From the NCBI RefSeq assembly GCF_029167375.1, contig NZ_JARFTP010000009.1, forward strand, positions 62,001 through 126,000: a stretch of DNA of 64,000 nt. Reading direction: 5' to 3'. Position 1 is the stretch's first letter; each line of letters starts with the position of its first letter. The DNA is from Tsukamurella sp. 8F. Its GTDB lineage: Bacteria; Actinomycetota; Actinomycetes; Mycobacteriales; Mycobacteriaceae. Both the position numbers and the translations under genes were made by a program. Shown here piece by piece: positions 1 to 64,000 of the stretch. The notes under the pieces were generated by a model. That model was not told the origin of the DNA, made no database searches, and saw only the letters and a program-made list of their open reading frames with translations.

Positions 1-1
1 G

Positions 2-538
2 CTGGAGACGCACGCACCCGCCTCCCCCGCCGCGCACGATGCCGCGCGACTCCTTCTGTCCGCGTTACTGATCCGCATCGCCCCACCGACGGGCGAAGCG
101 TTACCCGACCAGCCGCTCTTCGGCCGATTCCGCGATCTGGTCGAAGCCGAGTTCCGCGCCCACCACGACGTCGCCCACTACGCCGCCGTGCTCGGCTACT
201 CGCCGCGCACGCTCACGCGCTCCGTTCACCGCGCCACCGGCCGGAGCGCGAAATCCTTCCTCACTCAGAGGATCATGCTCGAAGCTATGCGTCTTCTCGT
301 CCACGATCGGTACTCCGCCGCCCGGTGCGCCGCCGAACTCGGCTTCCCCGACCCGTCCACGTTCTCGGCGTTCTTCCTGCGGACCGCGGGCCGCACACCC
401 GGTGCCTGGCAGCGGGAGAACTGGATCCCAACGAATCGCATCACCACTACGAATGATTATTCAGTCTCATATCGTGAGCCCACGTCGATCACGGGCACAG
501 GCTCCGCCGTGGAAGCGGCTGAACGCCACGAGGGGTGA
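2..538 (+). CDS. AraC-family transcriptional regulator, C-terminal part (cut by window edge)
   Basis: The frame is open from the window edge and ends at TGA 536-538, so the N-terminus lies outside. The visible 178 residues contain a two-helix-turn-helix AraC/XylS DNA-binding domain. The first helix-turn-helix lies around YAAVLGYSPRTLTRSVHRATG and the second around AAELGFPDPSTFSAFFLRTAG, followed by the usual TPGAWQ-type end. A tail of about 45 residues after the domain is unlike the family and may result from a downstream rearrangement that replaced the normal stop. The next feature is the decayed vWA fragment, so the 3' flank is disturbed. Target genes cannot be inferred. Confidence 0.8.
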   Translation: METHAPASPAAHDAARLLLSALLIRIAPPTGEALPDQPLFGRFRDLVEAEFRAHHDVAHYAAVLGYSPRTLTRSVHRATGRSAKSFLTQRIMLEAMRLLVHDRYSAARCAAELGFPDPSTFSAFFLRTAGRTPGAWQRENWIPTNRITTTNDYSVSYREPTSITGTGSAVEAAERHEG

Positions 539-721
539 GCAGCGCCTACAGAATTCTCCAGTCCCCGGGGCCCACGAGAAGGGTGCCGGGTGCAGCGAAC
601 GGTCTCACAGGTCCGGTCGCGAGAAACGGAGGCGTACCGGCGGCGCGCTCGACACCGCGTCGTCCGCACCAGCCTGCCCGGACACTCGCCGGGCTACACC
701 TCGCATCCGCCGTGTTCGGAG

Positions 722-1395
722 CTACTTCCCGACCCGGCGCCCCACGGCATTGACGAAGTTCGCCAGCATCTCCTGCCCCGAATCCGCGTGCTGGGCAGCG
801 CCCCCGGTCGCCTGAGAGATGCGGGTGATCCGTTCATATCCGCATCAGGCGATATGCCGACCGTGTTCACGGTGATGGACTTGGCCGGATCCGCAAGCGA
901 CTTCAGCTGTGCCACCACCGAATCCAGCGACATCCCGTCCGGATCCTCGTCCTCGCCGTCGGTGAGCAGGATGATCGAGTTGGAGAAGGCGGGATCGAAC
1001 TGCGCCTGCGCCTGCTTGTAGGCGGCCAGCGTCGTCGCATACAGCCCGGTGCCGCCCTTGACCCGGCACGGCAGCGTGTTCGCAGCGGCAATCAACTCGG
1101 CGCGGTGATCGGAGTTGCCGGACTTCTGGCTGAGGGGGGCGGTGGGCGACAACGAGACCCAATCGTCGCCGGAATCCGACAGGGAGAACGCCCAGAGCCC
1201 GATCTGATTGGCTCCGGACATCTGCGAGACCACCTTGTCGAAGCCCGATACCGTCAGGTCGATCCGGGTGGTGTTCTGGGATTTGAAGCCCATCGACCCC
1301 GAGATGTCCACGACCACGATGGTCTTGAGCGGGATCACGACCGCGGCGTACTCCTTGGCCGCGGCCTCGAGATCGGCGACCTGACGCTGCCTCGC
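722..1395 (-). pseudogene. Remnant of a vWA-domain gene, truncated and frameshifted
   Basis: Read on the minus strand, this is a close copy of the C-terminal vWA domain of the intact gene at 11888-13489. The MIDAS motif DISGSMG, the GLWAFSLS strand, VKGGTGLY and ILLTDG all align. The N-terminal membrane anchor and binding-protein domain are missing because homology stops near 1395, where an integrase fragment begins on the opposite strand. Near position 832 one base is lost after the ADMN motif. The continuation ITRISQATGG to a terminal GRRVGK is in another frame, with its stop at 722-724. No intact product is expected. It is a dead paralogue of a gene that survives on the other side of the integrated element. 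Confidence 0.8.
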
Positions 1396-1407
1396 CAACA
1401 CGGCGCA

Positions 1408-1955
1408 ATGGGAATGGTCTCGGTGACGCGAACCAAAACCCGACAGGCCGGTAAGCGGCTTGTCGGTACGCCCAAGTCGGTCCGGTCGACGCGCGTGGTC
1501 CCCATCGACGGCTGGCCGGCCGACGACCTGCGGGAGTACCTGACGAGCCATCCCTACCGCCTGGACCCCACCGCGCCGTTGTTCCCGGGACGGATGGCCC
1601 GCGCTGAGGCGAAGGCGGCGGATATCACTCTGCGCGAGCACACCGCCGACGAAGCCGAACGGGACGACTACGCCGACGCGATCATGGCGACCTACAAATG
1701 GACGGAGCCGATAGAGACCGCGAACGTTACGCGCAACTACTACTCCCCTGCCCTGGCCGCTCTGGATCTGCTGCCCGCCCGCTGGCACGACCTGCGGCAT
1801 AGCTTCGCCGTCCATTCCTTTTGTCGGCCGGGGAACACTACATGGAGGTGTCCAAGTGGCTCGGGCACGCCTCGTTTGTCACCACGCTCAACGTCTACGC
1901 CGACTACATCTCCGAGGCCGAAGGCGGCAAGCAAGCGCCCTCACTCGGCCGGTAG
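1408..1955 (+). pseudogene. Tyrosine recombinase (integrase) C-terminal remnant, frameshifted
   Basis: The frame encodes the second half of a phage-type tyrosine integrase catalytic domain. It has the strand GTPKSVRSTRVVPI with the candidate catalytic lysine, then WHDLRHSFAVH, which is the H-x-x-R box. The frame is lost near 1817. In the next frame the text resumes as AGEHYMEVSKWLGHASFVTT and LNVYADY, the conserved GH box and catalytic tyrosine, and stops at 1953-1955. The N-terminal arm-binding and core-binding domains and the first catalytic arginine are absent. The fragment points at a degenerate tRNA on the opposite strand, the same geometry as the intact integrase and tRNA-Arg at 10 kb. 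It is probably the relic of an older integrative element. Confidence 0.85.
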
Positions 1956-2021
1956 CAGTTCCAGCTCCGCAGCAGACGAAGAAGGTATCGAGTCTTCGGT
2001 AAGGAGCCCTGGAACAAAAGC

Positions 2022-2064
2022 GAAGCGACGCGGGAGGCGTGTTTACCTGCAACCGCGTCGCTTC
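2022..2064. terminator. 12-bp perfect inverted repeat, terminator-like
   Basis: GAAGCGACGCGG at 2022-2033 pairs perfectly with CCGCGTCGCTTC at 2053-2064 across a 19-base loop. It lies between the integrase remnant on the plus strand and the tRNA-like sequence on the minus strand, so it could terminate both. There is no U-tract, as is common in high-GC actinobacteria. The rest of 1956-2216 shows no gene besides this and the tRNA-like sequence. Confidence 0.5.
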
Positions 2065-2069
2065 TTCAC

Positions 2070-2142
2070 AAGCCTAGGCGGGAGTCGAACCCGCTACCAC
2101 GCCTTCGTAAGGGGCGCGCTCTGTCCGTTGAGCTACTAGGGC
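2070..2142 (-). tRNA. Degenerate tRNA-like sequence (Arg/Val-like), probable decayed attachment site
   Basis: The minus strand folds as a 73-nt cloverleaf: acceptor GCCCTAG, D-arm GCTC/GAGC with loop AACGGACA, a good T-arm GCGGG-TTCGACT-CCCGC, and 3' acceptor CTAGGCT. Two defects are visible: a C-C mismatch at pair 2-71 and one mismatched pair in the anticodon stem. Depending on which stem is chosen, the anticodon reads UAC (Val) or ACG (Arg). The D-arm is most like tRNA-Arg. No CCA is encoded. The integrase remnant ends 115 bp away facing its 3' end. I read it as a tRNA damaged at its 3' end by an old integration; it could instead be a divergent but working tRNA. Confidence 0.55.
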
Positions 2143-2216
2143 ATTGGAGCGAATTGACTATATCACGTGTGGCTGCCGGACGCCAGAGTCCGGAAGTAGA
2201 TCGTGCCTGCCTTCGT

Positions 2217-3200
2217 TTACGCCTCCGGAGTCTGTGTCGGTGTCGAATCCTCCGCAGGCACGGGAGGTGGCGAATCTTCGGTAGTGGCCGAGTACCGCTC
2301 GCGCCATGCGTCAATTGTGGGCTGCAGTCGCGCGGGGTAGAAGTTCTCGCGCGAGCCGTTCGGGTCCGTGGACTGCGCTTCGAACAGGCATACTGCTACC
2401 TCCGTCGTAATGAGGGCAGTGTTGATCGAGTCTGCCATCATCTTGAACATGGCGGTAGGTCCCTGAATCAGATCGATCGGCCAGCTGTGGCCGTGCGTGA
2501 AGCTGGAGCACTGGCGATACTGACTCTGTGCGATCGTCGGGAAATGAACCCCCTTAGTATCATTGGTGTGCGCGGGCGGATGGTCTTCGATCCAGTTCGC
2601 AGCCTTCCTGACTAGCTCCGTGTACTTTCGAGCATTCTGCGGCGAGAGCTTCGCGAGCTCATCGAGTTCGCCCTGATGGAACTCGCGACGGTGCTGCGAC
2701 TGCTTGTAGGTGCGATCGGGTATCTTCAGAAGGCCGCTGTCGTGAGCACTAATCGCATCAGCGTGGTAGTCCCGCGCATGCTCCAGTCCAGTCTTCGCGA
2801 GTCCCGCTGCCCGAGCTCGTCGGTCGGCACGATCTTCTGGGCACATGGCCCAAATTGCCTGTGACGAACACTCGATTGCAGTTCTGCATAGCGCGAGGAA
2901 CGCTGGCGTGTGGTGATTCATCGGGGTTGACCGCGCCGCATTAGAAATGAGCAAGTTTGTTGTGGACAAAGCATCCGTCGCATTCATGATGGGAAATGCG
3001 ACTGTCCGCGCGATCCCCTCGGGGATCTTCTCATCGTAGCCGTCGGCTTCATCGAGATCCATTGGCGTGCCCGGGTCGGCCGCATGCGGTCGTAGCCCCC
3101 ACATCATCAGCGTCCCTCCTCGAGCTGATCGCTCGACAACGCGACCGAGAGCTGGAGTCAGCATCGCCATCACCTCGTGCGGTATGCGGGGCATTTTCAT
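2217..3200 (-). CDS. Unrecognised protein of the accessory region
   Basis: This encodes about 327 residues when started at the ATG at 3200 (start MKMPRIPHEV). The frame is open up to 3302, but those extra residues look non-native. No family is recognised. The middle, around PAFLALCRTAIECSSQAIWAM and a following Arg/Ala-rich helix, is probably all-helical. The C-terminus is Pro/Glu/Thr-rich and likely disordered. There is no signal peptide or membrane segment. The gene sits alone between the degenerate tRNA and the left end of the integrated element, outside both 43-bp repeats, so it is probably cargo or a leftover of an older insertion. No convincing ribosome-binding site precedes any candidate start, so the start is uncertain. 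Confidence 0.55.
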   Translation of the reverse strand: MKMPRIPHEVMAMLTPALGRVVERSARGGTLMMWGLRPHAADPGTPMDLDEADGYDEKIPEGIARTVAFPIMNATDALSTTNLLISNAARSTPMNHHTPAFLALCRTAIECSSQAIWAMCPEDRADRRARAAGLAKTGLEHARDYHADAISAHDSGLLKIPDRTYKQSQHRREFHQGELDELAKLSPQNARKYTELVRKAANWIEDHPPAHTNDTKGVHFPTIAQSQYRQCSSFTHGHSWPIDLIQGPTAMFKMMADSINTALITTEVAVCLFEAQSTDPNGSRENFYPARLQPTIDAWRERYSATTEDSPPPVPAEDSTPTQTPEA

Positions 3201-3362
3201 GTGCTGATGCTGCCATGTCGCACCGACAGGTTTCGGGTAATCGTGAGGTAACGCCCACGTGGCACCGCCAATCGCGCCCGTTGGGTAGCACGGGGGTGGC
3301 ATGGGACCGGGCCTGGCGCCCGCAGATCGGACCGAAACCGCCGCCTAGCTGCGCTTGTACTA

Positions 3363-3405
3363 GTGCCCCCGACACGATTCGAACGTGCGACCTGCCCTTT
3401 AGGAG
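3363..3405. repeat. Left attachment site: 43-bp copy of the tRNA-Arg 3' half
   Basis: This is identical to 10087-10129. It contains the T-arm and 3' acceptor strand of tRNA-Arg(CCT) but no 5' half, so it is not a tRNA gene. Just outside the repeat, the triplet in the CCA position reads CTA on the tRNA strand, whereas the intact tRNA copy has CCA. The stretch 3201-3362 to its left shows no feature I can support. Confidence 0.92.
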
Positions 3406-3545
3406 CAGGCAGTGAAAATCGTTGACCTGCAGTTTCTTTCAGATCAATACGACCGAATGGTCTGACTGACCTGGGCGTTCCGACTGATCCTACACCTGGA
3501 CCGGACACGGAGCGGACACCGCCGACTCATCCCTGACATGGGAAA

Positions 3546-3583
3546 CCCCCACCGCTGACGTTGTGAAGGGCACGCGGTGGGGG
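3546..3583. terminator. 10-bp perfect hairpin just inside the left end of the element
   Basis: CCCCCACCGC at 3546-3555 pairs with GCGGTGGGGG at 3574-3583 across 18 bases. It lies just upstream of the Rep reading frame and downstream of the left repeat. It could insulate the element from chromosomal transcription or be part of the replication or integration region. The remainder of 3406-3597 shows nothing I can name. Confidence 0.45.
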
Positions 3584-3597
3584 TCCCGGGATGAGGA

Positions 3598-5244
3598 ATG
3601 GCCATGCACCCAACGCCGATTGTACGTCGGACCACCGACACACGGGGGGTCTCGCATGCGAAGGCGAAGAAACTCTCCACAGGGGCCGGGAGCCGAAGGG
3701 CGCAGCGGGAGCCGAAGGCCGAGCACGGCGCCAGCCGCGCGCAGGCCGTAGGCGGGAGCGCAGCCCGAAGGCGGGAGGCCGCTGCGGGCGGAGCCCGCCG
3801 TCTCGGTAGTACTCAGAATAAGTGCACCCCACACCGTGTGACCTGCAGAGACGCCGGACTCGTGTCCGATTTGCAGGTGCGGCGGCGGGAACGCTTCCGT
3901 GCTCGCGCCGCCCTGTGGCAGGCTTCGACACTCAAGTCGGTGCGATCCTGCGGTCGGCTGATCCACGGGGACGACTACGGGCAGCACGAGATTGATGGTG
4001 TGACGGTTAAACGCTCCGTGGGCGGGAAGGCCGGCTTCGGGAATCTTGTGACGTGCGGATCACCGTGGGCGTGTCCGCGGTGTTCGGCAGTGATCGCAGC
4101 GCGGAGGTCAGACGAGCTCGCTGGCGCGATCCGAGCGGCACACGCTCAGGGCGGCCGCACCTACCTGCTGACTTTGACCATGCGGCATAGGAGCGGTCAG
4201 GGGCTCGCAGAGCTGTGGGACGGCCTGTCGACGGGCTGGCGACGAGCGTTCGGCGGCACCCCGTGGACAGGTGACCGCGGGTACCGACGTAAGGACGGGA
4301 CGCTGCGCCCGCCCAGGATCGGTGACCGAGACCGGTTCGGTGTCGGCGGCCTCGTACGGGCCGTCGAGGTTACCCACGGTGGCAATGGCTGGCACCTGCA
4401 CGCCCATGTCCTGGTCGTCACTGTTGGCGGTCTGGGCGTTGGTCTGGTCGACGACATCGAGGATCAGTTGAGCGACATGGTGGCGCAGCGGGTTACGGTC
4501 GATCGGGACTGGTTGGCACGACAGGCCATGGCCGCGGCGGTGTTCGAGCGCTGGGCCGCCGGACTGACGAAGGCGGGCTTGGAGATGCCTGGATCGGCGG
4601 CAGTCGATCTGCGTCCCATCGGTGATGACGGTGACGAGTACGTATCGGCGTACTTGGCGAAGTCCACGTATGACGTGGCACGGAGACTGGGTGCGGAGGT
4701 CGCGGCTGGCGCGATCACTAAGACGGGGCGGGGTCGTAACCGTACCCCGTTCGAGCTTCTCGGCGGCCTCGTCACGGACCCGGATGCACCCGGATTCGGT
4801 GTCCGCACACCCCGGCATTGGCACGTGCTCGCTGACGGGAACGAGGTCCTGGTGGTGGACACGGACACAAATGAGGTGACATCGACTACACCGCACGGCG
4901 ATTGGCGTTTGTGGGTTGAGTTCGAGCAAGCTTCGAAGGGCCGTCGGCAACTCGTCTGGAGCCACCGTGTCGACGAAGCCGCGACCGCGCGCGAACGGTT
5001 TTGGAATGCGTGCCTGGATGCACGTGGCGGAAGCGCCGATATGACGGACGAGGAACTCGCCGACGAGCGCCTTGACGGCGATGCCGTTGTGACCATCACC
5101 CGTGAAGCGTGGTACCGCGTCGTCACGTGGAACCCGGCATGGATGGTGGAATTGCTGGAGTTGGCGGAGTCACAGCCGGATCGGGTTCGTGTGTGGTGTG
5201 AAGCGCGCGGGATCGCCGTCGATCCGCCTGGCGATGGCCCGTAA
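3598..5244 (+). CDS. Rolling-circle replication initiator (Rep, HUH endonuclease type)
   Basis: Rep nicks the element's double-strand origin and starts rolling-circle replication after excision. Visible motifs are a Cys cluster around CPRCSAVIAARR (about residue 158), LLTLTMRH (about 190), the HUH metal-binding motif in GWHLHAHVLVV (about 264) and the catalytic tyrosine/lysine region YVSAYLAKSTY (about 347). These match RepSA-like initiators of AICEs and related plasmids. Several starts are possible: ATG 3598, ATG 3604 with a GAGGA site about 7 bases upstream, or GTG 3862, closer to where family similarity begins. The first 80 or so codons are repetitive, Arg/Ala-rich and unlike the family, so they may be untranslated origin DNA. 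Confidence 0.85.
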   Translation: MAMHPTPIVRRTTDTRGVSHAKAKKLSTGAGSRRAQREPKAEHGASRAQAVGGSAARRREAAAGGARRLGSTQNKCTPHRVTCRDAGLVSDLQVRRRERFRARAALWQASTLKSVRSCGRLIHGDDYGQHEIDGVTVKRSVGGKAGFGNLVTCGSPWACPRCSAVIAARRSDELAGAIRAAHAQGGRTYLLTLTMRHRSGQGLAELWDGLSTGWRRAFGGTPWTGDRGYRRKDGTLRPPRIGDRDRFGVGGLVRAVEVTHGGNGWHLHAHVLVVTVGGLGVGLVDDIEDQLSDMVAQRVTVDRDWLARQAMAAAVFERWAAGLTKAGLEMPGSAAVDLRPIGDDGDEYVSAYLAKSTYDVARRLGAEVAAGAITKTGRGRNRTPFELLGGLVTDPDAPGFGVRTPRHWHVLADGNEVLVVDTDTNEVTSTTPHGDWRLWVEFEQASKGRRQLVWSHRVDEAATARERFWNACLDARGGSADMTDEELADERLDGDAVVTITREAWYRVVTWNPAWMVELLELAESQPDRVRVWCEARGIAVDPPGDGP

Positions 5245-5363
5245 CGGGTCAGCGGTCAGTCGGGTCTGCCATGCACGGAGTTATACAGCCATGACCCGAC
5301 AAGTACGCGAGCGCTAGGCATCGACGCCAGATGCAGTCCGGGGGCGTGCGCAGTCCCTCTGTA

Positions 5364-5379
5364 TTAGGACGAGTCCTAA
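5364..5379. promoter_or_regulatory. Perfect 16-bp palindrome, likely operator
   Basis: TTAGGAC at 5364-5370 and GTCCTAA at 5373-5379 are perfect inverted repeats around a 2-base spacer. The half-site core TCCTAA recurs at 5386-5391. The size and symmetry fit a dimeric repressor site controlling the operon that starts at 5586. No repressor gene is recognised inside the element. Confidence 0.5.
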
Positions 5380-5421
5380 AGCGGATCCTAATTCAGTGCG
5401 TGAGTGCTACCACGGCGCGTG

Positions 5422-5453
5422 ACGTATGGCGTGCAATATGGCATGCCATACGT
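5422..5453. repeat. 9-bp inverted repeat with 14-bp spacer in the element's control region
   Basis: ACGTATGGC at 5422-5430 and GCCATACGT at 5445-5453 are exact inverted copies. It could form a cruciform or hairpin, so a replication or transfer origin is as plausible as an operator. Confidence 0.45.
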
Positions 5454-5585
5454 GAGACAACATTGCGTCACATATTGTATCTTGCTGTGCGCCAATATCA
5501 TTCGTTGACGCGGTTCGGGATCGGTGCTACAAATCGACATCGGCCCGGACCGACCGGACCGACACGATCGAATTGGAGCGATGAA

Positions 5586-5996
5586 ATGGACATTCGCGAT
5601 TTGAATTTCAAACCGGATCCGGCCGACCTTTTAATCGTGGCGCTGGGCGGCACGACCGCCAACGTCGCCGAATACGAAAACGGGCGCGCCACCGGGAATT
5701 TCGTAACCCGAAACGGCGGCACGGTACGTCGCGTGGCCGGCGTTTCGGTCGCGCTGGCGGGCCGCGGCCTCGACGGCGTCACCGTCGAAACATCGACCGC
5801 GATCGACGCGTTGGCGCCGGGCACCGTGCTGAAGCCGGCGGGTGAAATTGAATTCACCGTCCGACCGACGGCGCGGGCGGGTTTCAATGGCCGTCCGCCG
5901 TCCGCATCGCTGCGGGTCACGGCGTATTTCGAACGGTTGGTACCGGTCGGCAGCGTGGGGTCGGTCGTGAAGCGCGGGGGTGGTTCCGATGCGTGA
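5586..5996 (+). CDS. Unrecognised element-encoded protein
   Basis: This encodes 136 residues starting MDIRDLNFKPDPADLL, after a GGAG site about 8 bases upstream. It is the first gene of a tightly packed series that runs through to the integrase. No signal peptide, membrane segment or known motif is visible. The middle and end look beta-rich with alternating Val/Thr and Gly turns. Codon use differs from the chromosomal genes, with more T and G in third positions, consistent with a foreign origin. No function is proposed. Confidence 0.6.
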   Translation: MDIRDLNFKPDPADLLIVALGGTTANVAEYENGRATGNFVTRNGGTVRRVAGVSVALAGRGLDGVTVETSTAIDALAPGTVLKPAGEIEFTVRPTARAGFNGRPPSASLRVTAYFERLVPVGSVGSVVKRGGGSDA

Positions 5997-6273
5997 ATCG
6001 ATGTCGCAACGGATCGCGTCACGGTTCGCCGGTCGGTTGGATTCACTTTTGTTACAACGTGATTCGACGCTACTCGATCTGCAGCGTCGGCTTGAACGGC
6101 GGTATGGGTTCGATTTCGCGGACGCGGAAAATCATCGGTGGACGTCGGGTTTGCCGGAATCGTTGCCGCGGTTGGATGTCGCGATCGCGATTAGCCGCGA
6201 TCTCGGTGGTGGGGGGCGGGTTCCGTTTTTGTTGACGGCGAACGAATTCGATGTCGACGGGGGTGAGGTGTGA
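5989..6273 (+). CDS. Unrecognised small element-encoded protein
   Basis: This encodes about 94 residues from ATG 5989, which overlaps the end of the previous gene by 8 bases. It starts MRESMSQRIASRFAGRLDSL and is predicted largely helical at the N-terminus with several Arg residues. The sequence is soluble with no recognised domain. Its stop overlaps the start of the next gene, so it is translationally coupled. Nothing further can be said. Confidence 0.55.
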   Translation: MRESMSQRIASRFAGRLDSLLLQRDSTLLDLQRRLERRYGFDFADAENHRWTSGLPESLPRLDVAIAISRDLGGGGRVPFLLTANEFDVDGGEV

Positions 6274-6800
6274 TGCGACTACCGTTGGAGCGCATGGCTA
6301 TTGGGCGTCCGTCGGGGTCACGGCGGGGCGTGTTTCGGGTCGGCGTGGTCGCTACCATGGTTGCCGTGCTGGTGGTTGGCGCGGTGTTCGTGTCGCGGAT
6401 TGCGTGGAATTCGGAATCGTCGACGGGGCGTGGTGCGGTGACGCTGATTGATTCGCGTGCGGTCCCGGCGTCGGATGCCGGGGAACTCGCTCGGCTGTGC
6501 TCGGCGGACCTGCGCCTCCGCACGGCGTTGACCGCTGCGTTGAATCGCGGGATGTCGGTCCCCGCTGCCGAATCGCGACCGTCCACGGACGCGATTCGCG
6601 CCGCGTACGTCGCGCTGTACGAGTATGGCCGGGCGGTTGGTCCGTTGTTATGGCTTGGTGGTGCTGATCGCGTGGCGGCGTGGGCGACGGAACGGTGGGC
6701 GACGGACCGGATTGTCGGGTGGATTACCGCGGGCCGTGGGGTTGAACCGGTTGGTGTGGCTCCGGACCCGCTTCGCGGGCGCTGCGGCACGGGACGCTGA
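6273..6800 (+). CDS. Unrecognised single-pass membrane protein of the element
   Basis: This encodes about 175 residues. A basic N-terminus is followed by one clear membrane helix at about residues 23-42 (GVVATMVAVLVVGAVFVSRIAW), then a soluble domain of about 130 residues rich in Ala, Arg and Leu. A GTG at 6270 or the ATG at 6273 can start it, both overlapping the previous stop. It lies immediately upstream of the translocase gene, so a partner role in conjugative transfer at the membrane is a reasonable inference. No family is recognised. Confidence 0.6.
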   Translation: MRLPLERMAIGRPSGSRRGVFRVGVVATMVAVLVVGAVFVSRIAWNSESSTGRGAVTLIDSRAVPASDAGELARLCSADLRLRTALTAALNRGMSVPAAESRPSTDAIRAAYVALYEYGRAVGPLLWLGGADRVAAWATERWATDRIVGWITAGRGVEPVGVAPDPLRGRCGTGR

Positions 6801-6803
6801 CGC

Positions 6804-8141
6804 GTGGCTACGGTGGAATCGTTGTTCCGTACGCTCGCGGTATTCGCGGTCATCGTCATGGTGCTGATTGTCACGGTGACGGTGGTGTGGATTGCGGTCG
6901 TACACGCTGTGACGTCGCGTGTTACCCGGCCAGCGGTAGCGGATTTCGATGCTGCGGTTGCGGATGCGGTCGCATCGCTCCGGTTGGATTCCGGATCCGT
7001 TTTTCGGGCGTGCGGATTGTCACGTCGGGACGCCGTGGGCCGACGTGACGGCCGCGTGGTCTACGACTTCGTCGATCCGCGGGTGCTCTCGATTCGTCCC
7101 TCGCCGTTCGGTGCATCGGTGACGGTCGCTCCGTGGCCGGGCCTGGCGACGTGCGATTTCGAGCGGCAACGCGATGCACTCTCGCATGCGTTGGGGGTGG
7201 CGGTTACGGTGCGCTCGCCCTCGGCGGGCACCGTGGTACTCGACCTGCGCGTGGTCGACCCTCTGGCGACTCCGAAGTCTCTTGATCACGTGCCGTTTTG
7301 GGATGGTCGTTGGACACTGCCGATCGGCGTCGATGAGGCCGGGGCGTCCGTGTCGTTGTCGTTGACCAACGTGTCGGGTGTCGTGGTTGGTGGGGTGCCG
7401 GGAGCGGGAAAGTCGGCGTGGTTGATCGAATCGATTGCGTCCCTTGCCACATCCCATGCCGTGGTACTCCTGACGATCGACGGGAAAGGGGGCGCGGACC
7501 TTGCGCCGCTGGAGCGGCGCGCTGCTGTAGTGCTTGGCGACGATCTCGAAGCGGTTCGTGACCTGTTGCGTGAAGTCGAGGCTGTCCGCAATTGGCGGGT
7601 GAAGCGACTTCCGTCGTGGCATGGCACGTCCAACTTGTGGGACGTTGGTCCGTCTCGTGACTGGCCGATCATCCTGGTGGTGATCGATGAATGTCAGAGC
7701 TTCCTGGACCCCAGGGCAGCGGTGTCTCGGGACGACAAAAGTGTCGTTGTGGAAGTGACTTCGCTGGTGTCGTCGCTTATTCGACGAGGGCGCTCAGCGG
7801 GCATCGTGACGATCCTGGCAACGCAAAAGCCCACGGCAGACAGCATTCCCACGGGTATTCGGGACAACTGCTCGCGACGGGTTGCGTTCGGCGTGTCGAC
7901 ACGTGACGCGGCCACGGCAGTGCTGGGCGATGGGTGGGCTGAGGCGGACGTCAGGTCGCCTCTGAACCTGCCTGTTGGGGTGTGCGTACACAGCGACGGC
8001 GCCGGTGGTCTCGGTGTGGCCCGAGCGCCATACGTCCCGCCGGGAATTGTGGCAGATCACTGCCGTGAGATCGCCGATCAGGCACGGAGTTGGAGCGATA
8101 TACACAGTGAGGCAACATCTTTCGAGGAGGATCAGAAATGA
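6804..8141 (+). CDS. FtsK/SpoIIIE-type DNA translocase, TraB-like transfer protein
   Basis: This encodes 445 residues from GTG 6804. One N-terminal membrane helix (about residues 10-35) is followed by a RecA-like motor with Walker A GGVPGAGKSAW (about 195-205) and Walker B IILVVIDECQ (about 288-297), then an ATQKP motif typical of FtsK/TraB pumps. In AICEs one such hexameric ATPase moves double-stranded DNA from donor to recipient. The C-terminus is short, and I see no winged-helix DNA-recognition domain after the motor, unlike Streptomyces TraB. The gene is coupled to the next one by an ATGA overlap. Transfer function is inferred from family and context. Confidence 0.85.
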   Translation: MATVESLFRTLAVFAVIVMVLIVTVTVVWIAVVHAVTSRVTRPAVADFDAAVADAVASLRLDSGSVFRACGLSRRDAVGRRDGRVVYDFVDPRVLSIRPSPFGASVTVAPWPGLATCDFERQRDALSHALGVAVTVRSPSAGTVVLDLRVVDPLATPKSLDHVPFWDGRWTLPIGVDEAGASVSLSLTNVSGVVVGGVPGAGKSAWLIESIASLATSHAVVLLTIDGKGGADLAPLERRAAVVLGDDLEAVRDLLREVEAVRNWRVKRLPSWHGTSNLWDVGPSRDWPIILVVIDECQSFLDPRAAVSRDDKSVVVEVTSLVSSLIRRGRSAGIVTILATQKPTADSIPTGIRDNCSRRVAFGVSTRDAATAVLGDGWAEADVRSPLNLPVGVCVHSDGAGGLGVARAPYVPPGIVADHCREIADQARSWSDIHSEATSFEEDQK

Positions 8142-8338
8142 ATAGTTCCCTGTTGACTGCAAGGGAGGTCGCGGCGCTGACCGGTGTCCCGGTCAGCACT
8201 CTGCACGAGTGGGCACACCGACGCGAAAGCGGGGATCTCGATGCTCCGGGGCCCGCGTTCTTGTCCTTGAGTCCACGACATCGTCGGTACGAACGACGGG
8301 CTGTTGAGACGTGGCTGCGGCAGGCCAAGCGCGGATGA
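8138..8338 (+). CDS. xis: Excisionase-like helix-turn-helix protein
   Basis: This encodes 66 residues with one MerR/excisionase-type winged helix-turn-helix: LLTAREVAALTGVPVSTLHEW, a wing containing SPRHRRY, and a closing helix AVETWLRQAK. Proteins of this size and fold next to a tyrosine integrase usually bend att DNA and direct excision. Its start overlaps the translocase stop (ATGA) and its stop overlaps the next start, so it is part of the same translational series. A small transcriptional regulator role cannot be excluded. Confidence 0.8.
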   Translation: MNSSLLTAREVAALTGVPVSTLHEWAHRRESGDLDAPGPAFLSLSPRHRRYERRAVETWLRQAKRG

Positions 8339-8919
8339 GTGAAACCACACACACGCAAAAGGCGCTCGGGACGGGGAGTGCCACTGTGACCGAAGTCGAC
8401 GACGATGGTTGCATCGAGCTGAAGCTCACGGGTGCCACTCGCCTGAGCCGTTGGTATCAGGTCACATCGCATTCCGATGGCGTTATCGTCCTTGAACCTC
8501 TGCTCGTGTTCACTCGGCGAACGTTTGATGAGGCCTATTCGACTCTGGCTGAATCACAATCGGTTGCGGTGTCGGACACGACCGAGCGGTCTAGGACGTC
8601 CGATGCACCCTCGGATGAGCCTTCGGGGCCGGTTGACGGTGACCAGGCCCAACCGAATCACGGTAGTGATTCGGGCGGGAGCGCCGTTGTCCGAGGGGAG
8701 TTGATGCGGACGGTCCGTCACTTGGTGAGTGTGTTCTATCCCGAGGCTGTGAGCGACGATTTGGTTGGCTTGGTGACGGCGTCGTTGCTCGATGACGCGT
8801 CTCTCGACTGCTGGCGCTGGACTGCGGATCGTGGTCTGCTGTGCAACGACTCGATGCGTTGGCGGCAAACCGTGCTGGCGTTCGCTCGGGGCTGGATCGC
8901 ACGTGGGCGGAACTGGTGA
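8335..8919 (+). CDS. Unrecognised element-encoded protein between xis and int
   Basis: This encodes 194 residues from ATG 8335, overlapping the xis stop. The N-terminal half is acidic. A Ser/Asp/Pro-rich linker lies at about residues 80-120. The C-terminal part, with many Trp and Leu residues around LDCWRWTADRGLLCND, looks like a compact helical domain. There is no membrane segment. Its TGA overlaps the GTG start of the integrase. Placement between excisionase and integrase suggests a role tied to recombination or its control, but nothing in the sequence identifies it. Confidence 0.6.
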   Translation: MSETTHTQKALGTGSATVTEVDDDGCIELKLTGATRLSRWYQVTSHSDGVIVLEPLLVFTRRTFDEAYSTLAESQSVAVSDTTERSRTSDAPSDEPSGPVDGDQAQPNHGSDSGGSAVVRGELMRTVRHLVSVFYPEAVSDDLVGLVTASLLDDASLDCWRWTADRGLLCNDSMRWRQTVLAFARGWIARGRNW

Positions 8920-10046
8920 CCGCAGGGATTCGGAGGAGGGTCGCTCGTGACGGTTCGGTGTCGTGGCAGGTCCGATTCGAGGTTGTAGACCACGAGGGGC
9001 GACGTCGTGAATCGTCGCGCACGTTCCCGACTCGGCGCGATGCTCTCGCCTTCAAGGCGACCCGCGATCGTGACCGTCTCGCCGGCGCTGATGGGGCGTA
9101 CAACCCTTTGCTCGGCCGGACACCGCTGTCGGAGGTGTGGCACCACTGGGCAGTGGCTCAGGAGCGCAATGTCAAAGCGAAGACATGGTGGAACACACGG
9201 TCGCACTGGCGACTACGCGTCCTTCCGCGGTGGGGCGCGGTCGCGGTTGGTGACATCACTACGTCGGATGTTGATCGGTGGGCGGCATCGCTGTCTGTGG
9301 GCGCGGTATCGGCCGGCCAGAGCTTGAATCTGCTCCGCAGGCTGCTCGATCAGGCTGTTGAGGACGGGAGGATCCGAAAGAACCCCGCCCGTGGTGTGCG
9401 GGCACCCCGTGCTCGCCAGCCGGAGCGTCACCAATACCTCACGATCGCGCAGGTGAATGCCCTGGCAGCTGCCTGTGGAGAGCCGGGTGGGATCGGCTAC
9501 GACGTTGTCGTGACACTGGCGTTGTGCGGGTTGCGCTGGTCTGAGCTTGTAGCCCTACGGGTTCGAGATGTGGACATGGCGGCATCACGCATCTACGTGC
9601 GACGTGCTGCCGTAGATGTCGGCGGGCACCTCGTGGTCGACGAACCGAAAACCAGGGCCGGCCGGCGAGCAGTGCCGCTTCCTGCCCTCGTGAAGGCCGT
9701 GCTCGAGGGCCGCGTGACAGGACGCGCACTCGACGAGCTCGTGTTCACTAGCCCTCGAGGGCGTATGCTGAGAGCCACGAACTGGCGGCGTTCAGTCTCA
9801 TGGAACGACGCGAAAACGAAAGCTAACGCCGAGCTACTTACACTTCACGGTCTCAGACATACATATGCATCGCTAGCCCGACGAGCGGGCGCAGACCTCA
9901 AGACACTCCAGCGGACAATGGGGCACTCGACCATCATCGTCACCGCCGACACCTACAGCGACCTATACGCCGATGAGGTGGACCTCGTGGCTCAACGCCT
10001 GGACGAACTCACTCAGACCGGACAAGAGCCGGACACTACCGAATAA
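8916..10046 (+). CDS. int: Tyrosine-type site-specific integrase
   Basis: This encodes 376 residues from GTG 8916, which overlaps the previous stop. An upstream in-frame ATG at 8841 would give a longer, unlikely form. The protein has an N-terminal arm-binding domain, a SAM-like core-binding domain (about residues 70-150) and a complete catalytic domain: Arg in CGLRWSEL (about 207), Lys in DEPKTRAGRR (about 243), the H-x-x-R box HGLRH (about 311), the GH box in TMGHST and the nucleophile Tyr in TADTYSDLY (about 346). It ends 42 bp from the tRNA-Arg 3' end. It integrates and, with the excisionase, excises the element at the 43-bp site. Confidence 0.93.
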   Translation: MTAGIRRRVARDGSVSWQVRFEVVDHEGRRRESSRTFPTRRDALAFKATRDRDRLAGADGAYNPLLGRTPLSEVWHHWAVAQERNVKAKTWWNTRSHWRLRVLPRWGAVAVGDITTSDVDRWAASLSVGAVSAGQSLNLLRRLLDQAVEDGRIRKNPARGVRAPRARQPERHQYLTIAQVNALAAACGEPGGIGYDVVVTLALCGLRWSELVALRVRDVDMAASRIYVRRAAVDVGGHLVVDEPKTRAGRRAVPLPALVKAVLEGRVTGRALDELVFTSPRGRMLRATNWRRSVSWNDAKTKANAELLTLHGLRHTYASLARRAGADLKTLQRTMGHSTIIVTADTYSDLYADEVDLVAQRLDELTQTGQEPDTTE

Positions 10047-10084
10047 ACCGGATGATGACGCGGCGTAAAACCGCAGGTCAACCC

Positions 10085-10160
10085 TGGTGCCCCCGACACG
10101 ATTCGAACGTGCGACCTGCCCTTTAGGAGAGGGCTGCTCTATCCCCTGAGCTACGGGGGC
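10085..10160 (-). tRNA. tRNA-Arg (anticodon CCT)
   Basis: This is a complete cloverleaf on the minus strand. The acceptor GCCCCCG/CGGGGGC is perfect, with D-arm GCTC/GAGC, anticodon stem GCCCT/AGGGC with loop CTCCTAA (anticodon CCT), T-arm GCACG-TTCGAAT-CGTGT and discriminator A. CCA is encoded at 10085-10087. It reads AGG codons. It is the integration site of the element to its left; its 3' 42 bases lie within the 43-bp repeat. Confidence 0.95.
10087..10129. repeat. Right attachment site: 43-bp repeat inside tRNA-Arg
   Basis: This is the second copy of the 43-bp direct repeat (see 3363-3405). Here it forms the anticodon loop to 3' end of the complete tRNA-Arg(CCT), so integration preserved the gene. 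The strand exchange must occur within these 43 bp, most likely in the anticodon-loop half. Confidence 0.92.
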
Positions 10161-10263
10161 GGACACACCCGTCGGCTGAGCACCGGACGGGCGGTTCGGA
10201 GTCTACGGCACCGCGCACGGTCGCCGTGTCCCCAGGGATCGAGGAACGGCGCCGGGCCACCGG

Positions 10264-11778
10264 TCAGCGCCCCGCGGCCGCGACCTCTTTCGCCTCCGCG
10301 TAGACCTCGGCCGCCTCTTGCGGAGAGTCCACCTGGGGCGGCGAACCGACCAGGGGCTGCGTCGCGGTCTCGCGCAGCGCCCACACCGCCCACAGGCCGA
10401 CCAGACCACTGAGAATCAGATAGAAGCCCGGGAACAACTTGCTGCCGGTCGCGGTCACCAGCGCCGACGTGACCAGCGGCGTGGTGCCGCCGAACGCGGA
10501 CACCGCGATGTTGAAGCCGATGGACAATGCGCCGTAGCGGACCGCGGTGGGGAACAGGGCCGGCAGCGTCGAGGCGGTCGGGGCGGCGAAACACGCCAAC
10601 ACGATGCCGAACGCGACGCAGGCGATCGCGGGCGCCCAGACGTTGCTCATTCCGAACAGCCAGAAGCAGGGCACGGCGATGATCACCTGAACGATGCCAC
10701 CGAACGCGAAAACCGCACGGCGGCCGACGATATCGGAGATGTGCCCCACAACGAGGATGAGCAACACGACGACGACCATCGACGCCAGCACCAGCATGTC
10801 GGCGGACAACTGGCTGCGATGCACGACCTCGGTGAAGTACGTCGGCAGATAGGCGGTGATCATGTAGTTGGTGACGTTGTAGAGGATCACCAGACCGATG
10901 CACACGAGCAACGGCTTCCAGAACTTCGTGAAGATCGACGCGATCTCGCCGCCCGCGGATTCCGCTGCCCGGACCTTGTTCTCGTGTGCGTCCAGCTGCT
11001 CGCGGAACGCCGGCGTGTCCTCCAGCTTCATCCGCAAGTACAGCCCGATGAGCCCCATCGGTCCGGCGATGAAGAACGGAATCCGCCAACCCCAGGCGAC
11101 CATGTCGGCCTCCGACATCGACGCGTTCAGGATCGTGACCATGAGCGAGCCCATCGAGTATCCGATGAATGTGCCGAAATCCAGCCAGCTGCCCAGGAAT
11201 CCGCGCCGCTTGTCTGGCGAGTACTCGGCGATGAACGTTGTGGCTCCGCCATACTCACCGCCGGTCGAGAATCCCTGCAGCAGGCGCGCCAGGAGCAGCA
11301 GCACGGGAGCCCACAGCCCGATACTCGCGTACGAAGGGATCAGGCCCACGCAGAACGTGCCGACGGCCATCAGGATCATGGTGGCCGCCAGTACCTTCTG
11401 GCGTCCGATGCGGTCGCCGAGGGGCCCGAAGAACAGCCCGCCGAGAGGCCGCACCACGAAGGCCGCCGCGAACGTCGCGAACGTCGCGAGCAGCTGCGCC
11501 GCACCGGAGGCGTCCGGGTAGAACACCTTGCCGAGGGTGGTCGCCAGGTATCCGTAGACGCCGAAGTCGAACCACTCCATCATGTTTCCAAGAGCCGCGG
11601 CCGTGATCGCCCGTTTCAGCATCGGCTGGTCGACGACGGTGATCGACTCCTCGGTAAGCGGAGGCTTGCGACGGAGCAGACCGGCCAACACCCGACGCCG
11701 GGAGCTGGCTACGTACGCCGAACCCCAGCCGTGTGCCAGCTGCGCGTCCGCGTTTTGTTCGAACTTGGACATATCCAT
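10264..11778 (-). CDS. proP: ProP-like metabolite/H+ symporter (MHS family, MFS)
   Basis: This encodes 504 residues with 12 predicted membrane helices. The GNMMEWFDFGVYGYLA motif of TM1, the RPLGGLFFGPLGDRIGRQ loop 2-3 signature and the STGGEYGGA segment identify the metabolite:H+ symporter family, closest in pattern to the osmoprotectant (proline/glycine betaine) transporter ProP. The N-terminal extension of about 50 hydrophilic residues and the Glu/Ala-rich C-terminus are cytoplasmic; no clear ProP-type coiled coil is seen. Substrate is therefore inferred and could be another compatible solute or organic acid. The gene stands alone, downstream of an upstream spacer of 109 bp, and ends about 100 bp from tRNA-Arg. 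Confidence 0.8.
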   Translation of the reverse strand: MDMSKFEQNADAQLAHGWGSAYVASSRRRVLAGLLRRKPPLTEESITVVDQPMLKRAITAAALGNMMEWFDFGVYGYLATTLGKVFYPDASGAAQLLATFATFAAAFVVRPLGGLFFGPLGDRIGRQKVLAATMILMAVGTFCVGLIPSYASIGLWAPVLLLLARLLQGFSTGGEYGGATTFIAEYSPDKRRGFLGSWLDFGTFIGYSMGSLMVTILNASMSEADMVAWGWRIPFFIAGPMGLIGLYLRMKLEDTPAFREQLDAHENKVRAAESAGGEIASIFTKFWKPLLVCIGLVILYNVTNYMITAYLPTYFTEVVHRSQLSADMLVLASMVVVVLLILVVGHISDIVGRRAVFAFGGIVQVIIAVPCFWLFGMSNVWAPAIACVAFGIVLACFAAPTASTLPALFPTAVRYGALSIGFNIAVSAFGGTTPLVTSALVTATGSKLFPGFYLILSGLVGLWAVWALRETATQPLVGSPPQVDSPQEAAEVYAEAKEVAAAGR

Positions 11779-11887
11779 GACCGTATCGAATGCAAACGAT
11801 CAGTCACGAATCGTTCACGCACTCGGACCCCGACATGTCCGGGCGAGTCGTGATAAATCGTGACGTAGCGGCACGGCGCGCAGTGGG

Positions 11888-13489
11888 CTACTTCGTCGTG
11901 CGCTTCCCGACGGCGGTGACGAAGTCGGCCAGCAGGTCCTGCTGCGAATTCGCGCGCAACGCGTTGCCGCCTGTGGCCTCGGCGATCCTGGTGATCGCGT
12001 TCATGTCGGCGTCCTGTGAGATCCCGACGGTGTTGATCATGATCGGCCTCGCCGGATCGGCGATCGACTTCAATTGGGACACCAGCGAATCCAGGCTCAT
12101 GCCGCCCGGGTCCTCGTCGGTGCCGTCGGTCAGCAGGATCACGGAGTTGGAGTAGGCGGGATCGAACTGCCCCTGGGCCTGCTTATACGCGGCGAGCGCG
12201 GTCGAGTACAGCCCGGTTCCTCCCTTGACCCGCTTGGGCAGTGTGTTCGCGGCGTCGATCAGCGTTTGGCGGTGGCTGGCGGAGCCGTCCTTCTGCCCGA
12301 GCGGTTCGGTCGGCGCGAGGGAGACCCAGTTCTGACCCGAGGAGGACAGGGAGAACGCCCACAGGCCGATGCTGTTCGTGTCGGAGATCATGGAGACCAC
12401 TCTGTCGAATCCGGACACCGTCATCCCGATGCGGGTGGTGTCGCCGGACGCGAACCCCATCGATCCCGAGATGTCCACCACGACGATGGTCTTGAGCGGG
12501 ATCGCAACGGCCGCGAGCGCTTTCGCGCCGGCTTTCAGCTTCGCCGCATCGGGTTCGGGCAGCAACTCGACGTCGCCGACGCCGCCGTCCGGGCCGCCCT
12601 TGCCTGCATCCGATCCGTCCGGGCGCAAACCGGCGGACTTCAGCGCGCGGGCACCGTCGGAAGACGTGAATGCGCCCGCAAGCTTCTCCCCCGCGGGCGT
12701 CACGTCCGTGCGGCGGTCGCCTGTGGCGGTCACGACGAGCTGGACCCGGTCGAGGGCCGTGCCGCTACCCGGCACGGCGGCGGCGACCGCGGAATCGGCC
12801 TTCTTAGCCTGCAGGTACGCGTACTCCGGCACGACGACCGTTGCGCCGGAGTCCTTGGCCGCCTTCACAGGATCACCGCTGCCGGAGACAGGCTGCACAG
12901 CCTGCGCGTAGCGGGTGAGTGCGCCTGTGAGCGCCTGTTCATCACCGCTCTTGCTCCCGGCCTCGGCCACAGCCGCGACGAGCGGGGCATCGGCGAACGG
13001 CGAATCCTTAGGCAATGAACGCAGATCAGGCGAGCCGAGCGCGTCGAGCCAGTTCTTGGGAGCCGGCTTCTGAGCGCCGGCGAGAACGATCGGCGACGTG
13101 GCAACCGTCGTCGCCGGGAGGTCGCGACCCACCTGTGAGCTCACCTCTGCGACTCGGGCATCAGACGGCGCCAGCCAGAGATCGGGGGTCGTGCCGCCGC
13201 CCGCGAGGCGTGCCGGCATCGAAGCGTCTGCTGCGGACTCCACCGAGTAGGTCGTGCACGAATCCGATGCGGCCGCCGCGCGCTGTTCGGCGACCGGCTT
13301 CAGAGCATCGTCGACAGCCACCGTGACCTTCGACGAGGATGAGCAGTGCCCGCCGCCGGCGGTGGCGAAGACACGCCACAGACCGACGACGAGCAGCACT
13401 GCCAGCGCCAGCGCGAGGACCGTCCACCACGCGCGGCGGCCGCCCCGCTGGGCGACCGGAGTGGCGTGCGCGGCTTGATGGCGACCCAT
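11888..13489 (-). CDS. Membrane-anchored binding-protein/vWA-domain fusion
   Basis: This encodes 533 residues. A short basic N-terminus and one membrane helix (about 21-40) are followed by an extracytoplasmic domain resembling periplasmic substrate-binding proteins (about 50-310, with VTVAVDDALKPV and TTPDLWLAPSDARVAE). The C-terminal vWA domain (about 325-533) has an intact MIDAS: DISGSMG, the threonine in KGGTGLY and the aspartate in LLTDGTDED. A GAGGAAG ribosome-binding site precedes the ATG. Related actinobacterial proteins are uncharacterised; a metal-dependent cell-surface adhesion or assembly role is likely. A decayed copy of its 3' half lies at 722-1395. Confidence 0.8.
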   Translation of the reverse strand: MGRHQAAHATPVAQRGGRRAWWTVLALALAVLLVVGLWRVFATAGGGHCSSSSKVTVAVDDALKPVAEQRAAAASDSCTTYSVESAADASMPARLAGGGTTPDLWLAPSDARVAEVSSQVGRDLPATTVATSPIVLAGAQKPAPKNWLDALGSPDLRSLPKDSPFADAPLVAAVAEAGSKSGDEQALTGALTRYAQAVQPVSGSGDPVKAAKDSGATVVVPEYAYLQAKKADSAVAAAVPGSGTALDRVQLVVTATGDRRTDVTPAGEKLAGAFTSSDGARALKSAGLRPDGSDAGKGGPDGGVGDVELLPEPDAAKLKAGAKALAAVAIPLKTIVVVDISGSMGFASGDTTRIGMTVSGFDRVVSMISDTNSIGLWAFSLSSSGQNWVSLAPTEPLGQKDGSASHRQTLIDAANTLPKRVKGGTGLYSTALAAYKQAQGQFDPAYSNSVILLTDGTDEDPGGMSLDSLVSQLKSIADPARPIMINTVGISQDADMNAITRIAEATGGNALRANSQQDLLADFVTAVGKRTTK

Positions 13490-13553
13490 CGGCTTCCTCT
13501 CGCTGGCGACTCTTGTGGGTCAGCTTACAAAGCCGCGCCGATGGTCATATCCG

Positions 13554-13787
13554 CTACTGGCCAGGCTGGCCTTCCGGTGCCTGGCCCTCTCCACCCTGGT
13601 TCTGCGGGCCCTGGTTCGCCGGTCCCTGCCCGCCGGACCACTTGCGCGCGGCGTCCTGTGCCTTGTCGACGCCACCGGAGTACTTGCCGCCGGTCTTCTT
13701 GTCGACGATATCGCCGGCCTTGTCGATGATCTTCGGGTTCTTGCCCAGTGCCTGCTTCGCCTTATCGGCCAGATTCTTGAAATCCAT
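13554..13787 (-). CDS. Rv0909/MT0933-type antitoxin-like protein
   Basis: This encodes 77 residues. The start MDFKNLADKAKQALGKNP and the following DKAGDIVDKKTGGKYSGGVDKAQD are the hallmark of the MT0933-type small proteins annotated as antitoxins (Rv0909 in M. tuberculosis). The last 25 residues are a Gln/Gly/Pro-rich disordered tail. In M. tuberculosis the partner toxin Rv0910 follows directly; here no toxin gene is adjacent and the next gene downstream is the vWA fusion. Its upstream neighbour is the Rv0906-like hydrolase, keeping mycobacterial order. The antitoxin label is by family only. Confidence 0.75.
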   Translation of the reverse strand: MDFKNLADKAKQALGKNPKIIDKAGDIVDKKTGGKYSGGVDKAQDAARKWSGGQGPANQGPQNQGGEGQAPEGQPGQ

Positions 13788-13792
13788 GAACT

Positions 13793-14908
13793 TCAGGCTA
13801 CGGTGATCCACCACTTATCGCGACGTATACCGCCGCGTGGCTGTCTCACGATGTCGACCCGACCGCCCGGTTTCGGCACGAAGGTCTCGATTCCGGCCTC
13901 GTCGGCGGCGGCCAGCAGCCGCTCGACCGGCTCGGCCCAGTCGTGGAAGGCGAGGTTGAATGTGGCCCAATGGATCGGCACCAGCGCCGCGTCCGGCTTC
14001 GCGATCATCCGGTGGATCTCTACGGCCTGCTCGGGCGTCGTGTGCACATCGGGCCAGAGCTCGTCGTACGCACCGATGGGTACGAGCGTGAGGTCGAACG
14101 GCCCGAAGGCATCGCCCACCAGCTTGAACCGCTCCGTGAAGCCCGTGTCACCGCCGAAGAACACCGAGTGCCGCGGCCCCACTATCGACCACGACGCCCA
14201 CTGCGTGCTGTTTCGCGAGAGTCCCCGGCCCGAGAAGTGGCGCGCCTCGGTGCACACGATCTCGAGGTCGCCGATCCTGTGGGCCTGATCCCAGTCCCGC
14301 TCGACGATCCGGTCGTCCGGCACGCCCCACGACCGCAAGTGCTCGCCCACGCCGATGGGCACGAGGAACGGCATGTCCTGATCGCGGGTGAGGGCCTCGA
14401 TCGTGGGCAGGTCCAGGTGGTCGTAGTGGTCATGGCTGATCACCACTGCGTCGACGCGTGGTATCGCCTCGAGCGCGACGGGGACCGGATGTAGCCGGCT
14501 GGGCCCGATCGTCGGCGACGGACTGACGCGCTCTCCCCACACCGGATCCGCAAGCACGCGGTACCCGTCGACCTCGATCAATACCGAGGAGTGCCCGTAC
14601 CAGGTGACCGCCAGCTCGGACGCCTCGACGGGCGCGATGGACGCCGCGAGAGGGATGGGCCGGTGCGGGCGGCCCCGTCGGGAGCGCGCGACGAAGCCAC
14701 GCAGGACCTTGCCGACCCCGAAACGCTCGTGCGGCGTGTCGGGGTCGGTATTGGTGAATTCGCGTACGGCCTTGGCTCCCATCGAGCGCTTGAGCCCCCG
14801 CGATGCCCGCGCAACGGACAGCCCGGCGGCACCCGCGGCGGCGCCCACGGCGAGCCCGGCCGCCGCGGTCCGGACGGGCACCCGATGCCCGCACATCTGC
14901 GTCGACAT
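13793..14908 (-). CDS. Metallo-beta-lactamase-fold hydrolase (Rv0906-like, NAPE-PLD type)
   Basis: This encodes 371 residues from ATG 14908, which overlaps the echA6 stop (TGATG), so the two are coupled. The metallo-beta-lactamase fold shows TWYGHSSVLIEV, the metal-binding SHDHYDHLD, a histidine in TEARHFSGRG, the aspartate in FFGGDTGFT and a C-terminal HWATFNLAFHDW. This pattern is that of the UlaG/NAPE-PLD-like group. The first 30 residues are hydrophobic and Ala/Gly-rich and may be a membrane anchor or signal. M. tuberculosis Rv0906 lies beside echA6 in the same way. Substrate is unknown; a phospholipid-type phosphodiester is the usual guess. Confidence 0.85.
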   Translation of the reverse strand: MSTQMCGHRVPVRTAAAGLAVGAAAGAAGLSVARASRGLKRSMGAKAVREFTNTDPDTPHERFGVGKVLRGFVARSRRGRPHRPIPLAASIAPVEASELAVTWYGHSSVLIEVDGYRVLADPVWGERVSPSPTIGPSRLHPVPVALEAIPRVDAVVISHDHYDHLDLPTIEALTRDQDMPFLVPIGVGEHLRSWGVPDDRIVERDWDQAHRIGDLEIVCTEARHFSGRGLSRNSTQWASWSIVGPRHSVFFGGDTGFTERFKLVGDAFGPFDLTLVPIGAYDELWPDVHTTPEQAVEIHRMIAKPDAALVPIHWATFNLAFHDWAEPVERLLAAADEAGIETFVPKPGGRVDIVRQPRGGIRRDKWWITVA

Positions 14909-15642
14909 CACTTGCCCTTGAACACGGGCTCGCGCTTCTCGAAGCGGGCCGCGAGAGCCTCTTTGAGATCCTCGGAGTCCCATACGGCGTGCAGGCGGTC
15001 CGCCTCGACTGCGCTCATCTGCTCACGTGCATAGTCGTTCTTGAACAGCGCCTTGTAGTTCTGTAGCGACAAGGGCGCCATCTTCGTCAGCCCGCGCGCG
15101 TACTCGATCGCGGCCTCGGTGTCCCCGATCATGTTCGCGAATCCGAGTTGCTCGAGTAGCGGCGCCTCGAGTTTCTTCGCCGCCATGAGCACGCTCCGCG
15201 CGTGCCCGCCCCCGACGAGGTTCTCCAGCCGCCGCAGCGTCCACTTGTCGATGGTCACGCCGAGTTTGGCAGCGGGGATGGCGATCGATGCGCTGGGGTC
15301 GAGTACTCGCAGGTCCGCCATCATCGCCATCTGCACACCCGCGCCGACGGCCGGGCCGTTGAGCGCGGCGACCACTATCTGCTTCATCCGCTCGGCGCGC
15401 GCGTAGAAGCGGATGACCCCCTCCATGAAACCCTTGTCCAGCACCGCTCCCGACCGCAGGTCCGCCCCGGCGCAGAACGCGCTGCCCTGGCCGGTGAGCA
15501 CGATGACGAACACGTCGTCTGCTTCCGCACGGTCGAACGCCTCGACCAGCCCCTCCATCAACTCGGGATTCAACGCATTCCGCGCCTCGGGGCGCTGGAA
15601 CTCGATGACCGCCAGCCGGTCCTCACGTGTGTAACCGATCAT
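14908..15642 (-). CDS. echA6: EchA6-like acyl-CoA binding protein of the enoyl-CoA hydratase family
   Basis: This encodes 244 residues starting MIGYTREDRLAVIEFQRPE, matching the start of M. tuberculosis EchA6. The crotonase oxyanion-hole segments are present (GQGSAFCAGADLRSG and NGPAVGAGVQMAMMADLRV). The position that carries the first catalytic glutamate in true hydratases (P-E-V-x-L-G) reads PAAKLG, as in EchA6. The protein is therefore probably not a hydratase. EchA6 shuttles acyl-CoA into FAS-II for mycolic-acid synthesis. The next gene downstream, Rv0906-like, is coupled. It is divergent from the flavoprotein at 15666 with only 23 bp between. Confidence 0.85.
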   Translation of the reverse strand: MIGYTREDRLAVIEFQRPEARNALNPELMEGLVEAFDRAEADDVFVIVLTGQGSAFCAGADLRSGAVLDKGFMEGVIRFYARAERMKQIVVAALNGPAVGAGVQMAMMADLRVLDPSASIAIPAAKLGVTIDKWTLRRLENLVGGGHARSVLMAAKKLEAPLLEQLGFANMIGDTEAAIEYARGLTKMAPLSLQNYKALFKNDYAREQMSAVEADRLHAVWDSEDLKEALAARFEKREPVFKGK

Positions 15643-15665
15643 GAGGCGCAATCTACGCTACTGGC

Positions 15666-16739
15666 GTGACACAGGTCGTCGTGGTCGGAGCGGGACAGGC
15701 GGGGTTGTCGGCGGGGTACTTCCTGCCGCGGTTCGGGGTGGAGGACTACGTGCTCCTCGACCACTATCCGGGCCCCGGCGGTGCGTGGAGCCGCCGCTGG
15801 CCGTCCCTCACGCTTCGGGCGGCCAATCGCGTCCACGACCTGCCCGGATGGGGCCTGCAGGAGGCACTCGGATCCGATTGCGACGACATCCCCGCCGCCG
15901 ACGGAGTCGCGGCCTACTTCGGGGCCTACGAGGACCGCTTCTCGCTGCCGGTGCGGCGTCCGGCGCATGTATCGACGGTGACCCGCACGTCCGATCCGGA
16001 TCACCCCTACGGCGTGGCATTCATAGAAGGCGGGGAAGAATTCACCCTGCGGCCCGCTGCGGTTATCAATTGCACGGGGACTTGGGACCGTCCCTTCTGG
16101 CCGACCGTGCGGGGCAGCGGCTCGTTCCGCGGCCTCCAACTGCACGCGCATGAGTACCGGACGGCCGAGCCGTTCGCGGGAAAGACCGTCGCGGTGGTCG
16201 GCGCAGGCATCAGCGCCGTGCAACTGCTCATCGAGATCTCTGCCGTGACCGACACCGTCTGGTTCTCGCGTCGCGAACCCCAGTGGGACGAAGGGCCTTT
16301 CGATCCGGATAAGGGCAGGCGTGCCGTCGCGCGCGTCGATGAGCGGGTGCGTGCCGGACTGCCGCCCGGGTCGGTGGTGTCGGTGACGGGGCTGCCGCTC
16401 ACACCGCCGATGCGCGCGGCGCGCGACGCCGGGATCCTTGCCTGGAACCCGATGTTCGCGGCCATGGAGCCCGACGGCGTAGTGCTCGCCGACGACACGC
16501 GCCGCCGAGTCGATGTCGTCCTGTGGTGCACCGGATTCCGCTACTCGATGGACCATCTGGCACCTCTGGGTCTGCGATCGCCGGGCGGTGGGATCCGGAT
16601 GACGGGTCGTCTCGCCACCGAGGTCGCGGGCGAGCCGCGCCTGCACCTGCTGGGCTACGGACCTTCCGCGTCCACCATCGGTGCCAACCGCGCCGGCAGG
16701 GAGGCCGCCCGCGCCATCGCGGCGCTGGTCACCGGGTAG
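15666..16739 (+). CDS. FAD/NAD(P)-dependent flavoprotein oxidoreductase (FMO-like)
   Basis: This encodes 357 residues from GTG 15666. An N-terminal FAD-binding Rossmann motif VVVGAGQAGLSAGY is followed by a GGAWSRRWPSLTLR segment, and a second NADPH-binding motif VAVVGAGISAVQ lies at about 175-186. A C-terminal WCTGFRYSMDHL carries the conserved ATG-like motif of group B flavin monooxygenases. It resembles putative monooxygenases CzcO/YdhS-like that often act in aldehyde or amine oxidation. It is shorter than Baeyer-Villiger enzymes and lacks their full fingerprint. The gene is monocistronic and ends 2 bp before a strong hairpin. Confidence 0.82.
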   Translation: MTQVVVVGAGQAGLSAGYFLPRFGVEDYVLLDHYPGPGGAWSRRWPSLTLRAANRVHDLPGWGLQEALGSDCDDIPAADGVAAYFGAYEDRFSLPVRRPAHVSTVTRTSDPDHPYGVAFIEGGEEFTLRPAAVINCTGTWDRPFWPTVRGSGSFRGLQLHAHEYRTAEPFAGKTVAVVGAGISAVQLLIEISAVTDTVWFSRREPQWDEGPFDPDKGRRAVARVDERVRAGLPPGSVVSVTGLPLTPPMRAARDAGILAWNPMFAAMEPDGVVLADDTRRRVDVVLWCTGFRYSMDHLAPLGLRSPGGGIRMTGRLATEVAGEPRLHLLGYGPSASTIGANRAGREAARAIAALVTG

Positions 16740-16741
16740 CA

Positions 16742-16819
16742 CCGTCACGAACCGGGGTCTGAGAGCGCCTATCCCGTCATATAGCGGGATAGGCGCTCTC
16801 AGGCCTCGGTTCGTGACGG
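16742..16819. terminator. Bidirectional terminator: 35-bp stem filling the intergenic gap
   Basis: Positions 16742-16776 and 16785-16819 are inverted copies around an 8-base loop (TCATATAG). Only two positions differ, and both would be G-U pairs in RNA, so the 35-bp stem is unbroken. It occupies almost the entire space between the converging flavoprotein and gdhA stops. This is far longer than a usual terminator. Confidence 0.85.
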
Positions 16820-16821
16820 GA

Positions 16822-18252
<1,431 letters not shown>

Positions 18253-18264
18253 TCAGGTGAGAGC

Positions 18265-19233
18265 TCAGCCCTGGGCCACTCGACCGAGTTCGGCGTCGAG
18301 CGACCCCGGCAGCCACGCTTTGCCCAGATAGCCGGCGTTGTTGATCGCCTCACCCTGGGCGTCCGACAGCCACACGACTCGGGGCGCGATCGCCGACCAC
18401 ACGGGCATCGCCTCGAACACCGACCGCTCGGCCTGCGGCCGAGCCATCAGCAGCACCACTCGGCCGTCGATATCGGTGACCGTCTCTGCGGAATACGTCG
18501 TCACCTTCCTGGTCCTCTCGACCTCCTCCTGGTCGGCCGCGGGCTTCAGCCCCGACAGCCGCAAGACCGCACCACCCGTGCCGAGCGTGACGGCGCCGCT
18601 GCGGGCGAGCCCGAACGAATACGTGGTACGCGCAAGTCCCGGATGCCTGCTCGCGAGCGCGCGATACTTCTCCTCGGCGGCGGCCACGAGCTCCTTTGCG
18701 CGGCCAGACTTCCCGAGCGCGGCACCAACCTGCTCGACACCTTCGCGCCAGTCCGGCGCACTGCCGAGCGCATCGAAGAACAGCGTCGGGGCTATGCGGC
18801 TCAGCTGGTCCTTGAACTTCATGAGGTTGACCCACGCGGGCGCGATGATGAGATCCGGCTTGTGGGCCGCAACCGCCTCGACCTCGACGCCGACGGTCAT
18901 ATAGTCGCCCAGCGAGGGGTCGATCGCCTTGTCGTTCCTGTGGTCGGCGAGATACGGCAGTGCGTCCAGGTACTTCACGCTCGCGGCGACCGGCTGCTCA
19001 CCGAACGCCAGCACGTTCTCGAAACCCGCATCGGTGAGCGCGACTATCCGCTGCGGCGGGTGCTCGATCGTCACCGAACCCGCCGATGAGGTCACCGTCA
19101 CCGGGAAGCCCGACCCCGCGGCCCGAGGAGCCGCGGCATCGTCGGGAACGGACCGGCCGCACGCCGCCACCGCCGCGGTGGCGACGAGCGCCAGAGCGCA
19201 GCAGCGGAACAGGCGGCGATCCGGCATCGTCAT
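18265..19233 (-). CDS. Iron-siderophore-type ABC substrate-binding lipoprotein
   Basis: This encodes 322 residues. The N-terminus has a signal sequence ending in the lipobox VAAC, so it is a lipoprotein. The mature part has the class III (FecB/FhuD, helical-backbone) binding-protein pattern: RIVALTDAGFENVLAFGEQPV, a central KPDLIIAP strand and a long interdomain helix. Such proteins deliver ferric siderophores or cobalamin to ABC importers. No permease or ATPase gene is adjacent, so it must serve an importer elsewhere. The N-terminus reads MTMPDRR, so ATG 19233 or 19227 can start it. Confidence 0.85.
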   Translation of the reverse strand: MTMPDRRLFRCCALALVATAAVAACGRSVPDDAAAPRAAGSGFPVTVTSSAGSVTIEHPPQRIVALTDAGFENVLAFGEQPVAASVKYLDALPYLADHRNDKAIDPSLGDYMTVGVEVEAVAAHKPDLIIAPAWVNLMKFKDQLSRIAPTLFFDALGSAPDWREGVEQVGAALGKSGRAKELVAAAEEKYRALASRHPGLARTTYSFGLARSGAVTLGTGGAVLRLSGLKPAADQEEVERTRKVTTYSAETVTDIDGRVVLLMARPQAERSVFEAMPVWSAIAPRVVWLSDAQGEAINNAGYLGKAWLPGSLDAELGRVAQG

Positions 19234-19279
19234 GCCGGGGATCGTACGGCGGTGTGGTGAGGCTTACCAGAGCCGGGAG

Positions 19280-20110
19280 CTACCTGAGGTTGAACTCCGC
19301 GGGGTTCGGGCCCGTGCGGCCGTCCGGCGAGTCGAGGTCGGTCAGCCGCGTGACCTCGTCGTCGGTGAGCTCGAAGCCGAACACGTCGAAGTTCTCCGCG
19401 ATACGCGAAGGGGTCACCGACTTGGGGATGACCACATTGCCCAGTTGCAGGTGCCAACGCAGAATCGCCTGCGCGGGGCTTACGCCGTGCGCCTTCGCGA
19501 CCTCTGCGATGGTCGGGTCGTCGAGGATCGCTCCCGATCCCAGCGGCGACCACGCCTCGGTCGCGATGCCGACCCGGTTATGGAAAGCGCGCAGCTCGCT
19601 CTGCGTGAACCGCGGGTGCAACTCGATCTGGTGCAGCGCCGGCACCTCGCCGGTCTCATCGATGAGGCGCTCGAGATTGTCGAGCGTGAAGTTACTGACT
19701 CCGATCGACCTGACGCGACCGGAATCGCGGATCGCCTGGAAGGCCTTGAAGGTATCGACGAAGAGATCGGCCTCAGGTACCTGCCAGTGGATCAGATACA
19801 GGTCCACGTAGTCGGTGCCGAGTCGGCCGAGCGACGCATCGAACGCCTTCAGCGTCGAGTCGTAGCCCTGGTCCGCGTTCCACAGCTTGGTGGTGAGGTA
19901 GACGTCCTCGCGGGCGAGACCCGACTCGGCGATGGCGCGGCCGGTGCCCTCCTCGTTGCCGTAGATCGCGGCGGTGTCGATGCTGCGGTAGCCCACTCGC
20001 AGCGCCTCCGCGACGGCCGTCCGGGCACCGCCGTCCGGCACCTGCCAGACGCCGAAGCCCAGCTGCGGAATGGTCGTGCCGTTGTTCAGGGTCGTATTCG
20101 GGACAGTCAT
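19280..20110 (-). CDS. Aldo/keto reductase
   Basis: This encodes 276 residues, a (beta/alpha)8 NADPH-dependent reductase. The AKR tetrad is visible: Asp and Tyr in SIDTAAIYGNE, Lys in LTTKLWN and His in YLIHWQV. Other family signatures are GVSNFTLDNLERL and IPKSVTPSRIAENFDVF. It resembles the actinobacterial 2,5-diketo-D-gluconate reductase-like subgroup (AKR5), with a broad carbonyl substrate range. The ATG at 20110 aligns with the family start MTVPNTTLNNGTTIPQLGFG. It is divergent from the XRE operon and has its own promoter region. Confidence 0.9.
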   Translation of the reverse strand: MTVPNTTLNNGTTIPQLGFGVWQVPDGGARTAVAEALRVGYRSIDTAAIYGNEEGTGRAIAESGLAREDVYLTTKLWNADQGYDSTLKAFDASLGRLGTDYVDLYLIHWQVPEADLFVDTFKAFQAIRDSGRVRSIGVSNFTLDNLERLIDETGEVPALHQIELHPRFTQSELRAFHNRVGIATEAWSPLGSGAILDDPTIAEVAKAHGVSPAQAILRWHLQLGNVVIPKSVTPSRIAENFDVFGFELTDDEVTRLTDLDSPDGRTGPNPAEFNLR

Positions 20111-20165
20111 GTCCCAGTGCAACGAGCGGACACCCGAGCGTGTTCCTGTTCCGATCTCGGTGCGG

Positions 20166-20200
20166 CGAATCCGATAACGATTCGACGGTCGGACTTGACA
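20166..20200 (+). promoter_or_regulatory. Candidate promoter/operator for the XRE-ABC operon
   Basis: A consensus -35 box TTGACA lies at 20195-20200 and is followed 17 bases later by a weak -10 (AACACT). Upstream, CGAATC (20166-20171) and GATTCG (20179-20184) form a 6-bp inverted repeat with a 7-bp spacer that could bind a dimeric regulator such as the XRE protein encoded next. The site lies in the 120-bp divergent gap. Confidence 0.4.
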
Positions 20201-20230
20201 TATTAACGGGAAAACACAACACTTCGATGC

Positions 20231-20527
20231 GTGAGTCCGGTACGAAGGGGCGAGAAGCTCCCCATCTACAACCGCATCGGCGTCCTGCGCGCCGAGCGGA
20301 GCATGACGCGGGCGCAGCTCGCGGAGCTGGTCGGTATCAACGTTCAGTCGGTGGGCGCACTCGAGCGGGGCGACAACTACCCGAGCCTCGACCTCGCGTT
20401 CCGCGTGTCCGACGTGTTCGGCCTGCCCGTCGAGGCGGTGTTCGGCCGAAAGCCACTCGGCCCACTGTCGACCGAGATCTACCGCGATCGAATGCGGCCC
20501 GCCGAGCCGCACGAGACCGAGAAATGA
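20231..20527 (+). CDS. XRE-family helix-turn-helix regulator
   Basis: This encodes 98 residues from GTG 20231. It has a single Cro/C1-type helix-turn-helix, NRIGVLRAERSMTRAQLAELVGINVQSVGALERG, followed by LDLAFRVSDVFGLPVEAVF. This compact type is typically paired with a small membrane protein and an ABC exporter, as here. It probably autoregulates the four-gene operon that follows. The next gene begins within or just after its stop. Confidence 0.85.
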   Translation: MSPVRRGEKLPIYNRIGVLRAERSMTRAQLAELVGINVQSVGALERGDNYPSLDLAFRVSDVFGLPVEAVFGRKPLGPLSTEIYRDRMRPAEPHETEK

Positions 20528-20538
20528 AGGAGCACTGC

Positions 20539-21087
20539 ATGATATCCAGGCTGCAGCGCCTAGAACAGTGGCGTGCCGGGCGGTACGACCTCCGTCGCGC
20601 CAAGTATCAGAAGATACTGCCGGGATGGCACAACCGCAGGGTCCGGCGGCGCCTGGTCGCCGTCACCCTGGCACTCAATGTGGCCACCTGGGCCTCCGCT
20701 GTCGCTTCCTACTTCACGCTCTGGGCGATGATCGGCGTCGTTGCGTTCATGCTGCTCACGCTGCTCGGGATGTCCCTGGTGAAGATCGCGAACGAGGACG
20801 TCACCGACGCACCCCGCGCCGCTCTCGACGAGTTCGAACTACGCGAACGCGATGCGGCGCGCTCCGTGGGGTTCTTCGTGTTCTGGGTCGGCGGCTTCGT
20901 GCCCTACCTGGTGCTGGTCACACTCGCACCGATCGACGGTCCCTACCGCGGCGCGGTCGCGTACCTCGGCGCCTACCTCGTCCTGTCCGCGCTCATGTTG
21001 GGCGCGATAACCCCGATCCTGTTGTCCGCATGGGCGCGTGAGGACGCGCCCGAAACCGACCCCTATCTGGAGGGAGAGGCCGGATGA
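20539..21087 (+). CDS. Small membrane protein of the ABC operon
   Basis: This encodes 182 residues from ATG 20539, placed 6 bases after an AAGGAG ribosome-binding site; an earlier in-frame ATG at 20524 lacks one. About four membrane helices are seen: two near residues 40-85 and two near 115-165. Basic Arg-rich N-terminal residues precede the first helix. The family is not recognised beyond resembling uncharacterised integral proteins that follow XRE regulators. It overlaps the ABC ATPase start by 4 bases. Confidence 0.75.
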   Translation: MISRLQRLEQWRAGRYDLRRAKYQKILPGWHNRRVRRRLVAVTLALNVATWASAVASYFTLWAMIGVVAFMLLTLLGMSLVKIANEDVTDAPRAALDEFELRERDAARSVGFFVFWVGGFVPYLVLVTLAPIDGPYRGAVAYLGAYLVLSALMLGAITPILLSAWAREDAPETDPYLEGEAG

Positions 21088-21971
21088 GCCTCGAGATCGA
21101 CCACCTGTCCAAGCAGTACGGGAGCGTACGGGCACTCGACGGCGTGACGTTCACCGTCCGCCCCGGCGAGGTGTACGGCTTCGTCGGATCGAACGGAGCG
21201 GGCAAGTCGACGACGATGCGCATCGCCGTCGGAGTGCTGGCCGCCGACTCCGGCACGGTGCGCATCGCCGGGCATCCCGTCGACGCGGAGACCCGGCGGC
21301 GGATCGGGTACATGCCTGAGGAGCGCGGCCTGTACCCGAAGATGAAGGTCGGCGAGCAGCTGCGCTATCTTGCACGGCTGCACGGCTTCTCGGCTGCATC
21401 TGCCGCGCGCGCAGCCGAAACGTGGACCGACCGGCTCGGCGTCGGTTCCCGTCGCGAGGACACCGTCGACGCACTATCCCTCGGCAATCAGCAGCGGGTA
21501 CAGCTCGCCGCCGCGCTGGTCCACTCCCCCGACGTCCTGATCCTCGACGAGCCGTTCTCCGGGCTCGACCCGGTGGCGGTCGACGTCATGAGCGACGTGC
21601 TGCGCGAGAAGGCGCGCGAGGGTGTGCCCGTGCTGTTCTCCAGCCATCAGCTCGACCTCGTACAGCGGCTGTGCGACCGGGTCGGGATCATCACGCACGG
21701 CGCGCTGCGCGCCGAGGGCACCGTGGCCGACCTACGAGCGACCGGCGCCGCGCACCTGACGGTGGCTACCGATGCTCCGTCGGGCTGGGCCGACCGGGTC
21801 CCGGGCGTCGTGCACGCGGACTACCGACCGGGCCGGACGGTGCTGACCCTCGCCGACGGAACAGACACCCAGCCGATCCTGCACGCGGCTCTCGCATACG
21901 GGCCGGTACGGGAATTCGCTTCCGCGCGACCCGATCTCACCGAACTCTTCCGAGAGGTGGTTTCCGCATGA
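21084..21971 (+). CDS. ABC exporter ATP-binding subunit (NatA-like)
   Basis: This encodes 295 residues with Walker A GSNGAGKST (about 36-44), signature LSLGNQQRVQLAAAL, Walker B VLILDEPFSGLD and the H-loop SSHQLD. The signature uses LSLGN in place of LSGGQ, as in other NatA/DrrA-like exporters. A C-terminal domain of about 80 residues is typical of this group. It pairs with the ABC-2 permease encoded downstream, and the start of that gene overlaps its stop. The substrate is unknown; sodium, drug or lipid export are the family's known roles. Confidence 0.92.
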   Translation: MSLEIDHLSKQYGSVRALDGVTFTVRPGEVYGFVGSNGAGKSTTMRIAVGVLAADSGTVRIAGHPVDAETRRRIGYMPEERGLYPKMKVGEQLRYLARLHGFSAASAARAAETWTDRLGVGSRREDTVDALSLGNQQRVQLAAALVHSPDVLILDEPFSGLDPVAVDVMSDVLREKAREGVPVLFSSHQLDLVQRLCDRVGIITHGALRAEGTVADLRATGAAHLTVATDAPSGWADRVPGVVHADYRPGRTVLTLADGTDTQPILHAALAYGPVREFASARPDLTELFREVVSA

Positions 21972-23194
21972 CAACCCAGCAGACCAAACCGGCACCGACC
22001 GAGGAGTCCCAGGTCGCGCGTCCCGGCGCCGCTCGCACCGTCGGGCTGATCGCCCGGCGCGAGATCTCTACCCGCATGCACGGCAAGGCCTTCCGCATCA
22101 CGTCGGCCATCACGCTGGTCGTGATCGTCGGCGGCCTCATCCTGATACATGCACTGTCCGGCGGCTCGGAGAAGACGTCGATAGGCGTCGCGGGGGGCGA
22201 TGCGGCACTGGACCACTCGATCCAGGTAGCGGGCGAGTCCACCGGGAAGTCCTATGACCTCCGGCATTTCGCGACCGCAGAAGAGGCGCAGCGGCACGTC
22301 GAGGACGGTGACGTCAAGGGCGCCCTGGTACTGAGCGCCGGGCATTACACTGCCTACTTCGACAAGGAGGGAGACCCGACACTCACGGCCCTCTTCGGCG
22401 CGGCCGCGCGACAGCACGCGATCGCCACGTCACTCGACGCGACGGCGCAATCGCAGTTGCAGCACGCTACGGAGGCCTCGGCCCTGACGGTGCATGAGCT
22501 CGCGCCACCGCCGGCCGACCAGGGGCAGCGACTCGTCATCGCATACGCAGCGGTGGCACTGCTCGCCGCCTCGATCATGGTGTCGGGACAGCTGATCGCG
22601 CAGGGTGTGGTCGAGGAGAAGGCGTCCCGGGTGGTCGAGATCCTGCTCGCGACGGTCTCCCCGACGCACCTTCTGTGGGGCAAGATCCTGGGCATCGGCG
22701 CGCTCGCTGTGGGCCAGCTCGTCGTATACGCGGCCGCCGGACTGATAACCGCGCAGGCGCTCGGGATGCTGAGCCTCGCGCTGACCGCGTACTCGGTGAT
22801 AGCCCTGTCCCTGGTGTGGTTCGTGTTGGGCTTCCTGTTCTTCGGCACGCTGTATGCCGCAGCCGCATCGCTGGTGTCCCGCCAGGAGGAGGTCGCGTCC
22901 GCGAGCGCACCGCTGACGATCCTGTCGATGGGCATGATGTATGCCGGGATCTTCGGGGTGCAGTTCCCCGACGCCACGTGGGTGAAGGTGCTCTCGTACA
23001 TCCCGCCGTTCTCCGCGACGCTGCAGCCGATGCTGGTGGCGACGGTGCACGCTTCAGGAGTGCAGCTGGTGCTCCCCATCGTGCTCGCGATCGTGATCTG
23101 CGCGGTGGCAGTGGTGCTCGCAGGGCGCATCTACCGTCGCTCGGTGCTGCACGCCGGCGCCCGGCTCAGCTGGCGGCGCGCGCTCGGCCGCTGA
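21968..23194 (+). CDS. ABC-2 type exporter permease (NatB-like)
   Basis: This encodes 408 residues from ATG 21968. One N-terminal membrane helix at about residues 48-68 is followed by an extracytoplasmic domain of about 130 residues and then five or six helices from about residue 185. The GVVEEKASRVVEILLATVSP segment in the first C-terminal cytoplasmic loop is diagnostic of NatB/ABC2_membrane_3 permeases. It is the last gene of the operon begun at 20231. Confidence 0.9.
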   Translation: MTTQQTKPAPTEESQVARPGAARTVGLIARREISTRMHGKAFRITSAITLVVIVGGLILIHALSGGSEKTSIGVAGGDAALDHSIQVAGESTGKSYDLRHFATAEEAQRHVEDGDVKGALVLSAGHYTAYFDKEGDPTLTALFGAAARQHAIATSLDATAQSQLQHATEASALTVHELAPPPADQGQRLVIAYAAVALLAASIMVSGQLIAQGVVEEKASRVVEILLATVSPTHLLWGKILGIGALAVGQLVVYAAAGLITAQALGMLSLALTAYSVIALSLVWFVLGFLFFGTLYAAAASLVSRQEEVASASAPLTILSMGMMYAGIFGVQFPDATWVKVLSYIPPFSATLQPMLVATVHASGVQLVLPIVLAIVICAVAVVLAGRIYRRSVLHAGARLSWRRALGR

Positions 23195-23232
23195 CGAAAC
23201 CTCGATCACGATGAGCCGGTTAACCTGAGACC

Positions 23233-24735
23233 ATGGCGACCTCGGCTCAGGACTTGATCACGACGGTGCTGGACCGGGGCACGTTCTTCAGCTGGGACAC
23301 CCCCGCCGTGGACGTGCACCCGTCCTCCGCGTACGCGGAGGAACTCGCCCGAGCGCGGGAACGGACCGGGCGTGACGAGGCCGTGCTCACCGGCGAAGGC
23401 CGGATCCGCGGCGTCCGTGTAGCGCTCGTGTCGTGCGAGGCGGACTTCCTCGGCGGCTCGGTCGGCGTCGCGTCGGCGGAGCGCGTCGTGGCCGCAGTCG
23501 AGCGCGCGACGGCGCTGCGGCTACCGCTGCTGGCCACGCCCGCATCGGGCGGCACCCGGATGCAGGAGGGCACGATCGCGTTCCTACAGATGGTCAAGAT
23601 CACGGCGGCGGTCGCGCGGCACAAGCAGGCGGGGCTGCCGTACCTGGTGTACCTACGGGATCCGACGATGGGCGGTGTCTTCGCATCGTGGGGCTCGCTC
23701 GGGCACGTCACCGCCGCGGAGCCCGGCGCACGAGTGGGCTTCCTCGGGCCACGCGTATACCGGACGCTGCACGGCGAGGACTTTCCCGAGGGGGTCCAGA
23801 CCGCCGAGAACCTGTTCGCGCACGGCCTGATCGACGGCGTGGTGCCGGTCCGAGTGTTGCGGCTGCTGGTGCACCGTGCGCTGAGGGTCATGTCGGGCGA
23901 CACGACTGCCGATCCGCTCGCGCCCATGGTGTCCGACGACGAGCTCGCCGCGCCCCCTGCGGACGTGTCCGCGTGGGAGTCGGTGCAGGCGAGCCGTGCT
24001 CCAGGGCGCCCCGGCGTCCGTTCGGTGTTGCGCCACTGCGCCACCGACCACGTCCCACTGTCCGGCACGGGTCAGGGCGAATCCGATCATTCGCTGTTGC
24101 TCTCGCTGGCCCGCCTGCGCGGCTATCCGTGCGTGGTCGTGGGCCAGGACGACCTGGGCGGCCGGCTGCTGCTCGGACCTGCGGCGCTGCGCTCGGCCAG
24201 GCGAGGCATGCGGCTGGCCGCCGAGCTCCGGCTCCCACTGGTCCTGATGATCGACACGTGGGGTGCCGCGCTCTCGCAGGCCGCCGAGGAGGGCGGGCTC
24301 GCGGGTGAGATCGCGCGCTGCATGGCAGATCTCGTGACGCTACCCGTACCCACGATCTCGGTCCTACTGGGCCAGGGCACCGGAGGCGGAGCGCTCGCGA
24401 TGTTGCCTGCGGACCGGGTGCTCTGTGCGCAACACGCGTGGCTGGCGCCGCTGCCTCCGGAGGGAGCAAGCGCCGTCGTACACAGGACCCCCGACCGCGC
24501 GGAGGAGATGGCGGAACTGCAGGGCATCCGCTCAGCGGACCTGCTGCGGGACGGCGTCGTCGATCGCGTGATCCCGGAGCGCCCGGACGCTTCGGTCGAG
24601 CCGGACTCGTTCGCGACCCGCGTGGGTCTCGCGATCAGCGAGGCACTCGCTGATCTCTCGCTCGTTCCCGCCGACATCCGCGCCACCAGGCGCCTGGACC
24701 GCTACCGTCGTCTCGGCCTGCCCGACGGAGACTGA
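23233..24735 (+). CDS. accD3: Acyl-CoA carboxylase carboxyltransferase, AccD3-like
   Basis: This encodes 500 residues. The N-terminal half has the beta-type crotonase fold with PASGGTRMQEG and GGVFASWGSLGHVTAAEPGARVGFLGPRV; the C-terminal half is the alpha-type with LMIDTWGAALSQAAEEGGLAG and GQGTGGGALAMLPAD. A single chain therefore contains both carboxyltransferase domains. M. tuberculosis accD3 (Rv0904c) has the same layout and lies near echA6, as here. Unlike AccD4-6, the physiological acyl-CoA of AccD3 is not established. No biotin-carrier subunit is adjacent. Confidence 0.87.
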   Translation: MATSAQDLITTVLDRGTFFSWDTPAVDVHPSSAYAEELARARERTGRDEAVLTGEGRIRGVRVALVSCEADFLGGSVGVASAERVVAAVERATALRLPLLATPASGGTRMQEGTIAFLQMVKITAAVARHKQAGLPYLVYLRDPTMGGVFASWGSLGHVTAAEPGARVGFLGPRVYRTLHGEDFPEGVQTAENLFAHGLIDGVVPVRVLRLLVHRALRVMSGDTTADPLAPMVSDDELAAPPADVSAWESVQASRAPGRPGVRSVLRHCATDHVPLSGTGQGESDHSLLLSLARLRGYPCVVVGQDDLGGRLLLGPAALRSARRGMRLAAELRLPLVLMIDTWGAALSQAAEEGGLAGEIARCMADLVTLPVPTISVLLGQGTGGGALAMLPADRVLCAQHAWLAPLPPEGASAVVHRTPDRAEEMAELQGIRSADLLRDGVVDRVIPERPDASVEPDSFATRVGLAISEALADLSLVPADIRATRRLDRYRRLGLPDGD

Positions 24736-24891
24736 CGCCGCGCGCACAGGACCAGATCGCACTGTCCGGCAGGCATTCCGAGGCTCCCACACCTGGACGA
24801 CCGATCCCGCCTCGTGCCCGGAACCGGGTCAGTGCATACGCGCGTACTCGATACCGCCGCGGGGCTCGGCGCGCTGCGTACCGTGGGTGAC

Positions 24892-26211
24892 ATGGACGCA
24901 CCGTCGTTGTTCGAGCCGGACGAGAAGTCCCGACCGCTTGCGGACCGATTACGCCCGACGACTCTGGCGGACGTGGTCGGGCAACAACACCTACTGGGAC
25001 CTGACGGCCCGCTGGGACGGATGGTCGAACAGGGACGGATGGTGTCGACGATCCTGTGGGGCCCGCCCGGATGCGGGAAGACCACGATCGCCCGCCTCCT
25101 CGCCGCCGGGGCCGATCTGCACTTCGAACCGCTGTCTGCGACGTTCTCGGGCGTCGCAGACCTGCGAAGGATCTTCCAGGCGGCTACCAAGAGGCATGAG
25201 ATAGGCTATGGGACACTGCTTTTCGTCGACGAGATCCACCGATTCAATCGCGCGCAGCAGGACAGCTTCCTACCTTACGTCGAGGACGGCACGGTGGTCC
25301 TCGTCGGTGCGACCACCGAGAACCCGAGCTTCGAATTGAACGGCGCGCTGCTGTCCCGGTGCCAGGTGTTCGTGCTGCGCCGGCTGGACGAGGACGCCCT
25401 GGACATCCTGATCGCGCGCGCCGAGGAGCTGACCGGCCGCGCGGTTCCCGTCGACGGCCACGCGCGCCAGGCCCTCGTCGCAATGGCGGATGGCGACGGT
25501 CGCTACCTGCTCAACATGGTCGAGCAGGTCATGGCGTTACCCGAGACCGGCGAGCCGTTGGACGCGGCCGGCCTGGCGCACGCGGTCCAGAAGCGTGCGC
25601 CGCTGTACGACAAGACCCAGGAGAGTCACTACAACCTGATCTCGGCGCTGCACAAGTCGATGCGGGGATCGGACCCCGACGCAGCGCTCTACTGGCTCGC
25701 ACGGATGCTGGACGGCGGGGAGGACCCGCTGTACGTCGCACGCCGGGTAGTCCGGTTCGCCACCGAGGACATCGGGATGGCGGACCCGCAGGCGTTGCCG
25801 CAGGCACTCGCGGCGTGGGACGCGTACCAGCGCCTCGGCTCACCCGAAGGCGAGCTGGCGATCGCGCAGGCCGTGGTCTATCTCGCCACAGCACCGAAAT
25901 CCGTTGCGGTGTACCGCGGTATGGGCGAGGCGATGAAGGCCGCGCGCAAGAGCGGATCTCTGGCTCCGCCCGCACACATCCTCAACGCGCCCACGGGATT
26001 GATGCGCGACCTCGGTTACGGTGCGGGCTACCAGTACGACCCCGACGCCGCCGAGGGCTTCTCGGGCGCCGACTACTTCCCGGAAGGTGCCGCACGCCAG
26101 CGCTTCTACCGCCCTACGCTCGCCGGCTACGAACGAGAGGTCTCGCAGCGTCTGGATCACTGGGACCGCCTGCGGGAGCAGCGACGCGACCCGACCGAAA
26201 CGGCAGAGTAG
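24892..26211 (+). CDS. rarA: Replication-associated recombination protein RarA (MgsA/WRNIP1)
   Basis: This encodes 439 residues. The AAA+ core has Walker A GPPGCGKTT (about 55-63), Walker B LLFVDEIHRFNRAQQD and sensor region LVGATTENPSFELN with LSRCQVF. The C-terminal RarA-specific part includes QESHYNLISALHKSMRGSDPDAALYWLARML and LRDLGYGAGYQYDPD. RarA acts as a tetramer at stalled replication forks. The ATG at 24892 is chosen because the family starts with residues like SLFEPDEKSRPLADRLRP. The preceding 156 bp hold no gene. Confidence 0.95.
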   Translation: MDAPSLFEPDEKSRPLADRLRPTTLADVVGQQHLLGPDGPLGRMVEQGRMVSTILWGPPGCGKTTIARLLAAGADLHFEPLSATFSGVADLRRIFQAATKRHEIGYGTLLFVDEIHRFNRAQQDSFLPYVEDGTVVLVGATTENPSFELNGALLSRCQVFVLRRLDEDALDILIARAEELTGRAVPVDGHARQALVAMADGDGRYLLNMVEQVMALPETGEPLDAAGLAHAVQKRAPLYDKTQESHYNLISALHKSMRGSDPDAALYWLARMLDGGEDPLYVARRVVRFATEDIGMADPQALPQALAAWDAYQRLGSPEGELAIAQAVVYLATAPKSVAVYRGMGEAMKAARKSGSLAPPAHILNAPTGLMRDLGYGAGYQYDPDAAEGFSGADYFPEGAARQRFYRPTLAGYEREVSQRLDHWDRLREQRRDPTETAE

Positions 26212-26261
26212 GCGCGTACGAAAACGGCGCACTTTCTTAGGTAATTGACGGCTTCCAGGCC

Positions 26262-26289
26262 TTGCGAGGGCTCGTCCTGTGGCTAGTCT
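26262..26289 (+). promoter_or_regulatory. Candidate promoter of the glnX-pknG-FHA operon
   Basis: TTGCGA (26262-26267) and TAGTCT (26284-26289) with a 16-bp spacer resemble a SigA-type promoter. They lie 26 bases before the ATG and just ahead of a GAGGAGG ribosome-binding site. There is no other strong candidate in the 104-bp gap after rarA. Confidence 0.4.
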
Positions 26290-26315
26290 GGCCACAATCC
26301 GCTGAGGAGGTGACC

Positions 26316-27632
26316 ATGACGTCAGCCGTCGAGAGCGCGAGGCCGATCCGCGAGACCCGCATGACCCAGGCGCGCGACCTGGCCCGCACCACACCCGGCA
26401 TCCTGATGCTGCTGGCGGTGGCCACCGTAGTGGCCAGCGTCCTCGTCGGAGCGCTGACCGCCGGCGGCGTGGCGCACAGGGCGAACACCCTGGACACCCT
26501 GGAGCATCGCAGCGGTCCCCTCGCCGTCGCCGCCCAGGACGTGTATCGGGCTCTCTCCGATGCCGACGCGACCGCGAACAGCGGTTTCCTGGCGGGCGGG
26601 CAGGAATCGCCCGCGGTGCGGTCCCGATACACCGCGGACATCCGCCAGGCGGGCGCCGCTCTCGCACTGGCCACGTCGGCGCAGTCGTCGTCCACCACGG
26701 CGGACCCGAGCAGTCCCGTTGCCGTCCTCACCGCCAACCTGCCGGTGTACACGGGCCTCGTCGAAACGGCGCGGGCCGACAACCTGCAGGGGCTGCCCGT
26801 CGGTGCCGCGTACCAGCGCGAGGCGTCGCATCTCATGCGCGGGCTGCTGCTGCCCGCAGCCGAGAGCCTGTACCGGACGCAGGTCGCGCACCTCGCCGCC
26901 GACGAGGACTCGGCCGGCGGCTTCCCGTGGACTGAGGCGGCAGTCGGCCTGATCCTGATCGCGGTCCTCGCGGCGGCCCAATGGTTCGTGTGGCGCCGCT
27001 CCCGCCGCCGCCTGAACGCCGGTCTGACACTCGCGACCCTGGCCGCCACGCTATCGCTGTTGTGGGTACTGCTCGCCTCGTTTCTGGTGATGAGCTCGGT
27101 ACACAGCGCTCGCGCGGACGGGTCCAGCCAAACCGACGTCCTGACCGAAGCCCGTATCGACGCCCTGCAGGCCCGCGCCGACGAGACGCTCACCCTCGTG
27201 GCCCGCGATGGCGGGGCGGAGTACGAGAAGGACTACACAGCAGCTTATTCCAACGGCAAGGGGATGTTGGACAGGGCATTGTCGATCGCCACCGACCCGC
27301 ATGTCACGCGTGAGGTCCGAGCCGCGCGGGATGCGCAGACGCAATGGAACGGCGCACACGAGGCCATCCGCAGCTCCGACGACGGCGGCGACTACGGTGC
27401 GGCGGTGCAGCGCGCGATAGGTACCGAACCCGACGGCGCCGCAAGTGCTTTCGATAAGGTGGACACGTCGTTATCATCCGCGATCGCCGCCACGAGCGGG
27501 GCGTTCGAGCGCAACGTGGCGGACGCCCACGACACTCTCACCGGAGCGGTGTGGGGCGTGATCATCCTCGCCGTTCTCACCGCTGCCGCCGCGGTGGCCG
27601 GACTCTGGCAGCGGCTGAAGGAGTACCGATGA
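26316..27632 (+). CDS. glnX: GlnX-like membrane protein (Rv0412c-like)
   Basis: This encodes 438 residues from ATG 26316, after GAGGAGG. Four membrane helices are seen, at about 31-52, 207-228, 238-262 and 412-433. Large extracytoplasmic loops (about 55-205 and 265-410) have a helical, chemoreceptor-like composition. In Corynebacterium and M. tuberculosis the equivalent protein sits in the membrane and links the amino-acid-binding lipoprotein GlnH outside to the kinase PknG inside. Gene order here is the same (membrane protein, glnH, then pknG), with one extra gene. The stop overlaps the glnH start by 4 bp (ATGA). This is the first gene of a seven-gene operon. Confidence 0.85.
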   Translation: MTSAVESARPIRETRMTQARDLARTTPGILMLLAVATVVASVLVGALTAGGVAHRANTLDTLEHRSGPLAVAAQDVYRALSDADATANSGFLAGGQESPAVRSRYTADIRQAGAALALATSAQSSSTTADPSSPVAVLTANLPVYTGLVETARADNLQGLPVGAAYQREASHLMRGLLLPAAESLYRTQVAHLAADEDSAGGFPWTEAAVGLILIAVLAAAQWFVWRRSRRRLNAGLTLATLAATLSLLWVLLASFLVMSSVHSARADGSSQTDVLTEARIDALQARADETLTLVARDGGAEYEKDYTAAYSNGKGMLDRALSIATDPHVTREVRAARDAQTQWNGAHEAIRSSDDGGDYGAAVQRAIGTEPDGAASAFDKVDTSLSSAIAATSGAFERNVADAHDTLTGAVWGVIILAVLTAAAAVAGLWQRLKEYR

Positions 27633-28585
27633 AGCGCTCGACCATCGCCGTCGGCACCGCGGTCATGCTCACTCTCGCCGCGTGCGGGAGTCGCGAATCC
27701 GCCTTCAGCGTAGCCACTTCCGTCAGTGCAGGGGCGCCCTCGCCTGCCGGGGCCACGCAGGTGCGCTCGCTTCCCGGCACCGCATCGGACACGAGCTGCG
27801 GGGACCCGACAGCGAGCTATCGTCCGTCGACGGCATCCGGACCCGGACTGGCTGCGATCCGGGCGCGCGGCCGCCTGATCGCGGGGGTGGACCAGAACAC
27901 CTTTCAATTCGGATACCGCAATCCGGTGAGTGGCAACCTGGAGGGCTTCGACATCGACATCGCGCGGGCGGTCGCTCAAGCCGTCTTCGGACGAGCCGAC
28001 GCTATACAGTTCCGGGTAGTCAACTCCGCCAACAGGATCGACGCCGTCAAGAACCACGATGTCGACATCGTGGTCGAGACCATGACGATGAACTGCGCCC
28101 GCTGGCGCGACGTCGCGTTCAGCTCGGTCTACTACCAGGCGGGGCAGCGAGTGCTGGTGGCGAAGGACTCGAAAGCCACGTCGATGGCATCACTCGGCGG
28201 CAGGAGAGTCTGCGCCGCCGCTGGTTCCACATCCATACAGAACATCGTCGATGCACCGTCCAAGCCCGTCGGGATACAGGTGCCGGGCTGGACCGACTGC
28301 CTCGTGATGATGCAACAGAACCAGGTAGACGCCATCTCCACCGACGACACCATCCTCGCCGGTCTCGCCGCGCAGGACCCGTTCACCAAGATCGTCGGTC
28401 CCCCGATGACGTCCGAGCCCTACGGGATCGCCGTGGCCAAGGACCACCTCGACCTGGTCCGCTTCGTCAACTCGGTACTGGATCGCATGCGCTCGGACGG
28501 GCAGTGGGCAACGATATACAACCACTGGCTCGCAAGCCTTCTCGGCGGGAGCGCAATCCCGCCCACACCGAAGTACCGGGACTGA
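27629..28585 (+). CDS. glnH: GlnH-type amino-acid-binding lipoprotein
   Basis: This encodes 318 residues with a signal peptide and lipobox TLAAC (Cys 19). The mature class II solute-binding fold includes IRARGRLIAGVDQNTFQFG, NLEGFDIDIARAVA, NHDVDIVVETMTM and VDAISTDDTILAGLAAQDP. It is similar to M. tuberculosis GlnH (Rv0411c), which senses aspartate, glutamate and asparagine and passes the signal through the membrane protein to PknG. No amino-acid permease is encoded here, supporting a sensory rather than import role. A GGAG ribosome-binding site lies within the end of glnX. Confidence 0.92.
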   Translation: MKRSTIAVGTAVMLTLAACGSRESAFSVATSVSAGAPSPAGATQVRSLPGTASDTSCGDPTASYRPSTASGPGLAAIRARGRLIAGVDQNTFQFGYRNPVSGNLEGFDIDIARAVAQAVFGRADAIQFRVVNSANRIDAVKNHDVDIVVETMTMNCARWRDVAFSSVYYQAGQRVLVAKDSKATSMASLGGRRVCAAAGSTSIQNIVDAPSKPVGIQVPGWTDCLVMMQQNQVDAISTDDTILAGLAAQDPFTKIVGPPMTSEPYGIAVAKDHLDLVRFVNSVLDRMRSDGQWATIYNHWLASLLGGSAIPPTPKYRD

Positions 28586-28587
28586 CC

Positions 28588-29784
28588 GTGGCCACCGACC
28601 TGCAAGAGCTGGGCCGCACCCTCGACCTCGTCGTCGCCGACGGCGAGCGCCTCGCGGAGGCTTTGGTGGCCATGGACTCCCACCCCGCGCTCGCCTTGGT
28701 TCGGGACGCGGCGTTGAGGGGCGTCACGGCACGTCGCTGGGCTCAGGCGTCGACGGCGATGACGACCGTCTGGGAGCAGTACAGCTGCCTCAAGGAGCTC
28801 GTCGACCACGGTGTGGACATCCGGAGCCGCGCTGAGCGATCAAGGCGGCCGGCCGATTCCGACCTGGCATTACTTACCGAGCTACTCTACGGCCCCGTCG
28901 TCGGCGCCGCAGCACTCGCAGACGGGCAGCCGGGTACCCTTGCCGATCTCATCGCTGAGATGCAGGCCTCGCATGCCACCGTGGTCGCGCTGCTCACAGA
29001 GGTCGACTCCGCATGGAAGGCCACTGTGCCGCCGCTCGACACCGTCGACCGGCGGCTCGCGGAGGCCGCACGGATGGCGGAATCCGTTTCTGCAGGCAGG
29101 AACCGGGCATCCGCGCTGCGCCGCGAGTTGAACCGCACCCGCGAGTTCGTACTCACCGATCCGCTCTCGGCACTGATCGATGACCCGGTGCGGGCGCTCG
29201 CCCGGCGTGTCGAGGAGCTGGCGGCCGAGCTGTCCCGGCTCTCGGCGGTGCGGGACGATTTCACTGCTCGGCTCGCCGCCCTCGAGGCGGTACTGACGGA
29301 CGTCGAGTCGATGGAGGAGACCGCCCACCAAGCCTATTCCGCGGTCCTGGAGAAGGTCGCAGCGCCCGGGCTGGCCGAGCCCGACCGCGACGGGTCGGCG
29401 GCGTTGCGGGCCAGAATCGAACGCTTACGCTCTCTGCGCGACACCGTCAGCTGGGAGGCCGTGGCCGCAGAGCAGGAATCCGTCGACCGTTTCGCCGGGG
29501 AGACCCTCGCTGCGGCGCGGCTGGCCCTGCGCAGCGTCACGGGTCTGCTGGACCGAAGGGCGGAGCTGCGGGGGCGACTCGAGGCATACCGGGCCAAGGC
29601 AGCGCGACTCGGGTACGCCGAGGATGCCGAGCTCGCGACCCTACACCACACCGCCGAGAACCAGTTGTACTCGGCTCCTTGCGATCTGGCCGCGGCTACC
29701 CGCGCGCTCAATCGCTACCGGGACGCCCTGATGGAGAAGACCGGACCCGCGCAGGCGGCGCCCGTCGAGGAGGGACCGCGATGA
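28588..29784 (+). CDS. Coiled-coil protein between glnH and pknG, unrecognised family
   Basis: This encodes 398 residues from GTG 28588, two bases after the glnH stop. It is almost entirely helical with long heptad-like Ala/Leu/Arg/Glu runs, for example around RRVEELAAELSRLSAVRDDF and RARIERLRSLRDTV. There is no signal, membrane segment or catalytic motif. The C-terminus is a short Pro/Ala/Glu tail. Its stop overlaps the pknG start (ATGA). This gene is not present between glnH and pknG in M. tuberculosis. A scaffold or adaptor for the kinase complex is a reasonable inference only. Confidence 0.75.
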   Translation: MATDLQELGRTLDLVVADGERLAEALVAMDSHPALALVRDAALRGVTARRWAQASTAMTTVWEQYSCLKELVDHGVDIRSRAERSRRPADSDLALLTELLYGPVVGAAALADGQPGTLADLIAEMQASHATVVALLTEVDSAWKATVPPLDTVDRRLAEAARMAESVSAGRNRASALRRELNRTREFVLTDPLSALIDDPVRALARRVEELAAELSRLSAVRDDFTARLAALEAVLTDVESMEETAHQAYSAVLEKVAAPGLAEPDRDGSAALRARIERLRSLRDTVSWEAVAAEQESVDRFAGETLAAARLALRSVTGLLDRRAELRGRLEAYRAKAARLGYAEDAELATLHHTAENQLYSAPCDLAAATRALNRYRDALMEKTGPAQAAPVEEGPR

Positions 29785-32144
29785 CCACGACAGGCGCATG
29801 CGCACGACCCGGGTGCAACGGGAGCATCGACGCAGACGGGTTCTGCGACAGCTGTGGCATGGAGGCCACGCCTCCGTCACCCGCCCCCGATCCAGGCGTC
29901 ACTGCGTCTCGTGCAGGCGATCTCGGCGGGCCTGGCACCGCTGCGGCCGAACCGGGCACCGCGGCCACGCCGTACGACCCGTTCACCTCCGCCACGGGCG
30001 CTGCGACCGGATCCGCGACGGGCCGCGGCGCCGGCGGTTTCACGGGCTCCGCCCGCTCCCGACGCGGCTCCAGCCGATCGTCCGGGCGATCGGGCCGGTC
30101 CGGGCGGCGCGGCCTGCTGGGTGCAGGTCTCGTCGAGGTCCCCCGCGTGCCGTACCGCGATCCGCAGTCGGCGGTCCTCGCCGACCCGAAGGTACCGGAG
30201 AGCCGGCGCTTCTGCTCCAAGTGCGGTGCCGAGGTCGGCCGGGCCCGCGACGGGAGCCCGGGCCGCACCGAGGGCTTCTGCCCGGCCTGCCGCAATCCGT
30301 TCTCCTTCTCCCCCAAACTGGCGCCGGGCGAAGTGGTACACGGTCAGTACGAGGTACTCGGCTGCCTGGCACACGGCGGCCTGGGGTGGATCTATCTCGC
30401 TGCGGACCGCGCGGTCGCCGACAGGTGGGTGGTCCTCAAGGGCCTGCTCGATTCCGGCGACGCCGACGCGATGGCGGCCGCCGTCGCCGAGCGGCGATTC
30501 CTGGCCGAGGTCGAGCATCCGAACATCGTGAAGATCTACAACTTCGTCGAGCATCCGGACTCGAATACCGGTGCGCCCGTGGGCTACATCGTCATGGAGT
30601 ACGTGGGCGGCGAGTCGATCAAAGGCATCCTCCAGAAGATCCGGGCGACCGAGGGCCACAAGGCATGCCTGCCCCTGCCGCAGGCGATCGCGTATGCGCT
30701 CGAGGTCCTCCCGGCGCTCGGCTACCTGCACTCGAAGGACCTGCTGTTCTGCGACTTCAAGCCGGACAACGTGATCCAGACCGAGGAGCAGCTCAAACTG
30801 ATCGATCTCGGTGCCGTCCGCGCGATCGAGGACGAGGACAGCCCGATATACGGCACGATCGGATACCAGGCTCCGGAGATCGGCACCGAGGGACCGTCGG
30901 TTCAGTCCGACCTCTACACCATCGGGCGCGCCCTCGCAGTCCTGACCTTTCCATTCGACTACCTGCGGGCACACAAGGAGACGCTGCCCGACGCGACGGA
31001 GGAGCCCCTCCTCGCGCAGCAGGAGTCGTACCATCGGTTCCTGCTGCGTGCCACGTCTACGCACAGCGCCTCGCGATTCGCGTCCGCGGACGAGATGCGC
31101 GATCAGCTGACCGGCGTGCTCCGCGAAGTACTCGCCGAGCAGGACGGGAAGCCACGGCCCGGAACTTCCACCGAATTCACCCCCGAGCGTGCGTCGTTCG
31201 GGATCACGGCGGCACTCGCCCCGCCGTCGCCCGCCGTCGTGGCGGCCGCACTGCCGGTGCCCAAAGCCGACTCCGATGACCCCTCGGCAGCCTTCCTCGC
31301 GACGGTCACGGCGATTGCTCCCGAGCGCGTCGCCGACGAGCTGGGTCACGCCCCGAAGAACAGCCCGGAGGTGCGGCTCCGCCTCGCACGGGCCCACCTC
31401 GACGCTGGAGACACGGCAGCTGCGCGGCGGCTCATCGACGGCGTCGCAGCGCTCACGGCAGACTCCGAACGCACCTGGCCTATCGCGTGGTACCGCGGCA
31501 TCGCCGCGCTGACCGACGGAGACGTCTCCGAGGCGGTCGCACAGTTCGACCTGGTGTACTCGGCCGTCCCGGGGGAGCAGGCGCCCAAGCTGGCCCTCGC
31601 CGCCTGCGCAGAGCAGGCGGGCGATCATCGGCGCGCTGCACAGCTCTTCCGCGCGGTGTGGCGCACCGACGCCGCGTACGTCAGCGCAGCCTTCGGCCTC
31701 GCTCGAGCTCTGGCTGCGGACGGCGACCGGCGATCGGCCTACGAGGTCCTGTGCACCGTGCCCGACACCTCGAGCCACCGGATCACGGCCCGCCTCGCAG
31801 CCGCCGCGGCCCGTGTCGAGGCCGTCCGACCCGAGCGACTCGCGGCCGACGATCTTCTCGCGGCCGGCACCCAGATCGAAGGTATCGACGACGAGCTCGA
31901 CGCGCGCCGAAGGGCGCTCGCCTCGGAGCGCGTCCTCGGCAAGGCGCTCGAATGGGTCCATGTCGGCGGCTCGCCGCCGCCCGACGACGCCACGCCGCTC
32001 CTGGGCGCTCGTCTCGCCGAGCCGGACCTCCGCGCCGCCCTCGAAGGCTGCTACCGCACGCTCGCTCGCCATGCATCGTCCCCGAAGGAGCGGATCGCGT
32101 TGGTGGACAAGGCGAACCGCATTCGGCCGAAGTCGTGGATGTGA
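29781..32144 (+). CDS. pknG: Serine/threonine protein kinase PknG
   Basis: This encodes 787 residues. An extra N-terminal zinc ribbon (CARPGC...FCDSCG, residues 7-26) and a Ser/Gly/Arg-rich linker precede the rubredoxin-like CSKCG...CPAC (about 145-169). The kinase domain covers about 185-450, with the glycine loop AHGGLGWIYLA, Lys about 219 in VVLKG, catalytic Asp in FCDFKPDN (about 325) and DLGA in place of DFG. A TPR domain follows (about 550-787). All PknG-specific departures from canonical kinases are kept. In mycobacteria PknG phosphorylates the FHA protein GarA and so controls 2-oxoglutarate flux. The second N-terminal ribbon is additional to the M. tuberculosis form. Confidence 0.95.
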   Translation: MTTTGACARPGCNGSIDADGFCDSCGMEATPPSPAPDPGVTASRAGDLGGPGTAAAEPGTAATPYDPFTSATGAATGSATGRGAGGFTGSARSRRGSSRSSGRSGRSGRRGLLGAGLVEVPRVPYRDPQSAVLADPKVPESRRFCSKCGAEVGRARDGSPGRTEGFCPACRNPFSFSPKLAPGEVVHGQYEVLGCLAHGGLGWIYLAADRAVADRWVVLKGLLDSGDADAMAAAVAERRFLAEVEHPNIVKIYNFVEHPDSNTGAPVGYIVMEYVGGESIKGILQKIRATEGHKACLPLPQAIAYALEVLPALGYLHSKDLLFCDFKPDNVIQTEEQLKLIDLGAVRAIEDEDSPIYGTIGYQAPEIGTEGPSVQSDLYTIGRALAVLTFPFDYLRAHKETLPDATEEPLLAQQESYHRFLLRATSTHSASRFASADEMRDQLTGVLREVLAEQDGKPRPGTSTEFTPERASFGITAALAPPSPAVVAAALPVPKADSDDPSAAFLATVTAIAPERVADELGHAPKNSPEVRLRLARAHLDAGDTAAARRLIDGVAALTADSERTWPIAWYRGIAALTDGDVSEAVAQFDLVYSAVPGEQAPKLALAACAEQAGDHRRAAQLFRAVWRTDAAYVSAAFGLARALAADGDRRSAYEVLCTVPDTSSHRITARLAAAAARVEAVRPERLAADDLLAAGTQIEGIDDELDARRRALASERVLGKALEWVHVGGSPPPDDATPLLGARLAEPDLRAALEGCYRTLARHASSPKERIALVDKANRIRPKSWM

Positions 32145-33082
32145 GTGCCATGACGACATGCCCCGAATGTGGCGTCGACGTCGCCCGCGATCAGCGGTTC
32201 TGCGAGTCGTGCGGACGCCCGCTACTGGTCCGCCGCACCCCGGTCGGAGGAGCCGCAGATCGGACCCGGGTCGACTGGGATCTCGGTGCGGTCGTGGGCG
32301 TCAGCGACGTCGGCAACCGCCGCACGCGCAACGAGGACGCGATGGCGTTCGCGGTGGTGTCCACGGAGGCCGGCGGCGCCGGGCCCGCCGCGGCCGTCGC
32401 GGTGGTATGTGACGGGGTGGCCACGTCCGACCGGGGGCACCTCGCGTCGCAGGCCGCCGTCGACGTGGCCTGCGACGTCCTGCTGGACGCCGTTCTCTCT
32501 TCGGGGGCCGCACCGTTCACCATCGAGAATGCAGGCAGCGCAACGCAGGAGGCGGTATCGGGCGCCGTGGCAGTCGTCAGTGAGCTTGCCGACCCCGCGA
32601 ACCCGGACACAGCCCCGTCGTGCACATTCGTGTCGGCGGTCGTGACGCCCGGGCAGATCGTCGTCGGCTGGGTGGGTGACAGCCGTGCCTATTGGCTGGC
32701 CGCACCCGAAGGCAGATCCCGGCGACTCACCATCGACGACACCCTCGCGGTCGACCTGATCGCCGCCGGTGTCCCGGAGGAGGTCGCGAACTCTGCGCCG
32801 CAGGGACACGCACTGTCCCGCTGGATAGGCGCAGACGCAGCCGAGACCCACGCGCGGATCGCGACGCTGCGCCCCGATGGCCCGGGCGTCCTGCTCCTGT
32901 GTAGCGACGGTCTGTGGAACTACCTGCCCGAATCCGACATGCTGGCCGCGGTCGTCCACGGTGCCGCTGAGACCGCTTGGGCTGCGACCGAATCCGTCGA
33001 GAACGCACTCGACATGGGCGGCCACGACAACATCACCGCGGTGCTCGTACCGATCCCGCTCGACGAGAGGAGTCAGCGATGA
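32141..33082 (+). CDS. PP2C-type protein phosphatase with N-terminal zinc ribbon
   Basis: This encodes 313 residues from GTG 32141, which overlaps the pknG stop; ATG 32150 is the alternative. An N-terminal zinc ribbon (CPECG...FCESCG) is followed by a PP2C domain. Metal-binding and fold motifs are VGNRRTRNEDAM, VVCDGVAT (DGVAT in place of DGMGG), WVGDSRAYW, CSDGLWNYL and GGHDNITAVLV. The protein is soluble. It is expected to reverse PknG phosphorylation. A kinase and its phosphatase made from overlapping genes is a strong hint of a matched pair. The next gene starts within its stop (ATGA). Confidence 0.9.
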   Translation: MSAMTTCPECGVDVARDQRFCESCGRPLLVRRTPVGGAADRTRVDWDLGAVVGVSDVGNRRTRNEDAMAFAVVSTEAGGAGPAAAVAVVCDGVATSDRGHLASQAAVDVACDVLLDAVLSSGAAPFTIENAGSATQEAVSGAVAVVSELADPANPDTAPSCTFVSAVVTPGQIVVGWVGDSRAYWLAAPEGRSRRLTIDDTLAVDLIAAGVPEEVANSAPQGHALSRWIGADAAETHARIATLRPDGPGVLLLCSDGLWNYLPESDMLAAVVHGAAETAWAATESVENALDMGGHDNITAVLVPIPLDERSQR

Positions 33083-34365
33083 CCGACCATCCCGAGTTCA
33101 CCGTCGAGGTGTTCCAGAACGAGTACCTCACCGTAGGCGCCACGGACGTGAACGCCATCGTGACGGTGACGTCGTCCGGGTCCACCGCACCCGGCGTCGG
33201 CGACGCCGCCGAAGTGATCGTGGTCGACACGTCGGGTTCGATGGGACAGCCCCCGACCAAGCTGTCCGCGGCCAAGCAGGCGACGATCGCCGCTATCGAC
33301 ACTCTGCGTAACGGCGTCGAGTTCGCTGTCGTCGCCGGCAATCACGCGGCACGCCCGGTGTACCCGCCGGGCGGGCTCGCGGTGGCGGGCTCCAAGACCC
33401 GCTCGCAGGCCGCAAGCGCCGTACGGCGCCTCGGCCATGGTGGTGGCACGGCGGTCGGATCCTGGCTCCTGATGGCGGACAGCCTGTTCCGCGAGACCGA
33501 AGCGAAGATCAAGCACGTCATCCTGCTCACCGACGGGCGCAACGAGAGCGAGGAACCGGAGGAGCTGGAGGCCGCGCTGCGCACCGTGTCGGGGCGTTTC
33601 GTCGGCGACTGCCGCGGCGTCGGAACCGACTGGGAGGTACCGGAACTGCGCCGCGTCGCGGACGCGCTGCTCGGCACCGTCGACATCGTGGCCGAGCCCG
33701 CCGGGCTCGAAGCGGACTTCCGAGCCATGGCGGGCGCGGCGATGAGCAAGACGATAGGCGAGGTGTCCCTGCGCCTCTGGACTCCCGAGGGCTCCTCAGT
33801 CGTCTTCGTGAAGCAGGTCGAGCCGACGCTGACGGATCTCACCGCCCGTCGCGTCGAGGTGCCGCCCCGCAGCGGCGACTACCCCACCGGCGCGTGGGGC
33901 GCCGAGAGCCGAGATTTCCATGTATGTGTACGTGTTCCGTCCGCATCGGTCGGCGACCGCATGCTCGCGGCACGGGTCGGCCTCGTCGGATCCGACGAGG
34001 CAGTACTCGGCACCGGCAAGGTGCTCGCCGTATGGACGGACGACATGGCTCTGTCCACGAGGATCAACCGTGAGGTCGCGCACTACACCGGGCAGGCGGA
34101 TCTAGCGGCGGCGATCCAGGAGGGACTCGAGGCTCGGCGCGCCGGCGACGTCCACACCGCGACCGCGAAGCTCGGGCGCGCGGTGGAGCTGGCCACGAAG
34201 TCCGGCAACAGCGACACCGTCGAGCTGCTGGCAGGCGTCGTGGAGATCGATGATCCCCACACGGGCACAGTACATCTCAAGCGCAACGTGGCGGCGGTGG
34301 ACGAGATGACTCTGGACACCCGCTCATCCAAGACGTTGCGGGTGAAGAAGCAGGGGGGATCATGA
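33079..34365 (+). CDS. Cytoplasmic vWA-domain protein of the PknG operon
   Basis: This encodes 428 residues with no signal or membrane helix. The vWA domain (about 45-230) has MIDAS DTSGSMGQPP at residues 50-56, the threonine in GHGGGTAVGSW and the aspartate in ILLTDGRNESEE. The remainder is a beta-rich middle and a helical C-terminus around DLAAAIQEGLEARRAGDVHTATAKL, which resembles a single TPR-like helical pair. vWA proteins of this type often bind partners through Mg2+ at the MIDAS and work beside phosphatases and FHA proteins. Its substrate is unknown. The stop overlaps the next start (ATGA). Confidence 0.88.
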   Translation: MTDHPEFTVEVFQNEYLTVGATDVNAIVTVTSSGSTAPGVGDAAEVIVVDTSGSMGQPPTKLSAAKQATIAAIDTLRNGVEFAVVAGNHAARPVYPPGGLAVAGSKTRSQAASAVRRLGHGGGTAVGSWLLMADSLFRETEAKIKHVILLTDGRNESEEPEELEAALRTVSGRFVGDCRGVGTDWEVPELRRVADALLGTVDIVAEPAGLEADFRAMAGAAMSKTIGEVSLRLWTPEGSSVVFVKQVEPTLTDLTARRVEVPPRSGDYPTGAWGAESRDFHVCVRVPSASVGDRMLAARVGLVGSDEAVLGTGKVLAVWTDDMALSTRINREVAHYTGQADLAAAIQEGLEARRAGDVHTATAKLGRAVELATKSGNSDTVELLAGVVEIDDPHTGTVHLKRNVAAVDEMTLDTRSSKTLRVKKQGGS

Positions 34366-35051
34366 ACACCTGCCCGCAGGGGCACAGCTCCAGCGACGAC
34401 GAGTTCTGCGACGTGTGCGGTCTCTCGATCGGAGGCGGTACTCCCCCGCCCGCAGGCGCAGCGCCTTCCGCTCTCTCGGGTGGGCCCGACCCGGCACCTC
34501 CGCCGGGCGCGCGGTGCGTCGCCTGTGGCGGTGAGCTCGCCGGTCGGTTCTGCGAGGAGTGCGGTCACGATTCGCTGCAGCCCGTGGCCGCAGCGTCCGC
34601 GTCAACCCCGACGTCCGCGTCGGTCGCCGCGCCGCAGCAGTGGACGGCGATCGTGACCGCGGACCGCACGTACTTCGACTCGGTGATCGCGGACGAGGGC
34701 CCCGACGCCGGAGGAATCACGTTTCCGCCCTTCTGTCCGGACCGCACGTTCAGCCTCGATGGCACACAGGTCACCGTCGGGCGTGCGAGCCGCAGCCGCG
34801 GCATCCACCCCGACATCGACCTCACGGGCCCACCTGAGGACCCCGGCGTCTCTCACCTGCACGCCGTGTTGCTCGCCCGCGACGACGGAGACTGGTCGGT
34901 CATCGATCTCGGATCGTCCAACGGCACATCGGTGAACGGCGATCCTCTCGCCGCGAACGCTCCTCGCCCGGTAGGCACGGGCGACATCATCCACCTCGGC
35001 GCCTGGACCCGCATCACCCTGCGGCCGTCCGGCGACAGCCGCTCGGAATAG
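34362..35051 (+). CDS. FHA-domain phosphothreonine reader with two zinc ribbons
   Basis: This encodes 229 residues. Two N-terminal zinc ribbons (CPQGH...FCDVCG and CVACG...FCEECG) are joined by Pro/Ala-rich linkers. A C-terminal FHA domain (about 140-225) has the conserved GRASRSR, VSHLHAVLL and LGSSNGTSVNG, which contact phosphothreonine. It is last in the operon and about 22 bp from the converging gene. It is not GarA: there is no short N-terminal TTS phosphosite peptide. It could be the recruiting subunit that reads PknG or PknB products. Confidence 0.9.
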   Translation: MNTCPQGHSSSDDEFCDVCGLSIGGGTPPPAGAAPSALSGGPDPAPPPGARCVACGGELAGRFCEECGHDSLQPVAAASASTPTSASVAAPQQWTAIVTADRTYFDSVIADEGPDAGGITFPPFCPDRTFSLDGTQVTVGRASRSRGIHPDIDLTGPPEDPGVSHLHAVLLARDDGDWSVIDLGSSNGTSVNGDPLAANAPRPVGTGDIIHLGAWTRITLRPSGDSRSE

Positions 35052-35073
35052 CTCCCGCAACAGGCCCTCCGAT

Positions 35074-35487
35074 TCAGGAACTGCCCGCCGCAGCCTCGGA
35101 CGAGGAGCCCGCGCGACGGAGGGCACAGAGTATCCGGCTACGCCGGAGAAGGACCGCGGCTCCGCCCCACGGGATGCTCCACAGCCTGCCCGCCCGGGAC
35201 ATCCACGCCTCCGCCTCCACTCGATCGCCACCCGGAGCGGCGAACCGTACAGACAGCACCGGGCCGCGGAGGCTCGTGAACCGGGTACGGCGTCGCATGT
35301 TCAGGTCACCGGGGCCGTCTTCGAGGAGCCAGCCCGCGGCGTCGCCTGCGCGATAGACGGTGTGCCGAGCCTGCGCGAGCGTCAGGCCGACGCTGCAGCC
35401 TCGCCGCGGCCGACGCACCAGAGCGGTCGCAAGCCCCTCCCCGGCCGCCAGAACCGCCACGACCACGAGCACGACCAACAGCACCAT
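35074..35487 (-). CDS. Unrecognised small membrane-anchored protein
   Basis: This encodes about 137 residues if started at the ATG at 35487 (MVLLVVLVVVAVLAAGEG). One N-terminal membrane helix is followed by a basic region, a central Arg/Trp-containing domain and a Ser/Ala tail. The coding pattern is plausible but no family is recognised. It converges with the FHA gene and lies downstream of mntH on the same strand. Confidence is limited because both strands of this stretch are open. Confidence 0.5.
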   Translation of the reverse strand: MVLLVVLVVVAVLAAGEGLATALVRRPRRGCSVGLTLAQARHTVYRAGDAAGWLLEDGPGDLNMRRRTRFTSLRGPVLSVRFAAPGGDRVEAEAWMSRAGRLWSIPWGGAAVLLRRSRILCALRRAGSSSEAAAGSS

Positions 35488-35581
35488 GACGGCACCCCCT
35501 GGAGCCGAAACCTCTTCTGCCACCACGGTACTGCGAGATCCGTCGTGCCGCCACCGGATGCGCGAACGAGGCGGGATCTGG

Positions 35582-36835
35582 TCAGCCGGCGCCAGTCAGC
35601 GTCAGGCCGATGAGAGCCACGTTGAGTACGACGATCACGACGGCGGCCACCATCGAACCCCAACGCAATACGGCGCCGTCGGCATACGAGCCCATGATCG
35701 CGCGGTCGGCGGTGTACCGCCGGAGCGGAATCAAGGCGAACGGGATGCCGAAGCTGAGCACGACCTGGGAGATGACCAGCGCCGTGGTGGGTTCGACGCC
35801 GGAGCCGAGCACGATCAAGGCCGGGATCAACGTGACCGCCCGGCGCACGAACCGCGGGATCCGCCGCTTCAACAGCCCCGCCATGATCGAAGCGCCGGCG
35901 TAGGACCCCACGGATGTCGACGCGAGCCCCGATGCCAGCAGGCCGACAGCGAAGACGGCCGCCACGGCGGGCCCCAGTGAATCCCGCACGGCCGCATGGG
36001 CTCCCTCGATAGTGTCGGTCCCCTCGCGCCCGCGCAGACTGTGCGCCGCGAGGACCAGCAGCGCGATGTTCACAGTGCCGGCGACGGCGAGCGCGATGAG
36101 CACGTCGTAGCGGGTTACGCGCACCAGGCGCCGCAGACGCCTGTCTCGATCGACGGCGGCCTCACCCGAGGCGCCGTGCCGGTCCAGCACGAGCGAAGAA
36201 TGCAGGTAGATCGCATGTGGCATCACCGTGGCGCCGAGCATCGACGCCGCGAGGAGCACCGTCTCCGTCCCGTCGAGGCGCGGGACGAGCCCGGAGAGGA
36301 TGCTCCCGCCGTCGGGCGGGTCCACCACGAGCCCCGCCAGGAACCCGACGACGATCACGGCGAGGAGCACCATGATCACCGCCTCGAACCGACGCTGCCG
36401 ACGCCCCTGCAGCATGAGAAGCAAGAGCGACGCGACACCGACGATGACCCCACCGAACACCAGCGGCAGTCCGAACAACAGGTGCAATGCCACGGCACCG
36501 CCGATAACCTCCGCGATATCCGTTGCAGCGGCTACGATCTCGGCCTGTCCCCAGAACGCGAGGCGGGCACCCCGCGGGAGCCGCTCGCCCAGCACCTGCG
36601 GCAACGAGCGACCGCTCACCAGCCCCAGTTTCGCCGACTGGTACTGGATCATCACGGCCATCACGTTCGCCACGACCAGCACCCAGATGAGCAGATACCC
36701 GTACTTCGCGCCCGCCGTGATGTTGGCGGCGACGTTGCCCGGGTCGACATAGGCGATCGCGGCGACGAACGCCGGGCCCAGGAGGAGGGCACCGCGCGCC
36801 GCCCCACCCTTGGCGGTACCAACAGTAGTCAACAC
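35582..36835 (-). CDS. mntH: NRAMP-family manganese/divalent metal transporter
   Basis: This encodes 417 residues with about 11 membrane helices. The first helix carries the metal-binding DPGN motif (AYVDPGNVAANI), and helix 6 has MPHAIYLHS, both diagnostic of NRAMP proton-coupled Mn2+/Fe2+ importers. It starts with GTG 36835. A DtxR/MntR-type palindrome lies 4 bp upstream of the start, so metal-dependent repression is likely. No mntR gene is in the window. Confidence 0.93.
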   Translation of the reverse strand: MLTTVGTAKGGAARGALLLGPAFVAAIAYVDPGNVAANITAGAKYGYLLIWVLVVANVMAVMIQYQSAKLGLVSGRSLPQVLGERLPRGARLAFWGQAEIVAAATDIAEVIGGAVALHLLFGLPLVFGGVIVGVASLLLLMLQGRRQRRFEAVIMVLLAVIVVGFLAGLVVDPPDGGSILSGLVPRLDGTETVLLAASMLGATVMPHAIYLHSSLVLDRHGASGEAAVDRDRRLRRLVRVTRYDVLIALAVAGTVNIALLVLAAHSLRGREGTDTIEGAHAAVRDSLGPAVAAVFAVGLLASGLASTSVGSYAGASIMAGLLKRRIPRFVRRAVTLIPALIVLGSGVEPTTALVISQVVLSFGIPFALIPLRRYTADRAIMGSYADGAVLRWGSMVAAVVIVVLNVALIGLTLTGAG

Positions 36836-36838
36836 CTT

Positions 36839-36854
36839 TTAAGGTTAGCCCTAA
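36839..36854 (-). promoter_or_regulatory. DtxR/MntR-like operator upstream of mntH
   Basis: TTAAGGTTAGCCCTAA is a 16-bp near-palindrome matching the core of DtxR/IdeR/MntR boxes (TTAGGTTAGSCTAACCTAA). It sits immediately before the mntH GTG, where bound repressor would block the promoter or initiation. Assignment to MntR rather than IdeR follows from the target gene. Confidence 0.6.
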
Positions 36855-36980
36855 GATTTGATTTCGGCCAGCCGAAAACTCTCGAGCGGGGCGGCTCGGC
36901 GATCAGTGCTCGCCGGGTGTACCGAGAGCACGAAGGCGGGTGCGGCCGACCGGCCCCACCCGCCTCTCGCGGTACGTGGA

Positions 36981-37349
36981 CTAGCTGACGCCCAGCAGGT
37001 CGATGATGAAGACCAGGGTCTTCCCCGACAGCCGATGGCCACCTCCGGCAGGCCCGTAGGCGAGCTCCGGCGGGATGGTCAGCTGGCGGCGGCCGCCGAC
37101 CTTCATCCCCGGGATGCCCTGCTGCCAGCCGGCGATCAGGCTGCGGAGCGGGAAGTTGATGGACTCGCCGCGGTTCCACGACGAGTCGAACTCCTCACCC
37201 GAGTCGTACTCCACGCCGACGTAGTGGACGTCGACGGTGCTGTCGGCGGTCGCCTCTGCGCCGTCGCCGACAGCGAGATCCTTGATCACGAGCTCGGCGG
37301 GGGCGGGACCCTCCTGGAACTCGACCGCGGGCTTGCTGTTCTCGGTCAA
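36981..37349 (-). CDS. FKBP-type peptidyl-prolyl cis-trans isomerase
   Basis: This encodes 122 residues from TTG 37349, chosen because an AAGGGAG site lies 6 bases upstream and the family begins with residues like TENSKPAVEFQEG. An ATG at 37400 overlapping the gltA stop (TGATG) is the alternative and would add 17 residues. FKBP features are VDVHYVGVEYDSGEEFDSSW, GWQQGIPGMKVGGRRQLTIPPELAYG and the final LVFIIDLLGV. It is a soluble cytoplasmic isomerase co-transcribed with citrate synthase, an arrangement common in this order. Confidence 0.88.
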   Translation of the reverse strand: MTENSKPAVEFQEGPAPAELVIKDLAVGDGAEATADSTVDVHYVGVEYDSGEEFDSSWNRGESINFPLRSLIAGWQQGIPGMKVGGRRQLTIPPELAYGPAGGGHRLSGKTLVFIIDLLGVS

Positions 37350-37399
37350 CTCATCTCCCTTGATCAGGCGGTGCAGATTGTCTCGCCGGATGGGCGGCA

Positions 37400-38710
<1,311 letters not shown>

Positions 38711-38830
38711 TTGTGTATCCCCTCGCTGTGGTCGGCTGTGTACTACCCAAGGAAAAACCTAGCGGCAACCCGCGAAGGCCCGCCACGGAGGGTCGCTTCC
38801 GTGACGTGTGCAAGACCGATATACCTTCAG

Positions 38831-39745
38831 TCACCGAATCCCCCATCTGGTCGACCAGCGGGCACCCGGAGCGATCGTGATCACGTCGACCCCAGTATGA
38901 AGGGCATTAGGCGGACTCGTCATGGGTTCCACCGCGACCGCGCGGTCCTCGCCGCCGCCCGGGGCTCGGCCCGGGAAACCCTGCCCGTTCGCGGGATCCG
39001 CGACGAATACCTGAACCCAGGATAGTTCGGGCCCGGTCCACAGCTCCGTCCGGGCATCCGGTCCGCGCAGCACGTATCGGTTGCCGGTCTGCGTGAACGG
39101 CGTGTCGAGCTGCCGGCCCGCGAGCGCGCGGGCGGCTCGGAAGTCGTAATCGGTGCCCTCGACGGTGACCGGCGGACCGTCCGGCAGCTTCCGCGCATCC
39201 AGCGGCTGCACCAGGCCGGCACCGAGCTCGAGCGTGCAGTCGTCCACGGGTGCATCGCCCACTCGCAGGAAGGTATGGAAGCCGAGTGCGAAGGGCAGCG
39301 CGGAGTCGCCCTGGTTCTCGGCGGTGAACTCGACCACGAGTCCATCTCCGGAGACCGAGTAACGGACACGCAGGTGCAGGTCGTAGGGCCAACCCGGATG
39401 CCTGCCGACGTCCACGGCAAGCGTGACCGCATCCTGCTCGATCTCCACGTCCGACCAGTCGACGCGTCGTACGAAGCCGTGGTTGGCGTTGTGCAGGTCC
39501 GGTTCGGTGATCTCGAGATGGTGCTCGGCGCCGCCGAACGAATAGAAGCCGTCCTCAGTGCGATTGGGCCACGGCGCGAGGATCAGACCCGCCGAGAGCG
39601 GGGGTTTCACACCGAGCGGCCACTCCTCGGTGAGAGGCACGTCATCGCGGCGGAGGCCGCGCAGCCCGGCACCCGTTCGTGCGATCTGCGCGGAGTATCC
39701 GCCCGAGGTGATGGTGAACCCCGGTTGCACCGTCATGGGGGTCAT
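38831..39745 (-). CDS. Aldose 1-epimerase family protein
   Basis: This encodes about 304 residues; ATG 39745 or 39736 can start it (MTPMTVQPGF). The galactose mutarotase-like beta-sandwich shows LAPWPNRTEDGFYSFGG, NANHGFVR with the catalytic His, LPFALGFHTFLRVGD and the glutamate near VAVEPMTSPPNAL. It interconverts sugar anomers, most likely of glucose or galactose. It is transcribed alone toward gltA. Confidence 0.88.
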   Translation of the reverse strand: MTPMTVQPGFTITSGGYSAQIARTGAGLRGLRRDDVPLTEEWPLGVKPPLSAGLILAPWPNRTEDGFYSFGGAEHHLEITEPDLHNANHGFVRRVDWSDVEIEQDAVTLAVDVGRHPGWPYDLHLRVRYSVSGDGLVVEFTAENQGDSALPFALGFHTFLRVGDAPVDDCTLELGAGLVQPLDARKLPDGPPVTVEGTDYDFRAARALAGRQLDTPFTQTGNRYVLRGPDARTELWTGPELSWVQVFVADPANGQGFPGRAPGGGEDRAVAVEPMTSPPNALHTGVDVITIAPGARWSTRWGIR

Positions 39746-39824
39746 AGTACGGCCGATGTCGTGAAACGTCGTGGCCACCTTCCCCATCGCTGCGCGTGCA
39801 ACCTCGTGCAACGCGGCGCCCGCG

Positions 39825-40496
39825 TCACCCGTGGGCGCGCGCGACGGCCCCGGCGATGAGCGTCGCCACCGCCGACTCCAGGGCCGGGACCAGCTCGACG
39901 CGCAGCACCTCGAGACTCGGATCCTCCTCGTACGCGGCCGTGCACGCGGCCGCCTGTTCGGCCTGCAGATAGAACGCGCCGGCCAGGGTCAGCGCGGTGA
40001 GGCAGACGCTCGGCGCCGCGGCGCCGAGCTCGGGTACGACACGCAGCAGCACGTCGACCACCTCGCCGAGGGCGTCGCGCAAGGCGCGCTTGCATCGGAC
40101 CACCGCCTCGGTCGAGACGTTCCGCTCGAGCACGGCGGACTGCGCCGCGAGGAGATCGAGGAGTTCGGGGCGGGCGGCGGCGCCCTCGGCGAACAGTGCG
40201 GCGAAACGGTCGGTACGCGCTTCTATCGGTGCGTCGAAGTCGACGGTGGCAGCAACGTCGGCGGCGAGCGCGCCCAGCCATGCGACAGAGGAGCGGACGA
40301 GCAGCTCCATGAGTATCTCTTCACGGGACTCGAAGTAGCGCAACACATTCGACTTCGCCAGCCCGACGCGTCGGCTCAGCTCGTTGAGCGAGACGGCCGA
40401 CACCGGCATCTCTCCCAGCATCGCGGCCGCCGCGGCGAGGATCGCCTCTCGACGCTGCTCGCGCTGCTCCGCGCTGCGTGCCCGCTGGAATCCCAT
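39825..40496 (-). CDS. TetR-family repressor
   Basis: This encodes 223 residues from ATG 40496 (MGFQRARSAEQREQRREAIL). The N-terminal helix-turn-helix is VSAVSLNELSRRVGLAKSNVLRYFESREEILMELL. The C-terminal ligand domain is helical with no identified inducer. It is divergent from the reductase at 40610, and three copies of its likely operator occupy the 113-bp gap, so it probably represses both genes. A very similar gene pair (TetR plus SDR) is common in this order. Confidence 0.92.
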   Translation of the reverse strand: MGFQRARSAEQREQRREAILAAAAAMLGEMPVSAVSLNELSRRVGLAKSNVLRYFESREEILMELLVRSSVAWLGALAADVAATVDFDAPIEARTDRFAALFAEGAAARPELLDLLAAQSAVLERNVSTEAVVRCKRALRDALGEVVDVLLRVVPELGAAAPSVCLTALTLAGAFYLQAEQAAACTAAYEEDPSLEVLRVELVPALESAVATLIAGAVARAHG

Positions 40497-40510
40497 GCGC
40501 GGTAGTTTAC

Positions 40511-40576
40511 AGACCGTCGGTCTATTGACATCAGACCGACGGTCTCTTACAGTCGGGGGCAACAGACCGGCGGTCT
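40511..40576. promoter_or_regulatory. Three palindromic TetR operators in the divergent gap
   Basis: AGACCGTCGGTCT (40511-40523), AGACCGACGGTCT (40533-40545) and AGACCGGCGGTCT (40564-40576) share perfect 6-bp arms around one central base. Starts are 22 and 31 bp apart, about two and three helical turns, so bound dimers would lie on one face. They overlap where promoters of both divergent genes must be. Confidence 0.88.
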
Positions 40577-40609
40577 ATTACTGCCGGGGCGACCAGAAGG
40601 AGACGAACC

Positions 40610-41526
40610 ATGACCGACAAGTGGACCGAGCGAGACGTACCCACCCAGGACGGCCGGGTCGCCGTCGTGACCGGGGCGAACACGGGGCTGGGATTCGAGA
40701 CCGCGCGCGTGCTCGCCCAGCACGGGGCCGAGGTGGTGCTCGCGGTGCGGGACCCCGCCAAGGGCGAGGAGGCCGCGGCCAGGCTCGCCGACGCGGCCCC
40801 GGGATCCAAGGTGCGCGTGCAGCGTCTCGACCTCGGCTCCCTCGAGTCGGTGCGCGCGGCCGCCGCCGAACTGCGCGAGACGACGCCCCGCATAGACCTG
40901 CTCGTCAACAACGCGGGAGTGATGTACCCGCCGAAGCAGACGACCACGGACGGCTTCGAGTTGCAGTTCGGCACGAACCACCTGGGGCATTTCGCGCTCA
41001 CGGGACTACTCATCGACCGCCTGCTCGCGAGCCCCGGCTCGCGGGTCGTCACGGTCTCCAGCATCGGCCACCGGATCCGCGCGGCGATCCACTTCGACGA
41101 CCTGCAATGGGAGCGCTCCTACGACCGGATCGCGGCATACCCGGCCAATCGAAGCTCGCGAACCTGCTGTTCACGTACGCGCTGCAGCGTCGGCTCGCTC
41201 CGCACGGTGCGACGGTGGCCGTCGCCGCCCACCCCGGAGGGTCCGACACCGAGCTCGTGCGGCACCTGCCGCGCGTCCTACACCGCGCCGCGGATGTTCT
41301 CGGGCCCCTCGTCCTGCAGGACGCTCCGCACGGTGCGCTGCCCTCGCTGCGGGCGGCGACCGACCCCGGCGTCCTCGGCGGGCAGTTCTACGGGCCGACC
41401 GGCCCCGCCGAGACGCGCGGCGCCCCGCGGGTCGTCGCGTCGTCGGAGCAGTCCTACGACCTGGACCTACAGAACCGGCTGTGGACCGTGTCGGAGGAAC
41501 TCACGGGCGTCGCGTTCCCTGTGTGA
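40610..41526 (+). pseudogene. Short-chain dehydrogenase/reductase, frameshifted at the active site
   Basis: The ATG at 40610 follows AAGGAG. The first 177 codons read as an SDR of the retinol-dehydrogenase-like group: VAVVTGANTGLGFETARVL, LVNNAGVMYPP, NHLGHFALTGLL and VVTVSSIGHRI. Near 41141-41142 two extra C bases sit between the codon for the catalytic Tyr and the GQSKLANLLF segment. The rest of the protein continues in another frame to TGA 41526. As written, the gene makes a truncated protein without its C-terminal half. Removing the two bases would restore YGQSK and a 304-residue enzyme. This could be a real inactivation or a sequencing error. Confidence 0.85.
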
Positions 41527-41534
41527 CGCGCGGG

Positions 41535-42758
41535 TCAACGCGCCACGCGGTAGCGCACGAACGCGGGCACGGCGGCCGCGGCGATCAGCACGAACACGAC
41601 CACCGCAACGCCGCCGCCCGCGGCCGCCGCAGTCGCTCCGACAGTCGCCGCCCCCAGGCCGTGCGCGACGTCGCCGATGCGGGGACCGCCCGCCACGACG
41701 ACCGTGAACACCCCCTGCAGGCGGCCACGGACATCGTCGGTCGCGGCCTCCTGCAGCATCGTCGAGCGGAACGCGGCCGAGACCATGTCCGCCGCGCCGC
41801 CCGCGGCGAGGAACAGCAGCGCGAGCCACAGCAGCCCGGCAGCGGCGGCCAGGCCGAATCCGACGAGCGTCACGCCCCACACCACGATCGCGATCACGAC
41901 CGCGAGGCCCTGCCGCTCGATGCGGGACGTCCAGCCCGAGAAGACGCCGCCTATCACCGCGCCCGCGCTCATCGCTGCGAACAGCAGAGCGAACGCGGTC
42001 CCGCCCTCGACGGGTCCGCCGAACGACTGGTGCGCGATCTGTGGGAACAGCGCGCGTGGCATGCCGAACACCATGGCGATGATGTCGACTACGAAGGACA
42101 TCAGCAGCACCTTGTTACCCGCAAGGTAGGCGAAACCGTCCAGCACGGAACGCAATCCGAGAGTCTGGCCGCGGTACTCGGGCTTGATGGACGGCAACCG
42201 CCACACGGCCCACAGCGTGAACATCATCGACAGCGCGTCGACGAGGTAGAGCAGTTTCAGTCCGATCACCGGAATCAGCGCGCCGCCGATCAGCGGTCCG
42301 GCGATCGCCCCGAACTGCATCACCGTCATGTTCAGCGAGTTGGCCGCGGGGAGCAGCTCGCCGGGAACGAGGCGCGCGTAGATCGCCGAGCGTGTGGGCG
42401 AGTTGATCCCGAAGAAGGCCTGCTGCAACGCGAAGATGCACAGCACCGCCCACACGTTGGACGGCGACAGGAAGAGCAGGAGTGACGTCACCGCTAGGCC
42501 GCACGTGCTGATGAAGATCAGGGTGCGCCGGTCCACCGCGTCCGCGAGTGCGCCGCCCCATAGGCCGAAGACCACGAGCGGCACCAGGCCGAACACACCC
42601 GTCAGGCCGACGTATGCCGACGAGCCCGTGATGCCGTAGATCTGCGCGGGTACGGCGACGGCGGTGAGCTGAGCGCCGATCACGGTGACGATGCCCGTCC
42701 ACCACAGGCGGCGGTAGTCGGGATTCTGCAGCGGACGCGTGTCCGCCAGTAGTTTCAC
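41535..42758 (-). CDS. MFS transporter (EntS-like exporter group)
   Basis: This encodes 407 residues from GTG 42758 (KLLADTRPLQNPDYRRLW). Twelve membrane helices are predicted. The loop GGALADAVDRRTLI and the FGINSPTRSAIYARLVP segment are typical of the MFS_3/EntS group, which exports siderophores or drugs. It is tail-to-tail with the SDR (8 bp between stops) and head-to-tail with pdxH. No specific substrate is visible. Confidence 0.88.
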   Translation of the reverse strand: MKLLADTRPLQNPDYRRLWWTGIVTVIGAQLTAVAVPAQIYGITGSSAYVGLTGVFGLVPLVVFGLWGGALADAVDRRTLIFISTCGLAVTSLLLFLSPSNVWAVLCIFALQQAFFGINSPTRSAIYARLVPGELLPAANSLNMTVMQFGAIAGPLIGGALIPVIGLKLLYLVDALSMMFTLWAVWRLPSIKPEYRGQTLGLRSVLDGFAYLAGNKVLLMSFVVDIIAMVFGMPRALFPQIAHQSFGGPVEGGTAFALLFAAMSAGAVIGGVFSGWTSRIERQGLAVVIAIVVWGVTLVGFGLAAAAGLLWLALLFLAAGGAADMVSAAFRSTMLQEAATDDVRGRLQGVFTVVVAGGPRIGDVAHGLGAATVGATAAAAGGGVAVVVFVLIAAAAVPAFVRYRVAR

Positions 42759-42785
42759 CGTCGAAACTTTAGGGCATATGCGCAC

Positions 42786-43442
42786 TCACGGTTGCAGCCG
42801 CACGGGCGCGAAGTCCGGTGCGGTGAGGCGGACCCGGTCGTGCACGCGGTTGGCCTGCCCACGCCAGAACTCGACGGTGCGCGGCACGATGCGGTAGCCG
42901 CCCCACGTGGGCGGTACAGGCACGTCGGCACCGTCGAAGCGACGCTCCGCCTCGACGAAGCGCTCGGTGAGCTCGGCCCGCGACGCGATGGGTTCGGACT
43001 GGTCCGAGGCCCACGCCCCCAGCTGCGAGCCGCGCGGCCGTACCGCCCAGTAGGCTGCCGTCTCCGCTTCGGTCACCTTCTCGACGGCACCCGCGAAATG
43101 CACCTGACGGTGCATCGCGATCCACGGGAACGTCGCGGCTGCAACGGGTTCCGCGGCGAGCGCATGCCCCTTGAACGATCCGTAGTTGGTATAGAAGACG
43201 ATGCCCCGCTCGTCCACGCCCTTGCACAGGACCGTCCGGGTGGCCGGTATGCCGTCGGATCCCACCGTGGCGACGACCATCGCGTTCGGTTCCGGCACCC
43301 GTGCCTCGACGGCCTCCGCGAGCCACTTCTCGAACAGCGGCAGCCAGCCGCCGGCCGCGTCCTCAGGCACTAGGACACCGTCGGGCCCCGCACCGTAGTT
43401 CTCCCGCATCGCGCTCAGGTCCACTCCCGCGACCCTACTCAC
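42786..43442 (-). CDS. pdxH: Pyridoxine/pyridoxamine 5'-phosphate oxidase
   Basis: This encodes 218 residues from GTG 43442 (SRVAGVDLSAMRENYGAG); GTG 43424 is an alternative. The FMN split-barrel shows RTVLCKGVDERGIVFYTNY, GSFKGHAL, IAMHRQVHFAG and WGGYRIVPRTVEFWRGQANRVHDR, the PdxH C-terminal signature. It makes pyridoxal phosphate, the cofactor of serC encoded nearby. It is divergent from citA with at most about 31 bp between starts, so the promoters overlap the coding regions or transcripts are leaderless. Confidence 0.95.
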   Translation of the reverse strand: MSRVAGVDLSAMRENYGAGPDGVLVPEDAAGGWLPLFEKWLAEAVEARVPEPNAMVVATVGSDGIPATRTVLCKGVDERGIVFYTNYGSFKGHALAAEPVAAATFPWIAMHRQVHFAGAVEKVTEAETAAYWAVRPRGSQLGAWASDQSEPIASRAELTERFVEAERRFDGADVPVPPTWGGYRIVPRTVEFWRGQANRVHDRVRLTAPDFAPVRLQP

Positions 43443-43455
43443 TAGAGTTGGAATC

Positions 43456-44553
43456 ATGCCGACCGAGACGCAGGGCAGCGACCAAGGTTTCACCACGCGT
43501 ATCGCGGAGGCGGACCCCGACAGCGGCGTGCTGCGCTACCGCGGCGTCGACGTCGCCGACCTGATCGCGAACAACGTCACGTACTCCGAGGTCTGGGGCC
43601 TGCTGGTCGACGGCGAGTGGGGCAACCCGCTACCGGCGGCCGAGCCCTTCCCGCTCCCCATCCACACGGGCGACGTGCGGGTCGACATGCAGGCCGGGCT
43701 GGCGATGCTGGGCCCGCTGTGGGGTTTCGAGCCGCTACTGGACATCGACGACGCCACCGCCCGGGAGAATCTCGCGCGCGCCTCCGTAACGGCCCTGTCG
43801 TTCGTGGCCCAGTCCGCGCGCGGGCTGGAGCGACCGGCGGTGCCGCAGCGCATCATCGACCAGAGCCCCACGGTGACCCACCGCTTCATGACCCGCTGGC
43901 ACGGCGAACCGGATCCCGAACACGTCAAGGCCATCGACGCGTACTGGGTCACGGCCGCTGAGCACGGCCTGTCGACGTCGACCGTGACCGCCCGCGTCAT
44001 CGCGTCGACGGGGGCCGACGTGGCGGCCGCCCTGTCCGGTGCCGTCGGCGCACTGTCCGGTCCGCTGCACGGCGGCGCGCCCGCACGCATCCTGCCGATG
44101 CTCGACGCGGTCGCCGACGGCGGCGACGCGCGCGCCTACATCACCGCCCGGATGGACCGGCACGAGAAGGTGATGGGCTTCGGCCACCGCATATACCGCG
44201 GATACGATCCCCGTGCCGCAGTCCTCAAGGACGTGGCCCGCGACCTGGGCTGCCCGCGCTACGACGCTGCCGTCGAACTCGAGGCCACGGCGCTGGAGGT
44301 CTTCACCGACCGCCTGCCCGACCGACCCATCACCAGCAACCTCGAGTTCTGGGCGACCGTGATCCTCGACTACGCGAAGGTCCCCGTCCGGATGATGCCC
44401 GCGATGTTCGCGTGCGCGCGCACAGCGGCGTGGTGCGCACACGTCCTGGAGCAGAAACGCTACGGCCGCCTGGTGCGGCCCACAGCCTCCTATGTGGGTC
44501 CGGGCCCCCGGCGACCCGATGAGGTACCGGGGTGGCAGACCATTAGGGTGTAG
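43456..44553 (+). CDS. citA: Second citrate synthase (CitA-like)
   Basis: This encodes 365 residues, shorter than GltA because it lacks the N-terminal beta domain. Catalytic segments are AAEHGLSTSTVTARVI, GPLHGGAPARILPML, KVMGFGHRIYRGYDPRA and SNLEFWATVILDY; the usual catalytic Asp of D-F is replaced by Glu-Phe in the last. M. tuberculosis citA (Rv0889c) lies in the same neighbourhood. It may serve as citrate or 2-methylcitrate synthase. serC follows after 3 bp. Confidence 0.9.
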   Translation: MPTETQGSDQGFTTRIAEADPDSGVLRYRGVDVADLIANNVTYSEVWGLLVDGEWGNPLPAAEPFPLPIHTGDVRVDMQAGLAMLGPLWGFEPLLDIDDATARENLARASVTALSFVAQSARGLERPAVPQRIIDQSPTVTHRFMTRWHGEPDPEHVKAIDAYWVTAAEHGLSTSTVTARVIASTGADVAAALSGAVGALSGPLHGGAPARILPMLDAVADGGDARAYITARMDRHEKVMGFGHRIYRGYDPRAAVLKDVARDLGCPRYDAAVELEATALEVFTDRLPDRPITSNLEFWATVILDYAKVPVRMMPAMFACARTAAWCAHVLEQKRYGRLVRPTASYVGPGPRRPDEVPGWQTIRV

Positions 44554-45660
<1,107 letters not shown>

Positions 45661-45692
45661 GCTTCCCGGCTCGCAGCAACTACCCTGACCGC

Positions 45693-46496
45693 ATGCAGGA
45701 ACTGCGCGTGGTAGGACTCGACGACGACGGCACGTCGGTGGTGTGCGAGGGCCACGCCGGCAGTTTCACCGTCCCCATCGACGACACTCTTCGCGCAGCC
45801 GTGCGCGGCGACCTGCGTCGGACCTCCGCTGCAGCGGGCGACGGCGAGGCCGAGTTGCGCCCACGCGAGATCCAGGCCCGGATCCGCGCGGGCGCCACCG
45901 TCGAGGAGGTCGCAGCCCTCACCGGCGTAAAGGCCGACAAGATCACGCGTTTCGCGAATCCCGTTCTGCTGGAACGCGCCCGCGCCGCGGAGATGGCAGC
46001 CCTCGCACACCCCGTCCGCGGCGACGGGCCCATGTCGCTCAAGCTCGCCGAGGTCGTCGACACCGCCCTCGCGGACCGCGGTCACCCGGAGACCACCGAG
46101 TGGGATGCGTGGAAGACGCCCGACAACAGGTGGACCGTGCGCATCGCATGGACTGTCGGCAAGTCCCGCAACGAGGCGCACTTCACCTTCGTCCCCGGTA
46201 CGCACGGCGGCACCGCGAGCCCGCTCGACCAGACCGCCAAGGAACTCCTCGACCCGGATGCACGACGCGCGCTGCGCAGCATCGCCCCCGCACTGCCGGC
46301 CGATCCGACGGTGCCGACCGAGCCGCTGGAGGACGAGAGCCAGGCGGTTTCGGAGCGGGACGGAGCGCGGCCGCGGCAGGCGCCACGACGGGGCTCGGCG
46401 CTTTCCAGCCCCCAGCACGACGGGCACGGCGGACGCGTCGACGTCCCCTCGTGGGAGGATGTTCTCCTGGGAGTGCGCAGCGCCGGCCGTAATTGA
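45693..46496 (+). CDS. sepH: Cell-division regulator SepH (Rv0883c-like)
   Basis: This encodes 267 residues. The N-terminal DUF3071 domain (about 1-165) has a helix-turn-helix-like RPREIQARIRAGATVEEVAALTG and KITRFANPVLLERARAAEMA. The C-terminal 90 residues are Pro/Ser/Arg-rich and disordered, ending in the short conserved RVDVPSWEDVLLGVRS. SepH binds FtsZ and helps cytokinesis in actinobacteria. It lies downstream of serC as in M. tuberculosis. Confidence 0.9.
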   Translation: MQELRVVGLDDDGTSVVCEGHAGSFTVPIDDTLRAAVRGDLRRTSAAAGDGEAELRPREIQARIRAGATVEEVAALTGVKADKITRFANPVLLERARAAEMAALAHPVRGDGPMSLKLAEVVDTALADRGHPETTEWDAWKTPDNRWTVRIAWTVGKSRNEAHFTFVPGTHGGTASPLDQTAKELLDPDARRALRSIAPALPADPTVPTEPLEDESQAVSERDGARPRQAPRRGSALSSPQHDGHGGRVDVPSWEDVLLGVRSAGRN

Positions 46497-46556
46497 CGGT
46501 CACCTCTGCGCACACCGAGGATTCGGCACGGATGTCTCCAGTGGGAAGGATCTGCA

Positions 46557-47498
46557 GTGGGCGCGAGAGCGGCAACGATCTGGTTCTCCGATGTGGCGGA
46601 CCCGAAGGGGCGCCTCGCGATCGCGCACGCCTCGGATGAACTACCGGCCCGTTCGATCGCGGAGCGGATACTGGGCGCCGAGGCCACGTCCCGGACGGTG
46701 AGCCTGGCGGAGGCGGCCGACCCCGCCCCCGGCCGCGTGTACGTCGGCGCGTACGGCGGGCTCACCGTCGTGAGCCATGCCGACCTGTCCACGGCGAAGC
46801 CCTCGGAACTCGACGGGTCGTGGCGGGAACTGGTACATGCCAAGCATGTGTTCCTGCTGAGTACGCAGCCGGACCGCTCGGTCGGCGCGTTCGCGCACTG
46901 GGTCGGCGACGACCTCAAACGCTCGTTCTCCGCACACCCCGTCGACATCATCGAGGACATCGGCCTGCCCGAGGTGTTCGAGCGCCCCTTCTGGGCCGGT
47001 GAGCATCCCCTCGCCTATGCGCCGGGCGTAGAACCCGATCCGCGTGCCCTACCGTTCCACCCGATGGAGTTCGCCGAGCAGGCCAACCGCCAATGGTTGG
47101 GCTTCCGGTACACCTATCCTCTCGACATCACCGACCTCGACCCGGCGCGGATCCCGGTCCTCGAGTTCCGCCTGCCCGGCGACGAGGACGCAGTCGGCGA
47201 CGAGCACCGCTGGGGCGGAACGCCCGGCTACTCCGGTGGCTACGACGACGGTTCAGGTCGCGCTCCGGGTAGCTACGAGGGAGGCGCCGGTTACGAGGGC
47301 GCGGGCTACGACGGCCCGGGATACGCGGGCGCAGGTTACGAACGACAGGGGCATCACGGTCCGGGTCACGTGCACTCGGACGCAGGATACGAGGGCGTCT
47401 GGGGACCCGGACCCGACGAGGCCGCGCAGGGCTTGGACGACGAGGGCGCCGATGGTGCGCACGGCAAGGGACGCGTGCGCCGCTGGTTCGGCTTCTGA
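46557..47498 (+). CDS. DUF6928-type hypothetical protein with Gly/Tyr-rich repeat tail
   Basis: This encodes 313 residues from GTG 46557. A globular N-terminal domain of about 210 residues starts GARAATIWFSDVADPKGRLA and includes HVFLLSTQPDRSVGAFAHW; actinobacterial proteins of this kind are uncharacterised. Residues about 220-285 form a low-complexity tail of short Gly-Tyr units such as YEGAGYDGPGYAGAGYE, with His and Asp. The last residues are basic (GRVRRWFGF). There is no signal or membrane helix. Function is unknown. Confidence 0.8.
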   Translation: MGARAATIWFSDVADPKGRLAIAHASDELPARSIAERILGAEATSRTVSLAEAADPAPGRVYVGAYGGLTVVSHADLSTAKPSELDGSWRELVHAKHVFLLSTQPDRSVGAFAHWVGDDLKRSFSAHPVDIIEDIGLPEVFERPFWAGEHPLAYAPGVEPDPRALPFHPMEFAEQANRQWLGFRYTYPLDITDLDPARIPVLEFRLPGDEDAVGDEHRWGGTPGYSGGYDDGSGRAPGSYEGGAGYEGAGYDGPGYAGAGYERQGHHGPGHVHSDAGYEGVWGPGPDEAAQGLDDEGADGAHGKGRVRRWFGF

Positions 47499-47514
47499 AC
47501 TCGCCGGCCAGCGC

Positions 47515-48330
47515 GTGACAGGACCTGTCCCCGAGCCGATCGACATCCTCGATCCCGCCGATCCCCGGCTCGACGACTTCCGCGACCTCGCCGTCGCCGA
47601 CCGCCGACCCGACACAGGGCGTGGCTTGGTGCTCGCGGAGGGGGTCCCGGTGGTGCAGCGGATGCTCGCCAGCCGCTTCGCGCCACACGCGATAATGGGC
47701 GTCGCGGGCAGGCTGGACCGGCTCGGCCCCGCCAGCGGCTCAGCCGCACCCCGCTACCGCGTCACGGCGGACCTGATGGCCGAGGTCGTCGGATTCCACC
47801 TCAACCGCGGCGTGCTCGCCGCAGCACGTCGACCGGCGCCACTGGACCCGGCCGACCTGCTCGCCGGAGCGCGCACCGTCATCGTGCTGGAGGGTGTGAA
47901 CGACCACGAGAACATCGGCTCGATCTTCCGGAACGCCGCCGGCCTCGGCGCCGATGCGGTGCTGTTCGGCCCGCGGTGTTCCGACCCGTTGTACCGGCGC
48001 GCGGTCCGTGTCTCGATGGGTCATGTACTGCTGGTCCCGTTCGCAACCCTGCCGGCAGGCGGCTGGCCCGGCACGGGGCTCGCCGCGCTACGGGCGGCCG
48101 GGATGCGCATCGTCGCCCTGACCCCTGCCGGGGACACGACGGTGGCCAGCGCGGCCGACGCGGATCGCATCGCCTATCTCGTGGGGGCGGAGGGTCCGGG
48201 ACTCACGGACGAGGCACTCGGCGCAGCCGACGCGCGGGCGGCCATTCCTATGGCGCGGGGAACCGACTCGCTCAACGTCGCGACCGCAACAGCCCTCGCG
48301 CTCTACGAACGGGCGCGTATCGGACATTGA
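47515..48330 (+). CDS. SpoU/TrmH-family RNA 2'-O-methyltransferase (Rv0881-like)
   Basis: This encodes 271 residues from GTG 47515. The SPOUT knot has the three family motifs: VLEGVNDHENIGSIFRNAAGLG, YLVGAEGPGLT and IPMARGTDSLNVATATALAL. The N-terminal substrate-binding extension of about 110 residues is that of the rRNA/tRNA guanosine methylases. The RNA target is not known. It lies 16 bp after the DUF6928 gene and keeps the mycobacterial order around sepH. Confidence 0.92.
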   Translation: MTGPVPEPIDILDPADPRLDDFRDLAVADRRPDTGRGLVLAEGVPVVQRMLASRFAPHAIMGVAGRLDRLGPASGSAAPRYRVTADLMAEVVGFHLNRGVLAAARRPAPLDPADLLAGARTVIVLEGVNDHENIGSIFRNAAGLGADAVLFGPRCSDPLYRRAVRVSMGHVLLVPFATLPAGGWPGTGLAALRAAGMRIVALTPAGDTTVASAADADRIAYLVGAEGPGLTDEALGAADARAAIPMARGTDSLNVATATALALYERARIGH

Positions 48331-48371
48331 ATTCCGACGTTTTTCGCAAGCGTAGAGATGAATATGTCTAA

Positions 48372-48409
48372 GGAATGCCGCTCGAAGACCGCCGCGAGCG
48401 GCCTATTCC
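48372..48409. terminator. Bidirectional terminator-like hairpin
   Basis: GGAATGCCGCTCG (48372-48384) pairs with CGAGCGGC-ATTCC (48395-48409) with a 2-base bulge. It lies between the converging methylase and MFS genes and overlaps the last codons of the MFS gene. Confidence 0.55.
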
Positions 48410-49659
48410 GTACTCCGTATCGATTCAGCCCGGGACAGGGAATCGGCCGTCCGCCGGCGCAGCAACGCGACGCATGCGACACAGGACAGCGCTGAGATCA
48501 CGCCGCCCGCAATCATCGGCGCGGCGGGTGTGGTGGCGTCCGACAGCACGCCCAGCAGCGGCGCGCCGATGGGCGTGCCGCCCAGGAAGGCGAGCATATA
48601 GATTCCCATCACACGGCCCCGGAACTGCTTGTCCACGCCGAGCTGGAGCATGCTCATCGCAGAGGTGCTGAACGTGAGCTGGAGCAGGCCCACGGGGATC
48701 AGGAGCAGTGTCGCGAGCCAGAACCAGGGCGCGAACCCGGCCAGCATCTCGGCCACCCCGAAGACGGTCCCGGACACCAGGAACATCCGCATCGAGGACT
48801 TCCTGGATCGCTTGGCCGCCAGGGCGGCGCCGCCCAGCGTGCCGATCGCAAGCACCGTCGACATCAGGCCGTACGCCTCGGCCCCCAGGCCGAAGCCGTT
48901 GCGAGCCAATGCGGACAGGGCCAGCGGGAAGTTGATGCCGAAGGTCGAGACGAAGAACACCACGACGATCACCACCAGCAGCTCGGGATGCGCCCGAACG
49001 TACGCGAAACCGGCCCGCACCTGCCCCTTGCCCCGCTCGACGGGCGGCGACGGGTGCAACTCCGACAGCGTCATCGCGAGCAGCGCGGACAGCACGGCAA
49101 GCGTGCTGACCGCATTGATGGCGAACACCCAGCCGGTACCGACCGCCGCGATGAGCACGCCCGCGATCGCCGGCCCGACGATCCGGGCCGCATTGAACAC
49201 CATCGAATTCAGGGCGATCGCGTTGGGCAGCAGGGTCGGCCCGACCATCTCGATGGAGAACGCCTGCCGCACGGGCGCGTCGACGGCGGACACGCAGCCG
49301 AACACGAACGCGACCACGAACACCTGCCACAGCGCGACGACGCCGCTCAGTACCAACACCGCGAGCAGCAGCGCGCACATCCCCGACAGGCCCTGTGTCA
49401 GAAGCAGCAGGCGGCGCTTGGGGTACCGGTCCGCCAGCACACCCGCCCACGGCGAGAGGACGAGCGTGGGGCCGAACTGCAGCGCCATGACGATGCCGAC
49501 GGCGGCGGCGTCGGCATGCGCCAGGTCCAACACGAGCCAGTCCTGCGCCACCCGTTGCATCCAGGTGCCGACGAGCGAAACGACCTGTCCCGACGCCCAA
49601 TAGCGGTAGTTCCGCGTCTTCAGGGACGCGAACATGGACGTGGACTGCACTTCGCCCAC
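48403..49659 (-). CDS. MFS transporter (MFS_3, multidrug exporter-like)
   Basis: This encodes 418 residues and twelve helices. GQVVSLVGTWMQRVAQDWLVLDL in helix 1, WAGVLADRYPKRRLLLLTQ in loop 2-3, and FRGRVMGIYMLAFLGGTPIGAPLLG are typical of the MFS_3 drug-exporter group. The start is ATG 49659. An adjacent MarR regulator gene upstream on the same strand suggests control of this exporter, though 86 bp separate them. Confidence 0.88.
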   Translation of the reverse strand: MGEVQSTSMFASLKTRNYRYWASGQVVSLVGTWMQRVAQDWLVLDLAHADAAAVGIVMALQFGPTLVLSPWAGVLADRYPKRRLLLLTQGLSGMCALLLAVLVLSGVVALWQVFVVAFVFGCVSAVDAPVRQAFSIEMVGPTLLPNAIALNSMVFNAARIVGPAIAGVLIAAVGTGWVFAINAVSTLAVLSALLAMTLSELHPSPPVERGKGQVRAGFAYVRAHPELLVVIVVVFFVSTFGINFPLALSALARNGFGLGAEAYGLMSTVLAIGTLGGAALAAKRSRKSSMRMFLVSGTVFGVAEMLAGFAPWFWLATLLLIPVGLLQLTFSTSAMSMLQLGVDKQFRGRVMGIYMLAFLGGTPIGAPLLGVLSDATTPAAPMIAGGVISALSCVACVALLRRRTADSLSRAESIRSTE

Positions 49660-49745
49660 AGTAGTGCCCCGCGATCGGGTGAACCGATCCGCGGGGCACT
49701 GAGGTGACGAGGAGGCGGGCGCCGGACAGGGGCGCGCAGGGCGGG

Positions 49746-50177
49746 TCAGCCTTGGCCGGCGATGATCCTGTTGATGATCCCGACGGCGCCGCCGAGCGTG
49801 TCCCGATCGGCCGACGAGAGCTCGTCGAGGCGACCGCGCAGCCAGGCCTCGCGTGCCTCGGCCTCACCGTTGATGACGTGCTCACCCTCGTCCGAGAGGC
49901 TCACGATCACCTGCCTGCCATCGGTGGGGTGCGGCTCCCTGCTCACCAGACCGAGATCGGCCAGGGAGGCTATGACGCGGGTCATCGACGGCGGCTGCAC
50001 ACGCTCACGGGCCGCCAGCTGTCCCGGGGTCAGGGGGCCGTCGCTGGCGAGCGCATTGAGCGCGGACAGCTGGGTCAGTGAGACCGTGGAGTCCTTGCGA
50101 CGCCCCCGAAGATGCCGTGCGAAACGCACGACGGCGAGAGCGAGATCGCCGGCGAGGCGGTCGTCATTTTCGTTCAC
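49746..50177 (-). CDS. MarR-family regulator (Rv0880-like)
   Basis: This encodes 143 residues from GTG 50177 (NENDDRLAGDLALAVVRFAR), with ATG 50192 as the alternative. The winged helix-turn-helix has LTQLSALNALASDGPLTPGQLA, ERVQPPSMTRVIASLADLGLV and REPHPTDGRQVIVSLSDEG, very like M. tuberculosis Rv0880. It is divergent from the DUF2530 gene. A direct repeat of GGTTG in the gap may be part of its operator. Confidence 0.92.
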   Translation of the reverse strand: MNENDDRLAGDLALAVVRFARHLRGRRKDSTVSLTQLSALNALASDGPLTPGQLAARERVQPPSMTRVIASLADLGLVSREPHPTDGRQVIVSLSDEGEHVINGEAEAREAWLRGRLDELSSADRDTLGGAVGIINRIIAGQG

Positions 50178-50229
50178 GGCGCTAGAGTACAACCATCAAC
50201 CTTTTCCCGTCGAAGAACCCCGGAGTGCC

Positions 50230-50472
50230 ATGTCGCCCGTGCCGCCCCCATTACCGCGTCAAATTACCGCGCCCCTGCCTGTGGTTATAACAGGTACAGC
50301 GTTGTGGATGCTCGCGGCGATAGTCACCGCGAGCTCGTCATCGGCTTTCGGTGACCTGTGGATCACCTGTGTGACGGGGGTCGGTGTGGGCGCGTTCGGA
50401 TGTTCCGTGTTCATCCTGCAGCGGCGGGCGGCGGCCCGCGGCGACCGGGGCGCGCAGCAGGGACTGCTCTAG
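50230..50472 (+). CDS. DUF2530 small membrane protein (Rv0879c-like)
   Basis: This encodes 80 residues from ATG 50230, after GGAG. Two membrane helices (about 17-36 and 42-62) are followed by a basic Arg-rich tail. Size, helices and position next to the MarR gene match DUF2530 proteins. Its last 62 bases overlap the PAP2 gene on the other strand. Function is unknown. Confidence 0.8.
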   Translation: MSPVPPPLPRQITAPLPVVITGTALWMLAAIVTASSSSAFGDLWITCVTGVGVGAFGCSVFILQRRAAARGDRGAQQGLL

Positions 50473-51010
50473 TCCGCGCTAGCGCGCCACGCGCCGCCAG
50501 GGCGGCCGCGAGCACGATACCGCCGATCAGCCAGCCGGCGAGCACGTCCGTCGCCCAGTGCGCAGCGAGGTACACGCGGCTGAGCCCGATCAGCACGGTT
50601 CCGGCGGCCCATGGCCACAGCGGCCACGATGCATTTCGCGCGTGCGCTACGCAGAATGCGACGACGCCGAGCGCGACCATAGAATTCAGGGCATGTCCAG
50701 ACGGAAAACTGGGGCTCGCGATCTCGACCATTCTCGGCGGGATCGTGGGACGTATACGCCCGCCGACGGTTTTCAAACTGGCCATTACCAGCCACCCGAG
50801 AATCGGCGTCACCGTGCAGAAAACGACATCGACAAAAGCGCGACGAAACAGCAGCCAGACAATGGTCATTACCAGGAATAGCGCCAGTGGCGCTTCCTGC
50901 CCGATAAATGTCACGGCCCGCATCACCGCCGTCAACGCCGGGGTCCGCAGCGCGATCGCGCCGTCCAGCACTGCGTGGTCGAACGGGTTGGGCCACTGCC
51001 CCGTGCTCAT
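50411..51010 (-). CDS. PAP2-type phosphatase membrane protein
   Basis: This encodes 199 residues from ATG 51010 (MSTGQWPNPFDHAVLDG). The PAP2 superfamily triad is complete: KTVGGRIRP (K-x6-R-P), SFPSGHA and SRVYLAAHWATD, within about six membrane helices. Such enzymes dephosphorylate lipid phosphates such as undecaprenyl pyrophosphate. The C-terminal Arg/Pro-rich tail runs over the 3' end of the convergent DUF2530 gene. Confidence 0.92.
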   Translation of the reverse strand: MSTGQWPNPFDHAVLDGAIALRTPALTAVMRAVTFIGQEAPLALFLVMTIVWLLFRRAFVDVVFCTVTPILGWLVMASLKTVGGRIRPTIPPRMVEIASPSFPSGHALNSMVALGVVAFCVAHARNASWPLWPWAAGTVLIGLSRVYLAAHWATDVLAGWLIGGIVLAAALAARGALARTRAVPAARPGRRGPPPAAAG

Positions 51011-51023
51011 GCCACACCGCCGC

Positions 51024-53558
51024 TCATACGGCCCGGTCGCGGCCCGAGACGTGCAGCGCTCCATCGGTGTCGACCCACCACGGGACGGCGATCGGGCCAT
51101 CGCCCGCGTCGACCTCTAGCCGCTCGTGCAACACGGCCTCGCTCGCGGCGGGCAGCGCCCCCAGCGCCGCGGCCACGGTCACTCCGGGGTCGGCGGCGGC
51201 CCGCACGCGAGTGCCGGTGCTCACCACCTCGGCGCCGACGGCCTCACTCGCACAGTCGAGGCCCAGCGTCTCCGCCAGGTCCGTCGCCGCGGCGAGCCCG
51301 CCGAACACGAAGTCGTCGAGCACGAACCGCCACTGCGGCGCGTCCAGGACCACGGGATCCTCGGCCAGGTCGCCGCGCACCGTGCGGAGCCGCGCCGGCA
51401 CGTCCACACTCCACCCCGCTAGCTCCCGGTACGCCGCCACGACCTCCCCCGGTGACGGTGATCGCCCGGGATCCGAGAGGGCGTCCAGCAGCAGTTGGGC
51501 CGATCCGTCGTCGACGACACCCGTGAAGAGCGCGTTCTGCAGGCGCGCCGCGTCCGGGTGCCTGCAGGGGTCGAGCAGGCCCGCGAACCGCTCGTCGTCG
51601 GGCGGGCGCAGGCCGCCGAGTTCGGTGTGCCTGCGCAACCACCACGCGGTGTACCCAGCGGGGTCGTCGAGCACGCCCGGAAGTTCGGCGATGAGGGCCA
51701 GTGCGGGTTCCCAGTGGTCCACGAGGTCGAGGTCGCGCACGGCGACGAGCCGCTCCGGCTCCTGCATGAGCGTGTGCCACCACTCGTCTGCGTCCGGTAG
51801 CCCGTCGTCCGGGCCGGTGGGGAAGTCCTCGCGCAACACCCCGAAGGTCCAGCCGACGCCGATCGACCGCAGCGCCTCGACGCTGTGGCATGCGGCCCAT
51901 TCGGGGTCGACCGCGGCGTAGGGATGGTCGTCTGTGAGCGCGGCCCGCAGCGGCGCGTCCGGCAGCAGAGCCTCGTCGGCGGGGACCAACTCACCGCCGG
52001 CTGGGACTGCGAGCGCACCCAGGCCGGCGGGCAGGTCGAGTAGGCGGTCACCGACGAGCGCCAGCACCGATTCGGTGAGTCCGAGGGCGCTATCGGGATC
52101 GTCTGTGTCGTAGTCGATCTCGTCCAACTCACGCTCGAGCGCAGGGTCGGAGAGCAGGTCGACGACGGTGGCCGTGCGCGCCCCGGCGCGTTCCAGCAGA
52201 GGGTGCCGGGCGCCGAAGTGGACCACGCGTGCCCAGGACGGTCCGGGGGCTCCGTCCGGTAGGTCTGTGATCGACAACGCGCCCCGCGCGCCCGTCACGA
52301 CGCGCCCGTCGGCGAGCGGGACCGGTAGCGCGCCGAGCTCGCCCGCGTCCATGCCGGCACCGTCGAGGGCGTCGTAGAGGCGGCCGTACCACGCCGGGTC
52401 CCGGTCCCGCGGAACGGCGTCCGCGATATCCGCCGCGCCGAGCACCGCTACGCCCAGCGCCTGCAGCACGGGCACGTCACTCGGCCTCGACAGGTCCGGC
52501 GGCAGCAGCGGGAGGGAGTCCTCCAGCAGCTCGTACAGCTCTTGCGTCACGCCGGGCACCAGGACCGATCTATCCGGCCTGCGGGAGCCGGGGAGCCACG
52601 TACCCGAGCGCAGGTCACCCTCGATCGCCTCTCTGAGCGCGGCATCGACGGGGCCCGCCGGAGGCCTGCGCGGCGGCAACATCGCCAGGGGGTCCGGTTG
52701 CGCCGCGACGAAGTCCGCGTAGCCGCGCGCGGCCATCGCGATGTCCGCATCGGGGTGCAAGCGTCGCCGGTCCGCCGTGACCGGCAGGTCGGTCACCACC
52801 CGCACGGGCAGGGTCAGAGGCTCGTCGGTGCGCGTGGGCGCGTGCAGGACCGCCGCATCCGCCCCGCGTATCCAGCGCGCGTGTGGCCCTGCACCTTCCA
52901 CGAGTGCCGGCCGCCGATACGCCGCACCGTCGACGACGACCGACTCCAGGGCAGGCAGGTCGATGAGTGTGTCCTCGGCCTCTTCGGCGAACCGACGCAC
53001 CAGGCCGGCCGCCGCGTCGGCGAGCACGATCTCCGAGTCGAATCCGTCCGCGGGCGGCGTCGCGACCTGGAACGGTAGACGCAGTACGGGAGCCTCACCG
53101 CCCGCGAGCTCCGCGGACCGCGCGGCCGAGAACGCCACTCCCCCACCGGCGGAGCGGAACTCGATCTCGGAGGCCACCGTCAATACGGCCCGGAACCCGA
53201 CCCCGAACCGGCCCACCGAATCCCGACTCTCCTTAGCCGAGACACGTTGGGCTGCAAGAGAATGCACACCCTGCAGAGTGAGCGCAGCGCCCGTGTTGGC
53301 GATGTGCACGCCGTCGCCGTCGGCCCAGACGGCCACGCGCCCGGGTACGCCGGCCGTACGCGCGGCATCGGCCGCGTTCTGCAGGAGCTCCACCACCACG
53401 CGCTCGCGGTAGCCGACGTCGACGAGGTCCCGCTCCGTGGCCAGATCCTCGCGCAGCCTGGTCGGCGAATCCCGCCAGGCGGCGAGCACGCCCGCGCGCA
53501 GCCCGGCGGTGTCGAACGGATCCGCCACCGACGGCTCGCGCGGCGCGGTGGGCGTCAC
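51024..53558 (-). CDS. Large sacsin/Hsp90-type ATPase (GHKL N-terminal domain)
   Basis: This encodes 844 residues. The N-terminal 200 residues are a GHKL ATP-binding domain of the sacsin/Hsp90-like type. RERVVVELLQNAADAART is the N-box with the Mg-binding Asn, GDGVHIANTGAAL the second box, and SVGRFGVGFRAVLTVASEIEF the third. The other 640 residues are Asp/Leu/Pro-rich with no recognised domain. No Hsp90 middle or C-terminal dimer domain is apparent. It overlaps the DUF3027 gene by 4 bases, and the pair is co-transcribed. A chaperone-like role is inferred from the fold only. Confidence 0.85.
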   Translation of the reverse strand: MTPTAPREPSVADPFDTAGLRAGVLAAWRDSPTRLREDLATERDLVDVGYRERVVVELLQNAADAARTAGVPGRVAVWADGDGVHIANTGAALTLQGVHSLAAQRVSAKESRDSVGRFGVGFRAVLTVASEIEFRSAGGGVAFSAARSAELAGGEAPVLRLPFQVATPPADGFDSEIVLADAAAGLVRRFAEEAEDTLIDLPALESVVVDGAAYRRPALVEGAGPHARWIRGADAAVLHAPTRTDEPLTLPVRVVTDLPVTADRRRLHPDADIAMAARGYADFVAAQPDPLAMLPPRRPPAGPVDAALREAIEGDLRSGTWLPGSRRPDRSVLVPGVTQELYELLEDSLPLLPPDLSRPSDVPVLQALGVAVLGAADIADAVPRDRDPAWYGRLYDALDGAGMDAGELGALPVPLADGRVVTGARGALSITDLPDGAPGPSWARVVHFGARHPLLERAGARTATVVDLLSDPALERELDEIDYDTDDPDSALGLTESVLALVGDRLLDLPAGLGALAVPAGGELVPADEALLPDAPLRAALTDDHPYAAVDPEWAACHSVEALRSIGVGWTFGVLREDFPTGPDDGLPDADEWWHTLMQEPERLVAVRDLDLVDHWEPALALIAELPGVLDDPAGYTAWWLRRHTELGGLRPPDDERFAGLLDPCRHPDAARLQNALFTGVVDDGSAQLLLDALSDPGRSPSPGEVVAAYRELAGWSVDVPARLRTVRGDLAEDPVVLDAPQWRFVLDDFVFGGLAAATDLAETLGLDCASEAVGAEVVSTGTRVRAAADPGVTVAAALGALPAASEAVLHERLEVDAGDGPIAVPWWVDTDGALHVSGRDRAV

Positions 53559-54304
53559 ACGCCGCCGGCCGCTTCCAGGGCGGCTGGGATCTCCACGTTC
53601 TCGACCTCACCGTCGTCGTACGGCGGATAGGCCGGGCTCCCGGAACCCGACGATCCTGTCGCCGACGAGTGCGCGCCGCAGCCGTAGTGCGCATGCACGA
53701 CCCGGCCGTCCGCGGCGAACTCGTTGCCGCACACACCGAAGGCCGCCCGCAGGACGCCGGCGAGCGGCAGATAGAACGCACAGTCGCCGCAGTGGAAACG
53801 CGTGGAGCGTGCCATCTCGGCTTCGGGGCCGAACTCGGACTCCAGCCAGCGGCCGGCGGCCTCGGTGCGGCCCAGACGGGTCATGACGCGCTCCAGGTTC
53901 ACGCCGATCTCGCCGGCGACGGCGTCCTGCTCGGGATCGCCGCTCAGCATGTAACCGGGCTCGAGCCGCGGATCGCCGTGCGCCGGCGGGAGCACGTCGC
54001 CGGGCGCCAGGTCCCCCGCACGGACGCGCTGATCCCAGGGCACCCACGCGGGCGGCGTCAGGGCGTCCGGTCCGGGGAGCAGGGCGGTCTCGGAGACGGT
54101 CACCTCGCCACCGGGGCTGGCTGCGACCACGGCACACCACTGCCAGCCGCGGTACGCGGGGAGGTCCGCCTCGAAGTAGTGGGCCACGGAGAAGTCGTCC
54201 TCTGCGACGGACGCCACATGCGCACCGACAGCTGCACCCTCGTCGGTCTCGAGCGCCGCGCGCGCGACATCCACGGCGGCGCTGGTGTGCAATGCGGAAC
54301 TCAC
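53555..54304 (-). CDS. DUF3027 protein
   Basis: This encodes 249 residues from GTG 54304 (SSALHTSAAVDVARAALE). The family core is seen in VAEDDFSVAHYFEADLPAYRGWQW, LTPPAWVPWDQRVRAGDLAPGDVLPP and DPRLEPGY. A cysteine pair and a further pair (FHCGDCAFYLPLAG, FGVCGNEFAADGRVVHAHYGCG) suggest a zinc site near residues 170-215. Its function is not known. It is divergent from the MFS gene at 54385 and co-transcribed with the sacsin-like ATPase. Confidence 0.85.
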   Translation of the reverse strand: MSSALHTSAAVDVARAALETDEGAAVGAHVASVAEDDFSVAHYFEADLPAYRGWQWCAVVAASPGGEVTVSETALLPGPDALTPPAWVPWDQRVRAGDLAPGDVLPPAHGDPRLEPGYMLSGDPEQDAVAGEIGVNLERVMTRLGRTEAAGRWLESEFGPEAEMARSTRFHCGDCAFYLPLAGVLRAAFGVCGNEFAADGRVVHAHYGCGAHSSATGSSGSGSPAYPPYDDGEVENVEIPAALEAAGGV

Positions 54305-54384
54305 GCGACCAGTCTGCCGCAACACCCACGCAGACCGACAGGTGGGTGCGGCGGCGCCGCGCCCGATGCGGAACAATCGACGGA

Positions 54385-56160
54385 GTGAGCGGACACCCCG
54401 GGGATCGCCAGTACCCGCCCGACGGCAGCGGCCGGCCGGGCGGCGGCGCGTCGCGTCCGCCCCGTCGCTCCCAGCCGCCGGGGCCCGGGCACACGCGCCG
54501 GATCGGAGACACCCGCCGGGAGAGCCGGGGCAGCGAACCGGACGCCCCGCCGCAATACCGGACCAACCACCACCTGCCCCCCATCGATGAGACCGACCGC
54601 CGACGCCGCGAGGAGCGTGCGGAGGCGGCACGCGCACAGCGCATGCCGCGCAAGCTGACGGTCACCCGCGTCGCCGCGATGCGAGGACGGGAATTGACCG
54701 GCCGCGGCATCGCCAAGTGGAACCAGGCCGCCCGCGCCGACGGAGCCGACAAGTCCGGGCTCACGGCGCTGACATACCCGGTGATACTCAACAACGCAGT
54801 CGACGCGGCGCTGATGGTCGCACTGGCCAACACGCTCTTCTTCGCGGCCGCGCAGGCCGAGTCCAAGACCAAGGTGGCCCTGTACCTGGTCGTGAACATC
54901 GCCCCTTTCGCGGTGATCGCACCGTTCATGGGACCGCTGCTGGACCGCATCCAGCACGGCCGCCGCATCGCACTCGCCGTCTCGTTCGCGGCCCGCGCCG
55001 CGCTGGCGATCACGCTCATCGCGAACTGCAGCTACGACCCCGTCGCGAACACCGTCAACTTCGACCCGTGGGTGCTCTACCCGTGCGCGCTGGGCATGCT
55101 GGTCCTGTCCAAATCGTTCTCGGTGCTGAAGTCGGCGGTCACACCGCGGGTGCTGCCGCCCTCCATCGATCTTGCGCGCGTCAACTCCCGGCTGACCCTG
55201 TTCGGCCTGGTCGCGGGCACCGGACTGGGCGGCGGCATCGCCGCGGCGTGCGAGTTCGGGCTCGGGCGCGGCCTGCACATCCCCGGCGCCATGTACTCCC
55301 TGGTGGTGATGGCTGCGGTCGGAGCCTGGCTGTGCCTGCGGATTCCGAAATGGGTGGAGAACACATCCGGCGAGGTCCCGACGACACTGACGTACACCGG
55401 CAAGCTGCGCCGCACCGCGCCGGACGCCGGTCCCGGCTCCTTCGAGGCGGCACACGGGTCCGGAACGAAGGCGGCGACCGCGAAGGCCGCGGCGGCGTTC
55501 AAGCACCTGCGGACCCCCCTGGGCCGCACCGTCGTGACCGGTCTGTGGGGCAACGTGACGATCCGCATCCTCACCGGCTTCCTCACACTCTTCGTCGCCT
55601 TCTACGGCAAGGCGCAACAGGCACACGGCAGCACGGGGTGGCAGCAGCTCGCGATGATCGGTTCGGTGGGCGCGGCAGCGGGTGTCGGCAACTTCATCGG
55701 TACCGGGATCGGCGCGCGCCTGAAGCTCGGCCGACCCGCACGGGTCATCGTGTCCGCGACCGTGTCCGCGACCGCCGCTGCGATCGTCGCGGCCGCGTTC
55801 CACAACCTGCTGTTCGCAGCCGTGGCGACGTTCGTCGCGTCCGGCGCCTCCGCGGTCGGCAAGGTCTCGCTCGACGCATCCATCCAGGACGACCTACCCG
55901 ACGAGTCCCGCGCTTCGGCGTTCGGGCGATCGGAGACCGCGCTACAGCTCGGCTGGGTGTTCGGCGCCGCGCTCGGCGTGCTGCTGCCGCCGACACTGTG
56001 GATCGGCTTCACCACGGTCGCCGCGCTGATGGTGCTCGGCACGGTGCAGACCGTGCTCACGTACCGCGGCTCCTCGCTGATCCCCGGCATAGGCGGCAAG
56101 CGGCCCGAGCGCGCCCCGTCCCCCGGCGGGGACGTCCATTACACTCCCGTCCAACCATGA
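54385..56160 (+). CDS. MFS membrane protein (Rv0876c-like)
   Basis: This encodes 591 residues from GTG 54385, with GACGGA upstream. The first 90 residues are Gly/Pro/Arg-rich and disordered. About twelve helices follow, with FAVIAPFMGPLLDRIQHGRR as loop 2-3, the long PKWVENTSGEVPTTLTYTGK central loop and TLWIGFTTVAALMVLG near the end. M. tuberculosis Rv0876c is similar in length, topology and place. Substrate is unknown. The DUF2771 gene follows by 13 bp. Confidence 0.88.
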   Translation: MSGHPGDRQYPPDGSGRPGGGASRPPRRSQPPGPGHTRRIGDTRRESRGSEPDAPPQYRTNHHLPPIDETDRRRREERAEAARAQRMPRKLTVTRVAAMRGRELTGRGIAKWNQAARADGADKSGLTALTYPVILNNAVDAALMVALANTLFFAAAQAESKTKVALYLVVNIAPFAVIAPFMGPLLDRIQHGRRIALAVSFAARAALAITLIANCSYDPVANTVNFDPWVLYPCALGMLVLSKSFSVLKSAVTPRVLPPSIDLARVNSRLTLFGLVAGTGLGGGIAAACEFGLGRGLHIPGAMYSLVVMAAVGAWLCLRIPKWVENTSGEVPTTLTYTGKLRRTAPDAGPGSFEAAHGSGTKAATAKAAAAFKHLRTPLGRTVVTGLWGNVTIRILTGFLTLFVAFYGKAQQAHGSTGWQQLAMIGSVGAAAGVGNFIGTGIGARLKLGRPARVIVSATVSATAAAIVAAAFHNLLFAAVATFVASGASAVGKVSLDASIQDDLPDESRASAFGRSETALQLGWVFGAALGVLLPPTLWIGFTTVAALMVLGTVQTVLTYRGSSLIPGIGGKRPERAPSPGGDVHYTPVQP

Positions 56161-56173
56161 CAAGGCGCACCCT

Positions 56174-56698
56174 GTGATCCCCAAGCCCAGCCGCAACGTC
56201 GTCATCGCGGCCGTAGCCGCGCTCGTGGTGGCCGCAATCGCGATCGGACTGACGGTGTTCGCAGCGGTGCGGCACAACCGCGACGCCGTCGACCGCCCGC
56301 AACTCAGCGTCGCCGGCCCCTCCGGCCTGCGCTACGTGAGCCCCTACCTGTACTGCGACGACGTCGGGCAGGGCAGGTGTGATCCCAAGGGCAGCCCCGC
56401 GAAGATCCCGCTCGAGCCCGGCCAGACCATCTGGGTCTCGATGCCTTCGTACATCTCCGAGCGGCCCTGGGACGTGTCGGTGCAGTACCTGTTCCCGGGC
56501 GGCGCCTCGACGGTCGAGAACACCACGCACCTCGAACCCGGGCAGTCGATGCTGACCCTGATGTCGAAGCCGGACGCCCTGGTGGCGCAGATCGAGGTGC
56601 ACGTGCCGTCGGTCGTCCAGGACTCGTTCGGCAATCTCCTCACGCAGGCCGCCTGGTCTATCGACACCCTCCCGGCGCACCTCGCACCCAAGCGGTGA
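56174..56698 (+). CDS. DUF2771 protein (Rv0875c-like)
   Basis: This encodes 174 residues from GTG 56174. One N-terminal membrane helix or signal anchor (about 9-30) is followed by a beta-rich exported domain with two cysteines (YLYCDDVGQGRCDPKG) that may form a disulfide. Context and length match DUF2771 proteins, which are conserved next to Rv0876c in mycobacteria. Function is unknown. Confidence 0.85.
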   Translation: MIPKPSRNVVIAAVAALVVAAIAIGLTVFAAVRHNRDAVDRPQLSVAGPSGLRYVSPYLYCDDVGQGRCDPKGSPAKIPLEPGQTIWVSMPSYISERPWDVSVQYLFPGGASTVENTTHLEPGQSMLTLMSKPDALVAQIEVHVPSVVQDSFGNLLTQAAWSIDTLPAHLAPKR

Positions 56699-56705
56699 CG
56701 GAGTC

Positions 56706-57119
56706 CTACGAGTCGAGCTCGCGCGCGATCTCCCGCAGCACCTTGGCGATCTGCTCCGCGTTCTTGCGGTCGGGGTAGCGGCCCTTGCGGAGCTCCTGCT
56801 GCACGCCGGTATCGAGGAGCTGGATCATGTCCTCGATCATCCCGTGCAGCTCGTCCGCGGGCCGCCGGTTGACCGGCTTACGCGTGCGTTGGGCGGCGCC
56901 GCGCGAGACGCTGGGGGCCGGTTCGAGCACGGCGAGCCGCAGGGCCTGCGGTCCGCGGCGACCGGCGGCCATGTCGAACTCGACCTTCTGACCCGGCTTG
57001 AGCGTTTCGACGCCGCCGGGCAACGCGTTGGCACGGACGTACACGTCTTCGCCGCCGTCCTGAGACACGAAGCCGAAGCCCTTCTCCGCGTCGTACCACT
57101 TGACCTTGCCGGTAGGCAC
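56706..57119 (-). CDS. cspB: Cold-shock-domain protein with C-terminal extension (CspB/Rv0871-like)
   Basis: This encodes 137 residues from GTG 57119 ([20 protein letters not shown]). The cold-shock OB-fold has the RNP motifs KGFGFV and DVYVRANAL and spans about 66 residues. The remaining 70 residues are a charged helical tail ([18 protein letters not shown] and [16 protein letters not shown]). M. tuberculosis CspB has the same two-part form. It binds single-stranded nucleic acid as an RNA chaperone. It is divergent from the small membrane protein at 57198. Confidence 0.92.
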
Positions 57120-57197
57120 CTTCGTTTCACCTGCTCTGTCGAAACAATCAAAAACGCCCCACGAGTCGCGGGACGCCTTGTCAACTATCGTAGCGGT

Positions 57198-57401
57198 GTG
57201 GGCAAGGTGGTTTCGTACGCGGTCCGGATGGGCATACTGCTCTTCGCGGTGGGTCTCGTCGCCATCATCGCGCTGTTCGTGACGCCGGCCGTCGATCACG
57301 GCGTCACCGCCCCGCTGTGGGTCTATCTGTGTACACCACTTGCGCCGATCGGGCTGGTCCTGGCGATCGCCGCCGTGGTGGTGGGCGGCATCCGGCGATG
57401 A
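57198..57401 (+). CDS. Small two-helix membrane protein (Rv0870c-like position)
   Basis: This encodes 67 residues from GTG 57198. Two membrane helices (about 10-30 and 41-63) are joined by a short [12 protein letters not shown] loop. Its stop overlaps the moaA start (ATGA), so it is coupled to moaA. Function is unknown; its position between cspB and moaA matches Rv0870c. Confidence 0.75.
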
Positions 57402-58390
57402 CCGCGCGTCTGGTCGACCGGTACGGGCGAGTGGCCCGTGATCTACGCGTGTCCCTCACCGATCGGTGCAATCTCCGCTGCACGTACTGCATGCCCGCGG
57501 AGGGCCTCGACTGGATGGCCAGCACCCACGTGCTGGCCACCGACGAGGTCTGCCGCCTGGTGTCGCTGGCCGTGCGCGATCTCGGCGTCGAACAGGTGCG
57601 CTTCACCGGTGGCGAACCACTGCTCCGGGCGGACCTGGCGGCGATCGTCGGGCACACGGCGGCGTTGGATCCGCGCCCCTCTATCGCGCTCACGACCAAC
57701 GGACTGTCTCTCGCCCGTAAGGCGGAGCGCCTCGCCGGAGCCGGTCTCGACCGCGTGAACGTCTCGCTCGACACCGTCGACCGCACGGAGTACGCGGCCG
57801 TTACGCGCCGCGACCGGCTCGACGATGCGCTCGCAGGCCTGCAGGCCGCACAGGCCGCGGGACTGACCCCCGTCAAGGTGAACGCCGTGCTGGGCCCCGG
57901 CCGCCTCGGCGACGCCGTTCCACTGCTCGAGCTGTGCCTCGAGGCCGGATACGAGTTGCGGATCATCGAGCAGATGCCGCTCGACGCCGGGCACACCTGG
58001 GAACGGGATCGGATGGTCACGGCCGGCGACGTACTCGAAGAGCTCGGCCACCGGTTCACGCTCGCGCCCGCGGACGAGGCGCGCGGCAGCGCACCCGCGC
58101 AGCGGTACACCGTCGATGGGGGCCCGGGCACCGTCGGGATCATCGCGTCCGTCACGCGGCCGTTCTGCGGCGACTGCGACCGCGTCCGGCTCACGGCCGA
58201 CGGCCGCATCCGCACATGCCTGTTCGCGCAGGAGGAGACCGACCTCCTGACGCCTCTGCGCGCGGGAGCCACCGACGGCGAGTTGGCGGGCCTGTGGCGC
58301 GCCGCGATGCTGGGCAAGCAGCCGGGCCACGGGATCGACGATCCCTCCTTCCTGCAGCCCGCCCGCCCCATGAGCGCGATCGGCGGCTGA
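57398..58390 (+). CDS. moaA: GTP 3',8-cyclase (MoaA)
   Basis: This encodes 330 residues. The radical-SAM cluster motif CNLRCTYC and the second cluster motif [18 protein letters not shown] are both present, as is FTGGEPLLR for SAM binding. The chain ends in the Gly-Gly dipeptide needed for activity. It performs the first step of molybdenum-cofactor synthesis from GTP with MoaC. moaD follows by 3 bp. Confidence 0.96.
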
Positions 58391-58393
58391 CGC

Positions 58394-58642
58394 GTGCACC
58401 ACGTGCACGTGCGCTACTTCGCTGCCGCACGGGCCGCGGCGGGCGTCCACGAGGAAGCGGTGCCGGCACCGGATACGGCGACCGTCGCCGACGTGGCGGA
58501 GCTTCTGGCGGAGCTGCATCCCGGACTCGCCACGGTGCTCACCCGCTGCTCGTATCTGCTGGACGAGGTCGCCGTTCGGCATCCGGCGACCACGCAGGCG
58601 AACGGTGTCCTGGACGTGCTCCCGCCCTTCGCGGGCGGGTAG
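58394..58642 (+). CDS. moaD: Molybdopterin synthase small subunit (MoaD)
   Basis: This encodes 82 residues from GTG 58394. The ubiquitin-like fold begins VHVRYFAAARAAAG and ends VLDVLPPFAGG; the final Gly-Gly carries the thiocarboxylate. It partners with MoaE, encoded across rpfA on the other strand. A hairpin overlaps its last codons. Confidence 0.93.
   Translation: MHHVHVRYFAAARAAAGVHEEAVPAPDTATVADVAELLAELHPGLATVLTRCSYLLDEVAVRHPATTQANGVLDVLPPFAGG
58621..58639 (+). terminator. Hairpin at the end of moaD
   Basis: CCCGCCC (58621-58627) pairs with GGGCGGG (58633-58639) across TTCGC, right before the moaD stop. It would end the moaA-moaD transcript and separate it from the rpfA leader. Confidence 0.5.
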
Positions 58643-58678
58643 AACCGGCGTGTCCGCGCCGCGTGTCCCGGAACTCAA

Positions 58679-58694
58679 TGTGAGGTTCGTCACA
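58679..58694. promoter_or_regulatory. CRP/GlxR-type cAMP-receptor site upstream of rpfA
   Basis: TGTGA-GGTTCG-TCACA is a perfect CRP consensus (TGTGA-N6-TCACA). It lies about 420 bp before the rpfA ATG and about 200 bp before the riboswitch, so near the probable promoter. M. tuberculosis rpfA is known to be controlled by the CRP protein Rv3676 through such a site, which supports the call. Confidence 0.82.
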
Positions 58695-58880
58695 TCACAT
58701 TTGGATAACAAGTGTGCAACGAACGGGGTATTCCTTGATTCGACCTGCGGATTTCCCAAGAATTCGGTTGCGCAGCGGCTGCTCGACGGTCACGAACCGA
58801 TAACAGCGAAAGAGATGACATCCGTCCGCGCACCACGTACCGTCGATCGCGGCCGCAGGAGCGGCCCCTCAGCCGGACGC

Positions 58881-59746
<866 letters not shown>

Positions 59747-59766
59747 CCTTCGAGGTCTCTCATACC

Positions 59767-59810
59767 GACGAATGGGTCGGCAGCGTTCAGGCGCTGCCGA
59801 CCCATTCGTC
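59767..59810. terminator. 19-bp perfect stem between rpfA and moaE
   Basis: Positions 59767-59785 and 59792-59810 are perfect inverted copies around TTCAGG. The right arm is the coding end of moaE, encoding its last residues (DEWVGSA). It would end both converging transcripts. Confidence 0.85.
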
Positions 59811-60218
59811 TGTGCCGTCGGTGAAGACCTGGTGCTTCCACACCGGCAGCGCCGCCTTCACCTCGTCGACGAGCAGCGCACACGTCTCGAATGCCGCGCG
59901 GCGGTGATCGGCGGACACCGCGACGACGAGCGCCGGCTCCCCGACCTCGAGACGGCCCACGCGGTGCGACACGGCGACCGTACGCACGCCCTGCGCGCGT
60001 GCCGCAACGGCCGCGACGACCTCGTCCAGGACGCGGGCCGCCGTAGGGTGCGCGCTGTATTCGAGCCGTGTGACCGCCCGGCCCCGATCGTGATCCCGGA
60101 CCGCACCCACGAACCCGACGATCGCGCCCGCGGCCCCGTCGGCGACGGCGCGCTCGTGCGACGGCAGGTCGATCGGTTCGTCCGTCAGGGTCGCGGTGTG
60201 TTCAGCCACGGTCGACAT
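59787..60218 (-). CDS. moaE: Molybdopterin synthase large subunit (MoaE)
   Basis: This encodes 143 residues from ATG 60218 ([17 protein letters not shown]). Family motifs are [54 protein letters not shown] and the active-site lysines in [19 protein letters not shown]. It converts precursor Z to molybdopterin with MoaD. It overlaps the end of mog by about 17 bp and is in the moaC-mog-moaE operon. Confidence 0.95.
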
Positions 60219-60702
60219 CCACAGCATGATCCCCGCCCGCGATCTGCGTCAGCGCGTGGTCGACCACGGCCCCCAGCACTGCGAGGCCGTCGCGTACGCC
60301 CCCGGGCGAGCCGGGCAGGTTGACGACGAGGGTGGTTCCGGCGATGCCCGCGAGCCCACGCGAGAGAACCGCGGTCGGCACGTTCGGTAGCCCGGCGGCG
60401 CGGATCGCGTCGGCGAGGCCGGGTATCTCGCGATCCAGCAGTGGCCTGGTCTGCTCGGGAGTCGCGTCCGTGGGCGTGACACCCGTGCCGCCGGTGGTGA
60501 GCACCAGGTGCGGGTCGTCTTCGAGGACCGAACGCAGGGCTGCGCCGAGCGGCGCACCGTCGGGCACAACCTTTGCGTCTGGGACACGAAAACCTCTGGC
60601 GCGCAGCCACTCCACGATGATCGGTCCCGTGCGATCGGATACGGTCCCCGCGGCCGCACGGGTGGAGGCGACGACGACCGCCGCGCGCCGCGGCTCAGGC
60701 AC
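60202..60702 (-). CDS. mog: Molybdopterin adenylyltransferase-type protein (Mog)
   Basis: This encodes 166 residues from GTG 60702 ([20 protein letters not shown]), overlapping the moaC stop. The MoCF-binding domain has [19 protein letters not shown] and the [16 protein letters not shown] segment. It adenylates molybdopterin before molybdenum insertion. Longer starts lie inside moaC and are unlikely. Confidence 0.93.
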
Positions 60703-61171
60703 GGACCCACTCCCCGCTCTTGCCGCCCTCCTTGCGGAGCACACGCACGTCGGTGAGGACCGCGGCGGGATCGAGGGCCTTGACCATGTCGTGCAGAGTC
60801 AGCCCGGCGACGGTGACCGCCGTGAGGGCCTCCATCTCGACTCCCGTGGGGCCGGTGGCACGTGCGGTGGCGACCACATCCACAGCCGCGTCGGACAGTT
60901 CGATGTCCACGGACACCGACGTCAGCGGCACGGGATGGCACAGCGGGACGAGGTCGGGGGTGCGCTTGGCCGCCATGATGCCCGCGATGCGGGCGGTCGC
61001 GAGGACATCGCCCTTCGCGATCCGGTTCTCGGCGATCGCGGCGACGACATCACCGGTGGTACGGAACGTGGCCGCGGCCACCGCCGTGCGGACCGTCGCA
61101 GCCTTACCCGCCACGTCGACCATCCTGGCCGAGCCGGACTCGTCGACGTGCGTGAGGCGCGGTTCGGTCAG
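60695..61171 (-). CDS. moaC: Cyclic pyranopterin monophosphate synthase (MoaC)
   Basis: This encodes about 158 residues. The family core is [22 protein letters not shown]-like (here [20 protein letters not shown]), [23 protein letters not shown] and a C-terminal [10 protein letters not shown]. The start is uncertain. No ATG or GTG precedes the conserved [19 protein letters not shown] except a CTG at 61171 that overlaps the Rv0863-like stop; the ATG at 61123 would cut into the conserved start. The CTG is preferred. Confidence 0.9.
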
Positions 61172-61356
61172 CGGTTCACCTTGGTGACGGGGTGGATGTA
61201 GGGGACGTTCTCCTGCGGGAAGGCCACCTCGCCGAACGGGGAGAGCGCCCCCACCAGCGGGGCCGCGAACTCGGACACGGCATGCTCGCCGGCGTCGGCG
61301 ATCTCGCGGGGCCACCCGTTGTCGACATAGCTGTTGCTCTTCGCGGTCTCAGACAC
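61168..61356 (-). CDS. Small Rv0863-like conserved protein
   Basis: This encodes 62 residues from GTG 61356 ([20 protein letters not shown]), ending [17 protein letters not shown]. It is soluble and lacks a recognised fold. Position, directly ahead of moaC, matches Rv0863 of M. tuberculosis. It is divergent from the Rv0862c-like gene. Function is unknown. Confidence 0.75.
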
Positions 61357-61419
61357 GTGGATATTCTGACACGCCCCGCGGCCGAGCCGGTGGCCACGGC
61401 GCCTTCTACCCTGTACGGG

Positions 61420-63645
61420 GTGACCAGCCCGACGCCCGACGATCCCGTCGCGGGCCTGGCGGTATGGCTGGGCGGCCGCCCGGACCGCGAGCTGACGCAG
61501 CTGCTGGGCGAGCGCAGAGACGTCGCCACGCCCCCGCCCCCGACGCTGACCGTGCTCGCGTCCCGGCTGAGCGCCGGGCCGTCGATCGCCCGCGCCGCGG
61601 AGGATCTGGACCTGCCCGCGATGGCGGTGATCGAGGTCCTCGTCGCGCAGCGGGCGACTCAGGAACCCGTGCCGGCCGAGGCCGTCTACACCGCGCTCGC
61701 GGGCCGGATCACGAAGGCCGGGATCACCGCGCGCATCCGGCGGCTGCGCGCGCTCGCCCTCGCATGGGGACCGGACGGCGCCCTGCGCGTCGCACCGACC
61801 GTTCGCGAAGCCCTGCCGTGGCGAACCCCGCAGCTCACCGGCCAGCTGCACACCGTCGCCGAGCTGCGGGAACTGCTGGACACGTGCTCCGAGGCCGAGA
61901 CCGCGCTACTGCACCGCCTGGCCGCGGGGAACCCCATAGGCCGCAGCACGGCTGCGGGCGACACCGCACCCGCCGACCACCCCGTCCAGCGACTCTTCGC
62001 CAAAGGTCTGCTCGCCCGAGTGGACGAGCTGACGGTGGAGCTGCCCGCCGCAGTCGGCGCCCTCCTGCGCGGTGACGACCCTGCCGATCCGTGGCAGCTA
62101 CGGCCTCCCGCCCTCGACGGCCCCGTCGTCGCCGATGTGGACGCCGCCGGAGCGTCCGAGGCGCTCGAGCTGCTGCGGCACGCCGAGGCCGTGATCGAGC
62201 TGCTGGGTGCGGTACCGGCCCCGACCCTGCGCTCGGGCGGGATCGGGATCCTGCAGCTGCGCCGCATCGCCAAGGCCACCGGCCTCGAGGAGGGTCGCGC
62301 CGCCCTCGTCCTCGAGCTGCTCGCCGAGGCGGACCTCATCGCCGCGGGCGACGTAGGCGAGGAGGTCGCGGTCGCACCCACGTCCGGCGTCGACGGCTGG
62401 CTCGCCGCGCCCGCGCCCGACCGCTGGGCCGACCTGGCACTCGCATGGCTGCGGATGCGGCGCCGCCCGTCCGCCATCGGCACGCGCACCGACGACGGTG
62501 TGATCGGGCCGCTCAGCGCGGGCGCGCGCAGCACCGTCGCGCCCCTCGACCGCCGGGCCGTGCTCGGCACGCTCGCGAAGGCGGACACCGGTGTGGCCCC
62601 GCCGGTGACCGCGCTGCAGAATGCGGCACGCTATGCGCATCCACGCTGGCAGCGCCGCCTCACCCGGGCGTCGATCGAGCACATCCTGGGCGAGGCGGCC
62701 GCCGTCGGGCTGGTCGCGCGCGGCGCGCTCTCCGGCATCGGCAGAGCCGCCCGCGACGGTGACTCGCGCGCCGCCGTCGCCGGGGTCGCGGCGGCGGCGC
62801 TGCCCGAGCCGGTCGAGGAGTTCCTGCTACAGGCGGACCTCACACTCACCGTGCCCGGGCCCATGGCACACGACTTCGCCGCGGTGGTGACGCTGGTCGC
62901 GAACCTCGAGTCCGCGGGCGGGGCCAGCGTGTACCGCGTGACCGAGGGCTCGCTGCGCCGTGCGCTCGACGCCGGCCGCGCAGCGGCGGAGCTGCATGCG
63001 TTCTTCGCGGCGCACTCCGCCACACCCGTCCCCCAGACGCTGACGTACCTCATCGACGATGTCGCGCGGAGGCACGGCCAGCTGCGCGCGGGCGTCGCAT
63101 CCTCCTTCGTCCGGTCGGACGACCCCGCGCTGATCACGGCCGTCGCGTCCGCACCAGTCGCCGTCGATCTGGCGCTGCGCGTCATCGCGCCCACAGTCGC
63201 GATCTCGCAGGCGCCGCTCGCGGACGTCGTCGCCGCGCTGCGTCAGGCCGGTTACCCCGCGGCCGCGGAGAACGCTGCCGGTGCCGTCGTCGACCTGCGG
63301 CCCGCGCCCGCTCGCGTGCCTCCGCCGCGCCCGCGCCCCACCGGACCCGCAGGCCCGACACCGGAATCCCTCGCGAGCGCTGTCGCACGGATCCGGGAGC
63401 GTGAGGCGGAGCCACGATCCGATCCCGACGGCGAGGTGCGCGGCGCCGAGGCGGTGCTGCTCCTGGAGAACGCGAAGCTGACGGGCCGGGCGGTGGTGCT
63501 CGGCTACGTGGACGCCAACGGAACGCGTTCCCTGCAACGCGTCCGGCCTCAGGGGCAACGCAACGGACGCGTGCTGGTGCGCGACGAACGAGGGCTGGAA
63601 CGCGAGTTCTCGCTGCACCGGATCACGGGTGTGCGGTACACCTGA
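61420..63645 (+). CDS. Helicase-associated (Helicase_C_3) protein, Rv0862c-like
   Basis: This encodes 741 residues from GTG 61420. Winged-helix-like segments fill the N-terminal half. The C-terminal region carries the pattern of the Helicase_C_3/XPB-associated domain (EPVEEFLLQADLTLTVPGPM, LYRVTEGSLRRALDAG-like text and LTYLIDDVARRHGQLRAGVASSFVRSDD). A Pro/Arg linker and a WYL-like beta end (VVLGYVDANGTRSLQRVRPQG) follow. No Walker motifs are present, so it is not itself a helicase. In M. tuberculosis it sits beside the XPB helicase ercc3 (Rv0861c); that gene would lie beyond the window. Confidence 0.88.
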   Translation: MTSPTPDDPVAGLAVWLGGRPDRELTQLLGERRDVATPPPPTLTVLASRLSAGPSIARAAEDLDLPAMAVIEVLVAQRATQEPVPAEAVYTALAGRITKAGITARIRRLRALALAWGPDGALRVAPTVREALPWRTPQLTGQLHTVAELRELLDTCSEAETALLHRLAAGNPIGRSTAAGDTAPADHPVQRLFAKGLLARVDELTVELPAAVGALLRGDDPADPWQLRPPALDGPVVADVDAAGASEALELLRHAEAVIELLGAVPAPTLRSGGIGILQLRRIAKATGLEEGRAALVLELLAEADLIAAGDVGEEVAVAPTSGVDGWLAAPAPDRWADLALAWLRMRRRPSAIGTRTDDGVIGPLSAGARSTVAPLDRRAVLGTLAKADTGVAPPVTALQNAARYAHPRWQRRLTRASIEHILGEAAAVGLVARGALSGIGRAARDGDSRAAVAGVAAAALPEPVEEFLLQADLTLTVPGPMAHDFAAVVTLVANLESAGGASVYRVTEGSLRRALDAGRAAAELHAFFAAHSATPVPQTLTYLIDDVARRHGQLRAGVASSFVRSDDPALITAVASAPVAVDLALRVIAPTVAISQAPLADVVAALRQAGYPAAAENAAGAVVDLRPAPARVPPPRPRPTGPAGPTPESLASAVARIREREAEPRSDPDGEVRGAEAVLLLENAKLTGRAVVLGYVDANGTRSLQRVRPQGQRNGRVLVRDERGLEREFSLHRITGVRYT

Positions 63646-63648
63646 GCG

Positions 63649-63999
63649 CTATCGACCACTCAGGCAGAGGACCACGTCTACGGGCCTGAGGGCCTCGTTG
63701 CTGGTCTTGATCCAGGTGGAGTCGCCGCACACGGAGCGGTCGGTCCCACGACCGGAGACCACGTACGCGGCACGGGCGTCCGTGCACGGGACCACCGTGA
63801 AGTCTGTGACCGACCGGCCCGAGCGGCCGACGGCGGCGCAGTCACCGACCTTCGCTGCGCGGACGCCGTCCTCGATGCGTCCGGCCGCGTCCCGGTGGGT
63901 CGGCGCCGCCGTCGTCGGCGCCGCGGTGGTCGGCGCCGCGGCAGCCGAACCCGGGAAAGTCGCCATGGTCTGGGGCGAGGCCTCGTCGCCGTCTCCCCC
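63649..63999 (-). CDS. Exported LppU-like protein, C-terminal part (cut by window edge)
   Basis: The frame is open to the window edge on the 5' side and stops at 63649. A Thr/Ala/Pro-rich linker (APTTAAPTTAAPTH) is followed by a domain with paired cysteines (VGDCAAVG, VVPCTDARA, SVCGDSTW and VVLCLSGR) typical of LppU/LppQ-like mycobacterial surface proteins. The signal and lipobox would lie outside the window. An ATG at 63966 could start a short form but is probably internal. Confidence 0.7.
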   Translation of the reverse strand, partial: GGDGDEASPQTMATFPGSAAAAPTTAAPTTAAPTHRDAAGRIEDGVRAAKVGDCAAVGRSGRSVTDFTVVPCTDARAAYVVSGRGTDRSVCGDSTWIKTSNEALRPVDVVLCLSGR

Positions 64000-64000
64000 G

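Follow-up and report, generated by a model that had tools for sequence, protein, structure and literature searches.

A conserved seven-gene operon around a PknG-type kinase in Tsukamurella sp. 8F, with a candidate phospho-signalling role for its vWA and FHA proteins

Described relatives of the locus

Among bacterial Ser/Thr kinases PknG has received much attention, and in mycobacteria and Corynebacterium it is described from a GlnX-GlnH-PknG operon (PMC6069109, PMC8546545 and PMC9769921, in the parts covered). Two further systems have components in common with the locus described here. One is the TerY-P triad, which the covered parts of PMC11090510 and PMC4978471 present as a vWA protein, a PP2C phosphatase and a Ser/Thr kinase with a C-terminal zinc ribbon. 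The other is the ArnA/ArnB pair of the archaeon Sulfolobus acidocaldarius, which regulates the archaellum. The parts of PMC6509490 covered report that the C terminus of ArnB is an in-vitro substrate of the kinases ArnC and ArnD, that the zinc-finger FHA protein ArnA binds this phosphorylated C terminus, and that binding decreases on starvation. The last ArnB phosphopeptide found in vitro, EITSEVTKK, contains S-x-x-T; the same parts of that paper report that it did not reach significant levels in vivo, that pairwise Thr-to-Ala changes in ArnB left motility unaltered, and that no ArnB phosphopeptide was found to fall in step with the loss of ArnA binding.

We analysed a 64,000-nucleotide stretch of the Tsukamurella sp. 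8F genome (hereafter the window), in which seven genes on the + strand at 26316-35051 encode, in order, a GlnX-like protein, GlnH, a coiled-coil protein, PknG, a PP2C phosphatase, a vWA protein and an FHA protein. As in the GlnX-GlnH-PknG operon, a transmembrane transducer, a sensor lipoprotein and a TPR kinase follow one another, and the kinase residues and most of the pocket residues are kept; the window unit differs in adding the coiled-coil, PP2C, vWA and FHA genes. The unit shares with the TerY-P triad, as described in the parts covered, the clustering of kinase, phosphatase and vWA genes and the presence of zinc ribbons, but its ribbons are on the PP2C and FHA proteins, PknG has an N-terminal Cys motif, and the unit includes an FHA reader, a membrane sensor and no restriction gene that we noticed. 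With ArnA/ArnB it shares a zinc-finger FHA protein beside a protein of putative vWA, beta-sandwich and helix-bundle type (a fold assigned here through orthology to the solved structure 4FX5), a kinase and a phosphatase alongside, a proposed nutrient dependence, and the S-x-x-T motif that the last ArnB phosphopeptide contains. Beyond its archaeal setting, that system differs in that its phosphatase is PP2A and ArnA, as described in the parts of PMC6509490 covered, carries a RanBP2-type finger unlike the ribbon type of the window FHA protein; PknG, GlnX and GlnH are not mentioned in those parts.

Genes and proteins of the unit

The coordinates confirm the arrangement proposed in the initial annotation, with 4-bp overlaps at five junctions (glnX/glnH, coiled-coil/pknG, pknG/PP2C, PP2C/vWA and vWA/FHA) and a 2-bp gap between glnH and the coiled-coil gene. 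An alternative PP2C start, an in-frame ATG at 32150, would turn one of these overlaps into a 5-bp gap. Such overlaps are not universal among relatives of the unit: among loci that have six or seven of the genes, a 4-bp overlap is possible at glnX/glnH in 25/25, at coiled-coil/pknG in 17/24, at pknG/PP2C and PP2C/vWA in 11/25 each, at vWA/FHA in 5/25 and at glnH/coiled-coil in 2/24. A simple promoter and terminator scan of the unit was uninformative and gave nothing usable.

The GlnX-like transmembrane signal transducer (26316..27632, 438 aa) scores 439.3 bits against the GlnX subfamily profile NF058618 (cut-off 250), with hydrophobic stretches near residues 24-54, 200-227, 235-265 and 406-434. 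Unlike the GlnX of the described operon, it falls below the GlnX equivalog NF041460 (kinase G-activating protein), at 210.9 bits against a cut-off of 780. The GlnH-like lipoprotein (27629..28585, 318 aa), a predicted periplasmic amino-acid sensor, matches SBP_bac_3 at 99.4 bits, has the GlnH entry 6h2t as its best solved match (E 2.1e-81) and carries a lipobox, LAAC, that can be read directly. According to the parts of PMC6069109 covered, the ligand residues of the Asp/Glu-sensing GlnH are R147, K161, T162, S164, R169, W232 and D250. The window protein has R, E, T, T, R, W and D at these positions, so that five are kept and S164T is conservative, but Glu stands at the Lys161 position; all ten Streptomyces-type units have Gln at the position aligned with Trp232. 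A nitrogen or amino-acid input is plausible, with pocket residues that appear to vary among aligned sequences.

The coiled-coil protein (28588..29784, 398 aa, GTG start) belongs to no assigned family: family-profile searches gave no match above its cut-off, and matches in the PDB were weak (best E 0.0032), with no informative solved structure among them. It does have a conserved C-terminal motif, R-x-ELRGRL-x-AY...APCDL, and the columns invariant in 13/13 sequences include R324, E326, L327, G329, P364 and D366. A frame in locus L121 that fuses the coiled-coil protein to PknG was considered as evidence of interaction and discounted; it was treated as a frameshift because another piece of the coiled-coil protein is called there as a separate overlapping frame.

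PknG itself (29781..32144, 787 aa) has an N-terminal Cys motif followed by rubredoxin, kinase and TPR domains, each over its cut-off (PF16919 PknG_rubred, 98.0 bits; PF00069 Pkinase, 94.1 bits; PF16918 PknG_TPR, 279.5 bits), and the PknG TPR domain forms the C terminus (residues 460-785). Catalytic residues K220, D325, K327, N330 and D342 are kept in 138/138 aligned sequences. The Cys motif occurs in 10/11 extended loci, 2/10 loci of the PknG/PP2C(/FHA) type and 0/68 canonical loci, a weak count, since the anchor on which it relies was found in only 11 of 30 extended loci.

The PP2C phosphatase (32141..33082, 313 aa, GTG start; PP2C_2 49.5 bits) has an N-terminal zinc ribbon, which is found in 29/30 extended units, and its metal residues occur in 29-30 of 30. 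The vWA protein (33079..34365, 428 aa) combines VWA_2 (54.1 bits), with an intact MIDAS, and VWA_3_C (72.9 bits) with a C-terminal S-x-x-T tail (S416 and T419), and is an orthologue of 4FX5 (E 2.9e-130). The FHA protein (34362..35051, 229 aa; FHA 53.5 bits) opens with two Cys/His ribbons, in which C4, H8, C16, C19, C52, C55 and C64 are invariant in 11/11 aligned sequences; this alignment is better evidence than a regular-expression count, which undercounts the ribbons (10/29) because the first is spaced C-x3-H. The pThr-binding residues G, R, S, H and N are present in 28-29 of 29 FHA proteins. The examined catalytic and binding residues are intact in the kinase, PP2C, vWA and FHA proteins.

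The vWA tail and a candidate phospho-switch

The vWA tail tracks the presence of the FHA gene. The vWA protein closes with a motif S-x(1,2)-T-x-x-[VIL] in 29/29 readable extended units, all with FHA, a count that excludes locus L071, where the vWA frame is split; there the tail is present and no FHA match occurs before the contig end. The motif also ends the protein in 79/80 named vWA-seeded loci (the best 80 of at least 549 relatives). The comparison group is a set of coiled-coil/PknG/vWA units without FHA and PP2C (19/140 pknG loci). These have related kinase, vWA and coiled-coil genes but differ in that GlnX, if present, mostly follows vWA and, by the labels given to the neighbouring genes, GlnH is absent in 18/19; the tail occurs in 0/19, and a C-terminal zinc ribbon replaces it in 18/19. 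The +3 position of the tail is Ala in 4FX5 and Thr in L224, and the tail motif is missing from three units of genus code g40 that have a vWA and an FHA gene. The correlation rests mainly on one tree split, and hence amounts to nearly a single event.

This pattern is suggestive of a compact writer, reader and eraser set with a membrane sensor, in which we infer every biochemical step and the output. Periplasmic GlnH would sense an amino-acid-like ligand, and GlnX would pass its state to the PknG TPR domain, following the model published for mycobacteria and corynebacteria, with the coiled-coil protein probably a scaffold or adaptor. PknG would then phosphorylate the vWA protein on its S-x-x-T tail, the FHA protein with its zinc ribbons would bind the phosphorylated tail, and PP2C would remove the mark. 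We hold this reading tentatively, at a little short of an even chance; it makes one specific prediction, that the phosphorylated vWA tail is bound by the linked FHA protein.

The vWA-FHA complex may further be a nutrient-gated switch of the ArnA/ArnB type, which, if true, would connect an actinobacterial kinase system to an archaeal starvation regulator. The initial annotation knew of no functional description of the whole unit. The vWA/FHA half of the unit does have a functional precedent, not named there, in archaeal ArnA/ArnB; for the downstream genes the literature searched held no functional data. The argument for kinship to ArnA/ArnB is one of published fold similarity, namely the vWA, beta-sandwich and four-helix architecture that 4FX5 has in common with the ArnB paralogue vWA2 (PMC6509490, in the parts covered), because the 17 PDB matches of the vWA profile up to E 10 include no archaeal vWA chain and the FHA profile scores GarA (6.8e-11) above ArnA (5a8i, 4.7e-9). 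A bolder version holds that such a switch, and not GarA alone, was the ancestral partner of PknG. The seven-gene unit would then be the original amino-acid-gated system of these actinobacteria, with PknG, FHA and PP2C acting on the vWA tail as above, the mycobacterial operon a remnant of two independent losses, and the switch shared with archaea by descent or early transfer. We consider this version doubtful, though possible.

Alternatively, the extra genes could serve the GarA/OdhI branch, with PP2C dephosphorylating GarA and the vWA and FHA proteins scaffolding PknG or competing with GarA, yielding a better-regulated 2-oxoglutarate dehydrogenase switch. An OdhI/GarA orthologue is present in this genome (226 bits, cut-off 200; among 14 control genomes the family passes its cut-off in one, C. 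glutamicum), and the FHA profile has GarA and OdhI among its best matches. The Streptomyces-type genomes examined have no three-gene unit (0/13 fetched PknG loci), and the covered parts of PMC6069109 describe sensor, signalling and effector proteins as conserved in Streptomyces. Seven PknG loci have FHA and PP2C adjoining PknG without a vWA match, six as PknG/PP2C/FHA plus glnX and glnH and one as PknG, PP2C and FHA only, and FHA therefore cannot serve vWA alone. Yet the canonical unit is already in this genome, and mycobacteria and Corynebacterium control GarA/OdhI without the four genes, according to the published accounts in the parts covered. This alternative is unlikely, with a real if minor chance of being right.

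Distribution, direction of change and genomic setting

The initial annotation had suggested that related gene sets may exist in other actinobacteria, and this is borne out. When the neighbours of pknG orthologues were tabulated in 140 neighbourhoods from 106 genomes, they were not random: all seven genes occur in the same order in 24/140, across 11 genus codes, and one further neighbourhood has the set minus a coiled-coil match. All seven are also in order at 67 of the 80 named vWA-seeded loci mentioned above, mostly from Streptomyces. At the order level, 101 genomes have PknG over its cut-off (of the 32 in genus code g2, 13 were fetched), and in the genus code read as Streptomyces all 10 of 10 such genomes carry the seven-gene unit. 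The unit is therefore not confined to unusual organisms. Their joint recurrence in a constant order makes the seven genes an evolutionary unit.

The PknG tree places three-gene and solitary units in two clades among longer units. The full tree has 117 rows and omits 23/140 loci (near duplicates and broken genes); the careful tree uses 54 of these rows, with several long branches omitted. Forcing the three-gene and solitary rows (28/54) together was rejected by the AU test (p-AU 0.00019). Three-gene units alone form one clade in 0/200 bootstrap trees, a figure made partly trivial by the solitary pknG genes that fall within one of these clades, so that we rely on the AU test. On the tree, shortening of a longer unit on two or more occasions is the favoured course, a direction of loss that we infer, and the textbook three-gene operon looks derived. 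The known mycobacterial unit was thus probably not extended by further genes, as had been proposed; it may be a cut-down form that retained just the sensing and kinase portion of an older seven-gene operon, one still complete here and in Streptomyces. Repeated addition of the four genes to a three-gene ancestor is rather improbable: the root, on the coiled-coil/PknG/vWA group, was our choice and intermediate sets exist (PknG-PP2C-FHA and PknG-PP2C), but addition would require one set of four genes to have arrived repeatedly in a single order, and coiled-coil and vWA genes are already in the outgroup units. Under reduction, PknG has been modelled on lineages apparently missing more than half of the operon, and were the seven-gene form ancestral, the original PknG signalling would be better studied in Streptomyces.

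A TerY-P-like stress or defence module that borrowed the GlnX/GlnH sensor is very unlikely. The two systems have the vWA, PP2C and kinase set in common, in the parts of the TerY-P papers covered, PADLOC kinase models match the PknG kinase domain, and a RarA-like ATPase lies upstream; however, PknG ends in TPR repeats and not in a C-terminal zinc ribbon, we noticed no restriction gene in the window's translated 20-40 kb, and PADLOC matched the kinase alone, with no match for the other six proteins. That the genes are co-transcribed neighbours without a functional link is barely credible, for all the lack of functional data on the downstream genes in the literature searched, against gene order kept across 11 genus codes and window proteins that all have the same closest relative (L029), with a Kibdelosporangium, Saccharothrix or f5 locus second for each.

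The initial annotation suggested that the unit is a self-contained phospho-signalling module, and the recurrence of the set and the intact residues agree with this in part. The canonical three-gene unit is nonetheless also present elsewhere in this genome, and the seven-gene copy is therefore an addition here. It fills a site that in two relatives measures about 640 bp, and its acquisition was probably horizontal.

The same inserted interval includes the RarA-like ATPase (24886..26211, + strand), a second, divergent copy that we do not count in the signalling unit. At E 1e-100, 15 further genomes of the genus give no match to this protein. The idea of a genus without RarA, which that search suggested, was overturned at E 1e-15, where a different RarA copy (43-45% identity) was found in all 16 genomes, this one included.

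The seven-gene unit and its distribution

Seven co-directional genes at 26316-35051 encode, in order, a GlnX-like protein, GlnH, a coiled-coil protein, PknG, a PP2C phosphatase, a vWA protein and an FHA protein. The initial annotation had described this operon, and its genes, their order, the 4-bp overlaps (five junctions) and the single 2-bp gap are all as it claimed. The PP2C gene has two candidate starts, GTG 32141, which gives the overlap, and ATG 32150, which gives a 5-bp gap. Domain identity is firm for every protein except the coiled-coil protein, for which a family-model search returned nothing above cut-off. The genome is 4.68 Mb and 99.96% complete, with the window on contig C70, and contig C23 of the same genome carries a second, canonical glnX-glnH-pknG unit.

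We used the PknG rubredoxin family as the seed for a census of the genus, order and phylum plus 14 control genomes. The family was found in 16/16 genomes of the genus, 101/248 genomes of the order (over cut-off) and 23/296 genomes of the phylum, with no match in the 14 controls. Reading 140 neighbourhoods from 106 genomes, we scored a gene as absent when the locus showed no same-strand match exceeding set score limits. The three-gene unit was the commonest set (70/140 loci, with one further locus lacking glnX on a short contig), followed by the complete seven-gene set in the same order (24/140 loci, 11 genus codes). This tabulation bears out the suggestion that related sets may exist in other actinobacteria, as PP2C, vWA and FHA recur beside pknG in fixed order. 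Extended loci, those with PknG, PP2C and vWA including partial and contig-cut cases, number 30, in 30 genomes and 16 genus codes. Neighbourhoods were fetched for 82 PknG-positive genomes of the order, and 18 of these have an extended locus; genus code g2, for which 13 of 32 genomes were fetched, contributes one among its 13. Other arrangements were coiled-coil/PknG/vWA sets without PP2C and FHA (19/140), PknG/PP2C sets without vWA (10/140; six with FHA, four without), PknG/vWA/FHA sets (3/140) and a set of PknG, PP2C and FHA only (1/140). Solitary pknG occurs at six of the 140 loci (L008, L015, L017, L019, L022 and L046), all of genus code g3 and forming one clade in a quick tree, with no matches to glnX, glnH or other partners at these loci.

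In genus code g64, all ten genomes whose PknG exceeds the cut-off have the seven-gene unit, three of them also have a coiled-coil/PknG/vWA locus, and the three-gene unit is absent from the 13 g64 loci fetched. We read g64 as Streptomyces because one of its genomes matches Streptomyces fructofermentans by shared sequence. A sample of named genomes was seeded with the vWA alignment and kept the best 80 of at least 549 relatives, making it a selection rather than an unbiased census. Streptomyces makes up most of these best 80; others include Kibdelosporangium, Saccharothrix, Streptacidiphilus, Kitasatospora, Actinacidiphila and an Amycolatopsis draft. All seven genes stand in order at 67 of these 80 loci (glnX being called twice in one), twelve have a partial set and reach a contig end in every case, and at the remaining locus, L217, glnX follows FHA and glnH has no match. 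The long unit exists as described, recurs widely and is coherent in evolutionary terms.

No description of the seven-gene unit was found among the papers listed in searches of an open full-text library, judged mostly by title and abstract, and none there combined PknG, von Willebrand and Actinobacteria; papers mentioning both PknG and ArnB treat other subjects by title and abstract. In the excerpts consulted, the PknG operon arrangement is described as conserved in actinobacteria with only GlnX and GlnH named (PMC6069109), and FHA genes of M. tuberculosis are described as clustered with kinases and phosphatases (PMC1262709). A broad GlnX subfamily model is already in NCBIfam.

Direction of change and origin of the window copy

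The initial annotation pictured the mycobacterial operon as extended here, and the PknG phylogeny points to what is probably the reverse. In a maximum likelihood tree of 54 rows, with the root placed by us on the coiled-coil/PknG/vWA group, the three-gene units split into two clades, one of 14 rows from family f12 (100/100) and one of 12 rows from family f1 plus two solitary pknG (100/100), and both sit among extended units. Two seven-gene units from f1 genomes pair as sister to the f1 clade (node 100/100), and forcing all 28 rows of three-gene or solitary type into a single group was rejected (p-AU 0.00019). The outgroup units already contain the coiled-coil and vWA genes. Most simply read, these results make the long unit the older one, with two separate reductions giving the textbook operon, so that it is more likely the mycobacterial operon that was shortened. 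This tree is weakest in its rooting and row choice, and it resolves the deeper branching of extended units poorly.

The long unit occurs in only 2/16 genomes of the window's genus. The distance from the carboxyltransferase-like to the NRAMP-type gene is about 640-650 bp in G014 and G004, two genomes without the unit, and 10.9 kb in the window; a carboxyltransferase match was not found in the 8 kb fetched from G006 or within about 1.5 kb in G012. The inserted interval holds the seven genes and, directly upstream of them, a divergent second RarA-like ATPase (24886-26211). In the rest of the genus (15 genomes) only a RarA copy at 43-45% identity was seen, and the window's genome has such a copy too. 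In G011, the other carrier, the long unit likewise adjoins the NRAMP-type gene. The window PknG clusters with units of families f5 and f12, and forcing it and G011 PknG together with the two other f1 seven-gene units was rejected (p-AU 0.000045). For all seven window proteins the closest relative is in L029, the long unit of G011, and the second-best is in a Kibdelosporangium, Saccharothrix or f5 locus. These data are best explained by horizontal acquisition of the whole block; an old duplication with loss retains some likelihood as the origin of the window copy.

ABC transporter genes (20140-23194) lie between the aldo-keto reductase-like and carboxyltransferase-like genes; G014 and G004 lack them at the corresponding position, and the two flanking genes there are about 100 bp apart. 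The contig of L147, deposited under the name Acidobacteriaceae bacterium isolate BOG_194, proved identical to C547, a contig of G011 (locus L029); as G011 is placed in the window's genus, the deposited name is probably wrong.

The vWA tail and its possible role

Kinase residues are intact in all 138 aligned PknG sequences, and in extended units PP2C metal residues (29-30/30), vWA MIDAS residues (30/30) and FHA phosphothreonine-binding residues (28-29/29) are likewise present. Both the PP2C and the FHA proteins bear N-terminal zinc ribbons. The window vWA protein has a C-terminal S-x-x-T, and S-x(1,2)-T-x-x-[VIL] ends the vWA protein in 29/29 readable extended units, every one with FHA, and in 79/80 named loci (best 80 of at least 549 relatives). 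FHA domains often favour an aliphatic residue three places after the phosphothreonine; L224 and 4FX5, a solved vWA protein structure, have other residues there. The tail was found in 0/19 units without FHA, 18 of which have a zinc ribbon in its place, and in 0/3 PknG/vWA/FHA units of g40; at L071 it is present with no FHA match up to the contig end. Most units without FHA belong to one tree branch, so the correlation between tail and FHA amounts to roughly a single evolutionary event.

The vWA protein is orthologous to 4FX5 (E 2.9e-130), which excerpts of PMC6509490 identify as caci_2163 of Catenulispora acidiphila, with a three-part architecture common to Sulfolobus vWA2, an ArnB paralogue. 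According to the same excerpts, the ArnB C terminus is phosphorylated by Ser/Thr kinases in Sulfolobus and bound by the zinc-finger FHA protein ArnA, the interaction weakens on nutrient loss, ArnA binding is strongly lowered when ArnB lacks its C-terminal domain, and the very last ArnB phosphopeptide gave the highest in vitro intensities (PMC6509490). This peptide and the vWA tail of extended units have S-x-x-T in common. The last ArnB peptide was not detected at significant levels in vivo, however, pairwise Thr-to-Ala changes left motility unaffected, and no ArnB phosphopeptide decreased together with lost ArnA interaction (same excerpts, PMC6509490). These results, together with a sequence search that matched no archaeal vWA chain at E values up to 10, weaken a simple transfer of the ArnA/ArnB model.

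The best-supported mechanism, which we infer tentatively and put at a little short of even, is a cycle in which PknG would write on the vWA tail, FHA read and PP2C erase. At seven PknG loci FHA and PP2C are present and vWA is missing; therefore FHA must act in other ways too or find its vWA partner at another locus. Such loci slightly lower the odds of this cycle and raise those of the extra genes serving the known GarA/OdhI branch, which we nevertheless consider unlikely. They also count against the boldest reading, which is improbable when taken jointly: that the seven-gene unit is original, that PknG's ancestral partner was not only GarA but an ArnA/ArnB-type vWA-FHA switch, that two losses followed, and that the switch is shared with archaea through descent or early transfer.

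Excerpts of PMC6069109 give the ligand contacts of mycobacterial GlnH and predict Asp/Glu specificity for members within Actinomycetales. Window GlnH keeps five of seven compared side chains, with Ser164 changed to Thr and Lys161 to Glu. The Lys161 position is Glu in 2/26 extended units and Lys or Arg in 70/71 canonical units, and the Trp232 position is Gln in 10/10 Streptomyces-type units. Judged from these pocket residues, the ligand of long units may be other than Asp/Glu.

Other features of the window

Translation readings indicate a replication-initiator-like protein (3598-5244), an FtsK-like translocase (6804-8141) and a tyrosine integrase-like gene (8841-10046) adjoining tRNA-Arg(CCT) (10085-10160), and 3598-10160 is likely an integrative element. 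Two vWA-like open frames that resemble each other and have DISGSM motifs flank it (694-1815 and 11888-13489, minus strand), one apparently truncated; they may be a duplication connected with this element. Glutamate dehydrogenase is a GarA target. Glutamate dehydrogenase-like (16822-18153, minus strand) and citrate synthase-like (37400-38710, minus strand) genes, both from translation readings, lie one on each side of the inserted interval, within about 8 kb.
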